A stretch of 64,000 bases of DNA, taken from NCBI GenBank assembly GCA_035284745.1, contig JAYKIL010000031.1:124001-188000 (forward strand). The letters run 5' to 3'. A model generated the notes under the pieces. The model did no database searches. It was not told the DNA's origin and saw only the letters and a program-made list of their open reading frames with translations. Numbering within the stretch: position 1 is the stretch's first letter; each line of letters begins with the position of its first letter. Below are positions 1-64,000 of the stretch, piece by piece. A program made the translations under genes and the position numbers. The stretch is from JAYKJB01 sp035284745 [NCBI: Candidatus Sericytochromatia bacterium] (GTDB lineage: Bacteria > Cyanobacteriota > Sericytochromatia > S15B-MN24).

Positions 1-1
1 A

Positions 2-1702
2 GGGGGGCGCGCTGCCACGCTCTCTTACCAGGGCGCGGATGGGATATTGCGTCGAACACGTTTCGGCTTTTTTCCTGAACCTGTCTCTTTCAGGCGCTTG
101 GAGGCGGCTGAGGAAACGGGTTTTGTGGTTGAGTTCTGCCTGCGTGTTCTCGGCGGTGGGGGGCGTTCCTCCATTGAGATCCACGTCATACCAGAACAAG
201 GCGATGCTCGATGTGCGTTACCGGCGCGTACATTTGCTGACCTGGGTCAATGGCTTCATCAGGAACAGACCCGCAGGAATGCCGGAGCAACCCGTCTGCA
301 CAGCGACAACGCGATATACAACTTGGTCTTGCAAAGGAGCGTGCTGGATCTTGAGACGCTGACTTCCATACAGCCCGAGACGGGCCCTTACATTTCTGCA
401 GGCATCCCCTGGTTTGCATGTCCCTTTGGCCGGGATGCGATTCTGGCTGCTTATCAGAGCCTGATTTTGGGACCGGAACTGGCCAAGGGAACCTTGCGCT
501 ATCTCGCCCGCTTTCAGGGGCGGGATCTTAATGATTTTCGGGACGAAGAACCGGGCAAGATTCTCCACGAGATTCGTTACGGCGAACTGACCAATTTGGG
601 GTTGGTACCCCACGCCCCCTACTATGGCTCCATCGATTCAACTCCCCTGTTTTTGATATTGATTTCAGAAACCTACCGGTGGAGCGGCGATCTCGATTTT
701 GTGCGGGAGATGTGGGAGGCCATTGAGCAAGCATTGATGTGGATCGATGCTTATGGGGATCAAGACGGCGACGGATTTTTGGAATATTCGACGCGATCAA
801 CCCTCGGTTTGTATAACCAAAATTGGAAAGATTCACACAACAGCAATATCGGTCCAGACTTTCGTATTGCATCGCTACCCATCGCGGTCGTCGAGGTGCA
901 AGGCTATGTTTACGACGCCAAACGCCGTATGGCGGAGTTGTGCTATGCGCTCGATCTGCGTGTGATGGGGGATCGTCTGGTACGCGAGGCCGAGGATCTA
1001 AAACAAGCCTTTAACCGCGCGTTTTGGAGTGAAATAGACGGCTTTTATGCCCTAGCCCTTGACGGTGAAAAGCAACCTGTTCGGACTTTGGCGTCGAATA
1101 TGGGCCACGCGTTGTGGAGTGGGATTATTGATTCGTCTCGAATTCCAGAAGTCGTCAGGCGTCTGCTGGCACCCGATATGTTTAGTGGTTGGGGCATACG
1201 TACGCTCAGTGCGGCGATGCCTCCATACAACCCACTCAGCTACCACAATGGCTCGGTTTGGCCTCACGATAATAGTTTGATTGCCTGTGGCCTCGCCAGT
1301 TTGGACTACAAAACGGAAGCCCTCGGGATTATGGAATCGATGTACGAGGCGACGTTGAAGTTTCCATATTTTCGTCTTCCGGAATTATTTTGTGGGTTTT
1401 CCCGTGAGGGAGAGCTTGATACGCCTGTTCCATATCCGGTGGCTTGTTCTCCGCAGGCGTGGGCAGCGGGTGCCAATCTTCTATTTTTGCAGTCCATTTT
1501 AGGGCTGAGTCCTGACGCATCTCGCCAGCAATTATTGATAAGGAAACCGGTCCTGCCCTGTTGGCTCGACAACGTCTATCTTCGTGGTTTACGCGTCGGG
1601 CAGGCTCACGCAGACCTGCAATTTGTCCAACTGCACGGGGTCACGACCGCACGTGTGCTTGAAAAAAGCGGGGGGCCCCTCAAGATTATGATTGAAGGGT
1701 GA
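2..1702 (+). CDS. Amylo-alpha-1,6-glucosidase family protein (5' partial)
   Basis: Putative debranching glucosidase of the glycogen debranching enzyme family, probably acting on alpha-1,6 branches of glycogen or similar glucans. The reading frame is open to the left edge (first full codon at 2) and the residues before the TTG at 47 (YQGADGILRRTRF) fit the N-terminal glycosyl domain of the family, so the gene is cut by the window rather than starting at 47. Family motifs of the (alpha/alpha)6 barrel are present: a GLYNQNWKDS stretch around 809-838 with the candidate acid Asp, FRLPELFCGF near 1371-1400 with a conserved Glu, and HNGSVWPHDN near 1246-1275. The C-terminus is complete. It converges on the GNAT gene and overlaps its 3' end by 17 nt. 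The family is clear, the exact substrate is not. Confidence 0.88.
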   Translation, partial: GGRAATLSYQGADGILRRTRFGFFPEPVSFRRLEAAEETGFVVEFCLRVLGGGGRSSIEIHVIPEQGDARCALPARTFADLGQWLHQEQTRRNAGATRLHSDNAIYNLVLQRSVLDLETLTSIQPETGPYISAGIPWFACPFGRDAILAAYQSLILGPELAKGTLRYLARFQGRDLNDFRDEEPGKILHEIRYGELTNLGLVPHAPYYGSIDSTPLFLILISETYRWSGDLDFVREMWEAIEQALMWIDAYGDQDGDGFLEYSTRSTLGLYNQNWKDSHNSNIGPDFRIASLPIAVVEVQGYVYDAKRRMAELCYALDLRVMGDRLVREAEDLKQAFNRAFWSEIDGFYALALDGEKQPVRTLASNMGHALWSGIIDSSRIPEVVRRLLAPDMFSGWGIRTLSAAMPPYNPLSYHNGSVWPHDNSLIACGLASLDYKTEALGIMESMYEATLKFPYFRLPELFCGFSREGELDTPVPYPVACSPQAWAAGANLLFLQSILGLSPDASRQQLLIRKPVLPCWLDNVYLRGLRVGQAHADLQFVQLHGVTTARVLEKSGGPLKIMIEG

Positions 1703-2141
1703 GCACCATGTGACGGTGAGGGATGGAGCAATCCATAAATACCGGGCCCACCGCCTCAAAACCCATCCGTGAATAAAAACCTTGTGCATGAACTTGACTG
1801 TCCAGTTTGAAAACAGAGACACCCCTAGACACGCCGTGACGCAAGATCTGTTGTAAAAGAGCCGTTCCGGCGCCTTTTTTGCGGTAGGCTTGCCTGATCG
1901 CAAATCGGCCTATTTTCCAGATCTCATCGGTTTTTTCCACCGCGCGGGCGGTTCCGACAGCCAGTCCATCCTCCGTAAAGAGCAACCAGTGACGGGCGTT
2001 GTCGTCGAGTTCGTCCCACTCCTCTTCAGGAGGGACCCCCTGTTCTTGAACAAAAACCTCTGCGCGGATGGCTCTGGCCATTTCCCACTCTGACGGGGTG
2101 CTCACCCTTGCGACGGTAAATTGACTGTCTTGAGGCGCCAT
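1686..2141 (-). CDS. GNAT family N-acetyltransferase
   Basis: Single-domain GNAT acetyltransferase of about 151 residues, expected to move an acetyl group from acetyl-CoA to an unidentified amine. The N-terminal part (IRAEVFVQEQGVPPEEEWDE) is typical of the ElaA/YjcF-like subgroup, and the acetyl-CoA loop is seen as AYRKKGAGTALL. The C-terminal FYSRMGFE motif completes the fold. I chose the ATG at 2141 (MAPQDSQ); the longer frame up to 2243 would run across the cupin promoter and start region on the other strand. It is transcribed away from the cupin gene at 2197, leaving 55 nt between the starts, and its 3' end overlaps the converging glucosidase gene. Confidence 0.85.
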   Translation of the reverse strand: MAPQDSQFTVARVSTPSEWEMARAIRAEVFVQEQGVPPEEEWDELDDNARHWLLFTEDGLAVGTARAVEKTDEIWKIGRFAIRQAYRKKGAGTALLQQILRHGVSRGVSVFKLDSQVHAQGFYSRMGFEAVGPVFMDCSIPHRHMVLTLQS

Positions 2142-2196
2142 TGTGGTACCCTGTGGCTTCGTGGGGTGTTGCCGAGGAGAGATAGGGGAATTCTCG

Positions 2197-2517
2197 ATGC
2201 AAGTAAAAAATATCGGAGACTTTTTTCGGTGCAACGCAGACAAAATTTCAAAAAATCCGGTTTTCGAATCCTCACATCTATTCTTCGACGTTTACGGGAT
2301 TTTGCCGGGGCAATCACAAAAAGTCCACACCCACGAGGACAGCGATAAAATTTATTCGGTTTTGGAAGGGGAGGTGTGTGTCATCTTGGGAGACGAGCAA
2401 AGAAACCTGGTCGCAGGCGAGACTGTAATGGCTGAATCAGGTGTCGCACACGGGATTGTCAACCAGGGGTTGAGTCCCGCGTACGTCTTGGTCGTCATGG
2501 CCCCGAAGCCCCAATAG
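2197..2517 (+). CDS. Small cupin-domain protein
   Basis: Single-cupin protein of 106 residues. The conserved metal-site pattern is visible as KVHTHEDSDKIYSVLEGE (first cupin motif, with two His and a Glu-equivalent) followed by a second motif ending in GVAHGIVNQG, so it should bind a divalent metal in a small beta-barrel. No substrate can be read from the sequence; such proteins include isomerases, dioxygenases and sensors. The ATG at 2197 is preceded by an AGGGGA ribosome binding site at about 2184-2189, so the longer frame from 2143 is not used. It is divergent from the GNAT gene and ends 2 nt before the converging gene at 2519. Confidence 0.83.
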   Translation: MQVKNIGDFFRCNADKISKNPVFESSHLFFDVYGILPGQSQKVHTHEDSDKIYSVLEGEVCVILGDEQRNLVAGETVMAESGVAHGIVNQGLSPAYVLVVMAPKPQ

Positions 2518-2518
2518 C

Positions 2519-2887
2519 TTAGTGTTCACCGCGACGAGATTTTCGCGGTCCGCCTTTCGTTGCGATCCACGCGTTGAGTTCCAATACGGGCGTGAAATAT
2601 TTCCGGCTGCTGCGACCGCAAAACAACATTGCATCGCCCTTGACCTTGCGGGACTCATCTTGTGTGAACCATTGAAGTTCAACAAAGTCAGGGTCACATT
2701 CGGGGCATTGACACAGCAATTCGGGGTGAATGCCCTTGATGGATACCTTCTCACGCACCGAGCGAACATCGCCGCTCGCCTCCTCCACCGGGTCTGTCGT
2801 TTCCGCACTGCCTTCTGAAGATTCTGTATTAACCGAGGTTTCAGCATCTAGTGTCGCGACTTCTGGCTGTGTGTCTTTATCTTCCAT
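2519..2887 (-). CDS. Hypothetical protein, acidic N-terminus and CxCxxC cluster
   Basis: Protein of about 122 residues that I do not recognise. The first 45 residues (from MEDKDTQPEV) are acidic, rich in Glu, Thr and Ser and probably disordered. The second half is more ordered and holds a compact cysteine cluster, LLCQCPECDPDF, followed by a basic tail (KGGPRKSRRGEH). The cysteines could bind a metal but this is only a guess. The start ATG at 2887 lies inside the last codons of the gene at 2877-3506 (11 nt overlap), so the two are very likely co-transcribed and translationally coupled. Confidence 0.6.
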   Translation of the reverse strand: MEDKDTQPEVATLDAETSVNTESSEGSAETTDPVEEASGDVRSVREKVSIKGIHPELLCQCPECDPDFVELQWFTQDESRKVKGDAMLFCGRSSRKYFTPVLELNAWIATKGGPRKSRRGEH

Positions 2888-3506
2888 ACGCCGTTTTTTG
2901 CTCCACGAGGGACCGAGTTGCAATGGCCCGGAATAAGGCGTGACAACTGGTCGATAAGAACTCCGCCACCCAAGACCACTGGGCTGGATGCAACAAGACA
3001 TCTCCGGTATTGGGGTGCCTGGCAAGAATCGTACTACACGCTTTCTCTACGCGTTGTAGATCGGCATCAAGCAGTTCAGGGTGATAGCTTGGTTTTACCA
3101 CTTCAACCAAGGTTGCCGCCACCCTGGCCGCGCGTGCCTTTCTGGGGGGGGCGACGGTCAGCCCTTTGCCGCACGGGCGCATTCCGCGGCAGGTGACGCG
3201 CAAATGTTCGAGTATTTGTGCTTCGGGTGCTTCAATCACCTGTTGACGCGTCGCCAGCCTTGTGAAGAGCTCGGCCGCTTCGTTAAACAGGCTCGCCACT
3301 TCGTAAACTTCTGCCGCATGCTGCATGTCCCAATACACTCCACATCCACGGAAGGAAAAGTAATCAATGGATCCTTGAGGCTGAAAAGATGACAACACGT
3401 GTATGCTGCCGCGACTCAGGATAACATAATGTTCCCCTTCAAACCACCATGTGCTGAGGGCTTCTGGAGAAAATAGGGGTGAAATTGGCCGCTGAGCACG
3501 CTGCAC
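2877..3506 (-). CDS. Hypothetical protein
   Basis: About 209 residues, family not recognised. The N-terminal part (STWWFEGEHYVILSRGSIHV, then FSFRGCGVYWDM) looks globular. The middle contains helical stretches (NEAAELFTRLATRQQVIEAP) and a basic stretch, and the C-terminus is helical. The frame is open further upstream to 3773, but that part overlaps the opposite permease gene; I set the start at the GTG at 3506 by position only, so it is uncertain. An 8-base G:C run at 3144-3151 lies in the gene. It overlaps the next gene by 11 nt and diverges from the permease at 3595. Confidence 0.55.
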   Translation of the reverse strand: MQRAQRPISPLFSPEALSTWWFEGEHYVILSRGSIHVLSSFQPQGSIDYFSFRGCGVYWDMQHAAEVYEVASLFNEAAELFTRLATRQQVIEAPEAQILEHLRVTCRGMRPCGKGLTVAPPRKARAARVAATLVEVVKPSYHPELLDADLQRVEKACSTILARHPNTGDVLLHPAQWSWVAEFLSTSCHALFRAIATRSLVEQKTAYGR

Positions 3507-3594
3507 GATACAATGAACGCCACTGCGGTTGTTCGCTGCACATGGTGTGGCAGGCGGGGCACCGGGAGTTCTGTGCAGGGAGGTAAGAAGAGTC

Positions 3595-5016
3595 GTGCTG
3601 ACAAAGATTCTGCGTCGTAAGTCGCTGGAAATGGTCTCACGTCCCGAGGGTTCGGGTTTAAAGCGTACACTGAGCGCTTTTGATCTCATCGTTCTTGGGG
3701 TAGGGGCCATTATCGGTGCCGGGATCTTCGTGATTGCGGGCAAGGGGGCACAGTCCGCTGGCCCCGCGATCATGTTGTCCTTTGTGGTGGTGGGACTGGC
3801 TTGTCTCTGCGCAGCTCTGTGTTACGCGGAACTCGCGTCGATGATTCCGGCCGCTGGCAGCGCTTATGCTTACACATACACGACGATGGGGGAATTTCCG
3901 GCCTGGTTGATTGGCTGGTTTTTGGTGTTGGAATATACGGTTGCGAGCGCAGCGGTCGCGGCGGGGTGGTCTGCCTATTTCGCTAAGATATTGAAAATGG
4001 TCGGATTGGAGCTGCCAACAGCCCTCACCTCCTCGCCTTTGGAAGCTGCACATCCGGGGTTGTTTAATTTGCCAGCTGCCGCGATTGCTCTATTTGTCAC
4101 CGGTTTGCTGGTGCTGGGCGTGCGCGAGAGTGCCCGTGCGAATGCGGCTTTCGTGGCTCTCAAGATTGGGGTCTTGTTGGCCTTCATCGTGGTCGCCTTG
4201 CCGGCGGTTAAACCGGGGAACTGGGAACCGTTCATGCCGTTTGGCTGGCAGGGGGTGCTGGCGGGGGGGGCGCTGATCTTCTTTGCTTATATCGGCTTTG
4301 ATGCGGTCGCGACCACGGCTGAGGAGGCGAAAAATCCTCAACGTGACTTGCCCATTGGTATTTTGGGTTCACTTTTGGTCTGCACCCTGTTCTACATTAC
4401 AGTGGCGGCGGTGATGACAGGAATGGTGCCGTTTCAGGAACTCAATCATCCGGCCCCTTTGGCACGCGCCTTGACGTTGGTGGGGCAAGAGAAATGGGCC
4501 GCCCTCATATCCTTCGGTGCCGTCTTTGGTTTAACGAGCGTTCTGATGGTGCTCATGATGGGAATGCCACGGATTTGGTTTGCCATGAGTCGGGATGGTT
4601 TATTGCCTCCCCTGTTCGCGAAGATTCATCCGCAATATGGGACGCCGTGGGTTGCCACCATTATTAATGGGGTGGCCGTGGCGATTATCACGGGCTTGTT
4701 GCGTTTGGATGAAATTGCGGAGATGACCAACATTGGAACGCTGTCAGCGTTTATGGTGGTTGCGGCAGGTGTTTGGATTTTGCGCCGTCAGCGGCCAGAA
4801 TTGCCGCGCGCGTTTCGGGCACCCGCTTTGCCGTTGGTGGCCGGTTTTGCGATTGTCTCCTGCGGGGCCATGATGCTGAAGCTGTCTGCGACCACTTGGA
4901 TGCTGTTCGCGGTCTGGACGGTCTTGGGCATCATTGTTTACTTCGCATACAGCCTGCGCCACAGCGCGCTTCAGCAGGCCTCTGAAACCTCCCCAGAAGG
5001 CTCTCCTGTCGCGTGA
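3595..5016 (+). CDS. APC superfamily amino acid permease
   Basis: Inner-membrane amino acid transporter of 473 residues with about 12 hydrophobic segments, close in length and pattern to the cationic amino acid transporter (CAT/YfnA-like) branch. The helix-1 signature LIVLGVGAIIGAGIFV begins near residue 30, and the family loop YIGFDAVATTAEEAKNPQRD lies about mid-protein. The start is the GTG at 3595, 11 nt after a GGAGG at 3579-3583; the longer frame from 3529 is unlikely. Its stop overlaps the GTG start of the adenylate cyclase gene (GTGA, 5013-5016), so transport and cyclic nucleotide signalling are in one transcript. Substrate is not certain. Confidence 0.9.
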   Translation: MLTKILRRKSLEMVSRPEGSGLKRTLSAFDLIVLGVGAIIGAGIFVIAGKGAQSAGPAIMLSFVVVGLACLCAALCYAELASMIPAAGSAYAYTYTTMGEFPAWLIGWFLVLEYTVASAAVAAGWSAYFAKILKMVGLELPTALTSSPLEAAHPGLFNLPAAAIALFVTGLLVLGVRESARANAAFVALKIGVLLAFIVVALPAVKPGNWEPFMPFGWQGVLAGGALIFFAYIGFDAVATTAEEAKNPQRDLPIGILGSLLVCTLFYITVAAVMTGMVPFQELNHPAPLARALTLVGQEKWAALISFGAVFGLTSVLMVLMMGMPRIWFAMSRDGLLPPLFAKIHPQYGTPWVATIINGVAVAIITGLLRLDEIAEMTNIGTLSAFMVVAAGVWILRRQRPELPRAFRAPALPLVAGFAIVSCGAMMLKLSATTWMLFAVWTVLGIIVYFAYSLRHSALQQASETSPEGSPVA

Positions 5017-6884
5017 GGCAACCAGAGGGCTCTTTTGACGTCGCTCGCCCAAGTGTCACGCGTGTGAAGGGCGTTTGGGTGGGCCTCGTCATCGCCTTAT
5101 TCTGGCTGGGAATCTCTTGGTTTGGTGGTTTGCAGCGAGCCCAATGGGCCGCCTACCACTTACTGTTTGACCTGCGCGGGCCGCAGGCACCGCCTGGCGC
5201 AGTCACGATAGTGGCGGTGGACGAGGCCAGTATGGAGGCGCTCGGGGCCTGGCCTGTCTCCCGGCAGATATGGGCAGAGTTGATTAATGGCTTGTTCGCG
5301 GCGCGCGCTCGTGTGGTCGGCATCGATATAACTTTTGTACAAGCGGCCCCTGATGGGGTCTCAGATCGCATTTTCTCGGGGGCCCTCAGCCGCTATGAGG
5401 GCCGGGTGGTTCTCGCAGCTAATTTCCAGCCGATGCAGACCGCGGGGTCTCAGGGACTGCAACTGGTGTTACCACACCCCCGACTCAGGTCCGCGGCGGA
5501 GGTTGGTATCGTCGACTTGCCGTTTGATTCGGACGGTGCAATTCACCGATTTCCCTCGCTTGTGTCAGGGCTGGATGTGGATGACGTCTCTGCTCAGAAG
5601 GATTACGAGGGTTTTGCGTACGCAGTGGCTGTTCGTTATGCCTCCGCGCCTATTGAACGCTTGAATGATCGCTTGATCAATTATTCGGGCCCACCGGGAT
5701 GGTTGCGCCGTGTCAGCTTGATTTCGGCCCTCGAGGCCATCCGGGCGGGCGACTCTGAAATTGTAGAAGGTTTTAGAGACAAGGCGGTCTTGATTGGTGC
5801 CACCGCACTGCGCCTGCAAGACCAGTATCCTACGCCTTTTTCTGCGACTTTCACGGGTGCAGGCAGCGCGACTTATATGCCGGGCGTCGAAATTCACGCC
5901 CACGCGGTCGCCACGTTATTGAATGGAAACCACGTACGAACGCCGCCGGCATTTTTTGGTTTCTTGGCAAACCTGGCGTGGGGGTTGGGGCTTGGTCTGC
6001 TCCTGTTTCCCTTGTCGCCGCGCCCCGCTTTGACGGCTGCTGCGCTGAGTCTATTGCTCCTCTTATCCGGGGTGATGGCTTGCTTTTTTTATCTTAATCT
6101 GTGGATAGACGCGGTTGTCCCCTCCCTTATTGTTGTGATGACGTTGGTGTCAGGCATTGCGGTGCAGTACGCCCAAGCAGAAGCGCAACGACGGATAACG
6201 CGTCGGACGTTTGAGCGGTATGTGGCCCGGGAGATCGTGGAAATGTTACTTGCAAAGCCCTGGCTTGCGCCGCGAATGGGGGGCGAGAGTCGTGAGGTGA
6301 CTCTCCTGTTCTCTGATGTGCGCGCGTTCACCTCATTATCTGAGCAACGCACGCCGGAGGAGGTTGTCGCTTTTTTGAATGCTTATTTAACGGAAATGGC
6401 GCGGGTCATCCGCCAGGAAATGGGCTGCATCGATAAGTACATCGGAGATGCGATCCTCGCGGTGTGGGGCAACGTCATTCCCATCTCTTCTGAGGAGGCT
6501 GCGCGTCGTGCAGTCCGCGCAGCGCTCAAGATGTTGGCAAGTCTCGAACAACGGCGGGCCGAATGGTCGCAACAAGGCTTTCCCGATCTTGCGATTGGGA
6601 TTGGCATTAATACGGGGGACGCCGTGGTCGGAAATATCGGTTCACCCGAGAAAATGGAGTTTGGAGTGATTGGGGACGCCGTGAATGTTGCAAGCCGTCT
6701 GGAAGGTTTGACCAAGGAGCACGGGGCCTTGCTTGTCAGTGCTCGCACCCGTGAGTTACTGGGTGATGGTTTCAATTGTGAACGGATCGGCCCTATCCCG
6801 GTCAAAGGGCGGGTCCAACCCGTTGAGGTGTGGCGGGTGCTTGGCGAAGTCGCTCCGGTTCCAGAGCACCGGGCGACGTGGTAA
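5013..6884 (+). CDS. CHASE2 domain adenylate/guanylate cyclase (class III)
   Basis: Membrane sensor cyclase of 623 residues. An N-terminal membrane helix (about residues 18-38) is followed by an extracytoplasmic CHASE2 domain (about 45-290, with TIVAVDEASMEALGAWP at its start), then three membrane helices (about 310-390) and a C-terminal class III cyclase domain. The catalytic domain keeps both metal-binding Asp motifs (LLFSDVRAFTSLS and CIDKYIGDAILAVWG) and the Asn/Arg transition-state motif (GDAVNVASRLEG), so it should be active; Lys and Asp at the purine-selecting positions favour ATP and cAMP. The GTG start overlaps the permease stop. The MCE operon begins 44 nt downstream on the same strand and may be co-transcribed. 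The signal sensed by CHASE2 is unknown. Confidence 0.9.
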   Translation: MRQPEGSFDVARPSVTRVKGVWVGLVIALFWLGISWFGGLQRAQWAAYHLLFDLRGPQAPPGAVTIVAVDEASMEALGAWPVSRQIWAELINGLFAARARVVGIDITFVQAAPDGVSDRIFSGALSRYEGRVVLAANFQPMQTAGSQGLQLVLPHPRLRSAAEVGIVDLPFDSDGAIHRFPSLVSGLDVDDVSAQKDYEGFAYAVAVRYASAPIERLNDRLINYSGPPGWLRRVSLISALEAIRAGDSEIVEGFRDKAVLIGATALRLQDQYPTPFSATFTGAGSATYMPGVEIHAHAVATLLNGNHVRTPPAFFGFLANLAWGLGLGLLLFPLSPRPALTAAALSLLLLLSGVMACFFYLNLWIDAVVPSLIVVMTLVSGIAVQYAQAEAQRRITRRTFERYVAREIVEMLLAKPWLAPRMGGESREVTLLFSDVRAFTSLSEQRTPEEVVAFLNAYLTEMARVIRQEMGCIDKYIGDAILAVWGNVIPISSEEAARRAVRAALKMLASLEQRRAEWSQQGFPDLAIGIGINTGDAVVGNIGSPEKMEFGVIGDAVNVASRLEGLTKEHGALLVSARTRELLGDGFNCERIGPIPVKGRVQPVEVWRVLGEVAPVPEHRATW

Positions 6885-6928
6885 ATTAAGGGGTCATCCG
6901 CGCTTGTGGCGCGTGTCGGGATCCAACC

Positions 6929-7693
6929 ATGCAAGCTGCTATGCGTTCTACCCTGCAGAGTATTGGGCAACTGGGCCAGTTCTGTGGAGAAATCGTTGAC
7001 GGTCTGTTGCGAAGACCATACTACCGGGCGGAGGTCATCTTAAATTCCCGGCGGGTGGCGTTTCAGTGTATTGTGCCTGTCGCCGCCATTTTGTTTCCCA
7101 CGGGCATGATTACAGCCCTGATGGGCCTAAAAATCATGGCTCTGTTCGGCACGGAAAGAATGCTATCGAGCCTCTTGGCGCAGGGTATTGTGAAGGAAAT
7201 GGCGCCCGCTTTAGCGGGCATTATGATTGCCTCTCAAGCAGGGTCCGCCATCGCCGGAGAGATTGGCACCATGCGCGTCAAAGAAGAAATAGATGCGCTG
7301 GGGGTCATGGCCATAAACCCCGTGAAGTACCTGGTGATTCCTCGGTTGGTCGCGCTTGCTTTCGTGTGTCCGTTGATCTCGGTGATTGCGACGGCGAGTG
7401 GAATGCTGGGCGGTTTCACGGTGGCGGTCCTGCTGAAAGGTCAAAATTACGGTGTGTTTCTGGCGAACTTACTGGCATTTGTGACGTTGGCAGATATCTA
7501 CGCAGGTCTGCTCAAGGCTGCCGTCTTTGGCTTGGCGGTTGGATTGATCGCTTGTTTCTATGGATACAACGTGACGGGGGGCGCGGTCGGAGTTGGTAAA
7601 GCAGCCAACAATACGGTGGTTCATTCGATTGTTGCTGTGGCTGTTTTGAACTATGCCATGACCACACTGCTGCTGCGGGTATTTGGCGCGTGA
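6929..7693 (+). CDS. MlaE/YrbE-type ABC permease, first copy
   Basis: Inner-membrane permease of 254 residues for an MCE-type lipid transporter. The MlaE family core is clear: hydrophobic segments around a conserved cytosolic stretch IGTMRVKEEIDALGVMAINP, followed by VKYLVIPR. The permease is expected to work with the MlaF-like ATPase and the MCE protein of the same operon to move phospholipids or other lipids across the envelope. The next gene is a second, diverged copy of the same family that overlaps it by 4 nt, which suggests that a heterodimer replaces the usual MlaE homodimer. The start at 6929 has no strong ribosome binding site; ATG 6941 is an alternative. Confidence 0.9.
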   Translation: MQAAMRSTLQSIGQLGQFCGEIVDGLLRRPYYRAEVILNSRRVAFQCIVPVAAILFPTGMITALMGLKIMALFGTERMLSSLLAQGIVKEMAPALAGIMIASQAGSAIAGEIGTMRVKEEIDALGVMAINPVKYLVIPRLVALAFVCPLISVIATASGMLGGFTVAVLLKGQNYGVFLANLLAFVTLADIYAGLLKAAVFGLAVGLIACFYGYNVTGGAVGVGKAANNTVVHSIVAVAVLNYAMTTLLLRVFGA

Positions 7694-8472
7694 CCGTCGT
7701 GGCAGGGCTGTTGCGTGATGTCGGTTCGGGGGCCACTCGCATTTTGCGTTGGCTGGGCCAGTTGGGCTTTTTTGCTGCCGAGGTGGTTCACTGGACGTTG
7801 CTCCGCAAACCGCCGTTCTTGGAGGTGGTCGAACAATGCGTTCGCATTGGCATACATACCGTGGGAATCCTGATGTGCGTGTTATTTTTCATCGGGGCGA
7901 ATGTGGCATTGGTCGGCTACGTCATTTTTAAACAGTTTGGTGGGCAAGACATGGTTGGGATTTATGTGGGCCTGTCTTGCGTCATTGGACTGGCCCCCCT
8001 GATCGTAGGGGCGATGTTGGCGGCGAAACCCGGAACAGAAATCGCCGCCACGGTGGCGTCCATGCGGGTGAAGGAGCAAATTGATGCCCTCGAGGTGATG
8101 GCGGTGAATCCGTATTGGTACCTGATGGTGCCCCGTTTGTTGGCTTACATTGTGGTCACGCCCCCCTTGTTTGCGTTGGCCGTCGTCGCGAGTGTGGGGG
8201 GCGGGTATGTGGCTGCCGTGTACCAGTTGGGCATCAATCCCGGCGTATTTATGGCCGATGTTCTGAGATTTTTGAGCTTCTCTGACCTTTGGAAAGGCCT
8301 CATTCGTGCGGAGGTTTTTGCGGTTTCTATTTGCTTTTTGGCCTGTTTCTATGGATTCACGAGTCGTCCGGGTCCGGCGGGCGTCAGTCGGGCCATCAAT
8401 CTTGCCGTGGTGGTGGGCAGCACAACAATTATCGTGGCAAATTATTTTTTGACGGAGTTAATGTACGGATGA
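7690..8472 (+). CDS. MlaE/YrbE-type ABC permease, second copy
   Basis: Second MlaE-family permease, 260 residues, clearly homologous to its upstream neighbour: the signature reads VASMRVKEQIDALEVMAVNP here, followed by YWYLMVPR. Outside the signature the two differ strongly, so this is an old duplication rather than a recent one. The GTG at 7690 overlaps the stop of the first copy (GTGA) and its own stop overlaps the ATPase start (ATGA), giving tight translational coupling. The pairing recalls the YrbEA/YrbEB pairs of actinobacterial mce operons. It sits in the inner membrane with about five hydrophobic segments. Confidence 0.9.
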   Translation: MTVVAGLLRDVGSGATRILRWLGQLGFFAAEVVHWTLLRKPPFLEVVEQCVRIGIHTVGILMCVLFFIGANVALVGYVIFKQFGGQDMVGIYVGLSCVIGLAPLIVGAMLAAKPGTEIAATVASMRVKEQIDALEVMAVNPYWYLMVPRLLAYIVVTPPLFALAVVASVGGGYVAAVYQLGINPGVFMADVLRFLSFSDLWKGLIRAEVFAVSICFLACFYGFTSRPGPAGVSRAINLAVVVGSTTIIVANYFLTELMYG

Positions 8473-9215
8473 TCTCTTTTCGCCACGTGGTTAAACGTTT
8501 CGGACCGCAGGTGGTTCTTGATGATGTGTCTTTGGAAATACCCAAAGGGCAGACGACGGTGATTATCGGCCCATCCGGCACCGGAAAGAGTGTATTTATA
8601 AAACTTCTGGTGGGCTTGCTTAAGCCAGACGCGGGACAAATTTGGGTGGGAGACCAGGAAATAACTCAATTGCGAGAGCGTGACCTGTATCGCGTTCGTA
8701 AGCGCTTTGGCATGCTTTTTCAAGATGGCGCGTTGTTTGATTCGATGAACGTGGCGGATAATATCAGCTTCCCCTTGCGTCAACACACCAACAAGACAGA
8801 GAAAGAGATTTCCGCCATTGTGCGAGCCAAGTTGGCCCAAGTGGGCCTGCCGAATGTTGAGCACAAGTACCCGGGGGAATTGTCCGGGGGGATGCGCAAG
8901 CGGGTAGGAATTGCTCGGGCGCTGGCCCTAGAACCGGAAGTGGTTTTGTTTGATGAGCCCAATTCGGGCCTTGACCCGGTGATGAGTGATGCCATTGATA
9001 AACTGATTGTGCGCATGCAACGCGAGCTGGGGCTCACGTTCGTCGTGATCTCTCACGACCTTGAAGGCACTTTTCAGATTGCCGATCGCATCGCAATGCT
9101 CTACAAGAGCAAAGTGATTGCGGCCGATGACGCTCGGGCCATTCGAGCATCAGACAACCCTGTTATACGTCAATTTTTCAGTCGCAGCGCGGATGGTCCC
9201 ATCCAGGTGGTTTAG
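8469..9215 (+). CDS. MlaF-type ABC transporter ATP-binding protein
   Basis: ATPase of 248 residues that powers the MCE lipid transporter. Walker A is GPSGTGKS (about residues 38-45), the Q-loop is in RFGMLFQDGALFDSM, which is typical of MlaF, the signature is LSGGMRKRVGIARAL, Walker B is VVLFDEPNSGLDP and the switch His is in VISHDLEG. The true start is the ATG at 8469 (MISFRHVVKRFG), overlapping the second permease stop; the open frame upstream to 8289 is a shadow of that permease. The MCE subunit follows 15 nt downstream. No MlaB-like STAS protein or MlaC is in the operon. Confidence 0.93.
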   Translation: MISFRHVVKRFGPQVVLDDVSLEIPKGQTTVIIGPSGTGKSVFIKLLVGLLKPDAGQIWVGDQEITQLRERDLYRVRKRFGMLFQDGALFDSMNVADNISFPLRQHTNKTEKEISAIVRAKLAQVGLPNVEHKYPGELSGGMRKRVGIARALALEPEVVLFDEPNSGLDPVMSDAIDKLIVRMQRELGLTFVVISHDLEGTFQIADRIAMLYKSKVIAADDARAIRASDNPVIRQFFSRSADGPIQVV

Positions 9216-9230
9216 CGGAGCAAAGCTATC

Positions 9231-10223
9231 ATGAGTCAGTACCGAAACGAGATCATGCTCGGTGGATTTATCTTATTGGGGGTCGGCCTTCTTGCAGCGA
9301 TGTCGATAGCGGTAGGAGGCATGAATTTTCGAGAGGGCGTGCACGTTCGCGCCCGTTTCAGCAATGCGACCGGATTGGTGAAGGACGCTGCGGTGACGGT
9401 GGCCGGCGTGCAAGTGGGCCACGTAGAAAGTTTGAGCGTTGAACACGACAAAGCAGTTGTTGGAATTTTTCTGCGGAAGGATGCTGGGATTCGTGAAGAT
9501 GTTCGGGCCAGCATTCGCGCAAAAAGTCTGTTGGGTGAGAAATATTTGGAGCTTCAGCCCCGGGGGCGGGAAACACCCTTGTTGGCGAACGGGGGGCTTA
9601 TCGAGGAGACGCGCTCGACGGTGGAGGTGGACGAATTGCTTGCGTCGTTGGCACCCCTGGTCAAAGAGGTCAATCCTAAAGATGTCGCGGCGCTCGTGCG
9701 TGGCTTGGCGCAGACGGTGGACGGCGAGCAGGCTGCCTTGGCGCGGGTGGTTCGTCACGCCGGCACCATTACAGAACAATTGGCTGATGTGCTCCAAACC
9801 CATCGTGGCGAGATTGATAAAACCGTCGTGCACGTTGCGAGTCTTGCGAAACAGGGTGACCAGTTTTTCAAGGAGAAAGCCCCTGCGTTGGGCCGAACGG
9901 TAACGAATCTTGATGAGATGTCGCGCAGTTGGAACAAAGAGACGCCCGGCCTGGCCGCAAAGGCCCAGCGCATTACCTCGCAAGTCGACCGTCTGACCCG
10001 GGCCGTCGAGCCGGAAACAGTCGGAAAAATAGCAAAAGAGGCAGCCCGCGCGATGCAAAAAATGCCGGGTTTGCTGGAAAAAGCGGACAAGCTGTCCGAG
10101 GCGGACGCGCGGGCGTTTGCCGAGGAGGTCTTGTTACGGACGGGAATTCGGGTTTACCTCCATCCCTTCGGTCCGCAGTCCGTTCCCTCGGTTCCTGGAA
10201 CACCCGCCCCACTGACTCCTTAA
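9231..10223 (+). CDS. MCE (MlaD) domain protein
   Basis: Substrate-binding subunit of the MCE transporter, 330 residues. One N-terminal membrane anchor (LGGFILLGVGLLAAMSIAVG, about residues 11-30) is followed by a single MCE domain (about 38-115: ARFSNATGLVKDAAVTVAGV, then GEKYLELQP). The remaining 200 residues are mostly helical and hydrophilic and resemble the needle-like helical extension found in longer MCE proteins, which may form a channel across the periplasm. It ends in a proline-rich tail. Spacing of 15 nt from the ATPase gene places it in the same operon; with one MCE gene, a homohexamer is expected. Confidence 0.9.
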   Translation: MSQYRNEIMLGGFILLGVGLLAAMSIAVGGMNFREGVHVRARFSNATGLVKDAAVTVAGVQVGHVESLSVEHDKAVVGIFLRKDAGIREDVRASIRAKSLLGEKYLELQPRGRETPLLANGGLIEETRSTVEVDELLASLAPLVKEVNPKDVAALVRGLAQTVDGEQAALARVVRHAGTITEQLADVLQTHRGEIDKTVVHVASLAKQGDQFFKEKAPALGRTVTNLDEMSRSWNKETPGLAAKAQRITSQVDRLTRAVEPETVGKIAKEAARAMQKMPGLLEKADKLSEADARAFAEEVLLRTGIRVYLHPFGPQSVPSVPGTPAPLTP

Positions 10224-10250
10224 CGGGCACATAGAGGATAGATTGCTCTG

Positions 10251-10937
10251 ATGGCTGAGTTTATCGATATTTTCCTTCACGTGGATAAGCATCTGGCTGC
10301 ATTGATTGCCCAATATGGCGGTGCAACCTTATTGATCTTGTTCACGATTATTTTTTGCGAAACGGGCCTCGTCGTCACCCCGTTTTTGCCCGGAGATTCG
10401 TTGTTGTTTGCCGCGGGTGCGTTTGCGTCTCAAGGGTCGTTTAACGTGTTTCAGTTGTGGGGGGCACTGTGGGGGGCCGCGGTGCTCGGCGACAATGTGA
10501 ATTATTGGGCAGGACGCATCGTGGGGCCCCGGATTTTTCACTTTGAAGACTCGCGCTTTTTTCGCAAAGCGCATTTGGAACGGACCCACGCCTACTATGA
10601 ACGGTATGGTGGAAAAACACTTGTCATCGGTCGCTTTATGCCAATCATCCGTACCTTCGCCCCGTTTGTGGCGGGGGTGGGGGCCATGACCTACCGACGC
10701 TTCCTCGCCTACAGTGTGGTGGGCGGCTTTCTCTGGATGTCCACCTTTATCTTTGGCGGTTTCTATTTCGGAAACCTGCCGTTGGTGCAAAAGAATTTTA
10801 AACTGGTCATTTTGGCCGTCATTTTTGTCTCGGTGATGCCGATGATGATTGAGTTTTTACGGCATCGAAGAGGGGCCGGACGCGCGGAGCCTTCGCCGTC
10901 TCATCTGGGCGAGCGCTCTGCCGAGGAGGCGTCTTGA
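10251..10937 (+). CDS. DedA family membrane protein
   Basis: Inner-membrane protein of 228 residues of the DedA (SNARE-associated/VTT) family, whose members act as lipid scramblases or undecaprenyl-phosphate recycling proteins. The family hallmarks are present: FCETGLVVTPFLPGDSLLF near residues 35-53, then the FGNxxxYxxG-equivalent GDNVNYWAGRIVG, and the RFMPIIRTFAPFVAGVGAM motif with the conserved Arg and Pro residues. It follows the MCE operon by 27 nt on the same strand, so lipid handling may link them. Start at the ATG at 10251. Confidence 0.9.
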   Translation: MAEFIDIFLHVDKHLAALIAQYGGATLLILFTIIFCETGLVVTPFLPGDSLLFAAGAFASQGSFNVFQLWGALWGAAVLGDNVNYWAGRIVGPRIFHFEDSRFFRKAHLERTHAYYERYGGKTLVIGRFMPIIRTFAPFVAGVGAMTYRRFLAYSVVGGFLWMSTFIFGGFYFGNLPLVQKNFKLVILAVIFVSVMPMMIEFLRHRRGAGRAEPSPSHLGERSAEEAS

Positions 10938-11020
10938 GCGACGCGGGTTTTGCGACCACGTGGCGTGGCGCATAGGATGACGTTTCGCGATTTATTTGCC
11001 TCACGAAGGAAAGACATACG

Positions 11021-12253
11021 ATGGAAAAGTTGACGGGCCTGATCGGAATCGCTTTGATTTTGGGCTTGGCGATCGCATTGTCCACCGACCGGCGGGCGAT
11101 TCGATGGACTCAAGTGGCGTGGGGCCTCGGGTTGCAACTGGCGCTGGCCTTATTTATTCTGTGGACGCCCTTGGGACGTGCTTTTTTTGAGGGCCTCGGT
11201 TCCGCAGTGACCCGTTTGCTCGACTTCTCCAACAGAGGAGCGGAGTTTGTTTTCGGCTCGTTGGTGACCCGCCCTGAGATGGGTTTTATCTTTGCCTTTA
11301 AGGTCCTGCCCGCCATTATTTTTGTCGGCAGTTTGATGGGTATCGCCTATTACTTGGGTTTGATGCAGGCGGTGGTCAGCTTTGTCGCGAAGATTATGGT
11401 GAAAACCATGAAGACCTCGGGGGCTGAAAGTCTGTCGGCCGTGGGAACTGTCTTCGTGGGCCAGAGCGAAGCTCCCTTGCTGATTCGCCCTTACTTGGCG
11501 AAAATGACCCGCTCGGAACTCAATGCCATTATGACGGGAGGGATGGCGACGATCGCCGGGTCCGTTATGGCCGCCTACATTGGTATGTTGGGCGGGGAGT
11601 GGGCCCCCCATCTTTTGGCTGCTTCGTTAATGGGGGCACCGGCCGGATTGGTGATGGCGAAAATTCTGTGTCCCGAGACGGAAGAGCCGCAAACGAGTGG
11701 CCGGGTGAAACTTGAAATGGCAGTCCACGAGAGCTCGGTGATCGAGGCAGCCGCGAAAGGGGCCTCTGATGGGATGCACGTGGCGTTTATCGTGGCTGCG
11801 ATGTTGATTGGCTTCATTTCTCTGCTGGCGTTGATTAATGCTGGCTTTGGCTATCTTGGCGGCCTGATAGGTTTTCCATCTCTGTCCCTCGAGATGATTC
11901 TGGGATATTTCTTTATGCCGCTGACTTTGGCGATGGGGACGCCGTGGTCGGATGCACAGGTTGTGGGCTCCTTGCTGGGGCAAAAAATTGTGCTCAATGA
12001 GTTCGTCGCGTACGGCAACCTGTCCGAGATTTTGAAGCCCGGGGGCGTGGAGCTCTCTAAAAAGGCGACCACCATCGCGACTTTTGCTCTGTGCGGCTTT
12101 GCGAATTTCTCTTCGATTGCGATCAATATTGGCTGCATCGGTGGTTTGGTTCCGGAACGGCGCTCCGAATTAGCGCAACTGGGGCTGCGTGCGATGACCG
12201 GTGGAGCGTTGGCCTCTTGTATGACCGCGACCGTCGCTGGAATCTTGTTGTAG
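11021..12253 (+). CDS. Concentrative nucleoside transporter (CNT/NupC family), first copy
   Basis: Sodium- or proton-driven nucleoside transporter of 410 residues. The CNT order of elements is seen: an N-terminal trimerisation region, the VGQSEAPLLIRPYLAKMTRS motif (about residues 147-166), a repeat with GGMATIAGSVMAAYIGMLG, then the second conserved half HESSVIEAAAKGASDGM and LNEFVAYGNL and the ending CGFANFSSIAINIGCIGGL. The length is that of the short bacterial CNTs. A second copy follows 11 nt downstream on the same strand. Confidence 0.92.
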   Translation: MEKLTGLIGIALILGLAIALSTDRRAIRWTQVAWGLGLQLALALFILWTPLGRAFFEGLGSAVTRLLDFSNRGAEFVFGSLVTRPEMGFIFAFKVLPAIIFVGSLMGIAYYLGLMQAVVSFVAKIMVKTMKTSGAESLSAVGTVFVGQSEAPLLIRPYLAKMTRSELNAIMTGGMATIAGSVMAAYIGMLGGEWAPHLLAASLMGAPAGLVMAKILCPETEEPQTSGRVKLEMAVHESSVIEAAAKGASDGMHVAFIVAAMLIGFISLLALINAGFGYLGGLIGFPSLSLEMILGYFFMPLTLAMGTPWSDAQVVGSLLGQKIVLNEFVAYGNLSEILKPGGVELSKKATTIATFALCGFANFSSIAINIGCIGGLVPERRSELAQLGLRAMTGGALASCMTATVAGILL

Positions 12254-12264
12254 GAGAAGTGGCA

Positions 12265-13512
12265 GTGCCCATCCAACTCGTGAGTCTGGGCGGTATTTTT
12301 CTACTCGTTTTATTGGGTTGGCTGTTGTCCACCTCGCGACGAGACGTGAACTGGAAGACCGTGGGGGTGGGACTTGCGCTGCAATTTTCCCTGGCTCTGT
12401 TCATTCTGAAGTTTCCGCCCGGCCAGTGGCTCTTTCAAAAGGCCGGTGCGGGCGTGACGGGGTTGCTTGATTTTGCGAAACAGGGCGCAGGATTCGTATT
12501 CGGGAAGTTGATGGATGTGAGTTCGTTTGGCTTTGTTTTCGCTTTCCAGGTGCTTCCGACGATCATCTTTATGGCGTCTGTTATCTCGGTGCTCTACTAC
12601 CTGGGAATTGTCCAACGGGTGGTGGCTGCTTTGGCGTGGGTGATGCGAAAGTTGATGGGGACCTCCGGCCCGGAGAGTTTGTCCGCTGCTGCGTGTGTTT
12701 TCGTGGGGCAGGTCGAGGGCCCTTTGTTGGTGCGTCCCTACATCGCGACGATGTCGCGCTCGGAGCTGATGGCCTTGATGACGGGTGGCATGGCGACGAT
12801 CGCGGGCGGCGTGATGGCTGCATACATCGGCTTGTTAGGCGGGCAATGGGCGCCGGCTTTATTGGCCGCTTCACTGATGGGGGCGCCGGGCGGTCTGGCG
12901 ATGTCGAAACTGCTGGTTCCGGAAACGAGGGGCACCGCAGCGGAGGGCTCTGCCGATACCAATGACGCGATGATGAACGTGGAAATTCACGAAAGTTCAG
13001 TCATTGAGGCCGCTGCGAAAGGGGCCTCCGACGGCATGCATTTGGCTTTTACGGTGGCGGCGATGTTGCTGGCGTTTGTCTCTTTGGTGGCGATGCTGAA
13101 CGGCGGCCTGGGAATTCTTGGCAGTTGGTTGGGGATCGCAGGCCTGTCCCTCGAGAAGATTTTGGGCATTGCGTTTTTCCCTCTGGCCGTGATGCTGGGG
13201 GTCCCTTTGGCAGATGCGGGTGCGGTGGCGAATATGATCGGGACCAAGCTGGTCTTGAATGAATTTCTCAGTTACGCAGCCCTTTCCGACATGATTCTCA
13301 CGCGCACCATCAGCGAACGGGGGGCATTGATTGCGACCTTTGCATTGTGCGGTTTCGCGAACCTCAGTTCCATCGCACAGAATGTCGGGGGCATTGGTTC
13401 GATGGCGCCGGAGCGGCGCGGAGAATTGGCCCGCTTAGGCCCCCGGGCCATGATTGCAGGGGCGATGGCTTCGTGTATGTCTGCCGCGATGGCTGGGTTG
13501 CTTTTGACGTGA
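12265..13512 (+). CDS. Concentrative nucleoside transporter (CNT/NupC family), second copy
   Basis: Second CNT-family nucleoside transporter, 415 residues, paralogous over its whole length to the upstream gene (VGQVEGPLLVRPYIATMSRS and CGFANLSSIAQNVGGIGSM match the first copy's motifs). I set the start at the GTG at 12265 because AGGAG at 12252-12256 then has an 8-nt spacing; the GTG at 12259 would be too close. Its stop overlaps the start of the DprE1-like gene (TGATG). The pair could have different purine/pyrimidine preference or assemble separately; the sequence alone does not tell. Confidence 0.92.
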   Translation: MPIQLVSLGGIFLLVLLGWLLSTSRRDVNWKTVGVGLALQFSLALFILKFPPGQWLFQKAGAGVTGLLDFAKQGAGFVFGKLMDVSSFGFVFAFQVLPTIIFMASVISVLYYLGIVQRVVAALAWVMRKLMGTSGPESLSAAACVFVGQVEGPLLVRPYIATMSRSELMALMTGGMATIAGGVMAAYIGLLGGQWAPALLAASLMGAPGGLAMSKLLVPETRGTAAEGSADTNDAMMNVEIHESSVIEAAAKGASDGMHLAFTVAAMLLAFVSLVAMLNGGLGILGSWLGIAGLSLEKILGIAFFPLAVMLGVPLADAGAVANMIGTKLVLNEFLSYAALSDMILTRTISERGALIATFALCGFANLSSIAQNVGGIGSMAPERRGELARLGPRAMIAGAMASCMSAAMAGLLLT

Positions 13513-14870
13513 TGTCCGGCCCGGCTCGCAAGAACACTACACTTTCCGGCTGGGGTCGCTTCCCCACCTTGACCTGTCCCGTCACGCGTCCCGAACGACG
13601 CCGGGAACTTTCTCAAATACTGGCTTCCCAGAACGGCGCTTACATTGCACGGGGTTTGGGCCGAAGTTATGGGGACCAGGCGCTTAACACGGATGGGGGC
13701 GTCATCTTGATGACGCGCCTCAATCGGATGCTGTCTTTCGATGAAACGACCGGTGTCTTGGTGTGTGAAGCGGGCGTGACCTTGGCTGAAATTATCGAAG
13801 TCTTCTTGCCTCGGGGTTATTTTTTGTGGGTCACCCCGGGGACGAAGTTCGTGACAGTGGGAGGGGCGATCGCGAATGATGTTCATGGGAAGAATCATCA
13901 CGTGGACGGGAGTTTCGCGTCTTGCACCCTCGGCTTCACGCTGGAATTACCGAGCGGTGAGGTGGTGGAGTGTTCGCGGGAGGTGAATCCCGAGGTTTTT
14001 TGGGCGACTTTGGGCGGCGCTGGATTGACGGGCGTGGTTGTGATGGCCGCGATTCGCTTGCGGCGAGTCAATTCTGCTTGGATGCGGGTCGATTATCGAA
14101 AATTGACCGACCTCGACGCCACGCTGTCGGCCCTTGATGCGTTCGATGCGCATCACACCTATTCGGTGGCTTGGGTAGATACGCTGGCCCGTGGTGGCTC
14201 GTTGGGGCGCTCAATTTCCATGCACGGGGACCATCTGGATGCAGAGCGACTGCCCGCCTCGATTCGTAATCCGTTGTCGTCCCCTGGGAACAGGCAATGG
14301 GTGGTTCCCTTTGAGTTGCCCGTCAGTGGCCTTAATCGTTGGAGCGTCGGCGCCTTTAATGAGTTGTTTTGGCTCTCCCATCGGACCCAAATGGGACGCT
14401 TCGTGCCCTTGGAGCCGTACTTCTACCCGCTGGACCGGGTTCACCATTGGAACCGCTTGTATGGGGCCCGTGGCTTTGTGCAATATCAGGTGGCTTTCCC
14501 GCGTTCTCAGGGGCCTGCCGCCTTGCAACGTCTATTGGAGCGATTGTCGGTCGCACGCGCCGCGTCATTCTTGGCGGTGATTAAACGGTTTGGCGCCGGA
14601 AATTCTGGTTTGCTCTCGTTTCCATTGGAGGGCTTCACGCTCGCGCTGGATTTGCCTTGGCACCCTTCCTTGCCCGCTTTTTTGCGCGAACTCGATGCCC
14701 TGACACTCGCCTATGGGGGACGAATTTATTTTGCCAAGGATGCCTGTGCTGACGCTTCGACCGTTGCGATGATGTATCCACGTCTCAATGAATTCGTGGC
14801 ACTCAAGGCCCGGTTAGACCCAGAACAGAGGCTGGCCTCAATTTTGGGACGACGGGTGGGCCTATGCTAG
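13512..14870 (+). CDS. FAD-dependent DprE1-like oxidase
   Basis: Flavoenzyme of 452 residues matching decaprenylphosphoryl-beta-D-ribose 2'-oxidase (DprE1), which oxidises the ribose 2'-hydroxyl in the first of two steps that epimerise polyprenyl-phosphoryl-ribose to arabinose. Matching motifs include ARGLGRSYGDQA, VGGAIANDVHGKNHH (FAD and active-site His), GGAGLTGVVV, YPLDRVHHWNRLYGARGFVQ and, near the C-terminus, IYFAKDA with the conserved active-site Lys. The residue aligning with mycobacterial Cys387 (GWNICVDFP) is Ala here (GFTLALDLP). The ATG at 13512 overlaps the transporter stop and the 3' end overlaps the reductase gene by 7 nt, so 13512-16533 is one tightly coupled unit. Confidence 0.88.
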   Translation: MSGPARKNTTLSGWGRFPTLTCPVTRPERRRELSQILASQNGAYIARGLGRSYGDQALNTDGGVILMTRLNRMLSFDETTGVLVCEAGVTLAEIIEVFLPRGYFLWVTPGTKFVTVGGAIANDVHGKNHHVDGSFASCTLGFTLELPSGEVVECSREVNPEVFWATLGGAGLTGVVVMAAIRLRRVNSAWMRVDYRKLTDLDATLSALDAFDAHHTYSVAWVDTLARGGSLGRSISMHGDHLDAERLPASIRNPLSSPGNRQWVVPFELPVSGLNRWSVGAFNELFWLSHRTQMGRFVPLEPYFYPLDRVHHWNRLYGARGFVQYQVAFPRSQGPAALQRLLERLSVARAASFLAVIKRFGAGNSGLLSFPLEGFTLALDLPWHPSLPAFLRELDALTLAYGGRIYFAKDACADASTVAMMYPRLNEFVALKARLDPEQRLASILGRRVGLC

Positions 14871-15604
14871 CGCGCAAGGGTACCGTGCTCATCGTGGGGG
14901 CCGGGTCACCGATCGCCCGCGCTCTGGGGGTCGAATTTGCCCGCGAGGGCTTTGACCTGTGTTTGGCGGGGCGCGACGTGGGTGAGATGCGAACCTTATG
15001 TGCCGATTTTCAGATTCGTTTTGGGGTTCGCGCGACACCGGCGCCTTTTGATGCGTTGTTGCCCGACCCGGGTGAGCAACTCGCCCCGTGCTGGAGCGAC
15101 GAGACGGTGGGCGTTGTTGTGGCCTTCGGTTTGATGCACGATCAGAGAACGGCCGAAGCCAATCCTCACCTTGCTCTCGAGATGTTGCACGTAAACTTTA
15201 CGGCAGCGGCGTTGGTCTGCGAAACAGCAACTCGTGAGTTGCTGGCGCGGGGCGGTCGCTGGCTCTGTGTGTTGGGTTCAGTGGCGGGAGACCGGGGCCG
15301 TCAGTCAAATTATCTTTATGGCGGGGCCAAAGGTGGGCTTGCGATTTATGCTCAAGGCCTGCAGCACCGATTGGCGTCGAGCGGGCTCAAGGTCATTTTC
15401 GTGAAACCCGGCTTTCTGGACACGGGGATGACGTGGGGAAAGCCCGGCTTGTTTGGTGTGGCGAGTCCCGAAAAAGCCGCTCGCTTCATTCGGCGCGCGA
15501 TTGCGCAGGGGGTTGCTGTGTCCTATGTGCCCTCCTTCTGGTATTGGCTGATGATGCTGATTCGAGCCGTCCCGCGCCTCCTATTTGAAAGGACCAAGTT
15601 GTGA
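14864..15604 (+). CDS. DprE2-like short-chain dehydrogenase
   Basis: Short-chain dehydrogenase of 246 residues, expected to reduce the 2'-keto intermediate made by the DprE1-like oxidase and so finish the ribose-to-arabinose epimerisation on the lipid carrier. The nucleotide-binding glycine motif is VGAGSPIARALG (about residues 11-22), and the active site is seen as LGSVAGDRGRQSNYLYGGAKGGL with Ser, Tyr and Lys; this stretch is close to mycobacterial DprE2 (SSVAGERVRRSNFVYGSTKAGL). The C-terminal part (YVPSFWYWLMMLIRAVPRLL) also matches that enzyme's membrane-associating end. It overlaps both neighbours by 4-7 nt. Confidence 0.85.
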   Translation: MLARKGTVLIVGAGSPIARALGVEFAREGFDLCLAGRDVGEMRTLCADFQIRFGVRATPAPFDALLPDPGEQLAPCWSDETVGVVVAFGLMHDQRTAEANPHLALEMLHVNFTAAALVCETATRELLARGGRWLCVLGSVAGDRGRQSNYLYGGAKGGLAIYAQGLQHRLASSGLKVIFVKPGFLDTGMTWGKPGLFGVASPEKAARFIRRAIAQGVAVSYVPSFWYWLMMLIRAVPRLLFERTKL

Positions 15605-16533
15605 CGGACGACCGGGCCTCTGAAACCTCCCTGTCGTCAGTTCAGCGGGCTGCTTCCACGCAACGCGAGGCCCGTGTCCCCGCCGTCCCAGTGGGCTTCC
15701 AAGCGGTATGGTCTTTGATCAGGCCTCGGCAATGGGTCAAGAATAGTTTTGTCTTGGCTCCTTTGGTATTTGCTGTCCAAATTTCTAATCCGGTGGCGCT
15801 AAGGCAGGCCGTCGCGGCCACCTTTTTATTCTGCTTGGCCTCGAGTGCTGTATACATCTTCAACGACTGGCGTGACTTGGATGGCGATCGCGCGCACCCG
15901 ACCAAGCGTTTCACGCGACCGTTGGCCGCCGAAACGGTTTCTGTACGAACTGCGGGCGCCCTGTTGATTCTCTTGTGGCTGGTGGTGATCGGTGTTGCCG
16001 CCTGGTGGCCGCCGGTGGGCGTTGGCTTGCTGGTGTATGTTCTCTTAAATGCGGCCTACAGTGTCCATTTGAAGCGGGTGCCGGTGGTCGATATTTTCTG
16101 CGTGGCAGCCGGTTTCGTTCTTCGCGTCGCGTCTGGGGCTGCAGCCATCGCTGTTCCGCTCTCTGCCTGGATGCTCATCACGACGTTATGCCTCGCTCTG
16201 TATTTGGCCGCCGTGAAACGACGCCAAGAGCTTGTGGTGGCGGGCCAAGGAGCGCGTCATGTGCTGGGGGCCTACACCATTCCTCTACTCGACCGATACG
16301 CGCAAATGGCCGCGACGGCGGCCCTGGTTTTTTACGGATTGTTTGCCAGCACCGTTCGGCCGGAATTGGCTGGAACGACGGCGTTTGTATTGTTCGGCTT
16401 TTTTCGCTACAGCTACTTGGTTGAAGCCCACGAAGCGGGCGAGAACCCCACCGAAGTTTTGTGGCGGGATCGGCCGCTTGCCGCTGTCGTGGTTCTTTGG
16501 GCCGTCACCGCGGTTTGGTTGGTCGCCCTCTAG
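15601..16533 (+). CDS. UbiA family prenyltransferase, DPPR synthase-like
   Basis: Integral membrane prenyltransferase of 310 residues resembling 5-phospho-ribosyl-1-diphosphate:decaprenyl-phosphate phosphoribosyltransferase (Rv3806c type), which makes the substrate that DprE1/DprE2 epimerise after dephosphorylation. An N-terminal RPRQWVKN motif is followed by the first aspartate-rich motif NDWRDLDGDRAHPTKRF; the HPTKR sequence after the Asp motif is characteristic of this branch rather than of UbiA or CtaB. About nine hydrophobic helices follow. The GTG at 15601 overlaps the reductase stop. The phosphatase of the mycobacterial pathway is not next to it. Confidence 0.82.
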   Translation: MTDDRASETSLSSVQRAASTQREARVPAVPVGFQAVWSLIRPRQWVKNSFVLAPLVFAVQISNPVALRQAVAATFLFCLASSAVYIFNDWRDLDGDRAHPTKRFTRPLAAETVSVRTAGALLILLWLVVIGVAAWWPPVGVGLLVYVLLNAAYSVHLKRVPVVDIFCVAAGFVLRVASGAAAIAVPLSAWMLITTLCLALYLAAVKRRQELVVAGQGARHVLGAYTIPLLDRYAQMAATAALVFYGLFASTVRPELAGTTAFVLFGFFRYSYLVEAHEAGENPTEVLWRDRPLAAVVVLWAVTAVWLVAL

Positions 16534-16547
16534 CCACGAGGCGGCGT

Positions 16548-16670
16548 CTAGGCGCTGGCAATCCGAGGCACAGGCGGAGGCGTCAACTCGTGCCGAACTT
16601 CCTTTCGGTCCTTGGCGATTATTTCCTTCAGGCGACTGACGGCATCATTTTTAGAGGGCGGGTGTGCCAT
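16548..16670 (-). CDS. Possible 40-residue protein downstream of the lptA-like gene
   Basis: Short open frame with ATG at 16670 and TAG at 16548, encoding MAHPPSKNDAVSRLKEII and a basic, proline-containing tail. A GGAG lies about 10 nt upstream of the ATG. It is on the same strand as and 98 nt after the lptA-like gene, and it fills a region otherwise without a gene. No family is recognised and the length makes it uncertain; conservation in relatives would be the deciding evidence. Confidence 0.3.
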   Translation of the reverse strand: MAHPPSKNDAVSRLKEIIAKDRKEVRHELTPPPVPRIASA

Positions 16671-16768
16671 AGCAGGGGTCTCCAATGACAGAACTTCACT
16701 CGCTTTATCGTAGCGTCAGGCAAGCGGCTGTCGATGTGACCCAGGTACGAATGCAGAGGGGCTGCGGT

Positions 16769-17899
16769 TCAGGGGGTTGCGTTCTGGCCTTCCAGATCGA
16801 CGTCGAGTTCAACCTGTTCTTTGTCGTCTGCCTGCTTTGTGGCCGGGTTCTCTTTCGGCGGTGAGAACTCGGTTTGAACTTGCTTTTGATTGCCACTGAA
16901 CGCTTCAAAGACTTCGGTTTGGGTGTTAAACACAGCACGCGCCGCGGTCAGCCAGTCTCCGTTCGCCTGCTGTATGCGCACCTGTTCCGTGAGGGTGATG
17001 AGGTTTTGGCGGTCGGAAAACACCGCGCGCTTTCCGGTCGCGACTTTTCCTTTTTGTTCGATTCGTACAACTTCTCCTGTGGCGACAGCGTCGCTCGTTT
17101 TGTTATCAATCACCAACGTGTCGCACCATAAGGTCGCACGTTCCCGAAGCGCCTCGTCTCGCGCTTCATCAGGGGTATCAGCCTCTACGATGCCCTCTTT
17201 GATCAGCCAATTGCCGTTAATCTGAACGACTTTCACGTTCCCATTGAGGCGGGTTTCATCCTTGGTTTGGTCCATGAATGCGGCGTCGCCCCACGCTTTT
17301 TTCTTTCCGTTAACCATGGTGACTTTGCGCTTAAAATGCGCATCTTTTTTTTGAGTCCAGTATTCCAATTCCTCGGAGGTGATGACGGTGTCTTCTTTTT
17401 TAATGGCGGCTTTGATTTTGTCGCGTTTCGCTCCTGATGCCGCTTTTGCGAGAGGGTCGCGAGACTTCACGAAACGAACGTCACCTTCTGCGATCAGTCG
17501 TTTCTCCTTGTGAAAGGTGGTCATGCGGTTGGAGTTGAGTTTCACAGGAGGCTCGTCGGGTTTGTCTTGGGTGACCTCGACGGGCTGGTTCATGTAAGAA
17601 ATCTTGGCGTTCTGGTCAAATTGGACCTCCGCGGTCCGGATGATGGTTTCTTCCTGGACAATCTTCACATGACCGGTGGCAAGGGCCATTTTTCCTTTTC
17701 GGTCATATTTTAAGTAGTCCGAGGTAATGTGAATACGGTCGTCTTTTTTTAACGGCTGGCTTTTTTTCAAGGAACTAGAGGGCGATTGACGTAAAGGCTT
17801 GCTCACCGACTTTTTGTCGGGTTTTTTGGGGCTCGCATTCGCATCCACGATGCCAAGACCCAAGCAGACAAGGCCTGCGATGAACCCAATACGCCTCAT
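16769..17899 (-). CDS. LptA/OstA-like LPS transport protein
   Basis: Periplasmic protein of 376 residues with two or more OstA/LptA-type beta-jellyroll segments (HITSDYLKYDRKGKMALATG, then VTEELEYW-like and MVNGKKKAW-like repeats), expected to form part of the bridge that carries LPS from the LptBFG-C complex to the outer membrane. A signal peptide (MRRIGFIAGLVCLGLGIVDANA) is followed by a Lys/Ser-rich linker. At 376 residues it is about twice the length of classical LptA, implying several jellyroll units in one chain. Its ATG at 17899 overlaps the lptC stop, so they are co-translated. I did not find lptB or lptD in this window. Confidence 0.8.
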   Translation of the reverse strand: MRRIGFIAGLVCLGLGIVDANASPKKPDKKSVSKPLRQSPSSSLKKSQPLKKDDRIHITSDYLKYDRKGKMALATGHVKIVQEETIIRTAEVQFDQNAKISYMNQPVEVTQDKPDEPPVKLNSNRMTTFHKEKRLIAEGDVRFVKSRDPLAKAASGAKRDKIKAAIKKEDTVITSEELEYWTQKKDAHFKRKVTMVNGKKKAWGDAAFMDQTKDETRLNGNVKVVQINGNWLIKEGIVEADTPDEARDEALRERATLWCDTLVIDNKTSDAVATGEVVRIEQKGKVATGKRAVFSDRQNLITLTEQVRIQQANGDWLTAARAVFNTQTEVFEAFSGNQKQVQTEFSPPKENPATKQADDKEQVELDVDLEGQNATP

Positions 17900-18564
17900 A
17901 GTTTTTCCTCATCTTGCGCTTTGGCGCGAAAATCGACGTTCCCCTTGAGTTCAAATACCTCTGCGTCCGAGTTGGCCTCGAGTGAGTCGGCCACCGCTTC
18001 AGTGCCATCTGTCATTTTGATGTCTACTTTTTCTGGCATCAAAACCTTCTTTGTTCGGGCCTTGTAAAGCAGCTTCTGGGTTTTTATGACGTCATTGTCG
18101 TCCGTATGCAGAACCACATTTTCGTTCATTTCGAGATCTTCAGAGAAAGAATCGAATTGGGCACGTTTGGCCGTCCAGTCCAGGCTACGTACTTTGGTGG
18201 TTCCGGAAGCCTCATCCGAACGCCAGTCCTTCAGGTTCAGGAAGCGCCCCTTGGGGTTCGGTTCAAAGTGGGTATACCGCCCATCACGGCTGAGAGAGAC
18301 AATCGGAGCCTCAATGATCCAACGTTGGATACCTTTTTGCCGTCCCTGCATCGTTACGTCTGTAAATTTCACTTCGATGTTTTGTTCTAACTGGATGGCG
18401 GCAGGCAGTAAGGGATCTGCCAAACCCGCTTGCTGCCGTGTTCGTGTGACGTAGATGGTGATCGCAACCACCACGACAAGGATCAAATAAACAGGCCAAG
18501 CACTCAGCCACACAGGGCGTCGCGGAGATGGCGGAGTCAGAGGGGGCGCTTGCGTCGCGTCCAT
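17896..18564 (-). CDS. lptC: LPS export protein LptC
   Basis: Membrane-anchored periplasmic protein of 222 residues that passes LPS from the LptBFG complex to LptA. One N-terminal transmembrane helix (PVYLILVVVVAITIYVTR, about residues 25-42) is followed by a single LptC jellyroll; FTDVTMQGRQ and WIIEAPIVSLSRDGRYTHFE are typical of the family. I chose the ATG at 18564 because an AGGA lies 5 nt upstream of it, while the GTG at 18579 lacks a site. It overlaps the 3' end of lnt by 28 nt and the lptA start by 4 nt, giving a lnt-lptC-lptA operon. Confidence 0.83.
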   Translation of the reverse strand: MDATQAPPLTPPSPRRPVWLSAWPVYLILVVVVAITIYVTRTRQQAGLADPLLPAAIQLEQNIEVKFTDVTMQGRQKGIQRWIIEAPIVSLSRDGRYTHFEPNPKGRFLNLKDWRSDEASGTTKVRSLDWTAKRAQFDSFSEDLEMNENVVLHTDDNDVIKTQKLLYKARTKKVLMPEKVDIKMTDGTEAVADSLEANSDAEVFELKGNVDFRAKAQDEEKL

Positions 18565-20207
18565 GCCAATCCTATCCACACAAAAAACATGGCGCTCGCG
18601 AGTTGACTGGCCCAGTCACCCCAGCGCGTGTAAATACTTTGCTCTCTGATACTGGCTGCTTCGCCCCGCAGAACGGCTTCAACGAAAACGGGTGTTTGAC
18701 TGATGATGGCGCCTGTTGGATCGATAAAGGCGCTGATCCCAGTGTTTGCCGCTCGCAGAACCCAACGTCGGTTTTCCACGGCGCGCAGGGCAGCATGCGC
18801 GAGCAAGACCCTCGGGGCTGCGGTGTCTTTGTACCAGGCATCGTTGGTCACCAGCGCAATGCTGCTGGCGCCTGCCAGGACTACGGGGCGCACCGCGTCG
18901 GGGAAAATTCCGTCGTAGCAAACCCCCGCTCCCATGCTGGTAAAGCCCAACTCAAAAAGGTGGGGCCGCGTCCCGGGAAAATAGTCGTGCCCGACGATGT
19001 TGAGTCCCATCATGAATTGCGGCATCCACGCCCGGCCGGGAACATACTCTCCGTAGGGGACCAAATGGCGTTTGTAGTCAAAGCCCAGAATCAAACCGTT
19101 GGAATCAATGGCTGCAACTGCATTGTAAAGCTTTAGATCATCCCCTGCCCCTTCCCAGTCCAGGGTTCCAAAGACGACCGCGCGATGATTTTTGATGGCT
19201 TGTTGACGCAGCGTATCCACCAGTCGCATGTTGTTTCTGAAAAATTCGGGCATCGCCGTTTCCGGCCACAGAAGCACATTTGTTCCCGTTTGGGAGTTGC
19301 TGAGGGTGAGGTATTTGTTTGCCATTTTCCAGATGGCGTCTTTACCCCGCGTCCACTTTTCCGCGCCCGCGATGTTGCCTTGGACGATGGTTGCAGAGAA
19401 ATTGGGCTTCGGCCAGGCGTGGTATAGACGCGCCGCGCCATAAACGCCCAGGGCGCAAACAATGCCCAGTGCCACGGCGACAGGACGCCAATTTTTCCCT
19501 GCGTGGGGGTTTCCCGCAAGCCAGGGGCCCACAGATAAGGCGATGAGACCGTTGACCGCTACAATGGCCCCGGCCAGAGGAAACGGACCCACAATGTCGA
19601 GTATCTGAATAAAGGTATGGCTCGCTACCTGTGACAACGCCAGGTTTCCCCAGGTGAACCCGAAGGTTCCAAGGCTCGTGAGCCATTCCAGGCAAGTCCA
19701 CCCGATGGCCAGCGCTCCCGCGTGGGCAAAACCAGGCCGCCGCCAGTTTGAACTCAAATAGCCATACAATGCGCCAAAAATTCCAAATTGGGTGATGAGA
19801 ACTGCAGAGGACGCACTCCACGCAGACACAACGACCCCCAGGCTTGCGAAGTCAGAAAATCCAAGCCAGGTGAGGGGATGCATCGCCAAGAACCAGTACA
19901 ACAGCGTTAAGAAAAACCCCGCTCCCCACGATGCAAACAAGAGGGCCATGCCGCCGATGCTGCGGGGTACGAAGGCCAGAATACACAACGGCACCAGGCC
20001 GACCCACGTGAATGCCCAAGGGGCATCAAAACCCGGAAAAGTGAGCGCAATCAGAAGGCCACAAACAAAGGCGGTGCCGGTCTGGGCCCAAGACAGCGGC
20101 ACAGGCCCTGCCGTGGGCGTCATTTCGCCGCGCCAAAAATCTTTCCAATGAGGGGGGGCTGGCGTACCAGTCTTTTCTAATACGCTCACCTGTTCTGCTT
20201 CGGACAT
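18537..20207 (-). CDS. lnt: Apolipoprotein N-acyltransferase
   Basis: Inner-membrane enzyme of 556 residues that adds the third acyl chain to the N-terminal cysteine of lipoproteins. The N-terminal half has about eight hydrophobic segments; the C-terminal half is a nitrilase-like periplasmic domain with the catalytic triad visible: Glu in LLWPETAMPEFF, Lys in YKRHLVPYGEYVP and Cys in GVCYDGIFPD. The length is slightly above the usual 510-520 because of an N-terminal tail of about 40 residues. It heads the lnt-lptC-lptA operon and diverges from the LptF/G-type permease gene. A lipoprotein with a lipobox occurs at 56422. Confidence 0.92.
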   Translation of the reverse strand: MSEAEQVSVLEKTGTPAPPHWKDFWRGEMTPTAGPVPLSWAQTGTAFVCGLLIALTFPGFDAPWAFTWVGLVPLCILAFVPRSIGGMALLFASWGAGFFLTLLYWFLAMHPLTWLGFSDFASLGVVVSAWSASSAVLITQFGIFGALYGYLSSNWRRPGFAHAGALAIGWTCLEWLTSLGTFGFTWGNLALSQVASHTFIQILDIVGPFPLAGAIVAVNGLIALSVGPWLAGNPHAGKNWRPVAVALGIVCALGVYGAARLYHAWPKPNFSATIVQGNIAGAEKWTRGKDAIWKMANKYLTLSNSQTGTNVLLWPETAMPEFFRNNMRLVDTLRQQAIKNHRAVVFGTLDWEGAGDDLKLYNAVAAIDSNGLILGFDYKRHLVPYGEYVPGRAWMPQFMMGLNIVGHDYFPGTRPHLFELGFTSMGAGVCYDGIFPDAVRPVVLAGASSIALVTNDAWYKDTAAPRVLLAHAALRAVENRRWVLRAANTGISAFIDPTGAIISQTPVFVEAVLRGEAASIREQSIYTRWGDWASQLASAMFFVWIGLAWTRRKRPL

Positions 20208-20303
20208 CTCATCTCAGGCCTGTAAAGCGTTTAGTATAACATCGGCGGAGGCTTAGGAGTCATCGCGGCGGGGCCCGTGTGTGCTAGCATGATCGGCCGC
20301 GCT

Positions 20304-21380
20304 ATGCTCAAAATAATTGACCGCTACATCCTGCTGGAACTTGTCAACCCGTTTATCTTCGGGGTTTTTGGCTTTCTCATTGTGATGTTGCCGGCTCTGA
20401 TGTTCAACCTGACGGACCTCATCATCAAGGCGGGTGCCCCTTTGCGGGTGGTGGCGCGACTGTTCGTTTACAACTTGCCGTTTCTCACCGTCTTGGCTTT
20501 CCCCGTCGCGTTTCTCTTCGCCACCTTGCTGGCCATTGGTCGGATGACAAAGGATTTTGAAGTGATCGCGATGCGTTCGGCGGGGGTTAGCCTGAAGCGG
20601 ATCATCGCGCCGATTATGAGTACCTCGTTGGTGGTGTGCGGTGCGGCATTCTCTCTGAACGAACGGGTGGTCCCCTATGCCAACCGCCAAATTAATCTAA
20701 CGATCCAGGAGATGAGCCGGAATCTGGCGCGTCCGCCCATTAAGGAAAATACTTTTTTTCAAGGCACGGACAATCGATATTTTTATATCAAGGAAGTCAA
20801 ATCGGATGGCTGGATGAAGGATATTTTCATCTTTGACAAAACAAAAGATGGCATGCCGCAAGTCATCCAAGCGGAGCGGGCGCGCTGGGTGGGGCAAGTG
20901 TGGCGGTTGGAATTCGGTACGAATTATAAGTATGATCGAGACGGCTATCTGGAAAACGAAATTGCGTTCAAAACGATGGACATCGCGGTCAGTTTAAATT
21001 CCAGCGAGATGATTCCTCCGGGCCTCAATGCCCAAGAAATGTCCACCGCTCAACTGCAGGGACAACTTTCGGATTTGCGTCGTACCGGTGGGGCGACGCG
21101 ACAGGTGGAGGTTCAATTTTGGAAGAAATGGTCGCTGCCGCTGGCAAGTTTTTTCGCCGCATTGATCGCAGCCCCTCTTGGGTTGATTTTTTCCAGAATG
21201 GGCGGCTATGTGGGTGTTGCCTTCTCGATTATCTTGGTCTTTATTTACTACGTCACGTTGCAAATTACCGAGGCATTGGGAAATTTTGGTCATATTCCCC
21301 CGTTTTTCGGGGCATGGACGTCTAACCTGATTTTCTTGGTTGTCGGCTCATTTCTGGTGTGGCGGATGGATTTGAAATGA
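20304..21380 (+). CDS. LptF/LptG family LPS export permease
   Basis: Inner-membrane permease of 358 residues (YjgP/YjgQ family), one half of the LptFG channel that extracts LPS and hands it to LptC. The family start is clear (MLKIIDRYILLELVNPFIFG), as are DFEVIAMRSAGVSLKRI (the coupling helix that meets the ATPase LptB) and the C-terminal helices after a periplasmic jellyroll. ATG 20304 gives the usual N-terminus; GTG 20277 and ATG 20289 are alternatives and none has a strong ribosome binding site. It diverges from lnt-lptC-lptA, so envelope LPS transport genes are clustered here. Only one LptF/G gene is in the window. Confidence 0.87.
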   Translation: MLKIIDRYILLELVNPFIFGVFGFLIVMLPALMFNLTDLIIKAGAPLRVVARLFVYNLPFLTVLAFPVAFLFATLLAIGRMTKDFEVIAMRSAGVSLKRIIAPIMSTSLVVCGAAFSLNERVVPYANRQINLTIQEMSRNLARPPIKENTFFQGTDNRYFYIKEVKSDGWMKDIFIFDKTKDGMPQVIQAERARWVGQVWRLEFGTNYKYDRDGYLENEIAFKTMDIAVSLNSSEMIPPGLNAQEMSTAQLQGQLSDLRRTGGATRQVEVQFWKKWSLPLASFFAALIAAPLGLIFSRMGGYVGVAFSIILVFIYYVTLQITEALGNFGHIPPFFGAWTSNLIFLVVGSFLVWRMDLK

Positions 21381-22147
21381 AACCGAGTCAAGACTTGCCT
21401 GAAACCCGTGCGGCGAATGACCATTGGGATCATGTTTATTCTGCCAAAGAGCCCTGCCCCCAGTCGCCTGAACATCCGGTATTTCGCGCGGCTGTCGAAC
21501 ATTTCGGTTCGCTTGAGGGGGTGCGGGTTTGCGATTTGGGGTGTGGAACGGGTGAGTTTGCCCTGGCTTTTGCGGCGGCGGGTGCCGAGGTGGTGGCCAT
21601 TGACCGCAGCGAAGCGGCCACTCAGCGATTGTCTGAATGGGTAGTTAAGCAAGGAATCAAGAACCTGACGGTGGTGTGCGATGATGCCCTTCAGGTGGCA
21701 AAATACGGGCCTTTCGATCGCATGTTTGGCGCCATGATTTTGCATCATGTGGAGCCTTTTGACGCCCTCGTGTCCGCCCTTGACAATGCATTGGCGATGG
21801 ATGGGAGGGCTTTCTTTTTTGAGAACAATGCGGGAATCGGCCGTCTGGCTCTATGGTTCCGTGCACATTTAGCGGGCAAGGGGTGGTTTCCTAAACACGG
21901 TGACCCCGATGAGTTTCCCTTGACCGGTCGGGAAGTGGCTCAACTGCGGGAACGCTTCGCCGTGCGGGTCGTTTTCCCGGAACTGGCTTTATTTCGCTTG
22001 GTGTCGCACTATATTTTTCGCGATCGGGTCTTTCCCGGTTTTTTTGCCTGGTTAGACCGGTTCGCTTATCGCTTCCGGCAGATTCGCACTATGAGCTATC
22101 AGCAGTACCTGCTGCTTGCGAGTGCCGGTGACCGTGAATTCTCCTGA
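21377..22147 (+). CDS. SAM-dependent methyltransferase
   Basis: Class I methyltransferase of 256 residues. Motif I is VCDLGCGTGEFALAFAAAG (about residues 57-75), followed by an acidic residue in VVAIDRSEAA that would bind the ribose of S-adenosylmethionine, and the post-I region MILHHVEPFDAL. The C-terminal third (from about residue 160) holds hydrophobic and aromatic segments that could touch the membrane. The ATG at 21377 overlaps the permease stop (ATGA), so it is co-translated with an LPS export protein; a lipid or lipid-linked substrate is possible but is an inference from position only. Confidence 0.83.
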   Translation: MKPSQDLPETRAANDHWDHVYSAKEPCPQSPEHPVFRAAVEHFGSLEGVRVCDLGCGTGEFALAFAAAGAEVVAIDRSEAATQRLSEWVVKQGIKNLTVVCDDALQVAKYGPFDRMFGAMILHHVEPFDALVSALDNALAMDGRAFFFENNAGIGRLALWFRAHLAGKGWFPKHGDPDEFPLTGREVAQLRERFAVRVVFPELALFRLVSHYIFRDRVFPGFFAWLDRFAYRFRQIRTMSYQQYLLLASAGDREFS

Positions 22148-22282
22148 CGCGGTCGTGGGAGTTTCAAGGAATTTTGGTCGGGTATGAGACCGTTGGGTGC
22201 CAGCTTTCTGGCACTCCCGCGCCCCGCCCGGCCGGCTTAAAGCTATTTTAATTGTTCGCTCCGGAAGAGGGGTGGGGTCACA

Positions 22283-23716
22283 ATGTCTCATTCTTACAGC
22301 TCTGCACCGGGTGAGCTTCATCATCCTTGCCTGGCCATGATTCGCCCCGGGCGTTGGCCGTCAGAGGTTGTGGTCTTGATTGGCGGGGTGGATGTCCAAG
22401 TGCCACTCGTGCCGGCGGCCGCTGTGGATGCCGTCAGCGACCTCAGGGAAAAAGAGGCGCGACGCCGGGTTTTGGCGCATCGCGAGGCTTTGCTGTCCGT
22501 CTGGGGTACGGGCCTGGAGCGAGAATTAGGCTACCCAAATGCCTCGGCTCATTCGGTCTTGTTGGAGCCAGGCGGGATTTGGCGATTCTACCTCGACAAT
22601 GGGGCCTCGATCTCCGTTCCGGGTCGCTGGCTGAATCTGCCCTCCGATGCGCCCTTGAATCACCCGTTCCCCGTTCAAAACGGGCGCTGGTGGGTGTGGG
22701 GTGATCTGTCCGTGGCCGTTGAGGTGGGGGACTTGATGGTGGCAATGACGACGGGGCAACTGGAGGGACCCGGTGTCAGTTGTCTGTGGTTGGAACCCGA
22801 TGCGGACAGCCAAATGCCTCCCTCCCCGGTAGAAGGGCCACCGCTGCTTGGCATGATCTTGCTGCGCCAAGAGGTGATGAGCCATGCCCAGTTGGAGACC
22901 GCCTTGCGTCATCAGGAGGAGTGGCGGGCGAGAGGCCAACAGACCCTTTTGGGGGCAGTGGCCGTCCAGTTGGGTTATTTGAATGCTGAACAATTGGAGT
23001 TCGCGCTCGAATTTCAAGCGATGGTGCGGGGTCTGGCGCCTGATGAGCGGGACTTCGCGAATTTTGTGCTTGAACTCGGGGCTGTTTCTCCGCCGACCTT
23101 GCTCTATGCCATCGAGATGATGGCTGGTACGGGGCGTCGCCTGAGTGACACCCTGGTCGAGGAAGGCTGGCTGCTGTCTCTGGTTGTTCGCGAGTATGAA
23201 CTGATGCAACAAGCGCAGCAAGCACCCGTTGCGCAGCAGAGCGATGCGCGTGCCGATTCCATCACTTCTTTCGATTATTCGCGTTACACCCTGAGTGGCG
23301 CGGGTTTGCGCTCCCTGGTGGGGGTGATTTTACAGCGGGAAGAACACATGACCCCGGAACAGGTCGCACTGGTTTTGAACGAGCAATTGCGCTTGCGCCG
23401 AACGGGGAGCCAACTGGCGTTCGGGCAGATTGCGCTTGAACTCGGCTTCATCAATACGGCCCAGTTGCAGTTCGCCCTGCGCTTGCAGGGCTTGTTGAAC
23501 TATACGCCGAATCAGCCCAAGCCGGTTCCCCTGTTCTTGCTCGAGCACGGGGTGGTGAAACCCTCGCGCTTGCTGCAAGCCATTGAGGAGGCACAGCGCA
23601 ATGGCGTCTCTTTAGAACAGGTCTTGCTGGAAACGGGCGCCATTACCTCGCGCCTGCTGAATGTTTTTAAAGCCATGCAGCAACAGGGAGAACCCGAGGT
23701 GAACGTGGCCTCGTAG
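22283..23716 (+). CDS. Protein with two blocks of GspE_N/MshEN-like repeats
   Basis: Protein of 477 residues without a recognised whole-length family. Residues 1-185 have no clear match. Residues 188-310 and 345-467 are two similar blocks, each with about four copies of a motif of the form LGxxxxxxGxxxxxxLxxxLxxQ; the best copies are LGAVAVQLGYLNAEQLEFAL (from residue 223) and FGQIALELGFINTAQLQFAL (from residue 380), both followed by xxQ. This is the pattern of the N-terminal domains of type II secretion and type IV pilus ATPases (GspE_N/MshEN), which in MshE binds c-di-GMP. There is no ATPase domain. It could be a c-di-GMP-responsive adaptor. The conserved Arg before LG is missing in several copies. 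Confidence 0.8.
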   Translation: MSHSYSSAPGELHHPCLAMIRPGRWPSEVVVLIGGVDVQVPLVPAAAVDAVSDLREKEARRRVLAHREALLSVWGTGLERELGYPNASAHSVLLEPGGIWRFYLDNGASISVPGRWLNLPSDAPLNHPFPVQNGRWWVWGDLSVAVEVGDLMVAMTTGQLEGPGVSCLWLEPDADSQMPPSPVEGPPLLGMILLRQEVMSHAQLETALRHQEEWRARGQQTLLGAVAVQLGYLNAEQLEFALEFQAMVRGLAPDERDFANFVLELGAVSPPTLLYAIEMMAGTGRRLSDTLVEEGWLLSLVVREYELMQQAQQAPVAQQSDARADSITSFDYSRYTLSGAGLRSLVGVILQREEHMTPEQVALVLNEQLRLRRTGSQLAFGQIALELGFINTAQLQFALRLQGLLNYTPNQPKPVPLFLLEHGVVKPSRLLQAIEEAQRNGVSLEQVLLETGAITSRLLNVFKAMQQQGEPEVNVAS

Positions 23717-23728
23717 CGGGGGCATACG

Positions 23729-24832
23729 CTAGAACGCAATCCCCGCGCCGATGACCGGGCCATTCAAATGGAATGGTTGGTCCGACCGGTTTTGATAGGT
23801 GAAATGGCGGAAACCAACTTCTGCCACCAAAGGGTCCAGGCGCAGGCTGAGCACGGCCCGTCCGTCGAGGAAGTAGCTGTCCTGCAAGTTGTGTCCCAAC
23901 TGACCTGACACGCGACTCCAGAGCCAACCACCCCACAAGGCCCGATCCCAGACGCCGCCCAGCGAAGCGAAATTGACGTTGGCCTGTCCCAGGCCGCGAT
24001 AGCCCGCGGTGATCTGATAGGCACCCTGCTCGAAGCGCCAACGGGCGTTGAGGTCGTACATAGCGGTGTTGGGGACGAAATACGCACCGACCGCAGGGTC
24101 GCGGTAGTTCACATAGGTCACGTTGAAATTGGTGACCTCGGCACCGACACCATAATCGCCGAACCAAGCGGTCGCTTGTCCATTCCACGTAGGCCGAGAG
24201 AAAGTCCAGTCATAGCTGGTCGCGCCAGCGGTTAGCGGAACCATCCAATTCCCGGCCTGCATCTCAAACGCGGGTGTCCACGCGGGCTGAGGCGTTTGAA
24301 AGGGAGGCGGAGGCGCCGGGGTCTGTGCGCTGACAGGCGCTTGGGACGGGAAGACTTCCGGAGCGGGTGTTTCGGGGGGAGTTGGCTGCGGTTCTGCGGG
24401 TAATAAAGTGATCGGTGCCGGGGTGCTGACCGGTTCCGGCGTCGTGAAGAGGGGCGGTTCCATCCAAGGCGTTTGGCTGAGTAAGCCATCCTCTGCCAAG
24501 GTGTCGCCAAGCCCGCCATACCAAAATCCGGAGGCGGCGAGGGCTTGTTGCAGAATGTAGACGTCATTGCCCCCCATCCCGCAGCGCAGGGTGCGACGGT
24601 ACCGGAGGCCCAAAACCTTACAGGTTTCTGGGCCTGTGACGCCGTCTACCTTGATGCCGCGCACCCGTTGCAAGTTTTTGACCGCACGGGTTGTATAGGG
24701 GCCATATAGACCGTCAAAGTTCCAATTCGCCCGTGAGGTTTCACAGTCGAAGGTCGCGAGCCCCTTCCACTCTGCGTGGGCGGCGGGTGCGTGGGTCAAT
24801 GCCCCCGCACTGGCAAACAATATTGTTAGCAT
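23729..24832 (-). CDS. Secreted peptidoglycan-binding-like protein with C-terminal beta-barrel
   Basis: About 367 residues, with a signal peptide (MLTILFASAGALTHAPAAHA) followed by a PG_binding_1-like unit (GLYGPYTTRAVKNLQRVRGI and VDGVTGPETCKVLGL, about residues 42-76) and a second, shorter unit (LRCGMGGNDVYILQQALAASG). A long Pro/Thr/Ala-rich linker (about 125-220) leads to a C-terminal part of alternating aromatic and polar residues that ends in GPVIGAGIAF, as in outer-membrane beta-barrels with a C-terminal Phe. It could tether the outer membrane to peptidoglycan, the reverse order of OmpA. The start is uncertain: the frame is open to a GTG at 24913, and a TTG at 24838 has a better-spaced AGG. 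Confidence 0.75.
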   Translation of the reverse strand: MLTILFASAGALTHAPAAHAEWKGLATFDCETSRANWNFDGLYGPYTTRAVKNLQRVRGIKVDGVTGPETCKVLGLRYRRTLRCGMGGNDVYILQQALAASGFWYGGLGDTLAEDGLLSQTPWMEPPLFTTPEPVSTPAPITLLPAEPQPTPPETPAPEVFPSQAPVSAQTPAPPPPFQTPQPAWTPAFEMQAGNWMVPLTAGATSYDWTFSRPTWNGQATAWFGDYGVGAEVTNFNVTYVNYRDPAVGAYFVPNTAMYDLNARWRFEQGAYQITAGYRGLGQANVNFASLGGVWDRALWGGWLWSRVSGQLGHNLQDSYFLDGRAVLSLRLDPLVAEVGFRHFTYQNRSDQPFHLNGPVIGAGIAF

Positions 24833-25116
24833 CAGCAATCGCGGATGCCTGTTTCCCTTGTGGACGCTGAAATAAGACACTAAAATCACCCGCAGGCAGG
24901 CGTGCCGCCGCACGCTGGGCAGACCCCAGATCGGTTGTCTGGGAACGCGCCAGACCTCTGAACTTTATTTTAACGTACAGCCAAGCTGCCTGCTTGTGCG
25001 TGGGTCACAAGGCCCGGGGCCGGACGCGTTTGCTGGTTCGGTCGTTTTTGATGTACTCTGCTTGGGCCCAGCGGCGCCAGGGAACGTCCCGCCGTGCGTT
25101 TTGGAGGAGGGTGGCG

Positions 25117-26292
25117 ATGTTAAGTTCGCAGCTTGAAGAGCAAATTGTGTCGTGGCGTCGCGATTTCCATCGCCATCCAGAATTAGGTTTTCAAGAGGTG
25201 CGGACCGCGCATCGTTTGGCCGAAATTATTCGCACGATTCCGGGCATTTCTCTGCAAACAGGTGTGGCGCAGACGGGCTTGGTGGCTTTGCTTTCGGGTT
25301 CACACCCGGGCCCCACGATCCTGGTCAGGGCGGATATGGATGCCTTGCCCATTCAGGAACTGAACGAGCATTCGTATCGCTCTTGTTATGACGGGGTGAT
25401 GCACGCGTGCGGCCACGACGCCCACATGGCGATGCAGTTGGGCGCGATGCACGTATTGGCTGAAAAACGCGACGAATTGCACGGACAGGTGAAATTTGTT
25501 TTTCAGCCAGCTGAGGAAGGCCCTGGCGGGGCCAAGCCTATGATTGAAGAGGGCGTTCTCGCCAACCCGCGGGTTGATGCCGCCCTCGGCTACCACATCT
25601 GGAACAGCCTGCCGGTGGGCCAGGTGGGAATTGCCGCAGGCCCTGTCATGGCAAATACCGATGAGTTTCAAATACGTGTGCAGGGGCAGGGCGGCCATGG
25701 CGCCGCACCCCATCTGTCCGTTGATTCTGTGGTGGTAGCGGCTCACGTGATCACCGCCTTGCAGTCGGTGGTGTCCCGCTCCGTCGACCCTTTGGACAGA
25801 GCGGTGGTCACCGTGGGGAAAGTGACCGCTGGCGATCGTCACAATATCATTGCCCATACGGCCCAATTAGAGGGCACGGCACGTTCGTTTTCTCCCGAGG
25901 TGGCCGCATTGATTCCGGAAAGGGTCGCCGCGATTGCGGAGCATACCTGTCAGGCGTTCGGGGCCCGCTGCCATTTGAATTATCAGCGGATCTACCCAGC
26001 GACGGTTAATGATGAGGAGATGAGCCGCAGGGTATGGGCATCCGCTGTGAAGGCCCTCGGGGAGGCGAGAGTGGTTCCGGCGAGACCGAGTATGGGCGGC
26101 GAGGACATGAGTTTCTTTTTGCAGGCCGTTCCGGGCTGTTATTTTTTTATTGGTTCTGCCAACCCTTCCAAAGGGATTGACGTTCCCCATCACCACCCAC
26201 AATTTCAAATTGATGAGGATGCGATGGCGACGGGGACACGTGTCATTGTTCAAGCCGTCTTAGATTATCTATCCCCTGTCTCGCCTCACTGA
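25117..26292 (+). CDS. M20 family amidohydrolase/aminoacylase
   Basis: Metal-dependent amidohydrolase of 391 residues, of the M20D branch that includes N-acyl-L-amino acid amidohydrolase, hippurate hydrolase and N-acetyl-diaminopimelate deacetylase. Typical motifs are DFHRHPELGFQE near the start, MHACGHDAHMAMQLG (Cys and His metal ligands), QPAEEGPGGAKPMI (Glu ligand and base), GYHIWNSLPVG and the C-terminal His in DVPHHHPQFQID. The dimerisation domain lies between. ATG 25117 is preceded by GGAGGAGGG at about 25102-25110, a strong ribosome binding site, so the longer frame from 24994 is rejected. It converges on proA with a 7-nt overlap. The substrate cannot be fixed. Confidence 0.9.
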   Translation: MLSSQLEEQIVSWRRDFHRHPELGFQEVRTAHRLAEIIRTIPGISLQTGVAQTGLVALLSGSHPGPTILVRADMDALPIQELNEHSYRSCYDGVMHACGHDAHMAMQLGAMHVLAEKRDELHGQVKFVFQPAEEGPGGAKPMIEEGVLANPRVDAALGYHIWNSLPVGQVGIAAGPVMANTDEFQIRVQGQGGHGAAPHLSVDSVVVAAHVITALQSVVSRSVDPLDRAVVTVGKVTAGDRHNIIAHTAQLEGTARSFSPEVAALIPERVAAIAEHTCQAFGARCHLNYQRIYPATVNDEEMSRRVWASAVKALGEARVVPARPSMGGEDMSFFLQAVPGCYFFIGSANPSKGIDVPHHHPQFQIDEDAMATGTRVIVQAVLDYLSPVSPH

Positions 26293-27554
26293 CGAACGGT
26301 GCCTTCCCCTTCCACGATCCACCGCTGGGTGGTGAGCGCCAGGGCACCCATCGGGCCCCACGCGTGGAGACGACTGGTGCTGATGCCGATTTCAGCCCCG
26401 AGGCCCAGTTCTCCGCCGTCATTAAAACGCGTGCTTGCATTAACCATCACCGCTGACGCGGCCACGCCCTTTATGAATTTTTCGGCGGTTGTCGGATTAT
26501 TCGTAACAATCGCTTCTGTGTGACCGGAACCATAGCTCGCAATGTAGTCGATGGCCCCCTCCACGCCTTCCACGGCTTGAACCGTTAGATCAAGACTTAA
26601 CCATTCGTGACCCCGATAATCATCGCCGTCTGGTGCGAGACTTTCATCGAGTGTCGCGAGTTCTGGACTCGCGTGCAATTTGACCCCAGCCGCGCGCAGC
26701 GCGTGGCTGAGACGAGGAAGTAAAGCGCCCACCACCTGACGGTCGATGAGGAGGCCCTCAGTTGCGTTGCAGACCCCCGGTCGTTGCGTTTTGGCGTTAA
26801 GGACTATTTTTATCGCCATGTCTGGATCTGCCTCTGCGTCAACGTAAGTATGGCAAACGCCAGTGGCGTGAGCCAGGACCGGAACCCTCGCTTCTCGCTC
26901 GACCGCGCGAATCAGTTCCGCCCCACCCCGAGGGATCAGCAAATCGATCAAACCGGCTGCGGAGAGCATCGACCGGAACCAGCTGCGGTCCGGATCATCC
27001 ACGACTTGAATCACCTCGCTTGGGAGGTCTGCTTTGCGCAGTGCGATTTGCAACGCGTTGTGGAGTGCCCGGGCCGAATGACGAATCTCTCGACCCGGCC
27101 GCAGAATGATGCCGTTTCCCGCATAGACTGCCAAGGCTGCCGCGTCAATGGTGACATTAGGGCGCGCCTCAAAAACCATTCCGATCAGGCCCAGCGGGGA
27201 GCGAACTCTGCGGACTTTTATGCCGGAAGGACGGACCCCGTGTTCTTCCACCTCTGCGAGGGGATCGGGCTGGGCCGCAATGGCTTGAACGGCCGCGATC
27301 AGATGCGATATCCGAGACGCGTTGAGTTCCATCCGATCGCGTCGCGCGGCTGATGCGCCGTTGTGCGAGGCAAGCTCTAAATCTTGTGCGTTGGCTCGGA
27401 GAATATCGTCCGCTTGCAAGCGGAGCGCTTCACTCAATGCGTGCAAAAACCTCAAGCGCTTTTCTGCCTCGGCACGCGCCAGGGTCGCGGCTGCCCGACG
27501 CGCGGTTTTGAAGCAGTCCAGGTGTGACTTCTGGGTGTCTGTTGTCGTTTCCAA
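26286..27554 (-). CDS. proA: Glutamate-5-semialdehyde dehydrogenase
   Basis: Gamma-glutamyl phosphate reductase of 422 residues, the second step of proline biosynthesis: NADPH-dependent reduction of glutamyl-5-phosphate to glutamate semialdehyde. ProA landmarks are VRRVRSPLGLIGMVFEARPN, NGIILRPGREIRHS, LIPRGGAELIRAVE and the catalytic cysteine in KTQRPGVCNATEGLLI, all in their usual order. Usual ProA reads LKGGSEA where this one reads RPGREIR. Length is normal. It follows the UbiB-like gene by 3 nt on the same strand. proB, the partner kinase, is not in the window. Confidence 0.95.
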   Translation of the reverse strand: METTTDTQKSHLDCFKTARRAAATLARAEAEKRLRFLHALSEALRLQADDILRANAQDLELASHNGASAARRDRMELNASRISHLIAAVQAIAAQPDPLAEVEEHGVRPSGIKVRRVRSPLGLIGMVFEARPNVTIDAAALAVYAGNGIILRPGREIRHSARALHNALQIALRKADLPSEVIQVVDDPDRSWFRSMLSAAGLIDLLIPRGGAELIRAVEREARVPVLAHATGVCHTYVDAEADPDMAIKIVLNAKTQRPGVCNATEGLLIDRQVVGALLPRLSHALRAAGVKLHASPELATLDESLAPDGDDYRGHEWLSLDLTVQAVEGVEGAIDYIASYGSGHTEAIVTNNPTTAEKFIKGVAASAVMVNASTRFNDGGELGLGAEIGISTSRLHAWGPMGALALTTQRWIVEGEGTVRQ

Positions 27555-27557
27555 GGG

Positions 27558-30023
27558 TCAGATCTCCTTTGAGTCGGAGGAGGGTTGGGAGTCCTCTTGC
27601 TCCAAGGCTGAACGGAGACGGTTCCAGGTGTTGCCTGCCGCTCGCCAAAGGCCCTGGGCGACGCCTCCCCAGTCCACTTGCGGGAGACGTTCTCGCAGGT
27701 TGGAAAGAACTTCCTGTCTCACCGGTTCACCGTCGCCAGAGAAGAACCAGCCCAAGGTCGGAACAGCCAACTCACTGATACGCAGGCGGCCATCGGCAAG
27801 CAGTGGTCTCAGTGCTTGCCACAGTGGTTCTAAACGGCGGTCATTTGGTTGGGAGGGGCTCTCGGTGTCTCGGAACCACAGCAGCAACAGGCTCTGCCAC
27901 GGCTTGCCATGGGGGCCCGTCGCAAGTTCAAAAAAAGTTCGAATCAAGGGTGCAATGTTCATATGAGGATGTTCCGCTGCGCGCGCGAGCAGGGGCAAAA
28001 ACCTGCCATCAAGGACGTCGGGGTCGCGGGCGAGCCGTTCACCGAACGCCTGAAACCAGCGTTTACCGGCCGGGCTCTTGAGGAGAACCGCTGCCCGCTC
28101 AACCACCGGTTGCAGAATCAGGTCCGGCGTCTGAAGGATCTGCTCCGCGACGCGGAAAAGCTGTGCCCGACACGTTTCCGACAATGTCCTGCCTTCAACC
28201 CACGAATCCCACGAAAAGTCTGAGGACACGGGTTGTTGTGTATCGCCAAGGCTCTCAAAGTCAGTCAGGCGCCGGGAGCCGTTTTTCGAAAGGAGGCGCC
28301 TCAGGAAGTCTATTCCCTCGGGTGTTTCAAGAAACGCGAGGAGAGGAGCCAGGAGGTCATCCCACGTCCAATCTGGGTCTTCTGCCGCCATCGCCGCATA
28401 GGCCAAAAAATTGCTATGGGTCTCTCTCGAAACGTTTGCGAAGGGCTCATTTAACAGGTCGAGAATTCCATTGCGAACACGCGTCCCCTCCGGGGAGGTG
28501 AGGTAGCGCAGAACGGCCGGGGTGACTTCACCGAATTTAAAGCTCGGCTCTTTTGAGGCACTGCCGAAAAGCGTGCTCAGTCGATCAGGGCGAAATTTTC
28601 CCGCAATGAACAGCTCGTCCACTAACTTTTCTCGGATCGAAGCCTTCGCGTCAGTGAGCAGAATCTTTGCGGCGTAGGGCCCCGCGACTTGTAGAAACCG
28701 AAAGTCGGGCCACAATTGGTGGATGATGCCCTCTAAGGTGATGATGGTCCGCAAGATAAAGGCGATTTTCTCCGGGATTCTGAAGGGATATTCGTAAAGC
28801 ACTTGGGAGACGGCCGCGAAAATTTCCTTGACAGTGAGCCGGTGGTCTTTCTCGCCGTACTGAGACTGGAATATATGCTGGGCGACAGGAATCAACGCCC
28901 GGCGATCGACGTGCGGGGAGAGAAATTCCAATGCAATGAAATCGTCGACAAGTAAGTCATACTGGCGATGCACAGAATGCAAAAACACATCGACAATTTT
29001 TTCTTGGACAAAGGGACTGATGGACCCCACCATGCCGAAGTCGATGTATACCAATTGACCGGCTCGGTCCACGAATAAATTTCCGGGATGAACGTCGGCG
29101 TGAAAAAAACCGTCTTCTAAAATTTGCTTGATGGTAGCGCGAACCCCGGTGTGCACCACCTGCTGAAAAGACAGGCCGGCATCGTGAAGCGCGACGAGAT
29201 CGGTCGGCTTGAAGCCATCGACAAAGTCCATCGTCATCACCTTTTCGGTGGTGAGGTTCCAATGGATTCTCGGGGTTGTGACCCCTTTAAAGTTTTTAAA
29301 GTTCTCGCGGAATTTCTCGGCGTAACGACCCTCTTCGAGGTAATTGGCTTGAACGAACAAGCTGTGACCAAATTCATCCAGAATCGCGGTGTAGGGCATA
29401 CCTCGGCTGAGGCGAGGATGACTGTCAATAAACGAAGTAATTTGTCGCAAAATGGCCATGTCCAGGCGGATGGTCCGGAGCAGTCCCGGACGCTGCACCT
29501 TCACGACGACATCGTCTCCTGTGTCTTTCAATTTGGCCCGATAGACTTGGCCGATACTGGCTGCTGCGATCGGGAACGGATTGAAGACTTCGAACAACTC
29601 GGTGGGGGAACATCCCAGTTCGGCTGCTATGATTCGCTGGGCTTCTCCGGAGTCAAACGGGGGGACCTGGTCCTGTAGTGAAGCCATCACCTCGATGTAG
29701 GGCATCGGGACAAGGTCAGGCCGGGTGGAGAGAACCTGACCGATTTTTATAAAGGTCGCGCCCAGGTCGACAAGTTTGTCCTTCAGCCAAATGGCGCGTT
29801 TTCTCTGTCTTCGCTTTTGCGCGTCTCCGGAGAATCGATTGTCCCACCAGAAACCCCAGACAAAGAGGGTCAGAACGGAAAAGAATTGCCAGCGTCGCCG
29901 CCAAATGAGCCTGCCCGCTGACTCCAAGACTGCGGGGAGTTCCGCAGGGTCGTAAGTCGCCGGAAGTTCGGTTGAACTGCTCGAAGGAGGAGCAGGGGTG
30001 ACGAGGTCTTGCACGAGTTCCAT
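27558..30023 (-). CDS. UbiB/ABC1-family atypical kinase with long C-terminal extension
   Basis: Membrane-associated protein-kinase-like ATPase of 821 residues in the ABC1/AarF/UbiB family, linked to isoprenoid quinone or lipid metabolism. The hallmark KxGQ motif is in FIKIGQVLSTRPDLVP (residues 91-106), the Ala-rich loop in AAASIGQVYRAK (153-164), the nucleotide-site Lys in VVVKVQRPG, the catalytic loop in FFHADVHPGN (306-315) and the metal Asp in YIDFGMVG. The N-terminal style is close to cyanobacterial members. From about residue 470 there is a 350-residue C-terminal extension with TPEGxxFL-like segments, of which I recognise no domain. ATG 30023 has GAGGA 7 nt upstream; the frame to 30050 is less likely. 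Confidence 0.87.
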   Translation of the reverse strand: MELVQDLVTPAPPSSSSTELPATYDPAELPAVLESAGRLIWRRRWQFFSVLTLFVWGFWWDNRFSGDAQKRRQRKRAIWLKDKLVDLGATFIKIGQVLSTRPDLVPMPYIEVMASLQDQVPPFDSGEAQRIIAAELGCSPTELFEVFNPFPIAAASIGQVYRAKLKDTGDDVVVKVQRPGLLRTIRLDMAILRQITSFIDSHPRLSRGMPYTAILDEFGHSLFVQANYLEEGRYAEKFRENFKNFKGVTTPRIHWNLTTEKVMTMDFVDGFKPTDLVALHDAGLSFQQVVHTGVRATIKQILEDGFFHADVHPGNLFVDRAGQLVYIDFGMVGSISPFVQEKIVDVFLHSVHRQYDLLVDDFIALEFLSPHVDRRALIPVAQHIFQSQYGEKDHRLTVKEIFAAVSQVLYEYPFRIPEKIAFILRTIITLEGIIHQLWPDFRFLQVAGPYAAKILLTDAKASIREKLVDELFIAGKFRPDRLSTLFGSASKEPSFKFGEVTPAVLRYLTSPEGTRVRNGILDLLNEPFANVSRETHSNFLAYAAMAAEDPDWTWDDLLAPLLAFLETPEGIDFLRRLLSKNGSRRLTDFESLGDTQQPVSSDFSWDSWVEGRTLSETCRAQLFRVAEQILQTPDLILQPVVERAAVLLKSPAGKRWFQAFGERLARDPDVLDGRFLPLLARAAEHPHMNIAPLIRTFFELATGPHGKPWQSLLLLWFRDTESPSQPNDRRLEPLWQALRPLLADGRLRISELAVPTLGWFFSGDGEPVRQEVLSNLRERLPQVDWGGVAQGLWRAAGNTWNRLRSALEQEDSQPSSDSKEI

Positions 30024-30118
30024 TATTCCTCGTCGCAACCCATGTGCCAAGCATCTTGACCCTGTTCAGCGTATAATCTTAATGTCCCCAGGAAATGCAT
30101 GACAGGGGTGAAGTTGCC

Positions 30119-31438
30119 ATGGGCGTGCTCAATGGATGGAGACGAGAGTTCCTCCACTTCTTCGGCTCTCTGAAGCTCGCCATCGTTTTGCTGCTTGCGA
30201 TTGCCGCAGCCTCGATGGTTGGAACCGTCATTCCGCAGGACCAGGGGCCCTCTGTCATTGAAAGCGCCGCGTTTGCCGCGTGGCTGAAGACCGCCCTGCT
30301 CTCCATCCAAGCTTATGATGTTTATCATGCCGCGTGGTTCTTAGGGCTTCTGGCCTTGCTCTTTGTGAATCTTGCCGTTTGCACCTACTTACGGTTTCCT
30401 CCAACGTGGCGGCGTTATCGCTTGCAGAGGGTTCCTGCACCCGCCGTGTCTGGATTGTTGGAGGTCCAGCGCTTGGTGGCGCCCCCTGACCCTTTGCGTT
30501 TGGATAGTTTGCGAAAAAGGGGTTGGAATATTCAAATTCAGGGAGATGATCTTTATTTCGCGGAAAAGAATAAGTTCGTCAGAATGGCCCCCACTTTTAT
30601 TCACCTGAGTTTGTTTCTCATCATCGCAGGAGGAATTTGGGGGGGATTGGTGGGCATCAAGCATAGTTTGCCCGTGATGGTGGGAGAATCCTTGTCTTCG
30701 GACCAGATTGTGGAGACCGCTTACCAAAAAGGGCGTTTGCACGCGACACCGTCCCCGTTCGATGTGCGTCTCGACGCCTTCCGGATGGAGTTTCGCCCCT
30801 CCGGGATGGTCAAGCAATATTACTCTGACGTGACGGTGACGCCCCGCGATGGTCGGCCCCCGTTTCAGAAAACGCTGTGGGTGAACGAGCCATTGGTCCA
30901 TGATGGCTTCTATTTTTACCAGTCGTTTTGGGGTGTTGGCGCGGTGACGTGGCAGCGGGCGGGTCGAGAGGAAAAGCAAAAATTGACCCAGGCGAAGACC
31001 GGGGGTTACATGTCCGCTCCTTTTACGTTAGGGGGGCAAAGTCTTATTCTTTTCTTGCGTTCTTTGGAAGAACCCGCCATCTTGTTGCAAATCGATAACC
31101 TTCAACCGGTCGCCCAAGTGGTTCCTGGCTTGGCAGTTGAAGTGGCTGGACAGCCGTTCATGGTGTCGGGATATCATCTATATAGCGGGCTGGAAACAAA
31201 AACCGATCCTGGGATCCCATTGGTGTATCTGGGGTGTGGATTTCTCATTTTTGGTCTGGTGTTGCTGCCCTTTCGGCACTGTGAGGTCTGGGTGCGTCGG
31301 GACGATGCGGGTTGGTTGATGGGCGGCCGGACGCATCGTGGGCGGGTGATGTTAAAACGAGAATTATTGGGATTGGCTCACGTTTGGAATACACTGGAAT
31401 CACGCGGGGTGGATGAACCCGCAGGAGTGCGCGCGTGA
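30119..31438 (+). CDS. resB: Cytochrome c biogenesis protein ResB/Ccs1
   Basis: Component of System II cytochrome c maturation, 439 residues, which with CcsA delivers haem and ligates it to apocytochromes outside the inner membrane. It starts with the typical FFGSLKLAIVLLLAIAAASM helix and the following GTVIPQ motif, has further helices near residues 75-95 and 165-185, a large extracytoplasmic domain and a last helix near 380. ATG 30119 has AGGGG about 10 nt upstream; the ATG at 30095 is too close to its AGGA. It overlaps ccsA by 4 nt (GTGA). The caa3 oxidase subunit II and the CydA-like protein in this window are cytochromes c that need this system. Confidence 0.9.
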   Translation: MGVLNGWRREFLHFFGSLKLAIVLLLAIAAASMVGTVIPQDQGPSVIESAAFAAWLKTALLSIQAYDVYHAAWFLGLLALLFVNLAVCTYLRFPPTWRRYRLQRVPAPAVSGLLEVQRLVAPPDPLRLDSLRKRGWNIQIQGDDLYFAEKNKFVRMAPTFIHLSLFLIIAGGIWGGLVGIKHSLPVMVGESLSSDQIVETAYQKGRLHATPSPFDVRLDAFRMEFRPSGMVKQYYSDVTVTPRDGRPPFQKTLWVNEPLVHDGFYFYQSFWGVGAVTWQRAGREEKQKLTQAKTGGYMSAPFTLGGQSLILFLRSLEEPAILLQIDNLQPVAQVVPGLAVEVAGQPFMVSGYHLYSGLETKTDPGIPLVYLGCGFLIFGLVLLPFRHCEVWVRRDDAGWLMGGRTHRGRVMLKRELLGLAHVWNTLESRGVDEPAGVRA

Positions 31439-32337
31439 ACTTGATGATGTATGAAAATTGGGCGGTAACGCTGACGTTTTTTGCGGGGTTATCCGCACTC
31501 GTGTCATTTGTGCTGCATCTTGGCTTACGCAAAGAGGGCCTGAAGCGTTTGGGCCAGGCAGCGATGGGTCTTGCCTTGCTTGGCTCCGCCACGATTTTGG
31601 TGTTGCGGGGCGTGATCGCACAGCACGCGCCGTGGTCCAATCTGTGGGAGAGCATGATCACGATGCTCTTTGCCAGTTTGGTGTTCTACTTCGTGGTGGA
31701 AATTTGGTACAAGCCCCGTTTCTTTGGCGTGGCTGCGGCACCCCTGGTGATGGTTTTAATCGGGGGGGCGTCTATTCTGCCTGCGAGTTTCAAGGGCGCG
31801 GCGCCGTTGATGCCTGCGCTGCAGAGCTACTGGATCAAGATTCACGTTTTGCTGATTCTATTCAGTTATGCGGCCTTCACGATGTCGTTTGCCGCCGCGC
31901 TGGCCTACTTCTTTTTCGCTTGGAAGTCGCGGCGGGCAGAGCGCCTGGTTTTGGCGGGTGCTGGGGGCGTGGATGGCAACATGGCAGGCGGTGATAGCGC
32001 CGGTTTGATGCCCTTTAAGGAACAGTTGAGCTTCTTTGATGAATTGACTTATCGACTCATCTTGATGGGGTTCCCGCTGTTAATGATTGGAATTATTACC
32101 GGTGCGATGTGGGCCAACGGTGCCTGGGGCACGTACTGGAGTTGGGACCCCAAAGAGACGTGGTCTTTGATCACCTGGTTTGTTTATGCGGCCTATCTTC
32201 ACGCCCGCCTCACTCACGATTGGACGGGTGATCGCGCAGCCGGTCTTGCGGTGTGCGGGTTTGCTTCGATGGTGGTCACCTACATTGGGGTGAATTATCT
32301 CAGCTCAGGCCTTCACAGCTACGGGTTTATTCGTTAA
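31435..32337 (+). CDS. ccsA: Cytochrome c biogenesis protein CcsA/CcsB
   Basis: Haem-handling membrane protein of System II cytochrome c biogenesis, 300 residues with about eight hydrophobic segments. The WWD domain is evident in GAWGTYWSWDPKETWSLITW (about residues 226-245), flanked by conserved His residues in APWSNLWESM and in the C-terminal LSSGLHSYGF. The GTG at 31435 overlaps the resB stop, so the two subunits are coupled. The spacing and order resB-ccsA are the usual ones. An insert of low complexity (AGAGGVDGNMAGGDSAG, about residues 177-193) separates helices and is not typical. Confidence 0.92.
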   Translation: MNLMMYENWAVTLTFFAGLSALVSFVLHLGLRKEGLKRLGQAAMGLALLGSATILVLRGVIAQHAPWSNLWESMITMLFASLVFYFVVEIWYKPRFFGVAAAPLVMVLIGGASILPASFKGAAPLMPALQSYWIKIHVLLILFSYAAFTMSFAAALAYFFFAWKSRRAERLVLAGAGGVDGNMAGGDSAGLMPFKEQLSFFDELTYRLILMGFPLLMIGIITGAMWANGAWGTYWSWDPKETWSLITWFVYAAYLHARLTHDWTGDRAAGLAVCGFASMVVTYIGVNYLSSGLHSYGFIR

Positions 32338-32372
32338 GGCGGGGAGCAAAGGGGTGATATGGCGGTGCCGTA

Positions 32373-33272
32373 TCACAGAATCGTGAGGTCCAAGAGTTTT
32401 TGATGATAACGCGCCAACCCTGCCGACAGGATGCCGTGGGCCAAAGAGGGGCGTCCCGTCGTGAGCCAGTGACCCCACTCGCCAGCGAAGCAGATGCGGT
32501 CGGATAAACGGGTGCTTCCCGTGGTCTCCACATCGAGGGTCCGATGGTATTCGAAATGACTGAGCCCGGGGCCCTCCACGCGCTCAATCCAGAAATACGG
32601 AGGGTTCCATACGACGACTTGGACTTGTAATGGATGTGCCCGCGGCAGCATCGCCCACTTCACGTGATAACGTAAACCATTTTGCAGGTGCGTTTCGCTG
32701 GTTTCTATTTGAAAGGGCAGTGACAAGGTCTGCAAAATGGCCCCGGGGCGTCCAAGAGAATGCGCAAGTCTCTCGCGAGAGACAGGAACGACACTGCTTC
32801 TTTCAACGGTTTCTGAATGGGGTAATCCATTGAGGCTCTTTTCGTTGAGTCGGGTCTCTATGGCTTGGCGAAGGGCTTCGACTGTGCCGATGGTTTTCTC
32901 CATCGCCCCCTTGTTTGAGCCTGTCGTCCCCAGCAGTCGTGCCTCCGGTTTCGCCCACTGTGCGAATTTGTAGGCCAAAGCGAGTGCCTCGTCGGGCGAG
33001 CGACTGGCCGCAACAAGGCCCGCCAGCGCGGTGAGATCTTGCCAGGCGCCTAACAGGGTTCGCGGTACCGGAATTTTGGCCGCGCGCAGTCTGCTGTCAA
33101 AAATTTCGGCCCGTTGTCGCGAGGCCTCTGCTGTGTTGATCCAAAATTCTCGTGCGTCAGCGTCCGCTACAAACGATTCTGAGCTGCTAAGAACGGTTTG
33201 GACGCCCAGTTCTGACAGCAGATTCTGTACATCATTCCACCAGGGCGAGGAGGCAGGAGAAAATTGAGACAT
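32373..33272 (-). CDS. Hypothetical protein with SRPBCC-like C-terminus
   Basis: Protein of 299 residues, family not firmly recognised. Residues 1-170 are helical and of unknown type. The last 110 residues have the pattern of SRPBCC (START/polyketide cyclase-like) ligand-binding domains: LQNGLRYHVKWAMLPRAHPL, then PPYFWIERVEGPGLSHFEYH and TTGSTRLSDRICFAGEWGHW, with the family's core of a GPF/W...H.H..T.L.D segment. Such domains bind hydrophobic ligands, for example haem, quinones or lipids. It lies between the cytochrome c biogenesis and oxidase genes but on the opposite strand, so a link to respiration is speculative. It has no signal peptide. Confidence 0.65.
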   Translation of the reverse strand: MSQFSPASSPWWNDVQNLLSELGVQTVLSSSESFVADADAREFWINTAEASRQRAEIFDSRLRAAKIPVPRTLLGAWQDLTALAGLVAASRSPDEALALAYKFAQWAKPEARLLGTTGSNKGAMEKTIGTVEALRQAIETRLNEKSLNGLPHSETVERSSVVPVSRERLAHSLGRPGAILQTLSLPFQIETSETHLQNGLRYHVKWAMLPRAHPLQVQVVVWNPPYFWIERVEGPGLSHFEYHRTLDVETTGSTRLSDRICFAGEWGHWLTTGRPSLAHGILSAGLARYHQKLLDLTIL

Positions 33273-33422
33273 GACGGCGATCGACCTGTTGTTGATTCTT
33301 GCTGGCCATCGTACCCCGGAATCCGCGGGGTGAGAAAGCTTTTTCGGGGTTCAATTGCTTGCCAGGCAATGGTTTTAAGTGTATTTTGGGGATGTTGGTG
33401 ACCCCCCTCGTAGGAGCTCATT

Positions 33423-34358
33423 GTGACCGATCATTCTCACCACTCCCACGCTTCGCCGGTTCCTGCGGGAACGGATGTGGCCGCACTGGATCCACACGTT
33501 CTGGAACACGAAATCGCGAGTATTTTTCCGTCGATTACGGGGTTTTCAACCGGATTGATGTTATTCGGTATCGGGGCCACGTGGAACGAGTTTACGTGGG
33601 GACCCGCCGCGATCGTCTTGGGGTTGTCCATCCTCATTTGCGCCATGGTGGGCTGGTGGTGGGAACTGGTTCGCGACAACAGATTGGAAGAGAACAGCCT
33701 GATCGGAACACCCGATGACGCGCGGAAGGGCTTGCGGATAGGATTTGGATTTTTTATTGGCTCGGAAGTCATGTTTTTTGCAGCCTTCTTTGCCTACTAC
33801 TTTTACGCACGCGCGATGGCGCCTGTTTGGCCTCCCGAGGGTTTCGCGAAGCTTCCGTGGGACATCGCGTTGGTCAACACGGCGTTGCTGGTGGTCTCCG
33901 GTTTCTTCTATATGCGGGGGGAACACCACATTGAACACGGCACCCCCCAACGTTCGATGAAGCATATGGTCTTGGCTTTGATCTTGGGATTTGTTTTTTT
34001 GGCAGTGCAAGCGCAGGAATGGATGCATCTGATCCACGAGGGCTTTACGGTGCAGTCTGGCCCGATGGGAACAGCCTTTTATCTTTTGACAGGTTTTCAC
34101 GGTTTTCACGTGATTATCGGGGCTATTTTTATCACGGTGGTGACTGCTCGAATCGCGTTGGCCCACTTCACCCCTCAAAAACACTTTGCGATGACGGCCG
34201 CCGGTTGGTATTGGCATTTTGTTGACGTGGTGTGGATCGGTCTTGTGGTGTGTGTGTACCTCTATGACTATGTTCGTGATTATTTTGTAGGGCCGGCTAA
34301 GGCCGCCTGGTTGATGATTGAACCATTGTTGGCATCTGCCTCGCAGATCCTGTCCTGA
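33423..34358 (+). CDS. coxC: caa3-type cytochrome oxidase subunit III
   Basis: Haem-copper oxidase subunit III of 311 residues with about seven membrane helices, starting with a His-rich cytosolic tail (MTDHSHHSHAS). Family motifs include GFFIGSEVMFFAAFFAYYFY, EHHIEHGTPQRSM and LLTGFHGFHVIIGAIF, followed by AAGWYWHFVDVVWIGL with conserved Trp and His. The GTG start at 33423 follows an AGGAG about 10 nt upstream. In the standard order subunits are II-I-III; here III is first, then I (14 nt later), then II. It is an inner-membrane subunit that supports proton uptake and stability of subunit I. Confidence 0.92.
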   Translation: MTDHSHHSHASPVPAGTDVAALDPHVLEHEIASIFPSITGFSTGLMLFGIGATWNEFTWGPAAIVLGLSILICAMVGWWWELVRDNRLEENSLIGTPDDARKGLRIGFGFFIGSEVMFFAAFFAYYFYARAMAPVWPPEGFAKLPWDIALVNTALLVVSGFFYMRGEHHIEHGTPQRSMKHMVLALILGFVFLAVQAQEWMHLIHEGFTVQSGPMGTAFYLLTGFHGFHVIIGAIFITVVTARIALAHFTPQKHFAMTAAGWYWHFVDVVWIGLVVCVYLYDYVRDYFVGPAKAAWLMIEPLLASASQILS

Positions 34359-34371
34359 ACGGAGCTTTCGT

Positions 34372-36006
34372 ATGTATTCCGACCACGTTCAAACTACTCA
34401 TCCTGTCGCTGATGGTCACGGGCACGGAGAGCCTGAAGGAGGCCACGGACACGCGAAGCGTCATCCTGTTCTTGATTGGATGATGACCACTGATCATAAA
34501 AAAATTGGTGTGATGTATCTGTGGACATCCTTCATCTTCTTCCTCATCGGCGGCGCCATGGCGTTGATGATCCGTGTGCAGTTGATGCAGCACAACAACA
34601 CTGCGTTGACCCCCGATTTTTATAACCAAATGATGACCATGCACGCCACGGTCATGATCTTTCTCGCCATCATCCCTGCGGTGACCGGTTTCGGAAACCT
34701 GGCCTTGCCCTTGCACCTCGGCGCACGGGACGTGGCCTTCCCTCGCCTGAATGCGTTGGGTTTTTGGTTGGTCCCCGCAGGCGGTCTGGTGTTTCTTTCG
34801 AGCTTTTTGTTGGGTGGGGCCAGTCAAAATGGCTGGACTGCCTATCCACCCCTTGCAAATTCGGCGTACTCTCCTGGGATAGGGGTGGATCTGTGGGTCT
34901 TTGGTGTCCACTTGGTCGGTACGAGTTCGATTACGGGCGGTCTTAACTTTATTGTCACCATTTTCAACATGCGCGCACCCGGTGTGACCTTCCACAAGAT
35001 GAGTTTGTTCGCTTGGGCCTGGTTGGTGACCTCTTGGCTGCAGGTCATTGCGACGCCCGTCCTGGCGGGTGCGGTGACGATGTTGCTGCTTGACCGTAAT
35101 ATCGGCACGAGTTTCTTCCGGGCCGAAGCCGGGGGTGACCCGATCCTGTTTCAGCACCTTTTCTGGTTCTACTCCCATCCGGCTGTTTACATTATGATCT
35201 TGCCGGTCTTTGGGATCGTTTCGCAGATTATTCCTGCGTTTTCGCAGAAAAAAATCTTCGGATACCTTCCGATTGCCTACTCTTCCGTTGCCATTGGCCT
35301 GTTTGGCCTCGTGGTGTGGGCCCATCATATGTTTGCGACGGGTATCAATCCTTGGGTTTTGACGTTCTTCATGATTGTGACGCTGGCGATCGCCGTGCCG
35401 ACTGGGGTGAAGATTTTCTCGTGGATTGCCACGATGTGGGGTGGCGTCGTGGAATTCAAGACCCCGATGCTATTTTGTATAGGTTTTATTGCATTCTTCA
35501 CCATTGGGGGCCTGTCCGGCATTATGCAAGGCTCCATTCCATTTGACATCCAAGTTTCCGGGACCTATTTTATCGTGGCTCACATCCACTACGTGCTTTT
35601 CGCGGGTTCTGCAGTGGGCTTGATTGCGGGCTTCTATTACTGGCTTCCCAAGATGACGGGCCGGATGTATCACGAGGGTCTGGGGCAGTTGCATTTCTGG
35701 CTGACCATGATCTCGATGAATCTTGCCTTCTTCCCGATGCACTTTCTCGGCTTGCAGGGGATGCCCCGCCGTGTCGCCTATTACGCGCCTCAATTTGAGA
35801 CGATTAATCAGTTCATCGGCTATTCCGCGATGGTCATGGGCTTCGCTCAGTTGCTCATTATTGCTCAAATTATCTACAGCTTGAAATTCGGAGAGAAGGC
35901 GGGGAATGACCCGTGGAATCATCATCCAGACACCAAAACCTTTGAGTGGGATATTCCTTCTCCTCCTCCTGCTTACAACTTCGAAAAACTTCCTGTCGCG
36001 CGCTAG
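34372..36006 (+). CDS. coxA: caa3-type cytochrome oxidase subunit I (A2-type)
   Basis: Catalytic subunit of the terminal oxidase, 544 residues and 12 helices, reducing O2 to water while pumping protons. Haem and copper ligands are all present: His91 (TMHATVM) and His406 for low-spin haem, His404 for high-spin haem, His269, His318 and His319 for CuB, with Tyr273 for the His-Tyr crosslink. The helix-VI sequence is FYSHPAVYIMILP: the Glu of the GHPEVY motif is Ala and a Tyr-Ser pair (267-268) precedes the His. This is the mark of the A2 class of haem-copper oxidases. The N-terminus is His/Gly-rich. ATG 34372 follows a GGAG. Confidence 0.95.
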   Translation: MYSDHVQTTHPVADGHGHGEPEGGHGHAKRHPVLDWMMTTDHKKIGVMYLWTSFIFFLIGGAMALMIRVQLMQHNNTALTPDFYNQMMTMHATVMIFLAIIPAVTGFGNLALPLHLGARDVAFPRLNALGFWLVPAGGLVFLSSFLLGGASQNGWTAYPPLANSAYSPGIGVDLWVFGVHLVGTSSITGGLNFIVTIFNMRAPGVTFHKMSLFAWAWLVTSWLQVIATPVLAGAVTMLLLDRNIGTSFFRAEAGGDPILFQHLFWFYSHPAVYIMILPVFGIVSQIIPAFSQKKIFGYLPIAYSSVAIGLFGLVVWAHHMFATGINPWVLTFFMIVTLAIAVPTGVKIFSWIATMWGGVVEFKTPMLFCIGFIAFFTIGGLSGIMQGSIPFDIQVSGTYFIVAHIHYVLFAGSAVGLIAGFYYWLPKMTGRMYHEGLGQLHFWLTMISMNLAFFPMHFLGLQGMPRRVAYYAPQFETINQFIGYSAMVMGFAQLLIIAQIIYSLKFGEKAGNDPWNHHPDTKTFEWDIPSPPPAYNFEKLPVAR

Positions 36007-36021
36007 GAGCCGGTCGAAACC

Positions 36022-37311
36022 ATGCATCATTCATCTTACCCCTCGTCCGGCCATAGGTTGTTTCAACTGGCTGTTGGCGTAATCCTTCCACTGGTTTTTG
36101 CTTCAAGTGCGTCTGCCGCACCATTCGGTTACATGGACTCTGTCACCGTTTTTGGTGACATTAACCTCAATCTATACAACCTGATGATGTGGATCTCCAT
36201 CGCGATTTTGGTCGTGGTGGAGGCTGCCCTGGTGTACGCCATTTTTAAATTTCGTAAGCGCGCGGGCGAGAATCGGGCACCGGAATCGTGGTCTCACAAT
36301 ACGACGCTAGAAATCGTTTGGACGGTGATTCCGTTTATTTTGCTCATTATTATCTGCGTGCCTACGTTCCAAGGCCTTCTCTATATGGTGAACATTCCGA
36401 AGAAGCCAGATCTGGTCTTGGAGGTGGTGGGGCGGCAATATTTTTGGGAATATCGCTTTCCTGAATTAAATGCCACCTTCAATTCGCGGACACGGTTGGG
36501 TGATGTCATCGCCATTAAGAAGGGGACCCCGGAGTGGGACGACATTGCCCTGCATTTGCCTATCAATCAGAAGATTTTAGTGAAGTTTACGGCCGCTGAT
36601 GTGATCCACTCGTGGTGGGTGCCGGCTTTTGGGATGCAGCAGATGACGACCCCTGGGAATCTGGTGCAGTTTCCTTTGGAAATTAAGGAGGAAGGTCGGT
36701 GGCAAGGCGCGTGTGCCTATCTATGCGGACCACTTCACGGGGCTATGGACATCAAGGTGATGGGGGTGAACCGTCCGGCGTTCGATGCCTGGATTGCCTC
36801 TCATCAGGCTCAAGGGGAGATTGCGCCGTTTGAAAGTGTCGGGAAGATCGGTGCCGTGTACCAAAAACCCAAGGCTTCTGAGCACAGCGAGGGAGACTCC
36901 CATGGGGCGGTAGCTGCCACGCATTCAGAGGCAAAGGTGGCTGTGTCACCGGCAGAAAATACGGCTGAGGCCCCCGCTGAAGACTTGGCGGCCCTCGCCA
37001 AGGACGGCGCCGCATTGTACGCGGCGCGCTGCGCTGGGTGTCACCAACCAACGGGCGACGGGTTACCAGGACTTTTCCCTCCTTTGGCGGGCGCAGAGCA
37101 AGTCAACGGTCCCGATGAGGCGTTGGTGGACATTCTGTTGAAGGGCTTAAACGGCCCGATCACCGTCAAAGGTGGGCAGTATAATGGTCAAATGCCAGCG
37201 TTTGCAGACTTGTCTGACAAGGAGATTGCGTCTGTACTCAATCACTTGCGTAGCAGCTGGGGTAACAACGGTAAGTTGATATCGCCGGCGCAGGTCAAGG
37301 CTCGGCGGTAG
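36022..37311 (+). CDS. coxB: Cytochrome oxidase subunit II fused to cytochrome c (caa3 type)
   Basis: Subunit II of 429 residues. A signal peptide and two membrane helices (about 55-75 and 98-118) are followed by the CuA domain with ligands His196, Cys231, Cys235, His239 and Met242 (GACAYLCGPLHGAM); the middle position of the Cys-x-x-x-Cys loop is Tyr rather than the usual Glu. A Pro/Ala/Glu-rich linker (about 283-325) joins a C-terminal cytochrome c domain with CAGCH at 337-341 and the axial Met391 (GQMPAF). This fused c domain makes the enzyme a caa3 type that can be reduced directly by a soluble carrier. Haem attachment depends on the resB-ccsA pair upstream. Confidence 0.95.
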   Translation: MHHSSYPSSGHRLFQLAVGVILPLVFASSASAAPFGYMDSVTVFGDINLNLYNLMMWISIAILVVVEAALVYAIFKFRKRAGENRAPESWSHNTTLEIVWTVIPFILLIIICVPTFQGLLYMVNIPKKPDLVLEVVGRQYFWEYRFPELNATFNSRTRLGDVIAIKKGTPEWDDIALHLPINQKILVKFTAADVIHSWWVPAFGMQQMTTPGNLVQFPLEIKEEGRWQGACAYLCGPLHGAMDIKVMGVNRPAFDAWIASHQAQGEIAPFESVGKIGAVYQKPKASEHSEGDSHGAVAATHSEAKVAVSPAENTAEAPAEDLAALAKDGAALYAARCAGCHQPTGDGLPGLFPPLAGAEQVNGPDEALVDILLKGLNGPITVKGGQYNGQMPAFADLSDKEIASVLNHLRSSWGNNGKLISPAQVKARR

Positions 37312-37321
37312 GCCGAAAGGA

Positions 37322-37350
37322 CCCGCGGCCCAGGCCGCGGGTTTTTTGTT
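37322..37350 (+). terminator. Rho-independent terminator after coxB
   Basis: A perfect 9-bp GC inverted repeat (CCCGCGGCC at 37322-37330 and GGCCGCGGG at 37333-37341) is followed by a TTTTTT run at 37342-37347. It lies between coxB and the small membrane protein gene, so the oxidase structural genes and the ctaAB-cox11 group may be partly separate transcripts. Confidence 0.85.
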
Positions 37351-37375
37351 TACGGCGAGGGGAGTGATTCGTTCA

Positions 37376-37534
37376 ATGGCAGAAAATCAACAAGCGCCCG
37401 ATCCTTATGATCCCTTGGTTGCTCGTCGTAATCGGCGGTTGGGGGCGGTGATTCTGGGCATCGTCTTGTTTGTGGTGTATCTTAGTTATGTGCAGAGGGG
37501 AGCCTTGTTCCACGTGTTGTTCAAGGTAGGCTAA
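37376..37534 (+). CDS. Small membrane protein in the cox cluster
   Basis: A 52-residue protein (MAENQQAPDPYDPLVARRNR and one helix, LGAVILGIVLFVVYLSYVQ). ATG 37376 follows AGGGGAG about 10 nt upstream; a longer frame from 37346 is possible but would overlap the terminator. It has the shape of the small single-helix subunits or assembly proteins often found with haem-copper oxidases, but no specific family is recognised. Its stop overlaps the start of the ctaA-ctaB fusion (TAATG), which argues for translational coupling and therefore for a role in the same oxidase. Confidence 0.7.
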   Translation: MAENQQAPDPYDPLVARRNRRLGAVILGIVLFVVYLSYVQRGALFHVLFKVG

Positions 37535-39402
37535 TGATGACCACAGACAAGGCGGTCTTCTCTCGCATTCGTGTGGGGGCTTTTTGTTTACTGGCCCTCA
37601 TTGCCGTTCAGGTTGTTGTCGGCGCGACGGTCCGCGCGACAGGCTCCGGGATGGGATGCCCGGACTGGCCGCTGTGTCACGGCCAGTGGTTGCCGGCCTG
37701 GAATTTTGAGTCGGTTTTGGAATACGCCCATCGTCTGGTGGGAGCCGTGGTTTCGGTTTCGTTGATACTTTTGACAGCGGCCGTGTTCCTGTCCACTCGC
37801 CTTCGCTCCGCCTTCGCCGGTTTGGCCGGGTTGGGGCTCTTGTTGTTGATCATTCTGGTCTCTTTCGGCGCGATGACTGTCGCCTACGATATGCCGCCTG
37901 CAGTCGTTGCAACTCACCTCGAACTGGCGGCGTTGGTCGCTTTGGTCTGGCTGACCTTGGCCTTAAGGGCTGGGGAAGTGTTGGGTGTGAGACGTCAGAT
38001 TCCTCCGCCGGGACTGTACCGTTGGGCGGCCATTTTGGCTTTCCTGGCGTGCTTTTTTCAGCTATTTTTGGGGGCGATGGTGTCGGTTTCGCATGCAGGT
38101 CTTGCGTGTCCAGATTTTCCGACGTGTTTCGGGATGTGGATTCCTCCCCTGGTTGGAAATGTCGGTGTGCAAGTGGTCCATCGGTTGGGCGCGTTGGTCG
38201 TGGCGGTCTGCGTCTTCGCTTTGGTGGCTTTGTTCGAAATTCAAGGGGCTGAATGGGCCCGCGGTTGGGTCCGATTGGCGGGCCTTCTTTTGGTGGCGCA
38301 GATTGGATTGGGGGCCGCCAATGTCTTTTACGAAGTCCCCCCGCTTCTTTCGGTGTTGCATCTGCTGACAGGGGTCAGTCTCTTTTTTACTCTGTACATT
38401 GTGGTGTATGCCTGTTGGCCTTCTCTTTGGCTGGTCAAGACAACTTTGGAAGAAGGCGAATCTGCTTCCTTGCCTCTTCCACTGGAAAAGCCTCGTCGAC
38501 CCCTCAAAGAGCGCCTTGCCGCGTATTACCAATTGACCAAGCCGACCATTGTGATGCTGGTGGTACTGACCGGATTGCCGGCCATCATGATCGCCTCAAA
38601 TGGCCGTGTGGATGTCAGGCTTGCGCTGGCTGCTCTATTCGGAACGGCGTGTGCAGCCGCCTCTGCGGCTGTTTTTAATCAGTTCTTTGAGCGCGAAAGG
38701 GATAAACAAATGTCCCGCACTGCGACTCGCCCGATACCGGCGGGGCTCGTGACGCCTCGGGAGGCGTTGGTCTTTGCGATTCTTTTGGGAGCCTGTGCGG
38801 CCTTTACGCTGATGACCTACACCAATTGGCTGGCGACGGCCTTAGCGTTTGGGAGTCTATTGTTTTATGGCTTCTTCTATACCCTGGTTCTCAAAGGTTC
38901 TTCCCCGCAGAATATAGTGATTGGCGGAGCTGCGGGTGCCAGTGCGCCGTTGATTGGTTGGGCTGCCGTCACGGGGGAGGTGGGTTGGCCGGCTTGGGTC
39001 ATGTTCGCCATCGTTTTCTTTTGGACGCCGCCGCATTTCTGGGCGCTGGCGATTTATCGCCTTGACGACTATGTCGCAGCTCGCGTTCCAATGTTTCCAG
39101 TCGTTTACGGGATTCCTGCGACGGTGCGTTGGATTGCTATTTATGCATTGATGTTGGTTCCTTTGACTCTGTTCCTCGTTCCTTTGGGGGCCGCGGGGCC
39201 CATTTATTTCTTTTCTGCGCTTTTCTTAGGTCTGGGCTTCTTGGTGATGGCGTGGCGCGTGCTTCTGACAGAGGATCGGCGGGATGCCATTAAGTTGTTT
39301 GCTTATTCGATTGTCTATACATTGGCGCTCTTTACAATGTTGACGCTGGACGCCGCGTTGGGCGGCCCGCGGATCGGAGCGTTGGTGGCCTGGGGTTTTT
39401 AG
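37534..39402 (+). CDS. Fused haem A synthase (CtaA) and protohaem farnesyltransferase (CtaB)
   Basis: Membrane protein of 622 residues carrying two consecutive enzymes of haem A synthesis. Residues 1-300 are a CtaA/COX15 domain: GMGCPDWPLCHGQWLPAW (39-56), EYAHR (63-67) and conserved His at 130, 216 and 276, with the second half repeating the pattern (ACPDFPTCFGMW). A linker of about 25 residues follows. Residues 326-622 are a CtaB (haem O synthase) domain: LTKPTIVMLVVLTGLPA, NQFFERERDKQMSRTATRPI (first Asp motif) and FFWTPPHFWALAIYRLDDY. CtaB makes haem O and CtaA oxidises it to haem A for coxA. The order CtaA-CtaB in one chain may channel haem O. Confidence 0.93.
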   Translation: MMTTDKAVFSRIRVGAFCLLALIAVQVVVGATVRATGSGMGCPDWPLCHGQWLPAWNFESVLEYAHRLVGAVVSVSLILLTAAVFLSTRLRSAFAGLAGLGLLLLIILVSFGAMTVAYDMPPAVVATHLELAALVALVWLTLALRAGEVLGVRRQIPPPGLYRWAAILAFLACFFQLFLGAMVSVSHAGLACPDFPTCFGMWIPPLVGNVGVQVVHRLGALVVAVCVFALVALFEIQGAEWARGWVRLAGLLLVAQIGLGAANVFYEVPPLLSVLHLLTGVSLFFTLYIVVYACWPSLWLVKTTLEEGESASLPLPLEKPRRPLKERLAAYYQLTKPTIVMLVVLTGLPAIMIASNGRVDVRLALAALFGTACAAASAAVFNQFFERERDKQMSRTATRPIPAGLVTPREALVFAILLGACAAFTLMTYTNWLATALAFGSLLFYGFFYTLVLKGSSPQNIVIGGAAGASAPLIGWAAVTGEVGWPAWVMFAIVFFWTPPHFWALAIYRLDDYVAARVPMFPVVYGIPATVRWIAIYALMLVPLTLFLVPLGAAGPIYFFSALFLGLGFLVMAWRVLLTEDRRDAIKLFAYSIVYTLALFTMLTLDAALGGPRIGALVAWGF

Positions 39403-40068
39403 ATGATGAAGGAACCGCACCTTCCAGATTCCCCGAAACAGCATCGCAACCTCACCGGAATAGTGATTGCGGTGGTGACGGTGATGGCCGTTCTTCCCTG
39501 GGTTTATGCGCCTTTGTATCGAAAGGTTTGCGGAGTTTTGGGTATCGCCTTGCCCAAAGAACAGAAGCCGGCCGAAGTTTTGGCTCGGATCGCTCGCGAG
39601 GGGATCGGCGCGGATCGCGCGGACGAAAACACCTCGTTGGTGAATTTCATGGGCGTGAGCGGCCAGCTGCCCATCGATATTCGGCCATTGGAGAGGCGCT
39701 TATGGGTGAAAACAGGGGAGATGGTCGTTGTTTTGTATCGCCTGACGAATTTGACACCGCGTGATTTGGACTATCGGGCGGTTCACATGGTTTTACCGCA
39801 GGACGACACGTCGTTTGAATTAATTAAGTGCTTTTGTGATGACCATCGAATTCTGAAAGCCAGCGCCAGCGAGGACTTACCCTTGGTTTTTCGCCTGACC
39901 AAGGCCGTCGAGGGTGATGCGGGTCTCACGGTGAATTACACGATTTTTGATTACAACCCCAACAAAAATAAGGCACCTCAGACAGCGCCCCAGATCGGTC
40001 AGACGATGTGGATGCTGGGGGCTACGGCTTTACCCCGGGTTAAATGGGATGGACTTTCCTTACTTTGA
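39403..40068 (+). CDS. Cytochrome oxidase assembly protein CtaG/Cox11-like
   Basis: Protein of 221 residues, with one membrane helix (IVIAVVTVMAVLPWVYAPLY, about residues 21-40) and a soluble extracytoplasmic domain. It matches Cox11/CtaG, which inserts copper into the CuB centre: the segment ending in APLYRKVCGVLG after the helix, VNFMGVSGQLP with the following acid-rich part, and the CFC motif in FELIKCFCDDHRILKASAS. The copper-binding cysteines of the CFC are present. It starts directly after the ctaAB stop (0 nt gap) and overlaps the next gene by 20 nt. It is clearly diverged from classical proteobacterial Cox11. Confidence 0.8.
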   Translation: MMKEPHLPDSPKQHRNLTGIVIAVVTVMAVLPWVYAPLYRKVCGVLGIALPKEQKPAEVLARIAREGIGADRADENTSLVNFMGVSGQLPIDIRPLERRLWVKTGEMVVVLYRLTNLTPRDLDYRAVHMVLPQDDTSFELIKCFCDDHRILKASASEDLPLVFRLTKAVEGDAGLTVNYTIFDYNPNKNKAPQTAPQIGQTMWMLGATALPRVKWDGLSLL

Positions 40069-41380
40069 ATTTCCTTGGCTCGGCAATCGATGGTTGATTG
40101 CGATCGTCGCGACACTCCACGTTTTGGTAAACCATAGCGCGGCCATTGGAGGCTCGCTGCTCGTCGTTCTGATGGAGAGACGGGGCCTGAAGGAATTGAA
40201 TGCCGATTGGGATGCCGCCGCCTATCGATTGGCGTTCATATTTTTTCTATTGACAACGACGGTGGGTGCGCTTTCGGGGGTGGGGATTTGGTTTACGGTC
40301 ATGGTAAGTGCGCCGCAAGCCCTTTCTGCATTGCTCTACATTTTCTTTTGGGCCTGGTTCATTGAGTGGGGGGTATTTATTGCCGAAGTGGGGATGGTGC
40401 TCGCCTATTTTCTCTCCTGGAACCGTTTTAAATCCCGGGATCGCCACTTGGCATTGGGTTGGGCCTACGTTCTGACATCATTTCTCACGCTCGCCATCAT
40501 CTCGGGGATTCTGGGAGCGATGTTAACACCAGGATCGTGGTTGGAAGAGCGCGGATTCTGGGGCGCCTTTTTCAATCCCACCTATTTACCTCAACTGATT
40601 CTGCGCTCCGGTCTTGCGTTAGCCTTAGCGGCCGTTCTAGGTTTGCTTTTGCAGGGGAGGGTGGCGTCTGAGAACATTCGCGGAGACTTTCAGCGTTTAT
40701 GTGGTCAGTTTTTACTGATGGCGCTGCCTTTGATGGCAGTTGGGGGAGCGGGGTATTTGTGGGTCCTGCCGGAGCGTGTTAAGGCCCTCCTTCCGACGGC
40801 CTTAATGACGCAACGCTATGCGGATTGGGCTTCGCTGGGTCTTGGCTTCCAGGTTGCCGCGTGTGTCGCTGTGGGGATTTTGGGGTTAATGACCCTTCGC
40901 CGCGACCGCCTGGTGCCCCGTTTGGGCGTGACTCTTGTCGCGGTGCTGCTATTGGGTTGGGTGGGTCATTTCGAGCGGGTTCGCGAATTTGTCCGTAAAC
41001 CCTTTTTGATTCCCGGTTATATGTACGCCAACGGCATTCGAGTGTCGGAGGTTCCTCGCCTGAACCGGGATGGTTTGCTTGGGGGGGCGCGTTGGGCCGA
41101 GGTATCCGGGGTCGTGCCTGGAAAAGAGATAGCGGCCGGGCGCGCGCTTTTTCGCCTCCAGTGCGCTGCGTGTCATACGTTGTCGGGGCCGAATGCACTG
41201 GGTGATAAATTCGCAGGCCGTGATGTTGATGCAGTGGTTGGATTTTTGAGCGTACAACACCAGGTCTATCCATTCATGCCGCCATTTGTGGGGACAGAGG
41301 TGGAAAAACGTGCACTGGCCGAGTTTTTGGCGGGGCCTCCTTCAGAGGAAGTCGCACGGAACCCGGGCGTCAAGCCGTGA
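40049..41380 (+). CDS. CydA-like membrane protein fused to cytochrome c
   Basis: Protein of 443 residues with about eight membrane helices followed by a C-terminal cytochrome c domain. The membrane part resembles cytochrome bd oxidase subunit I: TTVGALSGVGIWF, then WFIEWGVFIAEVGMV with two conserved Glu (106 and 113) like the CydA proton-path glutamates, and candidate haem ligands His24 and His29 near the N-terminus. The C-terminus carries CAACH (372-376) with an axial Met in YPFMPPF. A cytochrome c tail on a bd-like core is not the standard quinol oxidase. ATG 40049 (MDFPYFEF) is used; the frame from 39947 overlaps cox11. The next gene, also membrane-embedded, overlaps by 4 nt. Confidence 0.78.
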   Translation: MDFPYFEFPWLGNRWLIAIVATLHVLVNHSAAIGGSLLVVLMERRGLKELNADWDAAAYRLAFIFFLLTTTVGALSGVGIWFTVMVSAPQALSALLYIFFWAWFIEWGVFIAEVGMVLAYFLSWNRFKSRDRHLALGWAYVLTSFLTLAIISGILGAMLTPGSWLEERGFWGAFFNPTYLPQLILRSGLALALAAVLGLLLQGRVASENIRGDFQRLCGQFLLMALPLMAVGGAGYLWVLPERVKALLPTALMTQRYADWASLGLGFQVAACVAVGILGLMTLRRDRLVPRLGVTLVAVLLLGWVGHFERVREFVRKPFLIPGYMYANGIRVSEVPRLNRDGLLGGARWAEVSGVVPGKEIAAGRALFRLQCAACHTLSGPNALGDKFAGRDVDAVVGFLSVQHQVYPFMPPFVGTEVEKRALAEFLAGPPSEEVARNPGVKP

Positions 41381-42375
41381 ACGCGATGCCTCATGACTTG
41401 CCGCTGCCGTTGCCTCTCGCGGTCGGTAAGCCCGCGTTGGTGATCGCGTTCCTGGTGCATATTGTATTCGTGAACCTCATGCTTGGAGGCACTGTCCTCG
41501 CTCTTCACGCTCATTTTTTGGGGCAAAAACGCCCGTGTTTTGAACGGTTGGCGGGTGAGTTGATGACGACGGTGACGGTGCACAAGAGCTTGGCTGTTGT
41601 TTTGGGGGTAGGTCCCTTGCTGTTGCTCAGCGTGGTCTATACAGTGCCTTTCTATACCAGCAGTGCGCTGATAGCGCCCGCTTGGCTTTCGGTGCTGTGG
41701 CTTGTGACGCTCTCCTTCTCGTTGTTGTATGCCTATAAGTATGGTTGGTCGGGTTGGAAGGGACGACACCCGCGTTGGCATATCGCCACTGGGGTGAGCG
41801 GCCTTTTGGTTCTATTGTGTGTACCATTGATTTATTTGACCAACACACAGCTAATGCTGGACCCCGCTGCGATGGCTGGGCGACCGAGTTTTTTCCGCGC
41901 GCTTTGGGAAGTGGGGAACGTTATTCCGCGTTATTTCCATTTTTTATTGGCAAGCCTTGCGGTGGCCGGTCTCTGGGTCATGGGCTGGTGGGGACGAGAG
42001 CGTTCAGATTGGTCGGCTGAGGATCGCGTGTCCCTGATGCGCTTCGGCGGATATTGGGCAATTTTTGCGACGGCGCTGCAGTTCGTTGCGGGCCCGGTGG
42101 TTTTGTTTACCCTTCCTCGAGGGGCTTTAACGGGTTTAGCTGTGGCGTTTTTAGCGTTGGGGGTTCTCACTGGTTTGGGAGCGATCTTTTTGTTGCTGGA
42201 CACTGTGAGGGGCAAGGATCGATACGCGTGGTCCGTATTTTTAATTGCGACCACGGTCGTATGTATGGGAACCACCCGGCATTTGATTCGTGAGTCCCTC
42301 CTTGAACTGCGTCTCAGCCAGGATATTGGCAGGACCGCAGTTTATCCTGCTGCCTGGGCGCATTTCCGCGGCTGA
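41377..42375 (+). CDS. Polytopic membrane protein, partner of the CydA-like cytochrome
   Basis: Protein of 332 residues with about eight hydrophobic segments, not a firmly recognised family. His residues inside or next to helices (for example FLVHIVFVNLMLGGTVLALH near the N-terminus, TVHKSLAV and RYFHFLLASLAVAG) could ligate haem. It is translationally coupled to the CydA-like/cytochrome c gene (GTG at 41377 overlapping its TGA; ATG 41386 is an alternative) and therefore probably forms one membrane complex with it, as CydB does with CydA, but I see no CydB signature. It may be a quinone- or cytochrome-oxidising partner. Confidence 0.65.
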   Translation: MNAMPHDLPLPLPLAVGKPALVIAFLVHIVFVNLMLGGTVLALHAHFLGQKRPCFERLAGELMTTVTVHKSLAVVLGVGPLLLLSVVYTVPFYTSSALIAPAWLSVLWLVTLSFSLLYAYKYGWSGWKGRHPRWHIATGVSGLLVLLCVPLIYLTNTQLMLDPAAMAGRPSFFRALWEVGNVIPRYFHFLLASLAVAGLWVMGWWGRERSDWSAEDRVSLMRFGGYWAIFATALQFVAGPVVLFTLPRGALTGLAVAFLALGVLTGLGAIFLLLDTVRGKDRYAWSVFLIATTVVCMGTTRHLIRESLLELRLSQDIGRTAVYPAAWAHFRG

Positions 42376-42459
42376 TTCACTTCTCTTGTGGCTCGCCTGT
42401 TGGCGGGGCCGGGGCGAGGTACTAGATTAATTGAGTGGGGGGCGCCGGGAGGTCACAGG

Positions 42460-43038
42460 ATGGGGGCAAACAACTTTCTGCCTGGATTGCATCCGCACGT
42501 GGCTGTGGCCGTGTTTGTAAACCCGATGCAGTTGTCTTTAGGCCTTCAAGAACTGATTGCGAGCGGATTTAAAGAGGAAAATATATCCATCCTGGCACGC
42601 AACGACAAGCAACTTGAAAAAGTTTTGAGCAAGGTGCACGGAGGAGAACGTGTGTGGCCGGAGTCTCCCTGTTCTTTGTCGCAAGAGACGGAGGCCACGG
42701 GTTTCCAAGAGGCTCGTGAGATGGCCTTGGGGGCTGGGCTTGCGATTCTGGCAGGCATGACGTCATTCGCACTGCCCGGCCTCGGGGCTTACCTTTGGGC
42801 CGCGGGGCCTCTGGCTTTGTTGGCGCACGGCTTGTCGTTGGGCATTGGTGGGGCCGGTCTGGGGGCGGTTGTGGGAGCTATTTTGGACGAGCGTTCAACA
42901 GAGGCGCAGCGTAAGCGGTTTGAGCAAATGATCATCGCAGGACATTGGCTTTTGGTCGCTCACGGAAACTACGAGCAGGTGACGCGCACAAGCGGGGTGT
43001 TGCGCGCGTCCCCCGCCATCGAGGTGGAGGTTTTTTAG
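42460..43038 (+). CDS. YflT/general-stress-like protein with glycine-zipper helices
   Basis: Protein of 192 residues. The N-terminal part (HVAVAVFVNPMQLSLGLQEL and IASGFKEENISILARND, about residues 12-49) has the alpha/beta pattern of the YflT heat-induced stress protein or related domains. The middle is a glycine-rich hydrophobic hairpin (ALGAGLAILAGMTSF and LGIGGAGLGAVVGAIL) that could insert into or sit on the membrane. ATG 42460 has GGGAGG 7 nt upstream, so the frame from 42388 is rejected. It lies downstream of the respiratory block, about 84 nt after it, and converges with the aldehyde dehydrogenase gene. Function unknown. Confidence 0.65.
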   Translation: MGANNFLPGLHPHVAVAVFVNPMQLSLGLQELIASGFKEENISILARNDKQLEKVLSKVHGGERVWPESPCSLSQETEATGFQEAREMALGAGLAILAGMTSFALPGLGAYLWAAGPLALLAHGLSLGIGGAGLGAVVGAILDERSTEAQRKRFEQMIIAGHWLLVAHGNYEQVTRTSGVLRASPAIEVEVF

Positions 43039-43045
43039 GGAATGG

Positions 43046-44815
43046 TTAAAACACCACGTGCCGGCCTTTTTGGCGACGGCTGAAGATGGCTACGGTGGTC
43101 TCCGCGTCGCCAACACCCATATTGCCGCTGTCGCCGATGCCACTGGCCCCGAACTCTTCCCAATCCATCGCTGAATCGGTTCCATCATTTTCTTTCAGCA
43201 TCCCCCCGATGATGCGACGGGCTCGCTGCAGTTTAGCGTCGTCACGGGTCCAGATGGAACACGCCAGGTCGTGGGAGTTTGTCAGCACAGCGAAGCGCAG
43301 GAATTCTTCAAAATTCGCCAAGGGCATCAAGCACAGAACCGGCATAAAAAATTCCGTGGTTGTCAGATTAAAGGTCTCAACGCCTTTGCCGTCCCAGTCT
43401 GCAGCGATCGTCGAATCGGGCTTTAGGTCTGCGATGATCACAGGCGCAATGACCTCGGCATGATCGGCCCACTCGGTGCCACTCTGTCTTCCCCCTTCAC
43501 GGGCGATGCGATAACCCGCCTGGCGAGCTGCCTCTTGGATATTTGAGACAGTTTGCGCTTTGTGAACCATATTCGGCCCAATCACCTTGTGATCTTCTGT
43601 GAGATGTGGGTCTTGGAGAGCCCATTGGTCCATCTCCTCGTTGACATAGTGCTCAATTTTTTTCAAAACATCTGGGTTGGCCGCAATGCCGTGCAGAGTG
43701 GTGCATTTATGACTGCTAAAGCCCAATTTTGAGTAGGTTAATCGGACGGCAATTCGCTTGAGTTCCTCATCGGAGAAATGGTCATCGACATAGGCCCAGT
43801 TGCAGCCGCCCCCCTCAAATTTGAGCGTCCGAACCCCCCGACCAGCTGCAATCGTTTTGGCCGTCTTTTCCGACCCTGTTAGCGAGACGACTGCGATTTT
43901 TTCGTGAGTGGCAAGGCCCGCGATTCCGGCGCCAAATCCTTCCAATTTATGAACAGCCCTCGGGTTAGCGCCTGCCGCAAGAAGCATACGCATCATGACC
44001 GTGTTGCAGATGCCTCCGAAAGGATGGCCTTTAAAAATCATGACCGAGCCGCTCATATAACAGCCGACTATTTGAATCACTGGGATGCCGTAGATGAAAT
44101 TCATAGGGGTGACTACGGCGCAAACGCCCGCCGGCAGGAAGCCATTCTTCCAATAACTGTGGCCATCGACCATCGGAGGAACGATTTCGCCCCGTAACGC
44201 CTTTTCCGCGTTGCCGCCGATATGGTCTGCCGCGCGTTTGGCCTCCCAAAAGTCTTTTTCAGCTTCCATCCGGGTTTTGGGAATCACATGACGAATTTCT
44301 CGCATGACCTCTTCGGCAAAGTATTCCAACAACCGAGAAAAATTGTTGACCACCCACTTGCGATAGCTGGTGGTTTCTTCGGACCACTCGAAGCTGGTCC
44401 AGTAATTCCACGCGGCATTCACTGTTTCTTCCACGTCGACGGGTTGAGAGTCGGCCACTTCAGTCAGTGGTACCCGGCGATCCCACAGACAATTCAGGGT
44501 TGCCGTGGCCCCGTGTTGGGGTTTTTTCCATTCCCCATTGACCAGGTTGTAGGCGGGGACAGGTTTCGCAGAAGGTGTGTTTGGAAGTTCGCGGTAGGGG
44601 AAAATATATTTCCGTAACGCTTCCATCTCCTCATCCCGCAAACCGAGGCTGAATAAATTCCAGCGCTTGCGACGGTCTTCATAGGCCGCGGCGAGCGGGT
44701 CTTGCCCTAATTGATCGTTCTTCCAAAAGGCGTCGATGGCGTTTCGAAGCGCCGAAAGTTCCAAGCGGCCTTTGGCGTCAACCAGGGAGGCAGGGGCAGG
44801 AGTTTGGATCGTCAT
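43046..44815 (-). CDS. Large aldehyde dehydrogenase family protein
   Basis: NAD(P)-dependent aldehyde dehydrogenase of 589 residues. ATG 44815 follows GAGGAGAA with a 6-nt spacing, so the open frame to 45049 is not used. The fold is recognised from AGVCAVVTPMNFIYGIPVIQ (oxyanion Asn region), VVSLTGSEKTAKTIAA (NAD loop), LKFEGGGCNWAYVDD (general-base Glu) and the catalytic Cys in GFSSHKCTTLHG. It is about 90-100 residues longer than typical ALDH proteins, with an extra N-terminal region. It is not clearly a pyrroline-5-carboxylate dehydrogenase or a PaaN. The substrate is open. It has no operon partner; the Nudix gene lies upstream on the same strand. Confidence 0.82.
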   Translation of the reverse strand: MTIQTPAPASLVDAKGRLELSALRNAIDAFWKNDQLGQDPLAAAYEDRRKRWNLFSLGLRDEEMEALRKYIFPYRELPNTPSAKPVPAYNLVNGEWKKPQHGATATLNCLWDRRVPLTEVADSQPVDVEETVNAAWNYWTSFEWSEETTSYRKWVVNNFSRLLEYFAEEVMREIRHVIPKTRMEAEKDFWEAKRAADHIGGNAEKALRGEIVPPMVDGHSYWKNGFLPAGVCAVVTPMNFIYGIPVIQIVGCYMSGSVMIFKGHPFGGICNTVMMRMLLAAGANPRAVHKLEGFGAGIAGLATHEKIAVVSLTGSEKTAKTIAAGRGVRTLKFEGGGCNWAYVDDHFSDEELKRIAVRLTYSKLGFSSHKCTTLHGIAANPDVLKKIEHYVNEEMDQWALQDPHLTEDHKVIGPNMVHKAQTVSNIQEAARQAGYRIAREGGRQSGTEWADHAEVIAPVIIADLKPDSTIAADWDGKGVETFNLTTTEFFMPVLCLMPLANFEEFLRFAVLTNSHDLACSIWTRDDAKLQRARRIIGGMLKENDGTDSAMDWEEFGASGIGDSGNMGVGDAETTVAIFSRRQKGRHVVF

Positions 44816-44919
44816 TGATTTCTCCTCGAAGCCGCGACAAAGCGCGGCCAATTTGTCGAATGCGTGCTCCTTGTATTTTAACATCCGGGCTACAAGGCGG
44901 GCCACGCGGGGGCAGAAGG

Positions 44920-45396
44920 TTAGGGGAGGGGCTTCTTGGCCGCGGGGGCGTCTAAATGAGCAAAATATCCCGCCTGATTCGTTGCGTGAAACAACGCGCG
45001 GGTGAATGAGTTGAGAGGCAATGCGAAGGCCTCGTCCAAGGTGACCCAACGGTATTCTTGGGCCTCGTCCGATAACGTGACATCACCCCCGTCGCACCGA
45101 CACACGAAGTTAAACAAAAGCATGTGGATATCGGGTTTATAAAACTCTTCCGACGCAATGGCCTCGTAGACTGAGATGAACTGCACATCTCGAATGACCA
45201 GTCCGGTTTCCTCCAGAAATTCGCGCGTGAGGGCCTCTTCGAGTCTTTCTCCGTGCTCAATTTTTCCGCCCGGAACGCCCCATGTGTCTTTCCATTTATG
45301 GGTTTTCACGATGAGCGCTCGCCCTGAGAGGTCAAGGGCCAAGGCGCCGACTGTACTGATAGGACCAACAAGAGAGGCTGGGTTCATTGTCATCAT
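44920..45396 (-). CDS. Nudix hydrolase
   Basis: Nudix family pyrophosphohydrolase of about 158 residues. The Nudix box is complete: GGKIEHGERLEEALTREF followed by LEETGL, which binds Mg and the diphosphate. The N-terminal VGALALDLSGRALIVKTHKW and GVPGGK segments are typical of the MutT/NUDT class with nucleotide or sugar-nucleotide substrates. The start is uncertain: ATG at 45396, 45393 or 45387; a GAG is best spaced for 45387. The longer frame to 45651 overlaps the flavoprotein gene on the other strand. It diverges from that gene with about 110 nt between. Confidence 0.85.
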   Translation of the reverse strand: MMTMNPASLVGPISTVGALALDLSGRALIVKTHKWKDTWGVPGGKIEHGERLEEALTREFLEETGLVIRDVQFISVYEAIASEEFYKPDIHMLLFNFVCRCDGGDVTLSDEAQEYRWVTLDEAFALPLNSFTRALFHATNQAGYFAHLDAPAAKKPLP

Positions 45397-45505
45397 CTCG
45401 AACAGGACAACATAGTGCATATGGTCGCATTGCAAGCTTGGGTATGGCAATCTTTGAGGCTGGTTAAAAGGGTGAATGCGAGCATACGAGAAACGAGGAT
45501 GAGGG

Positions 45506-46417
45506 ATGACGGAGGGGGGCTTGGTTGTCATTGGGGCGGGAATTGCTGGGATGTCTGCAGCCATTTGGTGTGAGCGGTTGCGTATTCCACTGACCTGGCT
45601 TGAAGGGAGTTCCGTTCTTGGGGGGCAACTGTTACGCATCAATGGCGCCATTCCTGACTACCCGGGCCTTGAAGCGGAAAATGGGCGGGAGTTTCTCAAA
45701 AAACTCGTGGTGCACCTAGGGAATTTGCAACTGGCCCCTCAACTGAACAGTGAGGTCGTGAAAGTAGAACCGGCTCGCAGGTTGTTGACGCTGCGAAACG
45801 GACACTGTTTTCGGCCTGATGCGGTTTTGCTGGCGTCGGGAGCGTCACCCCGACGTTTGGAGATTCCCGGTGAGGAGGATTTTCGGGGTGTGGGGGTATC
45901 AGACTCAGCCACGCGTGATCGGCATGTCTTCGCGGGGCGGGCGGTCGCTGTAGTGGGCGGGGGTGATGCGGCGCTTGAAAATGCCTTGATTTTGGCGGAA
46001 TGCTGTCCGCAGGTCTTTTTAGTCCATCGGGGCACGACGTTTCGTGGGCAGTCTCATTTTCAGGCGGCCGTTCTCACTCATCCTCGGATCAAGGTCCTTT
46101 GGGAAAGTCAGGTGTGTCGAATTCTGGGGGCTGAGCAAGTTCAAGGGATTGAGTTGGCGGGCCCTGAGGGCAGGTCTGAGATTTCCGTAGGAGGTGTTGT
46201 GGTTAAGGTGGGAGTTGCCGCGAACGTTGGGCCTTGGAAGGGGCAATTACAACTGGATGATTGGGGTTATATTCACGTGGATGCTTCCCAGCGAACCAGC
46301 GCACACGGTGTGTGGGCCGCGGGGGACGTGTGTAACCCCAAAGCGTCAAGTCTTGTGGCAGCGGCGGGGCAAGCGATGGTGGCGGTGAAGTCCATTGCTT
46401 CTGCCGGTGTGCTTTGA
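45506..46417 (+). CDS. Thioredoxin-reductase-like flavoprotein lacking the CxxC pair
   Basis: FAD/NAD(P)-dependent oxidoreductase of 303 residues with the size and fold of low-molecular-weight thioredoxin reductase. FAD site: VVIGAGIAGMSAAIWCERL at residues 7-25 and GVWAAGDVCN at the C-terminus. NAD(P) site: VAVVGGGDAALENALILAE. Where TrxB has the redox-active C-A-T-C, this protein has S-A-T-R (in GVSDSATRDRH), so it cannot reduce thioredoxin through a disulfide. It could instead pass electrons to a one-electron acceptor, like bacterial ferredoxin-NADP reductases of the TrxR-like type. ATG 45506 follows a GAGG. It converges with recA. Confidence 0.85.
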   Translation: MTEGGLVVIGAGIAGMSAAIWCERLRIPLTWLEGSSVLGGQLLRINGAIPDYPGLEAENGREFLKKLVVHLGNLQLAPQLNSEVVKVEPARRLLTLRNGHCFRPDAVLLASGASPRRLEIPGEEDFRGVGVSDSATRDRHVFAGRAVAVVGGGDAALENALILAECCPQVFLVHRGTTFRGQSHFQAAVLTHPRIKVLWESQVCRILGAEQVQGIELAGPEGRSEISVGGVVVKVGVAANVGPWKGQLQLDDWGYIHVDASQRTSAHGVWAAGDVCNPKASSLVAAAGQAMVAVKSIASAGVL

Positions 46418-46485
46418 ATAAGGGTCGTCGTGGATGATGTGGGCGCGGGGTGTCGTGGGAATGCCCGATGAATCGTGGCGATAAA

Positions 46486-46516
46486 AAAGCGCCCTGCTTT
46501 GATAGCAGGGCGCTTT
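46486..46516 (-). terminator. Terminator after recA
   Basis: Ten-base-pair inverted repeat GCGCCCTGCT (46489-46498) and AGCAGGGCGC (46504-46513) with a 5-nt loop. On the minus strand the stem is followed by a T run (A run at 46483-46488 on the plus strand), as expected for a rho-independent terminator of recA. The TTTC on the other side is weaker, so it may act for the converging flavoprotein transcript too. Confidence 0.85.
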
Positions 46517-46530
46517 CTAATTGATTGCGC

Positions 46531-47631
46531 TTAGTTTTCGTCTTCCAACAGTTCCAGTTCGGATTCTTCTTCTGTATCCGTTTCCTTGGTTAACTGACCG
46601 GTTTGTTCTTGTTGAATGAGTGCAAGTTTACGCCGCACCAAGGTTTCGATCTCCTGAACCAATTCCGGATTTGTTTCTAGGAAAGAAACCGTGTTGTCTC
46701 GTCCTTGACCGATTTTGTTCTCACTGTAGGAGAACCATGCACCGCTTTTTTGAACAATGTTTTGTTCCACCGCGACATCCAAAATACATCCGACTCTGTT
46801 AATGCCACGCCCAAAAAGGATGTCAAATTCTGCTACTCGAAAAGGGGGCGAGACTTTATTTTTTACGACTTTGACTTTGACACGGTTGCCGAACTCTGCA
46901 CCATCTTTTTTTAGCGTTTCAACACGTCTTACTTCCAGTCTTACACTGGCATAGAAACGCAATGCACGGCCGCCTGTTGTTGTTTCTGGATTACCAAACA
47001 TGATGCCGATTTTTTCACGAATCTGATTAATAAAGATGACAGTGCAGTTGCTGCGACCGATTGCTGCGGTCAATTTTCGGAGGGCTTGACTCATCAGGCG
47101 TGCCTGCAGACCCACGTGGCTGTCGCCCATTTCACCTTCAATTTCAGCCTTTGGAACCAGTGCCGCGACGGAGTCAACGACGACCAGTTCAACCGCACCA
47201 GAGCGCACCAACGCTTCAGTAATTTCTAAGGCCTGCTCTCCGGTATCGGGTTGGCTCACCAAGAGATTGTCGATATCCACCCCCAATTTTTTGGCATAGG
47301 CGGGATCGAGTGCGTGCTCAGCGTCGACAAAGGCGGCAATTCCTCCACTTTTTTGAACTTCCGCGACCGAGTGGAGGGCAACGGTTGTTTTGCCCCCAGA
47401 TTCGGGACCATAGACTTCGATGATGCGACCTTTGGGAAGACCTCCCACCCCCAGTGCCAAGTCAAGCGTGAGGGCGCCTGTCGGAATGGCCTCAATTCGC
47501 ATTTTTGAGGCATCACCCAATTTCATGATCGCCCCTTTACCAAATTGTTTTTCAATTTGCGAGATGGCGTTTTTGAGTGCGCCGTCACGATTGGCGTCAG
47601 CGCGATTTTGTACGGAGTCTAGTTTGTTCAC
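46531..47631 (-). CDS. recA: DNA recombination protein RecA
   Basis: Recombinase of about 366 residues that forms filaments on single-stranded DNA, catalyses strand exchange and activates LexA self-cleavage. All RecA segments are present: Walker A is GPESGGKTT (most RecA have GPESSGKTT), then [52 protein letters not shown], the L2 loop region in [21 protein letters not shown] and [14 protein letters not shown]; an acidic tail ends the protein. The GTG at 47631 (VNKLDSVQ) has GGAGGA with a 9-nt spacing; the ATG at 47640 lies directly after that site, so its use is less likely. A strong promoter with two dyads is upstream. Confidence 0.97.
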
Positions 47632-47681
47632 GATTTTCATTCCTCCAGGGGCAAGGGAATGTGGATGGCCTTTTGTCGAAT

Positions 47682-47700
47682 TTTTGTTCGACGAACAAAA
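47682..47700. promoter_or_regulatory. Perfect 19-bp palindrome near the recA transcription start, candidate SOS operator
   Basis: TTTTGTTCG-A-CGAACAAAA, a perfect dyad with a single central base, just downstream of the recA -10 box at 47703-47708 (minus strand). Its core GTTC-GAC-GAAC differs from the Bacillus-type GAAC-N4-GTTC LexA site, but a repressor at this position would block recA transcription. LexA was not identified in the window. Confidence 0.5.
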
Positions 47701-47702
47701 GG

Positions 47703-47731
47703 ATATTAGCAAACACTTGTTCGAAAAGCAA
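47703..47731 (-). promoter_or_regulatory. recA promoter
   Basis: Minus-strand promoter with -35 TTGCTT (plus-strand complement at 47726-47731), a 17-bp spacer and -10 TAATAT (47703-47708). Each box matches the sigma-70 consensus at four of six bases. The start of transcription should lie in the dyad at 47682-47700, giving a leader of about 60 nt before the recA start codon. Confidence 0.65.
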
Positions 47732-47734
47732 GTG
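47714..47734. promoter_or_regulatory. 21-bp inverted repeat overlapping the recA -35 box
   Basis: CACTTG (47714-47719) and CAAGTG (47729-47734), perfect arms around TTCGAAAAG, which contains TTCGAA. It covers the -35 region of the recA promoter and may be a second operator that cooperates with the palindrome at 47682-47700. Confidence 0.4.
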
Positions 47735-47833
47735 ATTTAAATACGTTTGCTTCACTCACTGGAGAGAGTCTATTTAAAACCCTTTGGGGGTATATTGGTC
47801 GAGTGTAGAGCATTCATAATTTTGGGGGTACCT

Positions 47834-47977
47834 GTGTCAGACCAGACGGCAACCTCGACAAAGCGCTGGGTGTGTTCTCGGTGCGGTTATATTGAGGAGG
47901 GTGACCATCCGCCTGAACTGTGTCCATTTCCGGACTGTGGCGCCGGGCCGGAGGACTTTTACCTCGAAAACCTTTGA
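47834..47977 (+). CDS. Rubredoxin-like zinc/iron-ribbon mini-protein
   Basis: A 47-residue protein from the GTG at 47834 (SDQTATSTKRWVCSRCGYIE), with GGGGG at 47824-47828 as a ribosome binding site. Two cysteine pairs, WVCSRCGY and LCPFPDC, are spaced as in the C-terminal rubredoxin-like domain of rubrerythrin, but the second pair has four residues between the cysteines (C-PFPD-C) instead of two. It would hold one metal and may act as an electron carrier in oxidative stress defence or be a zinc ribbon. The frame extends upstream to 47747, which I reject. Confidence 0.7.
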   Translation: MSDQTATSTKRWVCSRCGYIEEGDHPPELCPFPDCGAGPEDFYLENL

Positions 47978-48062
47978 GCCATCCGCTTGGTGTTTCACTG
48001 GTTGACGTTTTTTTCCGCGTGTTACCATTAACGGGTGAGCCTTCCGGTTGTTGCGAAGCTCG

Positions 48063-48092
48063 TTGTCATATTTTTTGGTGCCGAAGTATAAA
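48063..48092 (+). promoter_or_regulatory. Promoter with -10 box just ahead of the E1-alpha start codon
   Basis: TTGTCA (48063-48068), an 18-bp spacer and TATAAA (48087-48092). Only five bases (48093-48097) separate the -10 box from the GTG at 48098, so a start of transcription 6-8 nt after the box would fall on the GTG itself. No ribosome binding site is seen before the GTG, which fits a leaderless transcript. Confidence 0.5.
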
Positions 48093-48097
48093 ATCAC

Positions 48098-49141
48098 GTG
48101 ACTGTTCAAACTCCTGTTGAAACCCACGGCTTGAGCCGTGATGATTTACATCACGCCTATCGGACGATGGTGATGATGCGGTTGTTACATGACCGTGCCA
48201 CCGCCCTACAACGCACAGGGAGAATTCATTCTTGGCTTGGATGTTACGGCCAAGAGGGGGCCATTGTGGGGAGCGGCCTCGCCTCTCAACCTGAGGATTG
48301 GGTGTTTCCTTCTTACAGAGAGCACGCGGTCGCTCTGGTAAGAGGTATTCCTGTTCGCCAATTGATGGATCACCTGTATGGCAACGCGGTGGATAACGTG
48401 AAGGGTCGAAATCTGCCGCCGGAGTATTCCTTTAAAGAGATTAATTTCGTGAGTATCAGCGCGCCGGTTGGTACTCAGGTTCCTCAGGCCGTGGGTGCGG
48501 CGTATGCAGCAAAGCTTAAAAAGGACCCGGTTGCTGTGATGACTTATTTTGGCGACGGAACTGCATCGTCAGGGGATGTTCTGGTTTCGTTGAATTATGC
48601 CGGCGTTTGGAAACTTCCGCTGGTTTTGTTCTGCCAGAATAACGGGTGGGCGATTTCGGTACCCACCCATTTGCAAACGGCGTCGCCCACCATCGCCTCT
48701 CGGGCGGAGGCCTTCGGCTTTGAAGGGGTTCAGGTTGATGGTAACGATTTGCTCGCCACCTATGGCGCAACCAAACGCGCCCTTGCTAAGGCTCGGCGTG
48801 GGGAAGGGCCGACCTTGATTGAGGCCCTCACTTATCGGGTGGGGCCGCACTCTACCTCCGATGATCCCACGGCCTACCGCGATGATTCGGAGGTTCAACC
48901 TTGGCGTGACCGCGACCCCATTGCTATTTTTGAAGAACAACTTGAAGCCTTGGGATTTTGGGATGAAACCTTTGGGGCCTTGGTGCGTGAATCGTGTCAG
49001 GTAGAATTGCAAGAAGCAGCTCGGCGTGCTGAAGAGGCGGGCCCCCCCGCCAGCGACACCCTTTTTGATGAGGTTTACGCCGAGATGCCATGGCATATTC
49101 GCGAGCAATGGCTGGCACACGAGGCGCTCAAAAAGTCGTGA
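48098..49141 (+). CDS. Thiamine diphosphate-dependent 2-oxoacid dehydrogenase E1 alpha-like protein
   Basis: E1-alpha component of a pyruvate or branched-chain 2-oxoacid dehydrogenase, 347 residues. The ThDP/Mg site is seen as YFGDGTASSGDVLVSLNYAG, the family motif GDG...N ending in FCQNNGWAIS, and the phosphorylation loop region in RVGPHSTSDDPTAYRDD, typical of the BCKDH branch. Normal E1 alpha works with an E1 beta that is usually encoded next to it; here the next gene is an unrelated secreted protein, so E1 beta must be elsewhere if the enzyme is functional. The GTG start at 48098 has no ribosome binding site. Its stop overlaps the next ATG (TGATG). Confidence 0.88.
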   Translation: MTVQTPVETHGLSRDDLHHAYRTMVMMRLLHDRATALQRTGRIHSWLGCYGQEGAIVGSGLASQPEDWVFPSYREHAVALVRGIPVRQLMDHLYGNAVDNVKGRNLPPEYSFKEINFVSISAPVGTQVPQAVGAAYAAKLKKDPVAVMTYFGDGTASSGDVLVSLNYAGVWKLPLVLFCQNNGWAISVPTHLQTASPTIASRAEAFGFEGVQVDGNDLLATYGATKRALAKARRGEGPTLIEALTYRVGPHSTSDDPTAYRDDSEVQPWRDRDPIAIFEEQLEALGFWDETFGALVRESCQVELQEAARRAEEAGPPASDTLFDEVYAEMPWHIREQWLAHEALKKS

Positions 49142-49767
49142 TGCAGAGAGCCTTGCTGTTGGCGGGCATTGGATTGCCCCTTTTTCTTTCGGCCACTCCG
49201 GCTGTTGCGACAACGATGCCATTGGCTGATTTAACGCCTGGCGCCCGCGTGGCCACCCTGGGCTTTTCAGAGCTTTCACTTCATGCCTCTGCCGATTGGG
49301 GGCTCAGCGGGATTGCGTCGGGGTGGAGCCTTGGCTTGTTGGGTGGGTTCGACTATTCGAATCCCCTGCGTCGAGATTCAAATTCCCTGGTGGCGGTCCG
49401 CCTTGCGCGACGCATTTGGGGAAATGCGCCCCATTTCACTCTGGGTTTCTTGTTAAGTGCTGGCGCTAACTATGTGGACCCCGGGCCGGCTCCCTCGGAT
49501 CCGACAGAACAAAGTTTTTACTCTGAGATTCTGCCTTGGGTTCAACCGGCTGTGGCGCTTTCTTTTAGAATTCCGATTTACGATTATCCTTTTTGGTTTC
49601 GTGCGACGTTAGGACCGGTCATTGGTCGTTTTACCGCGGGGGTTCTCGCGATGCCCTGGGTTGTTCCCAATTTTGAATTTGCTTATCGCTACGCACCGAA
49701 CCAAGAAGTCGTGGTGGCAGGGGGGTATTCCTCTCCAAACGGACTGGGGTGGCGGATCGCCTATTGA
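49141..49767 (+). CDS. Secreted, possibly outer-membrane beta-barrel protein
   Basis: Protein of 208 residues with a signal peptide (MQRALLLAGIGLPLFLSATP, cut near ATPAVA-TTMP). The mature part shows alternating hydrophobic and polar residues with many Gly, Phe, Tyr and Trp (LHASADWGLSGIASGWSLGL, SLVAVRLARRIWG, AGANYVDPG), and ends in a Tyr (GLGWRIAY), as expected for an outer-membrane barrel of eight to ten strands. It has no recognised family. The ATG at 49141 shares a base with the stop of the E1-alpha gene, so the two are translationally coupled although no functional relation is obvious. Confidence 0.7.
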   Translation: MQRALLLAGIGLPLFLSATPAVATTMPLADLTPGARVATLGFSELSLHASADWGLSGIASGWSLGLLGGFDYSNPLRRDSNSLVAVRLARRIWGNAPHFTLGFLLSAGANYVDPGPAPSDPTEQSFYSEILPWVQPAVALSFRIPIYDYPFWFRATLGPVIGRFTAGVLAMPWVVPNFEFAYRYAPNQEVVVAGGYSSPNGLGWRIAY

Positions 49768-49836
49768 TGGCGATACACCCTCCGTTCTCCGTTTCGTCTC
49801 GCTACCTGGCCTCCTCAAATGGGCGCGCGGATCGCG

Positions 49837-52629
49837 TTACACGCGACAAATCACGGGCGGAGGAGCAAGTGGCTCATGATGCGGCTTTTTGAAGAGCGTA
49901 ATGGTCAGCTTCGCCGGATTGAACACATTGTGGTTATGGGTCGTTGGGGTCGTCAGAATGAACTGCGCACGGGAAGCCTTAAGGAAGTCCCCGACTTCAT
50001 CGATTCTTTCGACGGACAGATGGGCAAACGGCTCGTCCAGGATGAAAAATCCTGGACCGGCGCCCCCATCTCCATCGGTGAGGGCCATCAACAGCAGCAG
50101 ACTGACGATCACTTTTTGGCCCCCTGACAGGTCCGGGTCAGACAACGGCCTGAGGTCTTTGCCGTCATAGGCCACCTGAACGTGCACCCCCGCTTTCTCA
50201 ATGCTGTCGTCTTCCGGTGAGAATTTGGGCAGTTCAATTTGCAGGCGAATATTCGCTTTTTCAGCCAACCGGATGGCATTTTCTCGATAGTCGCCAAGAA
50301 CTTGCTCTACGAGCCTGATATAGCTGGTCCGGCAGGCCCGGAGCTCCTCTTCCCCTTCGTTAACTTCCTTGAGTCGACGCGTGACAAAGGTTTCTTGGGC
50401 TTGGACATTTTGCAGTTGTTTTTCCCACAAGGTCACGATGGCAGGGTCACTGCAGCCACCGTAATGGCCCAATTCAGACTCCATTTCGTGGATTCGCAGC
50501 CGAACCACGTCAGGCAGAGGCACCTCGGCCAAAGTTTCTGGCGAGCGGGCGGTCTCTGGGATGTCGTTTTCGAGCCTGCGGCGGGTCGCTTCCAAGGCCG
50601 CGATTTGGGGTCCACGGGTTGCGATTTGATGCGCCAGGTTGTCAATCTCACGCTGCAGTCGCGCCAGGTCGTTCTCTGCCTGACTGGCATCTCTGTCCGC
50701 ATTGGCTGCCGCCTGCGCTTTGGAAATGATTTCCTCTTGCGCACTTTTGAGTTGTGCTTCAATTTCAGAGACACGGGCCTGCCACGCCTCTCGGCGGGCC
50801 ACGGTGTCCTCATATTCGGGCCGCAGATTCTCCCATTCCAAACGCTTTTCTTGATCGGCCACTGCCTGTCTGCGTTCCCCCAATTCTTTGGCGTACAGTT
50901 GGACGTCGCGTTTGAGGTCTTTGGCTTCATCGTCAAGTTCAGAAAGGCGACGCAGGCCCTCTTCCGCACGTGATGCGACGCCCATTTGTCCCATATAGCA
51001 CTCGCCGGGACGAACGCCGATAAAAATGCCCCCTCGCCGATCCACCTTGTAACCATCCGGCGTGATGGCCGCCTGAAAACGCCCTATCGCGGCTTTTGCC
51101 GCCTCGACATCCTCCACCAGCGCCGTGTCGTTCAGGCGCTCCAGGATCCAACGTGGGACCCGCGGGTCGAGAACCTTGACCGCCGAAAGTGCAGAGCCGG
51201 CACGCGCGACGATGGGTTGGTCCCGATTGGGCTCGCACATGTAATGGCGGTAACGACTGCGACGGGCGATTTCTAGCGCTGCAATGTGATGCTGAGGGTT
51301 CACGACCCAATTGAAGCGATCACCGCCAACCACCGATTCCACCGCCACCTGCCAACGTTGTTCCACGACTTCAAGGGCTTCAGCGACCAAAGTCGCTGGA
51401 ATGTCGGCGCTGCGCAGTGTTTCGCGCATGTCATTAACGAAGGGCGGGTAGACCACCTGCCCCTTCTGCAAAGACGCGAGGACCATCGTTAACTCGCGTT
51501 TCTGCTCCTCGATCCGATTGAGACGGGCTCGGGCCTCTCCCACCGCCTGCTCCGCAACCTCAACGTCCGCTTGAAGGGATTCAAGGTCTTCTTCTGCAAC
51601 GCGAGCAGCAATGAGGCGTGCTCCTTCCATCCTGCCGATGGCCTGATCCAATTCTCTGCCTTCACCGGTGACGGCTTTACGTTCCGTATCAAGGGTCTGC
51701 CCACGCTCCCGAGCTGCGTGAAGATCCGCCGTCAGGCGTGCCTTCGCGTCTATCTCTTTCGCGTGAAAGGCTTTCAGCGCTTCTTGATCGGCCTTGAGTG
51801 CCTCGAGCCTCTGTTGACCGTTTTCGAGGTCCGGGCCCAGGCGTTTGAGGTCCGCCAGAACGTCTTTGTATTCCGCGAGCGGCAGTAAGGTATTCCGATA
51901 GTGTGTTATTTGCTTATGGCGATCACAGAAAATGTCGTATTCGCGCTTCTGGCGTTCAAGCCTTTCAAGGGAGGATTGCTCGGTTCCGAGGCGTTTGGTT
52001 TGTTCTTCGAGGTCGGCCAAGGCGCGATGGTAGCTCTCCTTCGCCTCTTGGTAGCGGTCAAACACTTGCCGTTGGCCTTTAATTTGCATGACATAGGTGA
52101 ACAACTCGTGGGGAGAACGTTCGCAAAGTTTATTCGTTTCACCCTGCTCAATGGCTAAAATAGAGAGCAAAGAGCGGCTCACGCCGGCCTTGAAGAGGAT
52201 ATCGGAGTACTCTCCAGGGCCCAGTATTTGGTTCTGTGTGTAAGCGGCTTGTATTTCGCTAAAGGGTGCGTCTCCCGGCAGAACGACGTAACGACTTTCA
52301 ACACCTCCGGCCGCCGGCAATAGAACACACGCCAACGTCACATAGTCGTCTTGTATGTTCAAGCACCGAAAGGGTTTCCCCGCTCCGCTGTCAAAGTTGC
52401 TGACCAGGGCCGAAACAACGGTCATTTGGCGTTTATCCCGCATGTATTTGTTGCGGCGACGCTTGGTGGACAGCCGGGGGGCGTTTAGGATGATTCGGAT
52501 ACCATCAAGGAAGGTGGTTTTTCCCGAACCGTTGGGTCCCGCCAACATGACAATGGGTTCATCCAAGGGAACCGAAACAGGACGCCAGCAATCCCAGTTG
52601 GAGAATGAGAGCCTTAAAATTTTGAACAT
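49837..52629 (-). CDS. SMC-like ATPase of an MksB/JetC-type condensin
   Basis: Condensin-like ATPase of 930 residues. Walker A GPNGSGKTT (31-39) and the C-terminal signature DLSGGQKVIV (about 833-842) with Walker B GFFILDEPFAH (about 860-870) form the head; two long coiled-coil arms (about 190-400 and 560-780) flank a hinge (about 410-555, with QVAVESVVGGDRFNWVV). This is the architecture of MukB/MksB and of the Wadjet JetC protein rather than of ordinary RecN or SbcC. It follows the JetB/MksE-like gene by 29 nt and is third in a three-gene operon, which implies a loop-extruding complex. Expected to load on DNA and either organise the chromosome or restrict plasmids. Confidence 0.87.
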   Translation of the reverse strand: MFKILRLSFSNWDCWRPVSVPLDEPIVMLAGPNGSGKTTFLDGIRIILNAPRLSTKRRRNKYMRDKRQMTVVSALVSNFDSGAGKPFRCLNIQDDYVTLACVLLPAAGGVESRYVVLPGDAPFSEIQAAYTQNQILGPGEYSDILFKAGVSRSLLSILAIEQGETNKLCERSPHELFTYVMQIKGQRQVFDRYQEAKESYHRALADLEEQTKRLGTEQSSLERLERQKREYDIFCDRHKQITHYRNTLLPLAEYKDVLADLKRLGPDLENGQQRLEALKADQEALKAFHAKEIDAKARLTADLHAARERGQTLDTERKAVTGEGRELDQAIGRMEGARLIAARVAEEDLESLQADVEVAEQAVGEARARLNRIEEQKRELTMVLASLQKGQVVYPPFVNDMRETLRSADIPATLVAEALEVVEQRWQVAVESVVGGDRFNWVVNPQHHIAALEIARRSRYRHYMCEPNRDQPIVARAGSALSAVKVLDPRVPRWILERLNDTALVEDVEAAKAAIGRFQAAITPDGYKVDRRGGIFIGVRPGECYMGQMGVASRAEEGLRRLSELDDEAKDLKRDVQLYAKELGERRQAVADQEKRLEWENLRPEYEDTVARREAWQARVSEIEAQLKSAQEEIISKAQAAANADRDASQAENDLARLQREIDNLAHQIATRGPQIAALEATRRRLENDIPETARSPETLAEVPLPDVVRLRIHEMESELGHYGGCSDPAIVTLWEKQLQNVQAQETFVTRRLKEVNEGEEELRACRTSYIRLVEQVLGDYRENAIRLAEKANIRLQIELPKFSPEDDSIEKAGVHVQVAYDGKDLRPLSDPDLSGGQKVIVSLLLLMALTDGDGGAGPGFFILDEPFAHLSVERIDEVGDFLKASRAQFILTTPTTHNHNVFNPAKLTITLFKKPHHEPLAPPPVICRV

Positions 52630-52658
52630 TCGATCGATACCGTGAAAAAGTGGACGAC

Positions 52659-53477
52659 TTACGTGTCAGCCTGGAGCGAATCTGTGGGGTCGCTATCCCC
52701 AATGGGGTCCCAGACGATCGGTCCGGCAGCTGCTTCGGCAAGAGCTGCGGCTGCGTGCCAACCCATTTCTTCGCTTGGGTCATCAGCTTCTTCTGTCGCG
52801 TGTTGCTCCGCCACTAACTTCGCGAGCGTCGATTGACGCAAGTAAGCCGAGAGTTGTTGGCTGTCCCCGAGCAGGTCCAGAAAAGGGCCAGCTTTAATTT
52901 CATCCTTGCGGACATATTCGAGAAAACCCAGGCGTTTCAGCTGACTCACGTACATTTCGAACCGCCGGCCTCCGAGTTTTTTACCAAATTCTGCGTTTAA
53001 TGCATCAAATGACACCACGGGTTCTGAAACCCCCCCCTCGCGACCCTCTTCGGCCAATCTTTGAGGCAATACCAAGCGCGCCCACAAGATAACCAACAAG
53101 GCCAGTGCATTGCGATCAAGTTCGTTCAAGTTTGTAATTCGCTCGGTCCGATTGCCAGGGCCGTCGGCCAACGCCAGGCCGTAATAGCGCGAGTAAGGAC
53201 TCCACGCCAACGTCAGTCCGATGGCCTTCAGGCGTCGTTCTGCTTCCTGGCGCTTGCTGGGATCCATCAAGCCTTTGGCCTCCCGTCGTGCCAGAAAACC
53301 TTTGTGGAAAAATGGTGCCAACATCGCCGCAATGTCATCACCGTCGGGCATCCGGCCGGCCTCAGTGGCCTCGGTGTCGCCGGACGCCGTTGCGGGGTCT
53401 TGAATGTCTCGCCAGTCGGCGTCGCCAGAGTCGCTTTCGGGCGCAATGGGCGGGGAGAAGTCAAACGGCGTGTCCAT
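52659..53477 (-). CDS. MksE/JetB-like subunit (DUF4194-like)
   Basis: Protein of 272 residues that resembles the small winged-helix subunit of the Mks/Jet condensins (DUF4194, JetB). Typical is DALNAEFGKKLGGRRFEMYV and SQLKRLGFLEYV, a winged-helix element, with a preceding helical domain (MDPSKRQEAERRLKAIGLTL). The N- and C-terminal ends are acidic and of low complexity (residues 1-45 and 225-272). ATG 53477 has AAGGA 6 nt upstream. It overlaps the kleisin-like gene by 17 nt. It should bind the kleisin and the SMC neck. Confidence 0.8.
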   Translation of the reverse strand: MDTPFDFSPPIAPESDSGDADWRDIQDPATASGDTEATEAGRMPDGDDIAAMLAPFFHKGFLARREAKGLMDPSKRQEAERRLKAIGLTLAWSPYSRYYGLALADGPGNRTERITNLNELDRNALALLVILWARLVLPQRLAEEGREGGVSEPVVSFDALNAEFGKKLGGRRFEMYVSQLKRLGFLEYVRKDEIKAGPFLDLLGDSQQLSAYLRQSTLAKLVAEQHATEEADDPSEEMGWHAAAALAEAAAGPIVWDPIGDSDPTDSLQADT

Positions 53478-54861
53478 GGACGTCCTTTCCGCGTACGGGC
53501 AAGGGGTGGAGATAAGCTTCCGAAATCTCTTTGATCAGGGGGGTCGGTGAAATCAAAATCTCGCCGTCATCGGGTCGCTTCACATCTAACGGAACCAGCT
53601 TGAGCCTCTGAACCGGCGAGTCGGTTCGCTCACCCGGAGCGACGGGCGTCCCGACGAGCGGCAGCAACGACAGTCGGTACATAGCCAGTGCGGGTTCGTC
53701 GACGGTGGCGTATTCATAGAGGGGAACGGGGGCCTGCGTATTCGCGAAACGCTCCAAGTCTGCGACAGCTTCGGCGATGGTTTCACGGTTATTCGTTACG
53801 ACGGGGGCTGTCACCGCGGGGACGGGCTCATTCCATTCTTCCTCTTCGAGTTCAATCAGTTCCCGGTGTATGTGATACTCTGCTGCTGAAATCAACAGGG
53901 CCTCGTCGAAAAATGGCGGTATGAAAGCAGGGCAGCGGAAAGCGCTTTTGGCCAGGTCTGCGAGTTGGTCAACATCCGCTTCAATGAGCATTCGCGTGAT
54001 ATCAAGCTGGTTGATACCGCCCTCTAACGAGACGAATTGCTCCCCCATCCCCGTGAGTACGCGGATCAGTTCAGAGCGATAGGCGTGCAGCTGACTGAGA
54101 TGCTGATGGATCGCTTGATATTCGTGTTGAATTTCCCGGCGGGCGAGGTCCAAACCATCCAGTACCCGGCGGGTTTCTTGTGACAACGCGAGGCATTGGT
54201 CCAGTTGGTCTTGGACCGCAACCAAACGTACCTCAGAGTGCGAGTCCAACGCCTCGAGCAGGGTCTGTGCCAAGGCGTCAAAGCGTGAGCGAAGATTGTA
54301 AAGTACATCCAGCGGGTCGTAGCCCATTTGCAGGCAGAACTCGACCCCGTACAAGGCGATCCCCATTTCTTGCCGCTGAGGTGAAGCCTGCGCCAGCATA
54401 CCGAGCATGGCAGCCGCGTTAACCCCCATTTCAGTCCAGCAATACCCTCTGGAACGGTCAAAATCGAGCCAACCATACTGACGAAAAGTCGCGACCAGTT
54501 GATCCAGCGCTTCCGGATGCAGCCACGGAAGAACGCGCTGCATTGTGTCTTTGTCCCAGAAACGCTCTCGGCAATGGGCAAACAGCTCACGTATGAATGC
54601 GACCCGAACCACAAAGGCGGCTTCGTTGGCTCCCCGTGTTAACGCGAGGAACAGAGGAAATAACGCGTGGAATCCTTGATGAAGCTTGAGGGGCGATACT
54701 TCATCAGCTTGCCAGCCGTCGGCCAGAAAGTCTGAGACGGAACGACGTCGCATTGATGGCGACGTTCCTTGATCATCTCCAGCCTCGGTTTTATCGCGAA
54801 GGGAGCTTGATTGGCGATCTAACGTCAAAACTGGATTACGGCTTGCGGGGTCGAGAGGCAT
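53461..54861 (-). CDS. MksF/JetA-like kleisin
   Basis: Protein of 466 residues and the first gene of the condensin module. The N-terminal half contains winged-helix-like elements (FVVRVAFIRELFAHCRERFW, YGWLDFDRSRGYCWTEMG), and the middle is helical with a coiled-coil segment (about 180-240, from LVAVQDQLDQCLALSQETRR). This matches the MksF/JetA layout (winged helix, helical core, C-terminal part that binds the SMC head). The start is uncertain: ATG 54861 has no clear ribosome binding site; ATG 54753 (MRRRSVSDF) has an AGGA 12 nt upstream. It diverges from the patatin-like gene. Confidence 0.75.
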   Translation of the reverse strand: MPLDPASRNPVLTLDRQSSSLRDKTEAGDDQGTSPSMRRRSVSDFLADGWQADEVSPLKLHQGFHALFPLFLALTRGANEAAFVVRVAFIRELFAHCRERFWDKDTMQRVLPWLHPEALDQLVATFRQYGWLDFDRSRGYCWTEMGVNAAAMLGMLAQASPQRQEMGIALYGVEFCLQMGYDPLDVLYNLRSRFDALAQTLLEALDSHSEVRLVAVQDQLDQCLALSQETRRVLDGLDLARREIQHEYQAIHQHLSQLHAYRSELIRVLTGMGEQFVSLEGGINQLDITRMLIEADVDQLADLAKSAFRCPAFIPPFFDEALLISAAEYHIHRELIELEEEEWNEPVPAVTAPVVTNNRETIAEAVADLERFANTQAPVPLYEYATVDEPALAMYRLSLLPLVGTPVAPGERTDSPVQRLKLVPLDVKRPDDGEILISPTPLIKEISEAYLHPLPVRGKDVHGHAV

Positions 54862-55125
54862 AGGGTTTTCGCATCACCAGGCGTGGAATCGCAGCAACCC
54901 GGGCAACGTGGTGCGGTGACTTCCTTGGATACCAAGCTCCCCCACTATACCGCGTTATGTCCCTTCGCGGAGGTGCTGATTGTCACGCGTGCCCAGCTTG
55001 CCCGGCGACAGGGTTTTCATCACGGTAGAGAACCCCGTAACGCGGGCATGATGGTCTTCGGGCGCGATGGAGCGTCTCAGGTCCGCGGCTGATACATGAC
55101 GGGTCGCTGAACAGACGAGGTGGTC

Positions 55126-56388
55126 GTGGGAAAATTGGCACTGGTGTTGTCCGGTGGAGTGTCCAAAGGCGCGTATGAATTGGGCGTCATAAGAGCCCTG
55201 GCTGAGCGTCACATTGAGCCGGATGTGATTGTGGGAATTTCGGCGGGCGCCATGAGTGGCTTAATGATGTCGCGCCTGATTCTTGCAGACCAGTTTACGC
55301 CTGAAAAGGTCGATGGATTCATGATTGATACGTGGACTGAGCGTGTCAATTTAGAGCAACTCTATCACAGCTATGACAGTGAGGAGGGCGGCCCTGGGGA
55401 TCTCGAACGGAAGTCTTTAAATAATTTGTTCTTGAGGTTCGGCATCGACCCGTTCCGGCGGGTTTTCTTGCCGACACGCTTCGACACGCGGGCGCTGTCG
55501 ACGCTGGAGACCATCCTGCGGGGGAATTTTATCTCCCTTTTTTCACACGCCCTGTTCCGGAAGTTGGGCCAGGAGTGGCATTTCCCCACTCGATTTTCCA
55601 AAAGCGTTAAATTGTCCGCCGCTATTTGCAACTTGATGGGTCAGACCTTTCTCAACGCCGAGGATGAGACGATTGAACGGGCTTGGGCTCAGTTCGAAGA
55701 TTTCCACTGGTACCCCGATATGCCCCCTGCCCAGAGTTTCCTGCAATTCAATCGAGTCCTCGAGGTCGCGATGGCGAGTTCGTCTTTTCCGCTCGCCTTT
55801 CCCCCGATGCGGATGCATCTGCCCGGTTCGAGCGAGCCTGGACTCTTCATTGACGGCGGGATGACGGACAATGCTCCCATTGGAAAGGCCATCAAGTTAG
55901 ACTCCGAGGTTGACACCATCGTCGTCGTGATGGCAACGACGATTGTTCCCCCTCCGGAAAAAGAGCCTGACGACATTATGAAGGTTTTTAATCGGATGTC
56001 TGAAATGCTCGCGGGTAAGTTTATCATCAACAACTATCATCAAGTCTTGAAGACCAATCAACGAATCCAGGCCTTGAATCGACTCATTCAAAGGGATCCT
56101 GCAGGAGAGGCCATACCCAATGAGTACAATCGCGATTTGACTATCGCGGCTGGTTTTCAGGGATTGGAAGACTTTTTGAAACGGCGAATTGTACGACTTA
56201 TTCCCATTGTCCCGTCGACCCCGTTGAAGGGTGATTTGTTTGCCGGGTTTAAAGACCGTTCGTTGATGGTGGAATACATTGAGACGGGATTACGTGATGC
56301 CCGTTCTATCTTGGATCAACGGCTTCAGAACGGCACCGAAGCCACAAACGAGCAGATGTTGATTACACCTGGGTGGGGTGAGGTATAG
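55126..56388 (+). CDS. Patatin-like phospholipase
   Basis: Serine hydrolase of 420 residues of the patatin family. The nucleophile is in VGISAGAMSG (catalytic Ser about residue 39), the oxyanion loop in LVLSGGVSKGAYELG and the catalytic Asp in FIDGGMTDNAP. No signal peptide or membrane segment is seen, so it is probably cytoplasmic. I chose the GTG at 55126 because the GAGG at 55117-55120 has a 5-nt spacing; the GTG at 55120 would overlap that site. It is transcribed away from the condensin-like operon, with about 260 nt between, and may act in lipid turnover. A nearby defence role is possible because patatins occur in some anti-phage systems, but nothing here proves it. Confidence 0.87.
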   Translation: MGKLALVLSGGVSKGAYELGVIRALAERHIEPDVIVGISAGAMSGLMMSRLILADQFTPEKVDGFMIDTWTERVNLEQLYHSYDSEEGGPGDLERKSLNNLFLRFGIDPFRRVFLPTRFDTRALSTLETILRGNFISLFSHALFRKLGQEWHFPTRFSKSVKLSAAICNLMGQTFLNAEDETIERAWAQFEDFHWYPDMPPAQSFLQFNRVLEVAMASSSFPLAFPPMRMHLPGSSEPGLFIDGGMTDNAPIGKAIKLDSEVDTIVVVMATTIVPPPEKEPDDIMKVFNRMSEMLAGKFIINNYHQVLKTNQRIQALNRLIQRDPAGEAIPNEYNRDLTIAAGFQGLEDFLKRRIVRLIPIVPSTPLKGDLFAGFKDRSLMVEYIETGLRDARSILDQRLQNGTEATNEQMLITPGWGEV

Positions 56389-56421
56389 TGCCCCAAGTGA
56401 CGTTTGTTTGAGGAATTCATC

Positions 56422-56904
56422 GTGCTTCGTCGTTTGCTCGTTTCTGGTGTCGCAGGTGTTTGTCTTTTGGGGGGCTGCAATGTTCCTCTTTCAGGCTTGC
56501 TTCCACCCGCGGGCCCTGTTATTCAAGGTTCTGTGGCAGAAATGCAAGGGGAGGAAGTTCGGGTGGGCTTGCTGGGCAGCGCCCGGGCGGGCGGTCGTCA
56601 ACAGGAGATTGTCTCGGTGAGCGCCCGCAATGGCAGCTTTTCTTTGACCTTGCCCGCTTGGCCGCCTGTTGAGTTGATGGAGCAACCGGATGAGATTCGC
56701 TCGGTGGTATTTACCCTGCGGGCTTATAGCGATCGAAATGGGAACGAGCGCTTCGACGATGGTGAGCCGTTGTGTGAATGTGCGGCGGGCAAGTTTCGTT
56801 ATTTTAGCTCAGATGGTCCTTCCGGGAGTTACTTACAGGGTTGGAACCGTTTGACGGACGATGGTCGTTACAGCCAGAGTTTCTCCACCGCTTTCGTGCT
56901 GTAA
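56422..56904 (+). CDS. Lipoprotein with an EF-hand-like calcium loop
   Basis: Lipoprotein of 160 residues. The GTG at 56422 follows GAGGAA with a 6-nt spacing. The signal sequence LLVSGVAGVCLLGGC ends in a lipobox (LGGC) with the cysteine at about residue 18, so Lgt, LspA and the Lnt encoded in this window would modify it. The mature part has a beta-rich stretch and an acidic loop DRNGNERFDDGE whose D-x-N-x-N-x-x-x-D-x-x-E spacing matches a 12-residue EF-hand or dockerin loop, so it may bind calcium. It has no recognised family. It comes 33 nt after the patatin gene. Confidence 0.75.
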   Translation: MLRRLLVSGVAGVCLLGGCNVPLSGLLPPAGPVIQGSVAEMQGEEVRVGLLGSARAGGRQQEIVSVSARNGSFSLTLPAWPPVELMEQPDEIRSVVFTLRAYSDRNGNERFDDGEPLCECAAGKFRYFSSDGPSGSYLQGWNRLTDDGRYSQSFSTAFVL

Positions 56905-56913
56905 GGGCGCGTA

Positions 56914-57912
56914 CTATTCGTAGGCGGGGTAGACTTGGTTGCGGCCCTTGCGTTTTGCGGTGTACATCGCATGGTCTGCCGTTGTGAGGATGGCTTTGGC
57001 ATCGGCGATGTCATCTGGCCAGGTTGCGGTGCCAATACTTGCCGTAATGCTCTCGTGGCAACCCTCTGGTGTTGCGCTCAGGGCTTGAACCGCTGCCAAC
57101 AGTTTGTGAGCAAATTTCCCTGCCCCCCGTTGATCCGTATGGGGCAGCACCACCACAAATTCCTCACCCCCGTATCGGGCCACGCAGTCTGTCGAGCGGC
57201 TCAGGTGCTGAAGGGCTCGGGCCATTGCTGTGAGGAGACGATCGCCCGCGATATGCCCGTGTGTGTCATTGAACTTTTTGAAGTGATCGAGATCGACCAT
57301 GACCAGAGAGAGGGGAAGCGTGTGGCGGGTCGCCAATTTTATCTCACGCCGGAGAAAAACTTTTAGAGCGCGTCTGTTCGGTAAATTGGTCAGAGGGTCG
57401 TGATCCGCTTGGTGCCTTAAATCTTGTATGTCGCGAAGTCGCTTTAACGGAGGCACGAGGTAACAAATGGTCTGGTCTAAGAGTTTTAGGAGGCCCGGCT
57501 TCAGCGGGGTGGACTCCAAAATGATTTGAATGACATGCACCTCGCCTTCGGATACGCGGACGGGGGACAGTAAACTTGCTTGAAGCATTTTTCCGGGGTT
57601 GGGAAGAACAGCGGAGCAACTTCGACCTTGACGGGATACCTCCAGAAGAACGCTTGGGGGAACTACGGAGACGGGACTTGCCGGGCACGCTGTGTAGCTT
57701 TGGGAGGCATCTTTTTCAGAGGAGAGGTGCCATACGACGCCCTGAGTTGCTTTCAATTCGTCAATGAGAACCTTGAGTATTTGTCTCCAAAATGAAGCTT
57801 CGGCGGTGCTGTTAAGCGAGCATTCTGAAAATTTTGCGCGAAGACGCCAGTGGAGGATGGGGTCCTGCAAGGGCGAGATGGAAGGGGTGGGGATAGATTC
57901 GGATTCGTGCAT
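56914..57912 (-). CDS. GGDEF diguanylate cyclase with inhibitory site
   Basis: Enzyme of about 332 residues making c-di-GMP from two GTP. An N-terminal GAF-like region (about 20-150, SFWRQILKVLIDELKATQGV) is followed by a helical linker and the GGDEF domain (DPLTNLPNRRALKVFLRREI, then VDLDHFKKFNDTHGHIAGDR and RYGGEEFVVVLP). The active-site motif is GGEEF and the product-inhibition I-site RxxD is present as RSTD five residues upstream. It is therefore likely active and feedback-controlled. ATG 57912 is chosen; ATG 57951 and a frame to 58005 are possible. The repeat protein at 22283 is a candidate c-di-GMP reader but lies far away. Confidence 0.9.
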   Translation of the reverse strand: MHESESIPTPSISPLQDPILHWRLRAKFSECSLNSTAEASFWRQILKVLIDELKATQGVVWHLSSEKDASQSYTACPASPVSVVPPSVLLEVSRQGRSCSAVLPNPGKMLQASLLSPVRVSEGEVHVIQIILESTPLKPGLLKLLDQTICYLVPPLKRLRDIQDLRHQADHDPLTNLPNRRALKVFLRREIKLATRHTLPLSLVMVDLDHFKKFNDTHGHIAGDRLLTAMARALQHLSRSTDCVARYGGEEFVVVLPHTDQRGAGKFAHKLLAAVQALSATPEGCHESITASIGTATWPDDIADAKAILTTADHAMYTAKRKGRNQVYPAYE

Positions 57913-58017
57913 GGCTCCCCGCAGAGGATATTTTGACCATTCTGCAGGCATTGTGAAAGGTTTACGAGAGCGAGGTTGCACAAAAAATCGGGGCGGATGG
58001 GACACATCCTGCCATCG

Positions 58018-58881
58018 CTAGGCGCCTCGTCCGCGGATGTTTGTACCAGATTCCATCAGCATGTTGACGGCGAGCACGGTCAGAAAGATGGCGGCCCCAG
58101 CAGGTAATCCGAGCCACGGCGCTTGAAAAAAATATGCTTTTGCTTCCCCAACCATCGAGCCCCACGTAGGGGCTGGAGGGGGAACCCCCAACCCTAAAAA
58201 ACCCAGGGCAGCCTCCAAAAGCAGCATGTCTGCAAATTTCAGTGCGACCAACGTGAGGGCAATTGGGCGCACATTGGGCCAGACGTGCCCGATGAGAAGT
58301 CTCCAATGTTTGGCACCCAGGGCGCGACTGGCCTCTATAAATTCTTGCTCGCGGATGGCCAGAACTTGGCCTCTGACCACCCTCGCCAAGGCAGGCCAGC
58401 CCACCAGGCTCAGGGTCGCGATGGCTGAGGCTGCGCCCGGCGGTAAAACGGCCGCCAAAGCCACTGCGAGCAACAGGCCAGGAAAGGCCATCATCACCTC
58501 AGTCATCCTCATCACGAGTTGGTCTACCCAGCCCCCCGCGTAGCCCGAGATAATCCCGAGAAAGACGCCAAAGAATCCAGCAAGGAGCGTGGCCGTCCCT
58601 GCAATGAAAAGTGATAATTTGCCTCCGTGCAGCAATCTTGACAACACGTCCCGCCCGAGTTCATCGGTGCCCAGCCAGTGTGCCGCGGACGGTGGCAAGG
58701 GGGTCCCAAAAGCTGTGAGACCGTCGGGGAGTTGAAACAAAGGGTCAAATGGAGCCAGCCACGGGGCGAAGAGGGAAGCGCCGAGCAACAGAGTAATCAG
58801 CGCCCACCAGAGCCCGCTGTCGAGGCGTGGGGTCGGGCTGACCGTTCGGGATTCAGTGTCTGGAGACGATACAACACTCAT
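58018..58881 (-). CDS. DppC/OppC-type ABC transporter permease
   Basis: Inner-membrane permease of 287 residues of the dipeptide/oligopeptide ABC family. The typical GTDELGRDVLSRLLHGGKLS motif (about residues 71-90) and the EAA loop segment EFIEASRALGAKHWRLLIGH are present, and there are about six hydrophobic segments. It lacks the usual companions (DppA binding protein, DppB permease, DppD/F ATPases) in its surroundings: the downstream gene on the same strand is a diguanylate cyclase and the upstream side is divergent. It must work with components encoded elsewhere or be a remnant. It diverges from the lytic transglycosylase gene. Confidence 0.88.
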   Translation of the reverse strand: MSVVSSPDTESRTVSPTPRLDSGLWWALITLLLGASLFAPWLAPFDPLFQLPDGLTAFGTPLPPSAAHWLGTDELGRDVLSRLLHGGKLSLFIAGTATLLAGFFGVFLGIISGYAGGWVDQLVMRMTEVMMAFPGLLLAVALAAVLPPGAASAIATLSLVGWPALARVVRGQVLAIREQEFIEASRALGAKHWRLLIGHVWPNVRPIALTLVALKFADMLLLEAALGFLGLGVPPPAPTWGSMVGEAKAYFFQAPWLGLPAGAAIFLTVLAVNMLMESGTNIRGRGA

Positions 58882-59022
58882 GAGTTCTTACAAATGTTAA
58901 CACAAACCGACCGTTTACTTGGCTCTCCAGGCCGCTGACCACCGGCTGTCTATAACATAATGTCGGTTTGGAGGGTGTGTTATCATGCCCTCACCCGCGC
59001 TGGCTGCGGGCGTTTTCAGACG

Positions 59023-61380
59023 ATGGGGGACCCCGTTCTCGTGGCTCTTTTTCGATTTCATTGGTTGTCTGCCACCGTCCTGTCGCTGCTTCCGTTCTTG
59101 AATGCGATGTCATCTCCTTTTCCTCCGCTGGCGGAGGGGAGGTTGGCGTACCAACTGGGCCGTTACGAGCGTGCGGAATTTCTTTTCGGTGAGGCTGCCT
59201 CAGCGGATGAGGGGCCACGCACGGGGGAAACTCAGTTGTGGTTGGGGAGGGCCGCGTGGCGCGCGGGACATAGCGAGCGAGCCTTGGCTGCTTGGCATGT
59301 GGCACTCGGGGACCCCGCAACGATGCACGAGGCCAGCCAGGAGGTTCAACAGGCGCGGGAACATTTGCTGGCGCTGGTGAATTTGTTGGAACGCTACGGC
59401 CAGTACCGGACCCTTCTCTCCGGAGGGCAGACGATCGCGAGGTCCGATTGGCAGCGTTTGGGGGACAGTTTTGATTCGTTGGCACGTCTGACCCCCGCAA
59501 GCGCGGTAGGCCGCAGAGCGGCCTTGATGGCCGCTGATTCTGCGGCTTACGCGGATGATATTCAGCGGGCCGTGGGCTTATTTGAGCAGGCTCGCAAGCA
59601 TTATCCCCTTTTGGGAGACTGGGCATTGTGGAGACTGGCAGCGCTTGACCCTGGTCGCGCGCCTCTGTACCTGGAGGAGCTGCTCGCCTCGTTTCCTGAG
59701 AGTCCTTTGCGCCTGGATGCGAAAGTGGCCCTCGCGGAACGCGAGGAGGATGAGTTGGCCTCGCGGGAAGCGTTGCAAAGCGTGGTGAACGAGGGAGGGC
59801 GGAGGCCTGCTGCCGAACGCGCCCTCTTCCTGTTAGCCAAGGGCCATGGTGCGACGCCCGCGCAATGGCTGAGATATTGGAACACCTATCCCGATGGCCG
59901 TTTTCTTGATGAGGCTATCGCCGAGTTGGGTCGTCATCCGGCACTCTCTCGAGACACGTTATACCGCATTGGGAGCTACCACTTTTTTAAGAATGATTAC
60001 TCCAAGGCGATAGCGTTTTTCTCAAAAGTGAATACGCCGATCTCGCTGTACCGAAAAGGCAGAAGCCATTGGGGGTTGGACCAACTTGATCTTGCGATCG
60101 CAACTCTCCAGCGCGTGACAAAAGTAGATCGCTCGTTGCGGGGGAAAGCGTGGTTGACGATTGGGCAAATAGAGGGGCAGCGGCGCCGGTGGCCTGCGGC
60201 TGTTAAGGCTTATCACCTGGCTGCGGAATCCGGTGGAGACGCGGGCGTTGCCGCGCGTGAGAAATTGGTAAAAGTCTATCAAGAACAAGGGAAACACGCG
60301 GCAGCCAAGCGCATGGAGAAGAGTATTCTGGCCCGCTACCCCTGGAGTGAAGAAGCTGCTAGCATCACCTGGAATGAATTTTTGGCGGCTGTGCGGACCA
60401 AACGCTTCCAGGATGCGCTGGTTCACGGGCAACGCCTCGCGCGTCACAATCCTCAGCACGCCTACGGTTTGGCTGCGCAATACTGGAATGGTCGTATCTA
60501 TGAGCGCATGGGACGTACCCAGCAAGCGTTGGCTGCTTACCGCGTTTTGATAGGACGTTCACCTTCTTCGTATTACGGATGGCGTGCTTACTTCCGGGAA
60601 GGGGTGTTGACGGCGCGAGGGCAAGACCCCTGGTTCTCGACTGAGCCCGAACGGTTGGTGGCCGAATTGCCTTTGCGTTTCACCGATCTGTTGGGTCCGC
60701 AAGAACGTGTTTTGGCAGGCGGCTTGGGGGGAGGGGCCCTGCCTCCAGAGATGCAGCAGTGGCCGGAGTCGGTTCGGGAGCTTTTGTTTTTGCGGCAATT
60801 TGATCTCATCGATTTTCAGGTGGATGCGTCGCGATCACCCAATTTGCGCGCCTGGCTCAGCTATCTTCAACGGCGTTACCGGAAGTCCATCGCCGAAGAG
60901 AAAAGTCAACCGCGTCTGGCATACCCGCTTGGTTATGCGCCCATTTTGGTCGGTGCAGCGCGTCGGCACGGAGTCGATCCGCTTCTAATGGCGGCGCTGG
61001 TGCGGGAGGAGAGTCGCTTTGATCCGAGGGCAAAAAGTTGGGTCGGGGCGACCGGCTTGGCCCAGTTGATGCCATTTACTGCAGATTGGGTTGTCAAACA
61101 AGTGCCTGACGTGGCGGGACGGCCGCTCACCGATCCGCACACCAACTTGCAATTGGGCGCCTGGTACCTCGCGTTTACCCATCGCACGTTTGCGCGCAAT
61201 TCGATGTACGCCGTAGCCGCCTACAATGGCGGGCCTGGGGCAGTGAAACGTTGGAAGGAGGGTTTCACTGGAGATCCTGATGAGTTCGTTGAGAGCATTC
61301 CCTACCACGAGACGCGCCTTTATGTGAAAAAGGTTTTCGCGAGTTATTGGAACTACGTGAAATTGTACGGGGATCCTTAA
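59023..61380 (+). CDS. Soluble lytic transglycosylase (Slt70-like)
   Basis: Periplasmic enzyme of 785 residues that cleaves peptidoglycan glycan strands with formation of 1,6-anhydromuramic acid. An N-terminal hydrophobic signal-like segment (LVALFRFHWLSATVLSLLPF) is followed by long stretches of helical repeats (about 35-600) like the alpha-superhelix of Slt70, and a C-terminal SLT domain: AALVREESRFDPRAKSWVGA (catalytic Glu), TGLAQLMPFTADWV and YAVAAYNGGPGAVKRWKEG. Length is above E. coli Slt70 (about 645). Start: ATG 59023 (MGDPVLV) is chosen, ATG 58960 is also open; neither has a clear ribosome binding site. Confidence 0.92.
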   Translation: MGDPVLVALFRFHWLSATVLSLLPFLNAMSSPFPPLAEGRLAYQLGRYERAEFLFGEAASADEGPRTGETQLWLGRAAWRAGHSERALAAWHVALGDPATMHEASQEVQQAREHLLALVNLLERYGQYRTLLSGGQTIARSDWQRLGDSFDSLARLTPASAVGRRAALMAADSAAYADDIQRAVGLFEQARKHYPLLGDWALWRLAALDPGRAPLYLEELLASFPESPLRLDAKVALAEREEDELASREALQSVVNEGGRRPAAERALFLLAKGHGATPAQWLRYWNTYPDGRFLDEAIAELGRHPALSRDTLYRIGSYHFFKNDYSKAIAFFSKVNTPISLYRKGRSHWGLDQLDLAIATLQRVTKVDRSLRGKAWLTIGQIEGQRRRWPAAVKAYHLAAESGGDAGVAAREKLVKVYQEQGKHAAAKRMEKSILARYPWSEEAASITWNEFLAAVRTKRFQDALVHGQRLARHNPQHAYGLAAQYWNGRIYERMGRTQQALAAYRVLIGRSPSSYYGWRAYFREGVLTARGQDPWFSTEPERLVAELPLRFTDLLGPQERVLAGGLGGGALPPEMQQWPESVRELLFLRQFDLIDFQVDASRSPNLRAWLSYLQRRYRKSIAEEKSQPRLAYPLGYAPILVGAARRHGVDPLLMAALVREESRFDPRAKSWVGATGLAQLMPFTADWVVKQVPDVAGRPLTDPHTNLQLGAWYLAFTHRTFARNSMYAVAAYNGGPGAVKRWKEGFTGDPDEFVESIPYHETRLYVKKVFASYWNYVKLYGDP

Positions 61381-61435
61381 AACGAATTAGCTTTGGTTGA
61401 GGATTAGAGTAAACTTAACCAGTCCTTAGGCCTTT

Positions 61436-61521
61436 TCCCGCAAGCTACTTGGGCCATTCCGGGATAAATTCCTCGGTGATGTCGGTTGCTCCGACGGGTG
61501 AGTTTCTGGTGAGCCGAGGAG
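61436..61521 (+). promoter_or_regulatory. Structured 5' leader that can hide the ribosome binding site of the gene at 61528
   Basis: Two nested stem sets. First: TCCCG (61436-61440) with CGGGA (61460-61464) around a CAAG-CTA-CTTG hairpin (61441-61451). Second: TCCTCGG (61470-61476) with CCGAGGA (61514-61520), enclosing the hairpin GTCGG-TTGCT-CCGAC (61481-61495). The second stem covers most of the ribosome binding site GAGGAG (61516-61521), 6 nt before the ATG. This could be a thermosensor or ligand-sensing leader; I recognise no known riboswitch class. Confidence 0.45.
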
Positions 61522-61527
61522 TCTAGG

Positions 61528-62526
61528 ATGACCCAGCCTTATTTTCCTGTTCCGATGACGCCCATTGCGCCGCCTGTGGCGCCGCCGCCGGTTCCTGTTT
61601 CCGCGACCCCCGTGGCACCGCCAACGACTTGGGGGCGTGATGGAAGCCAGGTCTCTGCACCTCCTGTCGTAACAGTGGCGGTCAATGCCCCTCCTCCGCC
61701 CCTGTCTCCTTCATTTTTGGGGTCAACCCCAGGGGCCTATCCTTCTCCATTCAGCGCTCAGCCGGCTTTTTCTCCCGCCGTTGCGCCTGCTGCGAATTTT
61801 CAGATGGGGGCTGCGAATTTGGGACAGGGTCCCATTGCCCAGGCCGGTGCGGCCGGGATTGCAGCGTTGAGCGCGCGCATCATCCCGGCCGGGACTGCGG
61901 CTGCCGTTGGCGCAGCCAGTGCGATTGCCCGAAATACCAATGCCACGATGGTGAAAAATGTTTCCAAGGCGGTTGAGGCCGCTGGCGAACCCTTGTTGAA
62001 ATTAAGTTGGGCTTTAGTGGGCAACACTTTTGAGGCGTTGGGGGCCCTTTTGACTTTCCGGATCGGCGATGCATTCAAGTCGATCGGAAAGGTGTTTTCT
62101 GACGGGGCCCTCAGTCTTGGCGCTGCCGGAAAGAAGCTCGCCCAGCCGATTACGTTGACCGCCGCGACCAGCGGGGGCAAAAAACTGGGCTTCGGCCAGG
62201 CGTTGGGATCGGGCTTGGCTGGTGGGATGAAGGCGCTCAAAAGTTCCGTTATTTGGGCGATTCCGGCCTCAGCCATCAATGCGTTTGTTGACTACAAATA
62301 TCGAGACCAGAATGATGTGAAACGCCTCGGGACGAACTTTGCAGCGGATATGTTGGGGTATACGGCAACCGGAATGGCGGGAGCCGCAGTCGGGGCTGCG
62401 ATCGGTTCAATGACCGTACCTTTGGTCGGAACCCTGGTGGGTGCCGTCGTGGGCGTAGGCCTCGGTTTTCTGCACGATAGGATCACCCGCCCGGTCATCT
62501 CCGATGCTTTGTATGATGCCGTGTAA
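61528..62526 (+). CDS. Proline-rich protein with C-terminal glycine-zipper segment
   Basis: Protein of 332 residues, family not recognised. The first 90 residues are rich in Pro, Ala, Val and Ser (PPVAPPPVPVSATPVAPP) and probably disordered. The middle (about 95-215) is Ala/Gly-rich and amphipathic. The C-terminus (about 285-320) holds a hydrophobic glycine-zipper segment (GMAGAAVGAAIGSMTVPLVG) that could form a membrane hairpin, ending in a charged tail. There is no signal peptide. It is alone on its strand: the lytic transglycosylase ends 147 nt upstream and the tandem GNAT gene converges. A structured leader precedes it. Confidence 0.65.
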   Translation: MTQPYFPVPMTPIAPPVAPPPVPVSATPVAPPTTWGRDGSQVSAPPVVTVAVNAPPPPLSPSFLGSTPGAYPSPFSAQPAFSPAVAPAANFQMGAANLGQGPIAQAGAAGIAALSARIIPAGTAAAVGAASAIARNTNATMVKNVSKAVEAAGEPLLKLSWALVGNTFEALGALLTFRIGDAFKSIGKVFSDGALSLGAAGKKLAQPITLTAATSGGKKLGFGQALGSGLAGGMKALKSSVIWAIPASAINAFVDYKYRDQNDVKRLGTNFAADMLGYTATGMAGAAVGAAIGSMTVPLVGTLVGAVVGVGLGFLHDRITRPVISDALYDAV

Positions 62527-62548
62527 GAGTGAACTTCCTGACCGAAAA

Positions 62549-63508
62549 TCACAGCGGGTGGTGTAACACAATGCTGGCCCGGCGTTCCGTAAAGCCCACT
62601 TTGGCGTAAAGTTTTTGGCCCGCATCGCTTTGTGAGTCGGTGATGAGATCAATCGCTTCGAAACCGTGTTCCGAGGCGTACGATAGGCCGGCTTGCAAGA
62701 CCAGGTAGCCTAAGCCCTGACGACGAAGTTCAGGAACGACGCCCATTTCGAAAATACGGCCGATAGGTTTCGTTCCACTTTGGGCACTGTCGGCGTGGTG
62801 AAGAACCGTACAGAAAGCTGCCACTTTTTTTGTGTCGTTGTCGATTAACAGGAAGCAACCCGCCGGATCGAATGCCGCGCGCTGATTCCATTCCTGTATC
62901 TCGGGCGCTTTCAGTGGGATAAAGTCCCAATGGTCAGCAAAAGCCGCATTGAAGGCTGTCACAAAAGCGGCTTCATCACCCGCTTGAAAGGTGCGCAGCG
63001 TAAAGTTGTTGGGTGGCGGAGGAGGGGCGACAGGCGACGTGATGGGCAGGCGAAGCATATCGAACCGACGGGCCCGGTCAAATCCGTGGCGCTCTAGAAA
63101 CTCTAGACTGCGAGGGCTTGACTCTGGGACGGCTGTCGAAACATAGGTTGCCCCCCAATTTTTTGCGGTTTCGAGGGCGGACTTCACGAGGGCAGCCCCA
63201 ACCCCTTGACCTCGCACATCTTCGACGACGTGGATGGCATCAAGGTTTGAGCGCCCCCTTGCCAGCAGGTGTTCGTCTGTGTAGAGGTGATAGAAGCCTG
63301 CCGCTTTGTTTTTGACCTCTGCTACTACGATGCGGCTGGTCAGTGGGGTGTCTGCTCCGTAAAAGTCATATCGAAATCGATCCACCGTCATGGAGTAGAA
63401 GTCAGGACTGATTTCGATGGACGCGTTGCGAATGGCAGCAATGGCTGGAATATCTCCAATCACAAATTCTCGCAACTTTATTTGAAAGTCGACCTGTTCA
63501 GTAGGCAT
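62549..63508 (-). CDS. Tandem GNAT-domain acetyltransferase
   Basis: Protein of 319 residues with two consecutive GNAT acetyltransferase domains. The first (about 10-155) has the acetyl-CoA loop VVEDVRGQGVGAALVKSALE and FLERHGF; the second (about 165-319) has MGVVPELRRQGLGYLVLQAG and LYAKVGFTERR. Such double-GNAT proteins often keep one active and one degenerate domain; both loops here have the R/Q-x-x-G-x-G/A pattern. The ATG at 63508 has AGGAG with a 5-6 nt spacing; the GTG at 63514 is too close to that site. The acetylated target is unknown. It diverges from the dihydropyrimidinase gene. Confidence 0.85.
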   Translation of the reverse strand: MPTEQVDFQIKLREFVIGDIPAIAAIRNASIEISPDFYSMTVDRFRYDFYGADTPLTSRIVVAEVKNKAAGFYHLYTDEHLLARGRSNLDAIHVVEDVRGQGVGAALVKSALETAKNWGATYVSTAVPESSPRSLEFLERHGFDRARRFDMLRLPITSPVAPPPPPNNFTLRTFQAGDEAAFVTAFNAAFADHWDFIPLKAPEIQEWNQRAAFDPAGCFLLIDNDTKKVAAFCTVLHHADSAQSGTKPIGRIFEMGVVPELRRQGLGYLVLQAGLSYASEHGFEAIDLITDSQSDAGQKLYAKVGFTERRASIVLHHPL

Positions 63509-63653
63509 AAGCACTCCTAGACCAAGTGGCTTGGTGTAAACATCCGAAACGTGACGACCGCACTGACATCATAACAGAGTGCGATGGGCGTTTTGGGGTA
63601 GAAGCAGACAGGTGCTGTCTTGAGAAACATGAATCCGCGAGAGGAGGTTGAGC

Positions 63654-64000
63654 GTGGGAATCTTGATCAAGAATGGTCGCGTTGTCACTGCTGTCGACGA
63701 TTACTTTGCGGATATCCATATCGATGGGGAACGGGTGGTGACCATTGGGACGGGCCTGCACGTTGAAGGTGTGGAAGTGATTGATGCCAGGGGTAAGTTG
63801 GTCATTCCCGGTGGCGTCGACCCCCATACCCACTTCGATATGCCTTTTGGGGGCACGAACAGCGCGGATGATTTTGAGTCGGGCACCATGGCAGCAGCTC
63901 ACGGGGGGACCACCACCGTCATCGATTTTGCCGTTCAGAAAAAGGGCCAGTCTACATTTGAGGCGTTGGAGACGTGGCACGAAAAGGCGACGGGACGGGC
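63654..64000 (+). CDS. Dihydropyrimidinase/D-hydantoinase (3' partial)
   Basis: The first 115 codons of a metal-dependent cyclic amidohydrolase, cut by the right edge. The GTG at 63654 (GILIKNGRVVTAVDDYFADI) is preceded by GAGGAGG with a 6-nt spacing. The motif GGVDPHTHFDMPFGG contains the His-x-His metal ligands, and DDFESGTMAAAHGGTTTVID is typical of dihydropyrimidinase, the second step of reductive pyrimidine catabolism, or of hydantoinase. The metal-bridging Lys and the C-terminal part lie outside the window, so the activity cannot be confirmed. Two nucleoside transporters at 11021-13512 are far away and no functional link is claimed. Confidence 0.9.
   Translation, partial: MGILIKNGRVVTAVDDYFADIHIDGERVVTIGTGLHVEGVEVIDARGKLVIPGGVDPHTHFDMPFGGTNSADDFESGTMAAAHGGTTTVIDFAVQKKGQSTFEALETWHEKATGR

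What the first reader, a model, noticed from the sequence alone, without database searches (positions are those of the whole stretch)
40049..42375. bd-like membrane protein with a fused cytochrome c and a helical partner, in the cox cluster
The first protein combines CydA-like helices (Glu106, Glu113, His24, His29) with a C-terminal CAACH cytochrome c; the second is a coupled membrane protein without CydB signature. They lie directly behind the caa3 assembly genes. They may form a new cytochrome c or quinol oxidoreductase complex that feeds or bypasses the caa3 oxidase.
Basis: partly seen in the sequence, partly recalled or inferred. Interest (0 to 1): 0.65.

Follow-up and report, generated by a model that had tools for sequence, protein, structure and literature searches.

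The report
Cytochrome-c-fed bd-type oxidase pair
Two neighbouring genes at the end of a caa3 oxidase operon most likely encode a second oxygen-reducing enzyme, a relative of cytochrome bd that takes electrons from cytochrome c instead of quinol; the enzyme family seems to be recognised already, but its partner subunit and this gene arrangement look little studied.

Summary
40049-41380 encodes a CydA-superfamily membrane protein with a C-terminal mono-haem cytochrome c; 41377-42375 encodes a constant partner. Both genes overlap their neighbours behind cox11 at the end of a caa3 operon. The oxygen-site residues are kept: in the window's clade His24, Glu106 and Glu113 in 34 of 34, Glu313 in 33. 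Quinol features are gone: no Q-loop, and the haem b558 His186 position is Phe or Leu. In a quick tree the protein falls outside quinol CydA and outside 14-helix OR-N-like proteins. This fits the published OR-C family (Murali 2021, not held; label partly recalled), so most of the claimed novelty goes. It keeps an invariant first-helix His and mostly a His at the b558 position; 24 of 33 clade members (window included) carry a second cytochrome c on it, missing here. The pair stands alone in 27 of 27 other loci examined; the caa3 linkage was seen only in the window and two Cyanobacteria-affiliated relatives. Most likely a cytochrome c:O2 oxidoreductase that bypasses caa3. Activity and haem content are inferred.

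The parts
40049..41380 (+). subunit A: CydA-superfamily membrane protein fused to a C-terminal mono-haem cytochrome c
41162..41176 (+). CAACH haem c motif (residues 372-376) of subunit A; likely sixth ligand Met410
   Evidence: C372, C375, H376 and M410 in 34 of 34
41377..42375 (+). subunit B: CydA-type paralogue, candidate haem ligands His28 and His188; lacks the C-terminal cytochrome c that 24 of 33 clade members have
39403..40068 (+). cox11/CtaG copper assembly protein; overlaps the start of subunit A by 20 nt
37534..39402 (+). CtaA (haem A synthase)-CtaB (haem O synthase) fusion
   Evidence: PF02628 + PF01040
36022..37311 (+). caa3 oxidase subunit II with fused cytochrome c
34318..36006 (+). 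caa3 oxidase subunit I (longest ORF; true start may lie inside)
33423..34358 (+). oxidase subunit III
30095..32337 (+). ResB and CcsA cytochrome c maturation proteins, upstream
   Evidence: PF05140, PF01578

Best explanation
Subunits A and B form a cytochrome c:O2 oxidoreductase of the cytochrome bd superfamily, probably of the cytochrome-c-linked OR-C family. Electrons come from a periplasmic cytochrome c (supplied in near relatives by a complex III-type enzyme) to the haem c of A, and from there to a pair of high-spin haems held in the A core by His24, Glu106 and Glu313, where O2 is reduced to water with protons from the cytoplasmic side. B is a CydA-type paralogue in the place of CydB; it shapes the interface and may carry a b haem of its own. 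In this lineage the pair is probably expressed with caa3 and gives the cell a second, copper-free exit from the same cytochrome c pool. Shown: genes, overlaps, predicted folds, conserved residues, loss of quinol features, paralogy. Inferred: haem placement, donor, O2 as substrate, proton path, complex formation.
For: A profile of 13 A proteins matches Geobacillus CydA, E=1.3e-11 over helices 1-5; my profile-profile run gives A vs CydA a pairwise E of 2.6e-20. Model Z 24.1-26.3 to 10 bd entries. The alignment puts His24 on Gth His21 and Glu106/113 on Glu101/108; E. coli Glu99 (Gth Glu101) and Glu445 are described as haem ligands and His186/Met393 as b558 ligands (passages, PMC6853902). In this clade His24, Glu106, Glu113 are kept in 34 of 34 and Glu313 in 33; the His186 position is F in 32, L in 2. 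The helix 6-7 loop has 18 residues in the model. Haem c motif plus Met410 in 34 of 34. B is the next gene in 33 of 34; the 34th (L002) has a partial B match beside masked DNA. B vs A E=2.2e-17, B vs CydA E=1.4e-9, B vs CydB 6% probability. G038, the nearest relative, has a complex III-type cytochrome b and no PF01654 match.
Against: No biochemical test of this family was found in the listings. Glu313 is matched to Glu378/445 by eye on the E-x-x-R-x-P box; no tool alignment reached it. Haem type (b or d) is unknown. NO or peroxide reduction cannot be told from O2 reduction by sequence. CydA and CydB profiles also fail to match each other, so B's distance from CydB is a ranking only. The cytochrome c part of the model is of low confidence. 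With the long row L026 included, the c-fused cluster has a support of only 29. The single protein misses PF01654 altogether.
Confidence: 0.7

Rival explanations
1. A quinol-linked enzyme: quinol oxidase or cytochrome c:quinone oxidoreductase that feeds caa3, like an alternative complex III.
For: bd-like proteins of nitrite oxidisers were discussed as possible alternative complex III (passage in PMC3578206). ACIII subunits are the next-best fold after the bd entries (Z about 17). The operon is shared with caa3.
Against: No Q-loop, no b558 His in A. bd entries stand clearly above ACIII for both subunits. Residues of an oxygen-reductase haem pair are kept. G038 and G001 have a complex III-type cytochrome b.
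Confidence: 0.13
2. A nitric oxide or peroxide scavenging reductase using the same haem pair, rather than a respiratory O2 reductase.
For: Canonical bd enzymes also handle NO and peroxide (recalled). In L007 a superoxide dismutase lies beside the regulator upstream of the pair. In the window a sub-threshold YflT stress-protein match follows B (E=0.006).
Against: Position in a caa3 operon in this lineage points to respiration. Among the 18 window proteins scanned with Pfam no NO or peroxide enzyme was found; the other window genes were not scanned.
Confidence: 0.1
3. Accessory subunits of the caa3 oxidase itself: A and B bind caa3 and pass electrons to it, the haem c of CoxB replacing the lost haem c of B.
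For: Genes behind cox11 in the window, L210 and L001. B lacks haem c in these three.
Against: The pair stands without the window's cox genes in 27 of 27 other loci examined and in G050. B also lacks haem c in five of those loci (those of L078 and L130-L133).
Confidence: 0.05

Closest known systems
OR-C family of the cytochrome bd superfamily (Murali, Gennis, Hemp, ISME J 2021; not held; named in passages of PMC13189123, PMC10839748, PMC11707229)
   Same: bd superfamily member outside qOR, hence without the quinol site; cytochrome c fused to CydA (recalled, from no call)
   Different: Reference sequences and profiles were not available, so no subfamily assigned; whether a CydA-type partner with its own haem c is described there could not be checked
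Canonical quinol bd oxidase CydAB (qOR)
   Same: CydA fold, first-helix His, Glu99/Glu107/Glu445 counterparts
   Different: No Q-loop, no His186 in A, fused haem c, partner CydA-like instead of CydB
OR-N CydAA' / bd-like oxidases of Nitrospira and Nitrospina (passages, PMC10839748, PMC3578206, PMC12342949)
   Same: Two CydA paralogues assumed to form one complex, cytochrome c as likely donor; OR-N5 CydAA' lies directly behind alternative complex III genes in Nitrospirales, another case of a bd-like pair attached to a respiratory operon
   Different: The OR-N-like proxies found here are about 590-640 aa with 11-13 predicted hydrophobic segments and no haem c motif, in a separate cluster; true OR-N references were not compared
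Alternative complex III (ActC/ActF, NrfD type)
   Same: Related helix arrangement, cytochrome c traffic
   Different: Weaker fold match (Z about 17 vs 25); NrfD-like subunits have no redox cofactors (start of abstract of PMC8076601, listed)

Membership tests
Cytochrome bd superfamily (CydA) | CydA sequence and fold homology | tested here: met
   E=1.3e-11 to 5doq_A; pairwise E=2.6e-20 profile-profile; Z 24.1-26.3
Cytochrome bd superfamily (CydA) | Active-site residues: first-helix His, Glu99, Glu107, Glu445 counterparts | tested here: met
   His24, Glu106, Glu113 34 of 34; Glu313 33 of 34. Glu313-Glu445 match by eye
Cytochrome bd superfamily (CydA) | Score over Pfam PF01654 cut-off | tested here: not met
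   No PF01654 row for P0001 at E<=10; 2 of 13 alignment members match, best E 2.8e-12. I read this as a limit of the model, not a missing residue
Canonical quinol bd oxidase (qOR) | Q-loop between helices 6 and 7 | tested here: not met
   18 residues between the long helices in the model
Canonical quinol bd oxidase (qOR) | b558 ligand His186 in CydA | tested here: not met
   Aligned position is Leu185; F 32, L 2 of 34
Canonical quinol bd oxidase (qOR) | CydB partner | tested here: not met
   B matches A and CydA profiles, not CydB; a ranking, as CydA and CydB do not match each other either
OR-C | bd core lacking the quinol site | tested here: met
OR-C | Cytochrome c fused to the CydA subunit (feature recalled) | tested here: met
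OR-C | Groups with OR-C reference sequences | not testable with these tools
   References not held. Own tree: 56 rows cluster (SH-aLRT 96) apart from qOR and OR-N-like; two of them (L089, L091) have no CxxCH
OR-N | About 14 helices, groups with OR-N | tested here: inconclusive
   A has 8 long membrane helices plus haem c and lies apart from 6 OR-N-like proxies chosen by length and hydrophobicity; no true references, quick tree with long-branch warnings

The most novel reading that the evidence does not exclude
The partner is itself a haem-binding CydA-type subunit (His28 with His188 or His302), so the enzyme is a two-core cytochrome c oxidase in which the low-spin b haem has moved from CydA to its paralogue. 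In this Cyanobacteria-affiliated lineage it works as one unit with caa3, whose haem c has taken over from the lost haem c of B.
Probability: 0.15. Interest if true: 0.7.

Novelty: new member of a known kind. Interest (0 to 1): 0.4.

Why it matters
Pfam and NCBIfam see only a cytochrome c in this A and nothing significant in this B, so annotation with them would miss a copper-free oxidase. Profile hits to the wider group are common in four sampled phyla. In the window's lineage, which I take from its relatives to be allied to Cyanobacteria and perhaps non-photosynthetic (not tested), it adds a respiratory exit beyond the oxidases named for Sericytochromatia in the passages I read (PMC6349859). 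The split of candidate haem ligands between two CydA paralogues makes the origin of CydA/CydA' pairs testable.

Tried and rejected
Quinol site in A: rejected for want of Q-loop and b558 His. CydB partner: rejected by profile comparison, though CydB also fails to match CydA there, so only the ranking counts. General cox-cydA-like linkage: the window's cox genes were not found (blastp E<=1e-8) in 27 of 27 further loci, within flanks of about 0.3 to 10 kb per side; G050, of the same phylum sample, has the pair without other window genes on its 8.7 kb contig. ACIII-like subunits: PF03916 absent from G038 and G001 (these may be incomplete), fold weaker. RNA landmarks to name the organism: none over gathering score; placement rests on synteny with G038 and L001.

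Rows dropped: of 136 A-like ORFs, 119 after removing copies and 115 after a length filter; of 110 B-like, 97 then 83. In the clade count 35 were assigned and one (L094, 592 aa, no haem c, OR-N-like) was dropped, leaving 34. The 115-row A set used still holds such rows. For the tree 57 of the 115 A rows, 13 of 49 CydA and 6 OR-N-like proxies were used. The context check used 29 loci, a part of those fetched. In some searches only up to 5 candidates per genome were scored, so those tallies are lower bounds.

Full report
What is there. The window holds ResB and CcsA (30095-32337), then cox3, cox1, cox2 with a fused cytochrome c, a CtaA-CtaB fusion and cox11 (33423-40068), and right behind them two more genes. 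Subunit A (40049-41380) starts 20 nt inside cox11; subunit B (41377-42375) starts on the stop codon of A. The features in the finding (His24, His29, Glu106, Glu113, CAACH) are in the sequence.

Subunit A is a CydA relative. Pfam and NCBIfam see only the cytochrome c end. Relatives from public genomes (12 loci confirmed of 29 candidate stretches) give a profile that finds Geobacillus CydA at E=1.3e-11, and 2 of the 13 alignment members match PF01654. A profile of 115 A cores, a few of them OR-N-like, matches a profile of 49 canonical CydA at a pairwise E of 2.6e-20. The AlphaFold model (mean pLDDT 76) aligns to 10 bd entries at Z 24.1-26.3 over 300-314 residues, rmsd 3.5-3.6; the best other fold is alternative complex III at Z 17.1.

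What is kept and what is lost. By the alignment, His24 falls on Gth His21, Glu106 on Glu101, Glu113 on Glu108, and Leu185 on His186. PMC6853902 (passages) names Glu99 (Gth Glu101), Glu445 and His186/Met393 as haem ligands in E. coli; the role of the first-helix His is recalled. Glu313 in ERVREFVRKP matches the EVGRQP box of CydA by eye. In the window's clade (34 A proteins) His24, Glu106, Glu113, Glu309, Arg312, the haem c motif and Met410 are invariant, Glu313 is kept in 33, and the His186 position is Phe in 32 and Leu in 2. In the wider set of 115, His24 is kept in 111, Glu106 in 109, Glu113 in 113, Glu313 in 109. The loop between helices 6 and 7 has 18 residues in the model. So the O2-reducing haem pair looks intact, and the quinol site and b558 of CydA look absent.

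Subunit B is a CydA paralogue, not CydB. Profile-profile comparison gives B vs A E=2.2e-17, B vs CydA E=1.4e-9, and 6% probability to CydB; CydA vs CydB also gives 6%, so the result ranks kinship and does not exclude a remote tie. The model of B (mean pLDDT 81) aligns to 10 bd entries, best chain each, at Z 23.1-25.1; the eight best Foldseek rows are subunit I chains, but for two entries (7d5i, 8b4o) only the other chain is in the list shown (which chain is which is partly recalled). B has no conserved glutamate but keeps His28, on the first-helix His of CydA, in 83 of 83 sequences and 33 of 33 in the clade, and His188, on CydA His186, in 67 of 83 and 31 of 33. A haem in B is therefore possible but untested. 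In 24 of 33 clade members (window included) B ends in its own cytochrome c; 9 have no CxxCH: the window, L025, L001, L078, L130-L133, and L053, which is cut by a contig end.

Place in the superfamily. In a quick tree of 76 rows over 204 columns, canonical CydA (13 rows, SH-aLRT 99), OR-N-like proteins of about 600 aa (6 rows, 98) and the c-fused set (56 rows, 96; two of them, L089 and L091, lack CxxCH) separate. The long row L026 lies outside the 56, and with it the group has a support of only 29. The window's protein sits in a 22-row subclade (93) with L025 and L001 as nearest. The program warns of long branches, so deep order is unsure. Held papers divide the superfamily into qOR, OR-C and OR-N (passages in PMC13189123, PMC10839748 and PMC11707229), and PMC13189123 ties the quinol site to qOR; the defining paper is not held, so the OR-C label rests on features and recall. 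A word search for OR-C, OR-N and similar terms found 3 papers, none on subunit structure of OR-C in the passages I read. Two further searches listed no paper on such a pair that I recognised from titles and abstracts.

How widespread. Profile matches at E<=1e-15, which include a second, often di-haem c subclade and some OR-N-like rows (six of the Bacteroidota genomes, about 590-640 aa), were in 61 of 132 genomes of the phylum of L002, 69 of 297 of L004, 27 of 294 of L009 and 23 of 296 of L003. In the phylum of L001, 17 of 117 genomes matched at E<=0.001: three full length (G001, G038, G050), one distant (G088), and 13 by the cytochrome c part only.

Context. Gene order from upstream of ResB to past B is conserved with G038 (locus L210, A 66% identical), except that the gene behind B differs, and cox1 to B with L001. 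In 27 other loci none of the window's cox genes was found near the pair, within flanks of about 0.3 to 10 kb. In three Bacteroidota loci checked, of five clade members held from that phylum, a SCO1/SenC protein and an AraC-type regulator lie upstream. G038 has a complex III-type cytochrome b and no PF01654 match; G001 has both.

Verdict. The most likely reading is a cytochrome c:O2 oxidoreductase of the OR-C kind, made of two CydA-type subunits, used as a second exit from the cytochrome c pool beside caa3. It is a new member of a known kind with an unusual operon and a partner that deserves study; the activity is untested.

Noticed in passing
37534-39402: CtaA and CtaB (haem A and haem O synthases) are fused in one 622-aa frame; a full-length match of the same kind is in L210 and L001.
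   Followed up: partly
42388-43038: Small protein with a sub-threshold YflT match (E=0.006) behind subunit B; also behind B in L001, but not matched in L210, where the next matched gene behind B is the aldehyde dehydrogenase.
   Followed up: partly
32373-33272: Gene on the minus strand between ccsA and cox3 with no Pfam match at E<=0.001, kept at the same place in L210 at 30% identity.
   Followed up: no
L003:7945-9847, L005:7975-9867, L007:5766-7695: SCO1/SenC and an AraC-type regulator precede the oxidase pair in the three Bacteroidota loci checked, with a small unassigned protein between them (scanned in L003 only); odd for a presumably copper-free oxidase.
   Followed up: partly
L079:1501-4191: An A-type protein of 896 aa with eight CxxCH motifs, a multihaem extension of the same core.
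   Followed up: no
11021-14870: A Na+-dependent nucleoside transporter (11021-12253) is followed by two large overlapping frames; possible tandem copies, not examined.
   Followed up: no
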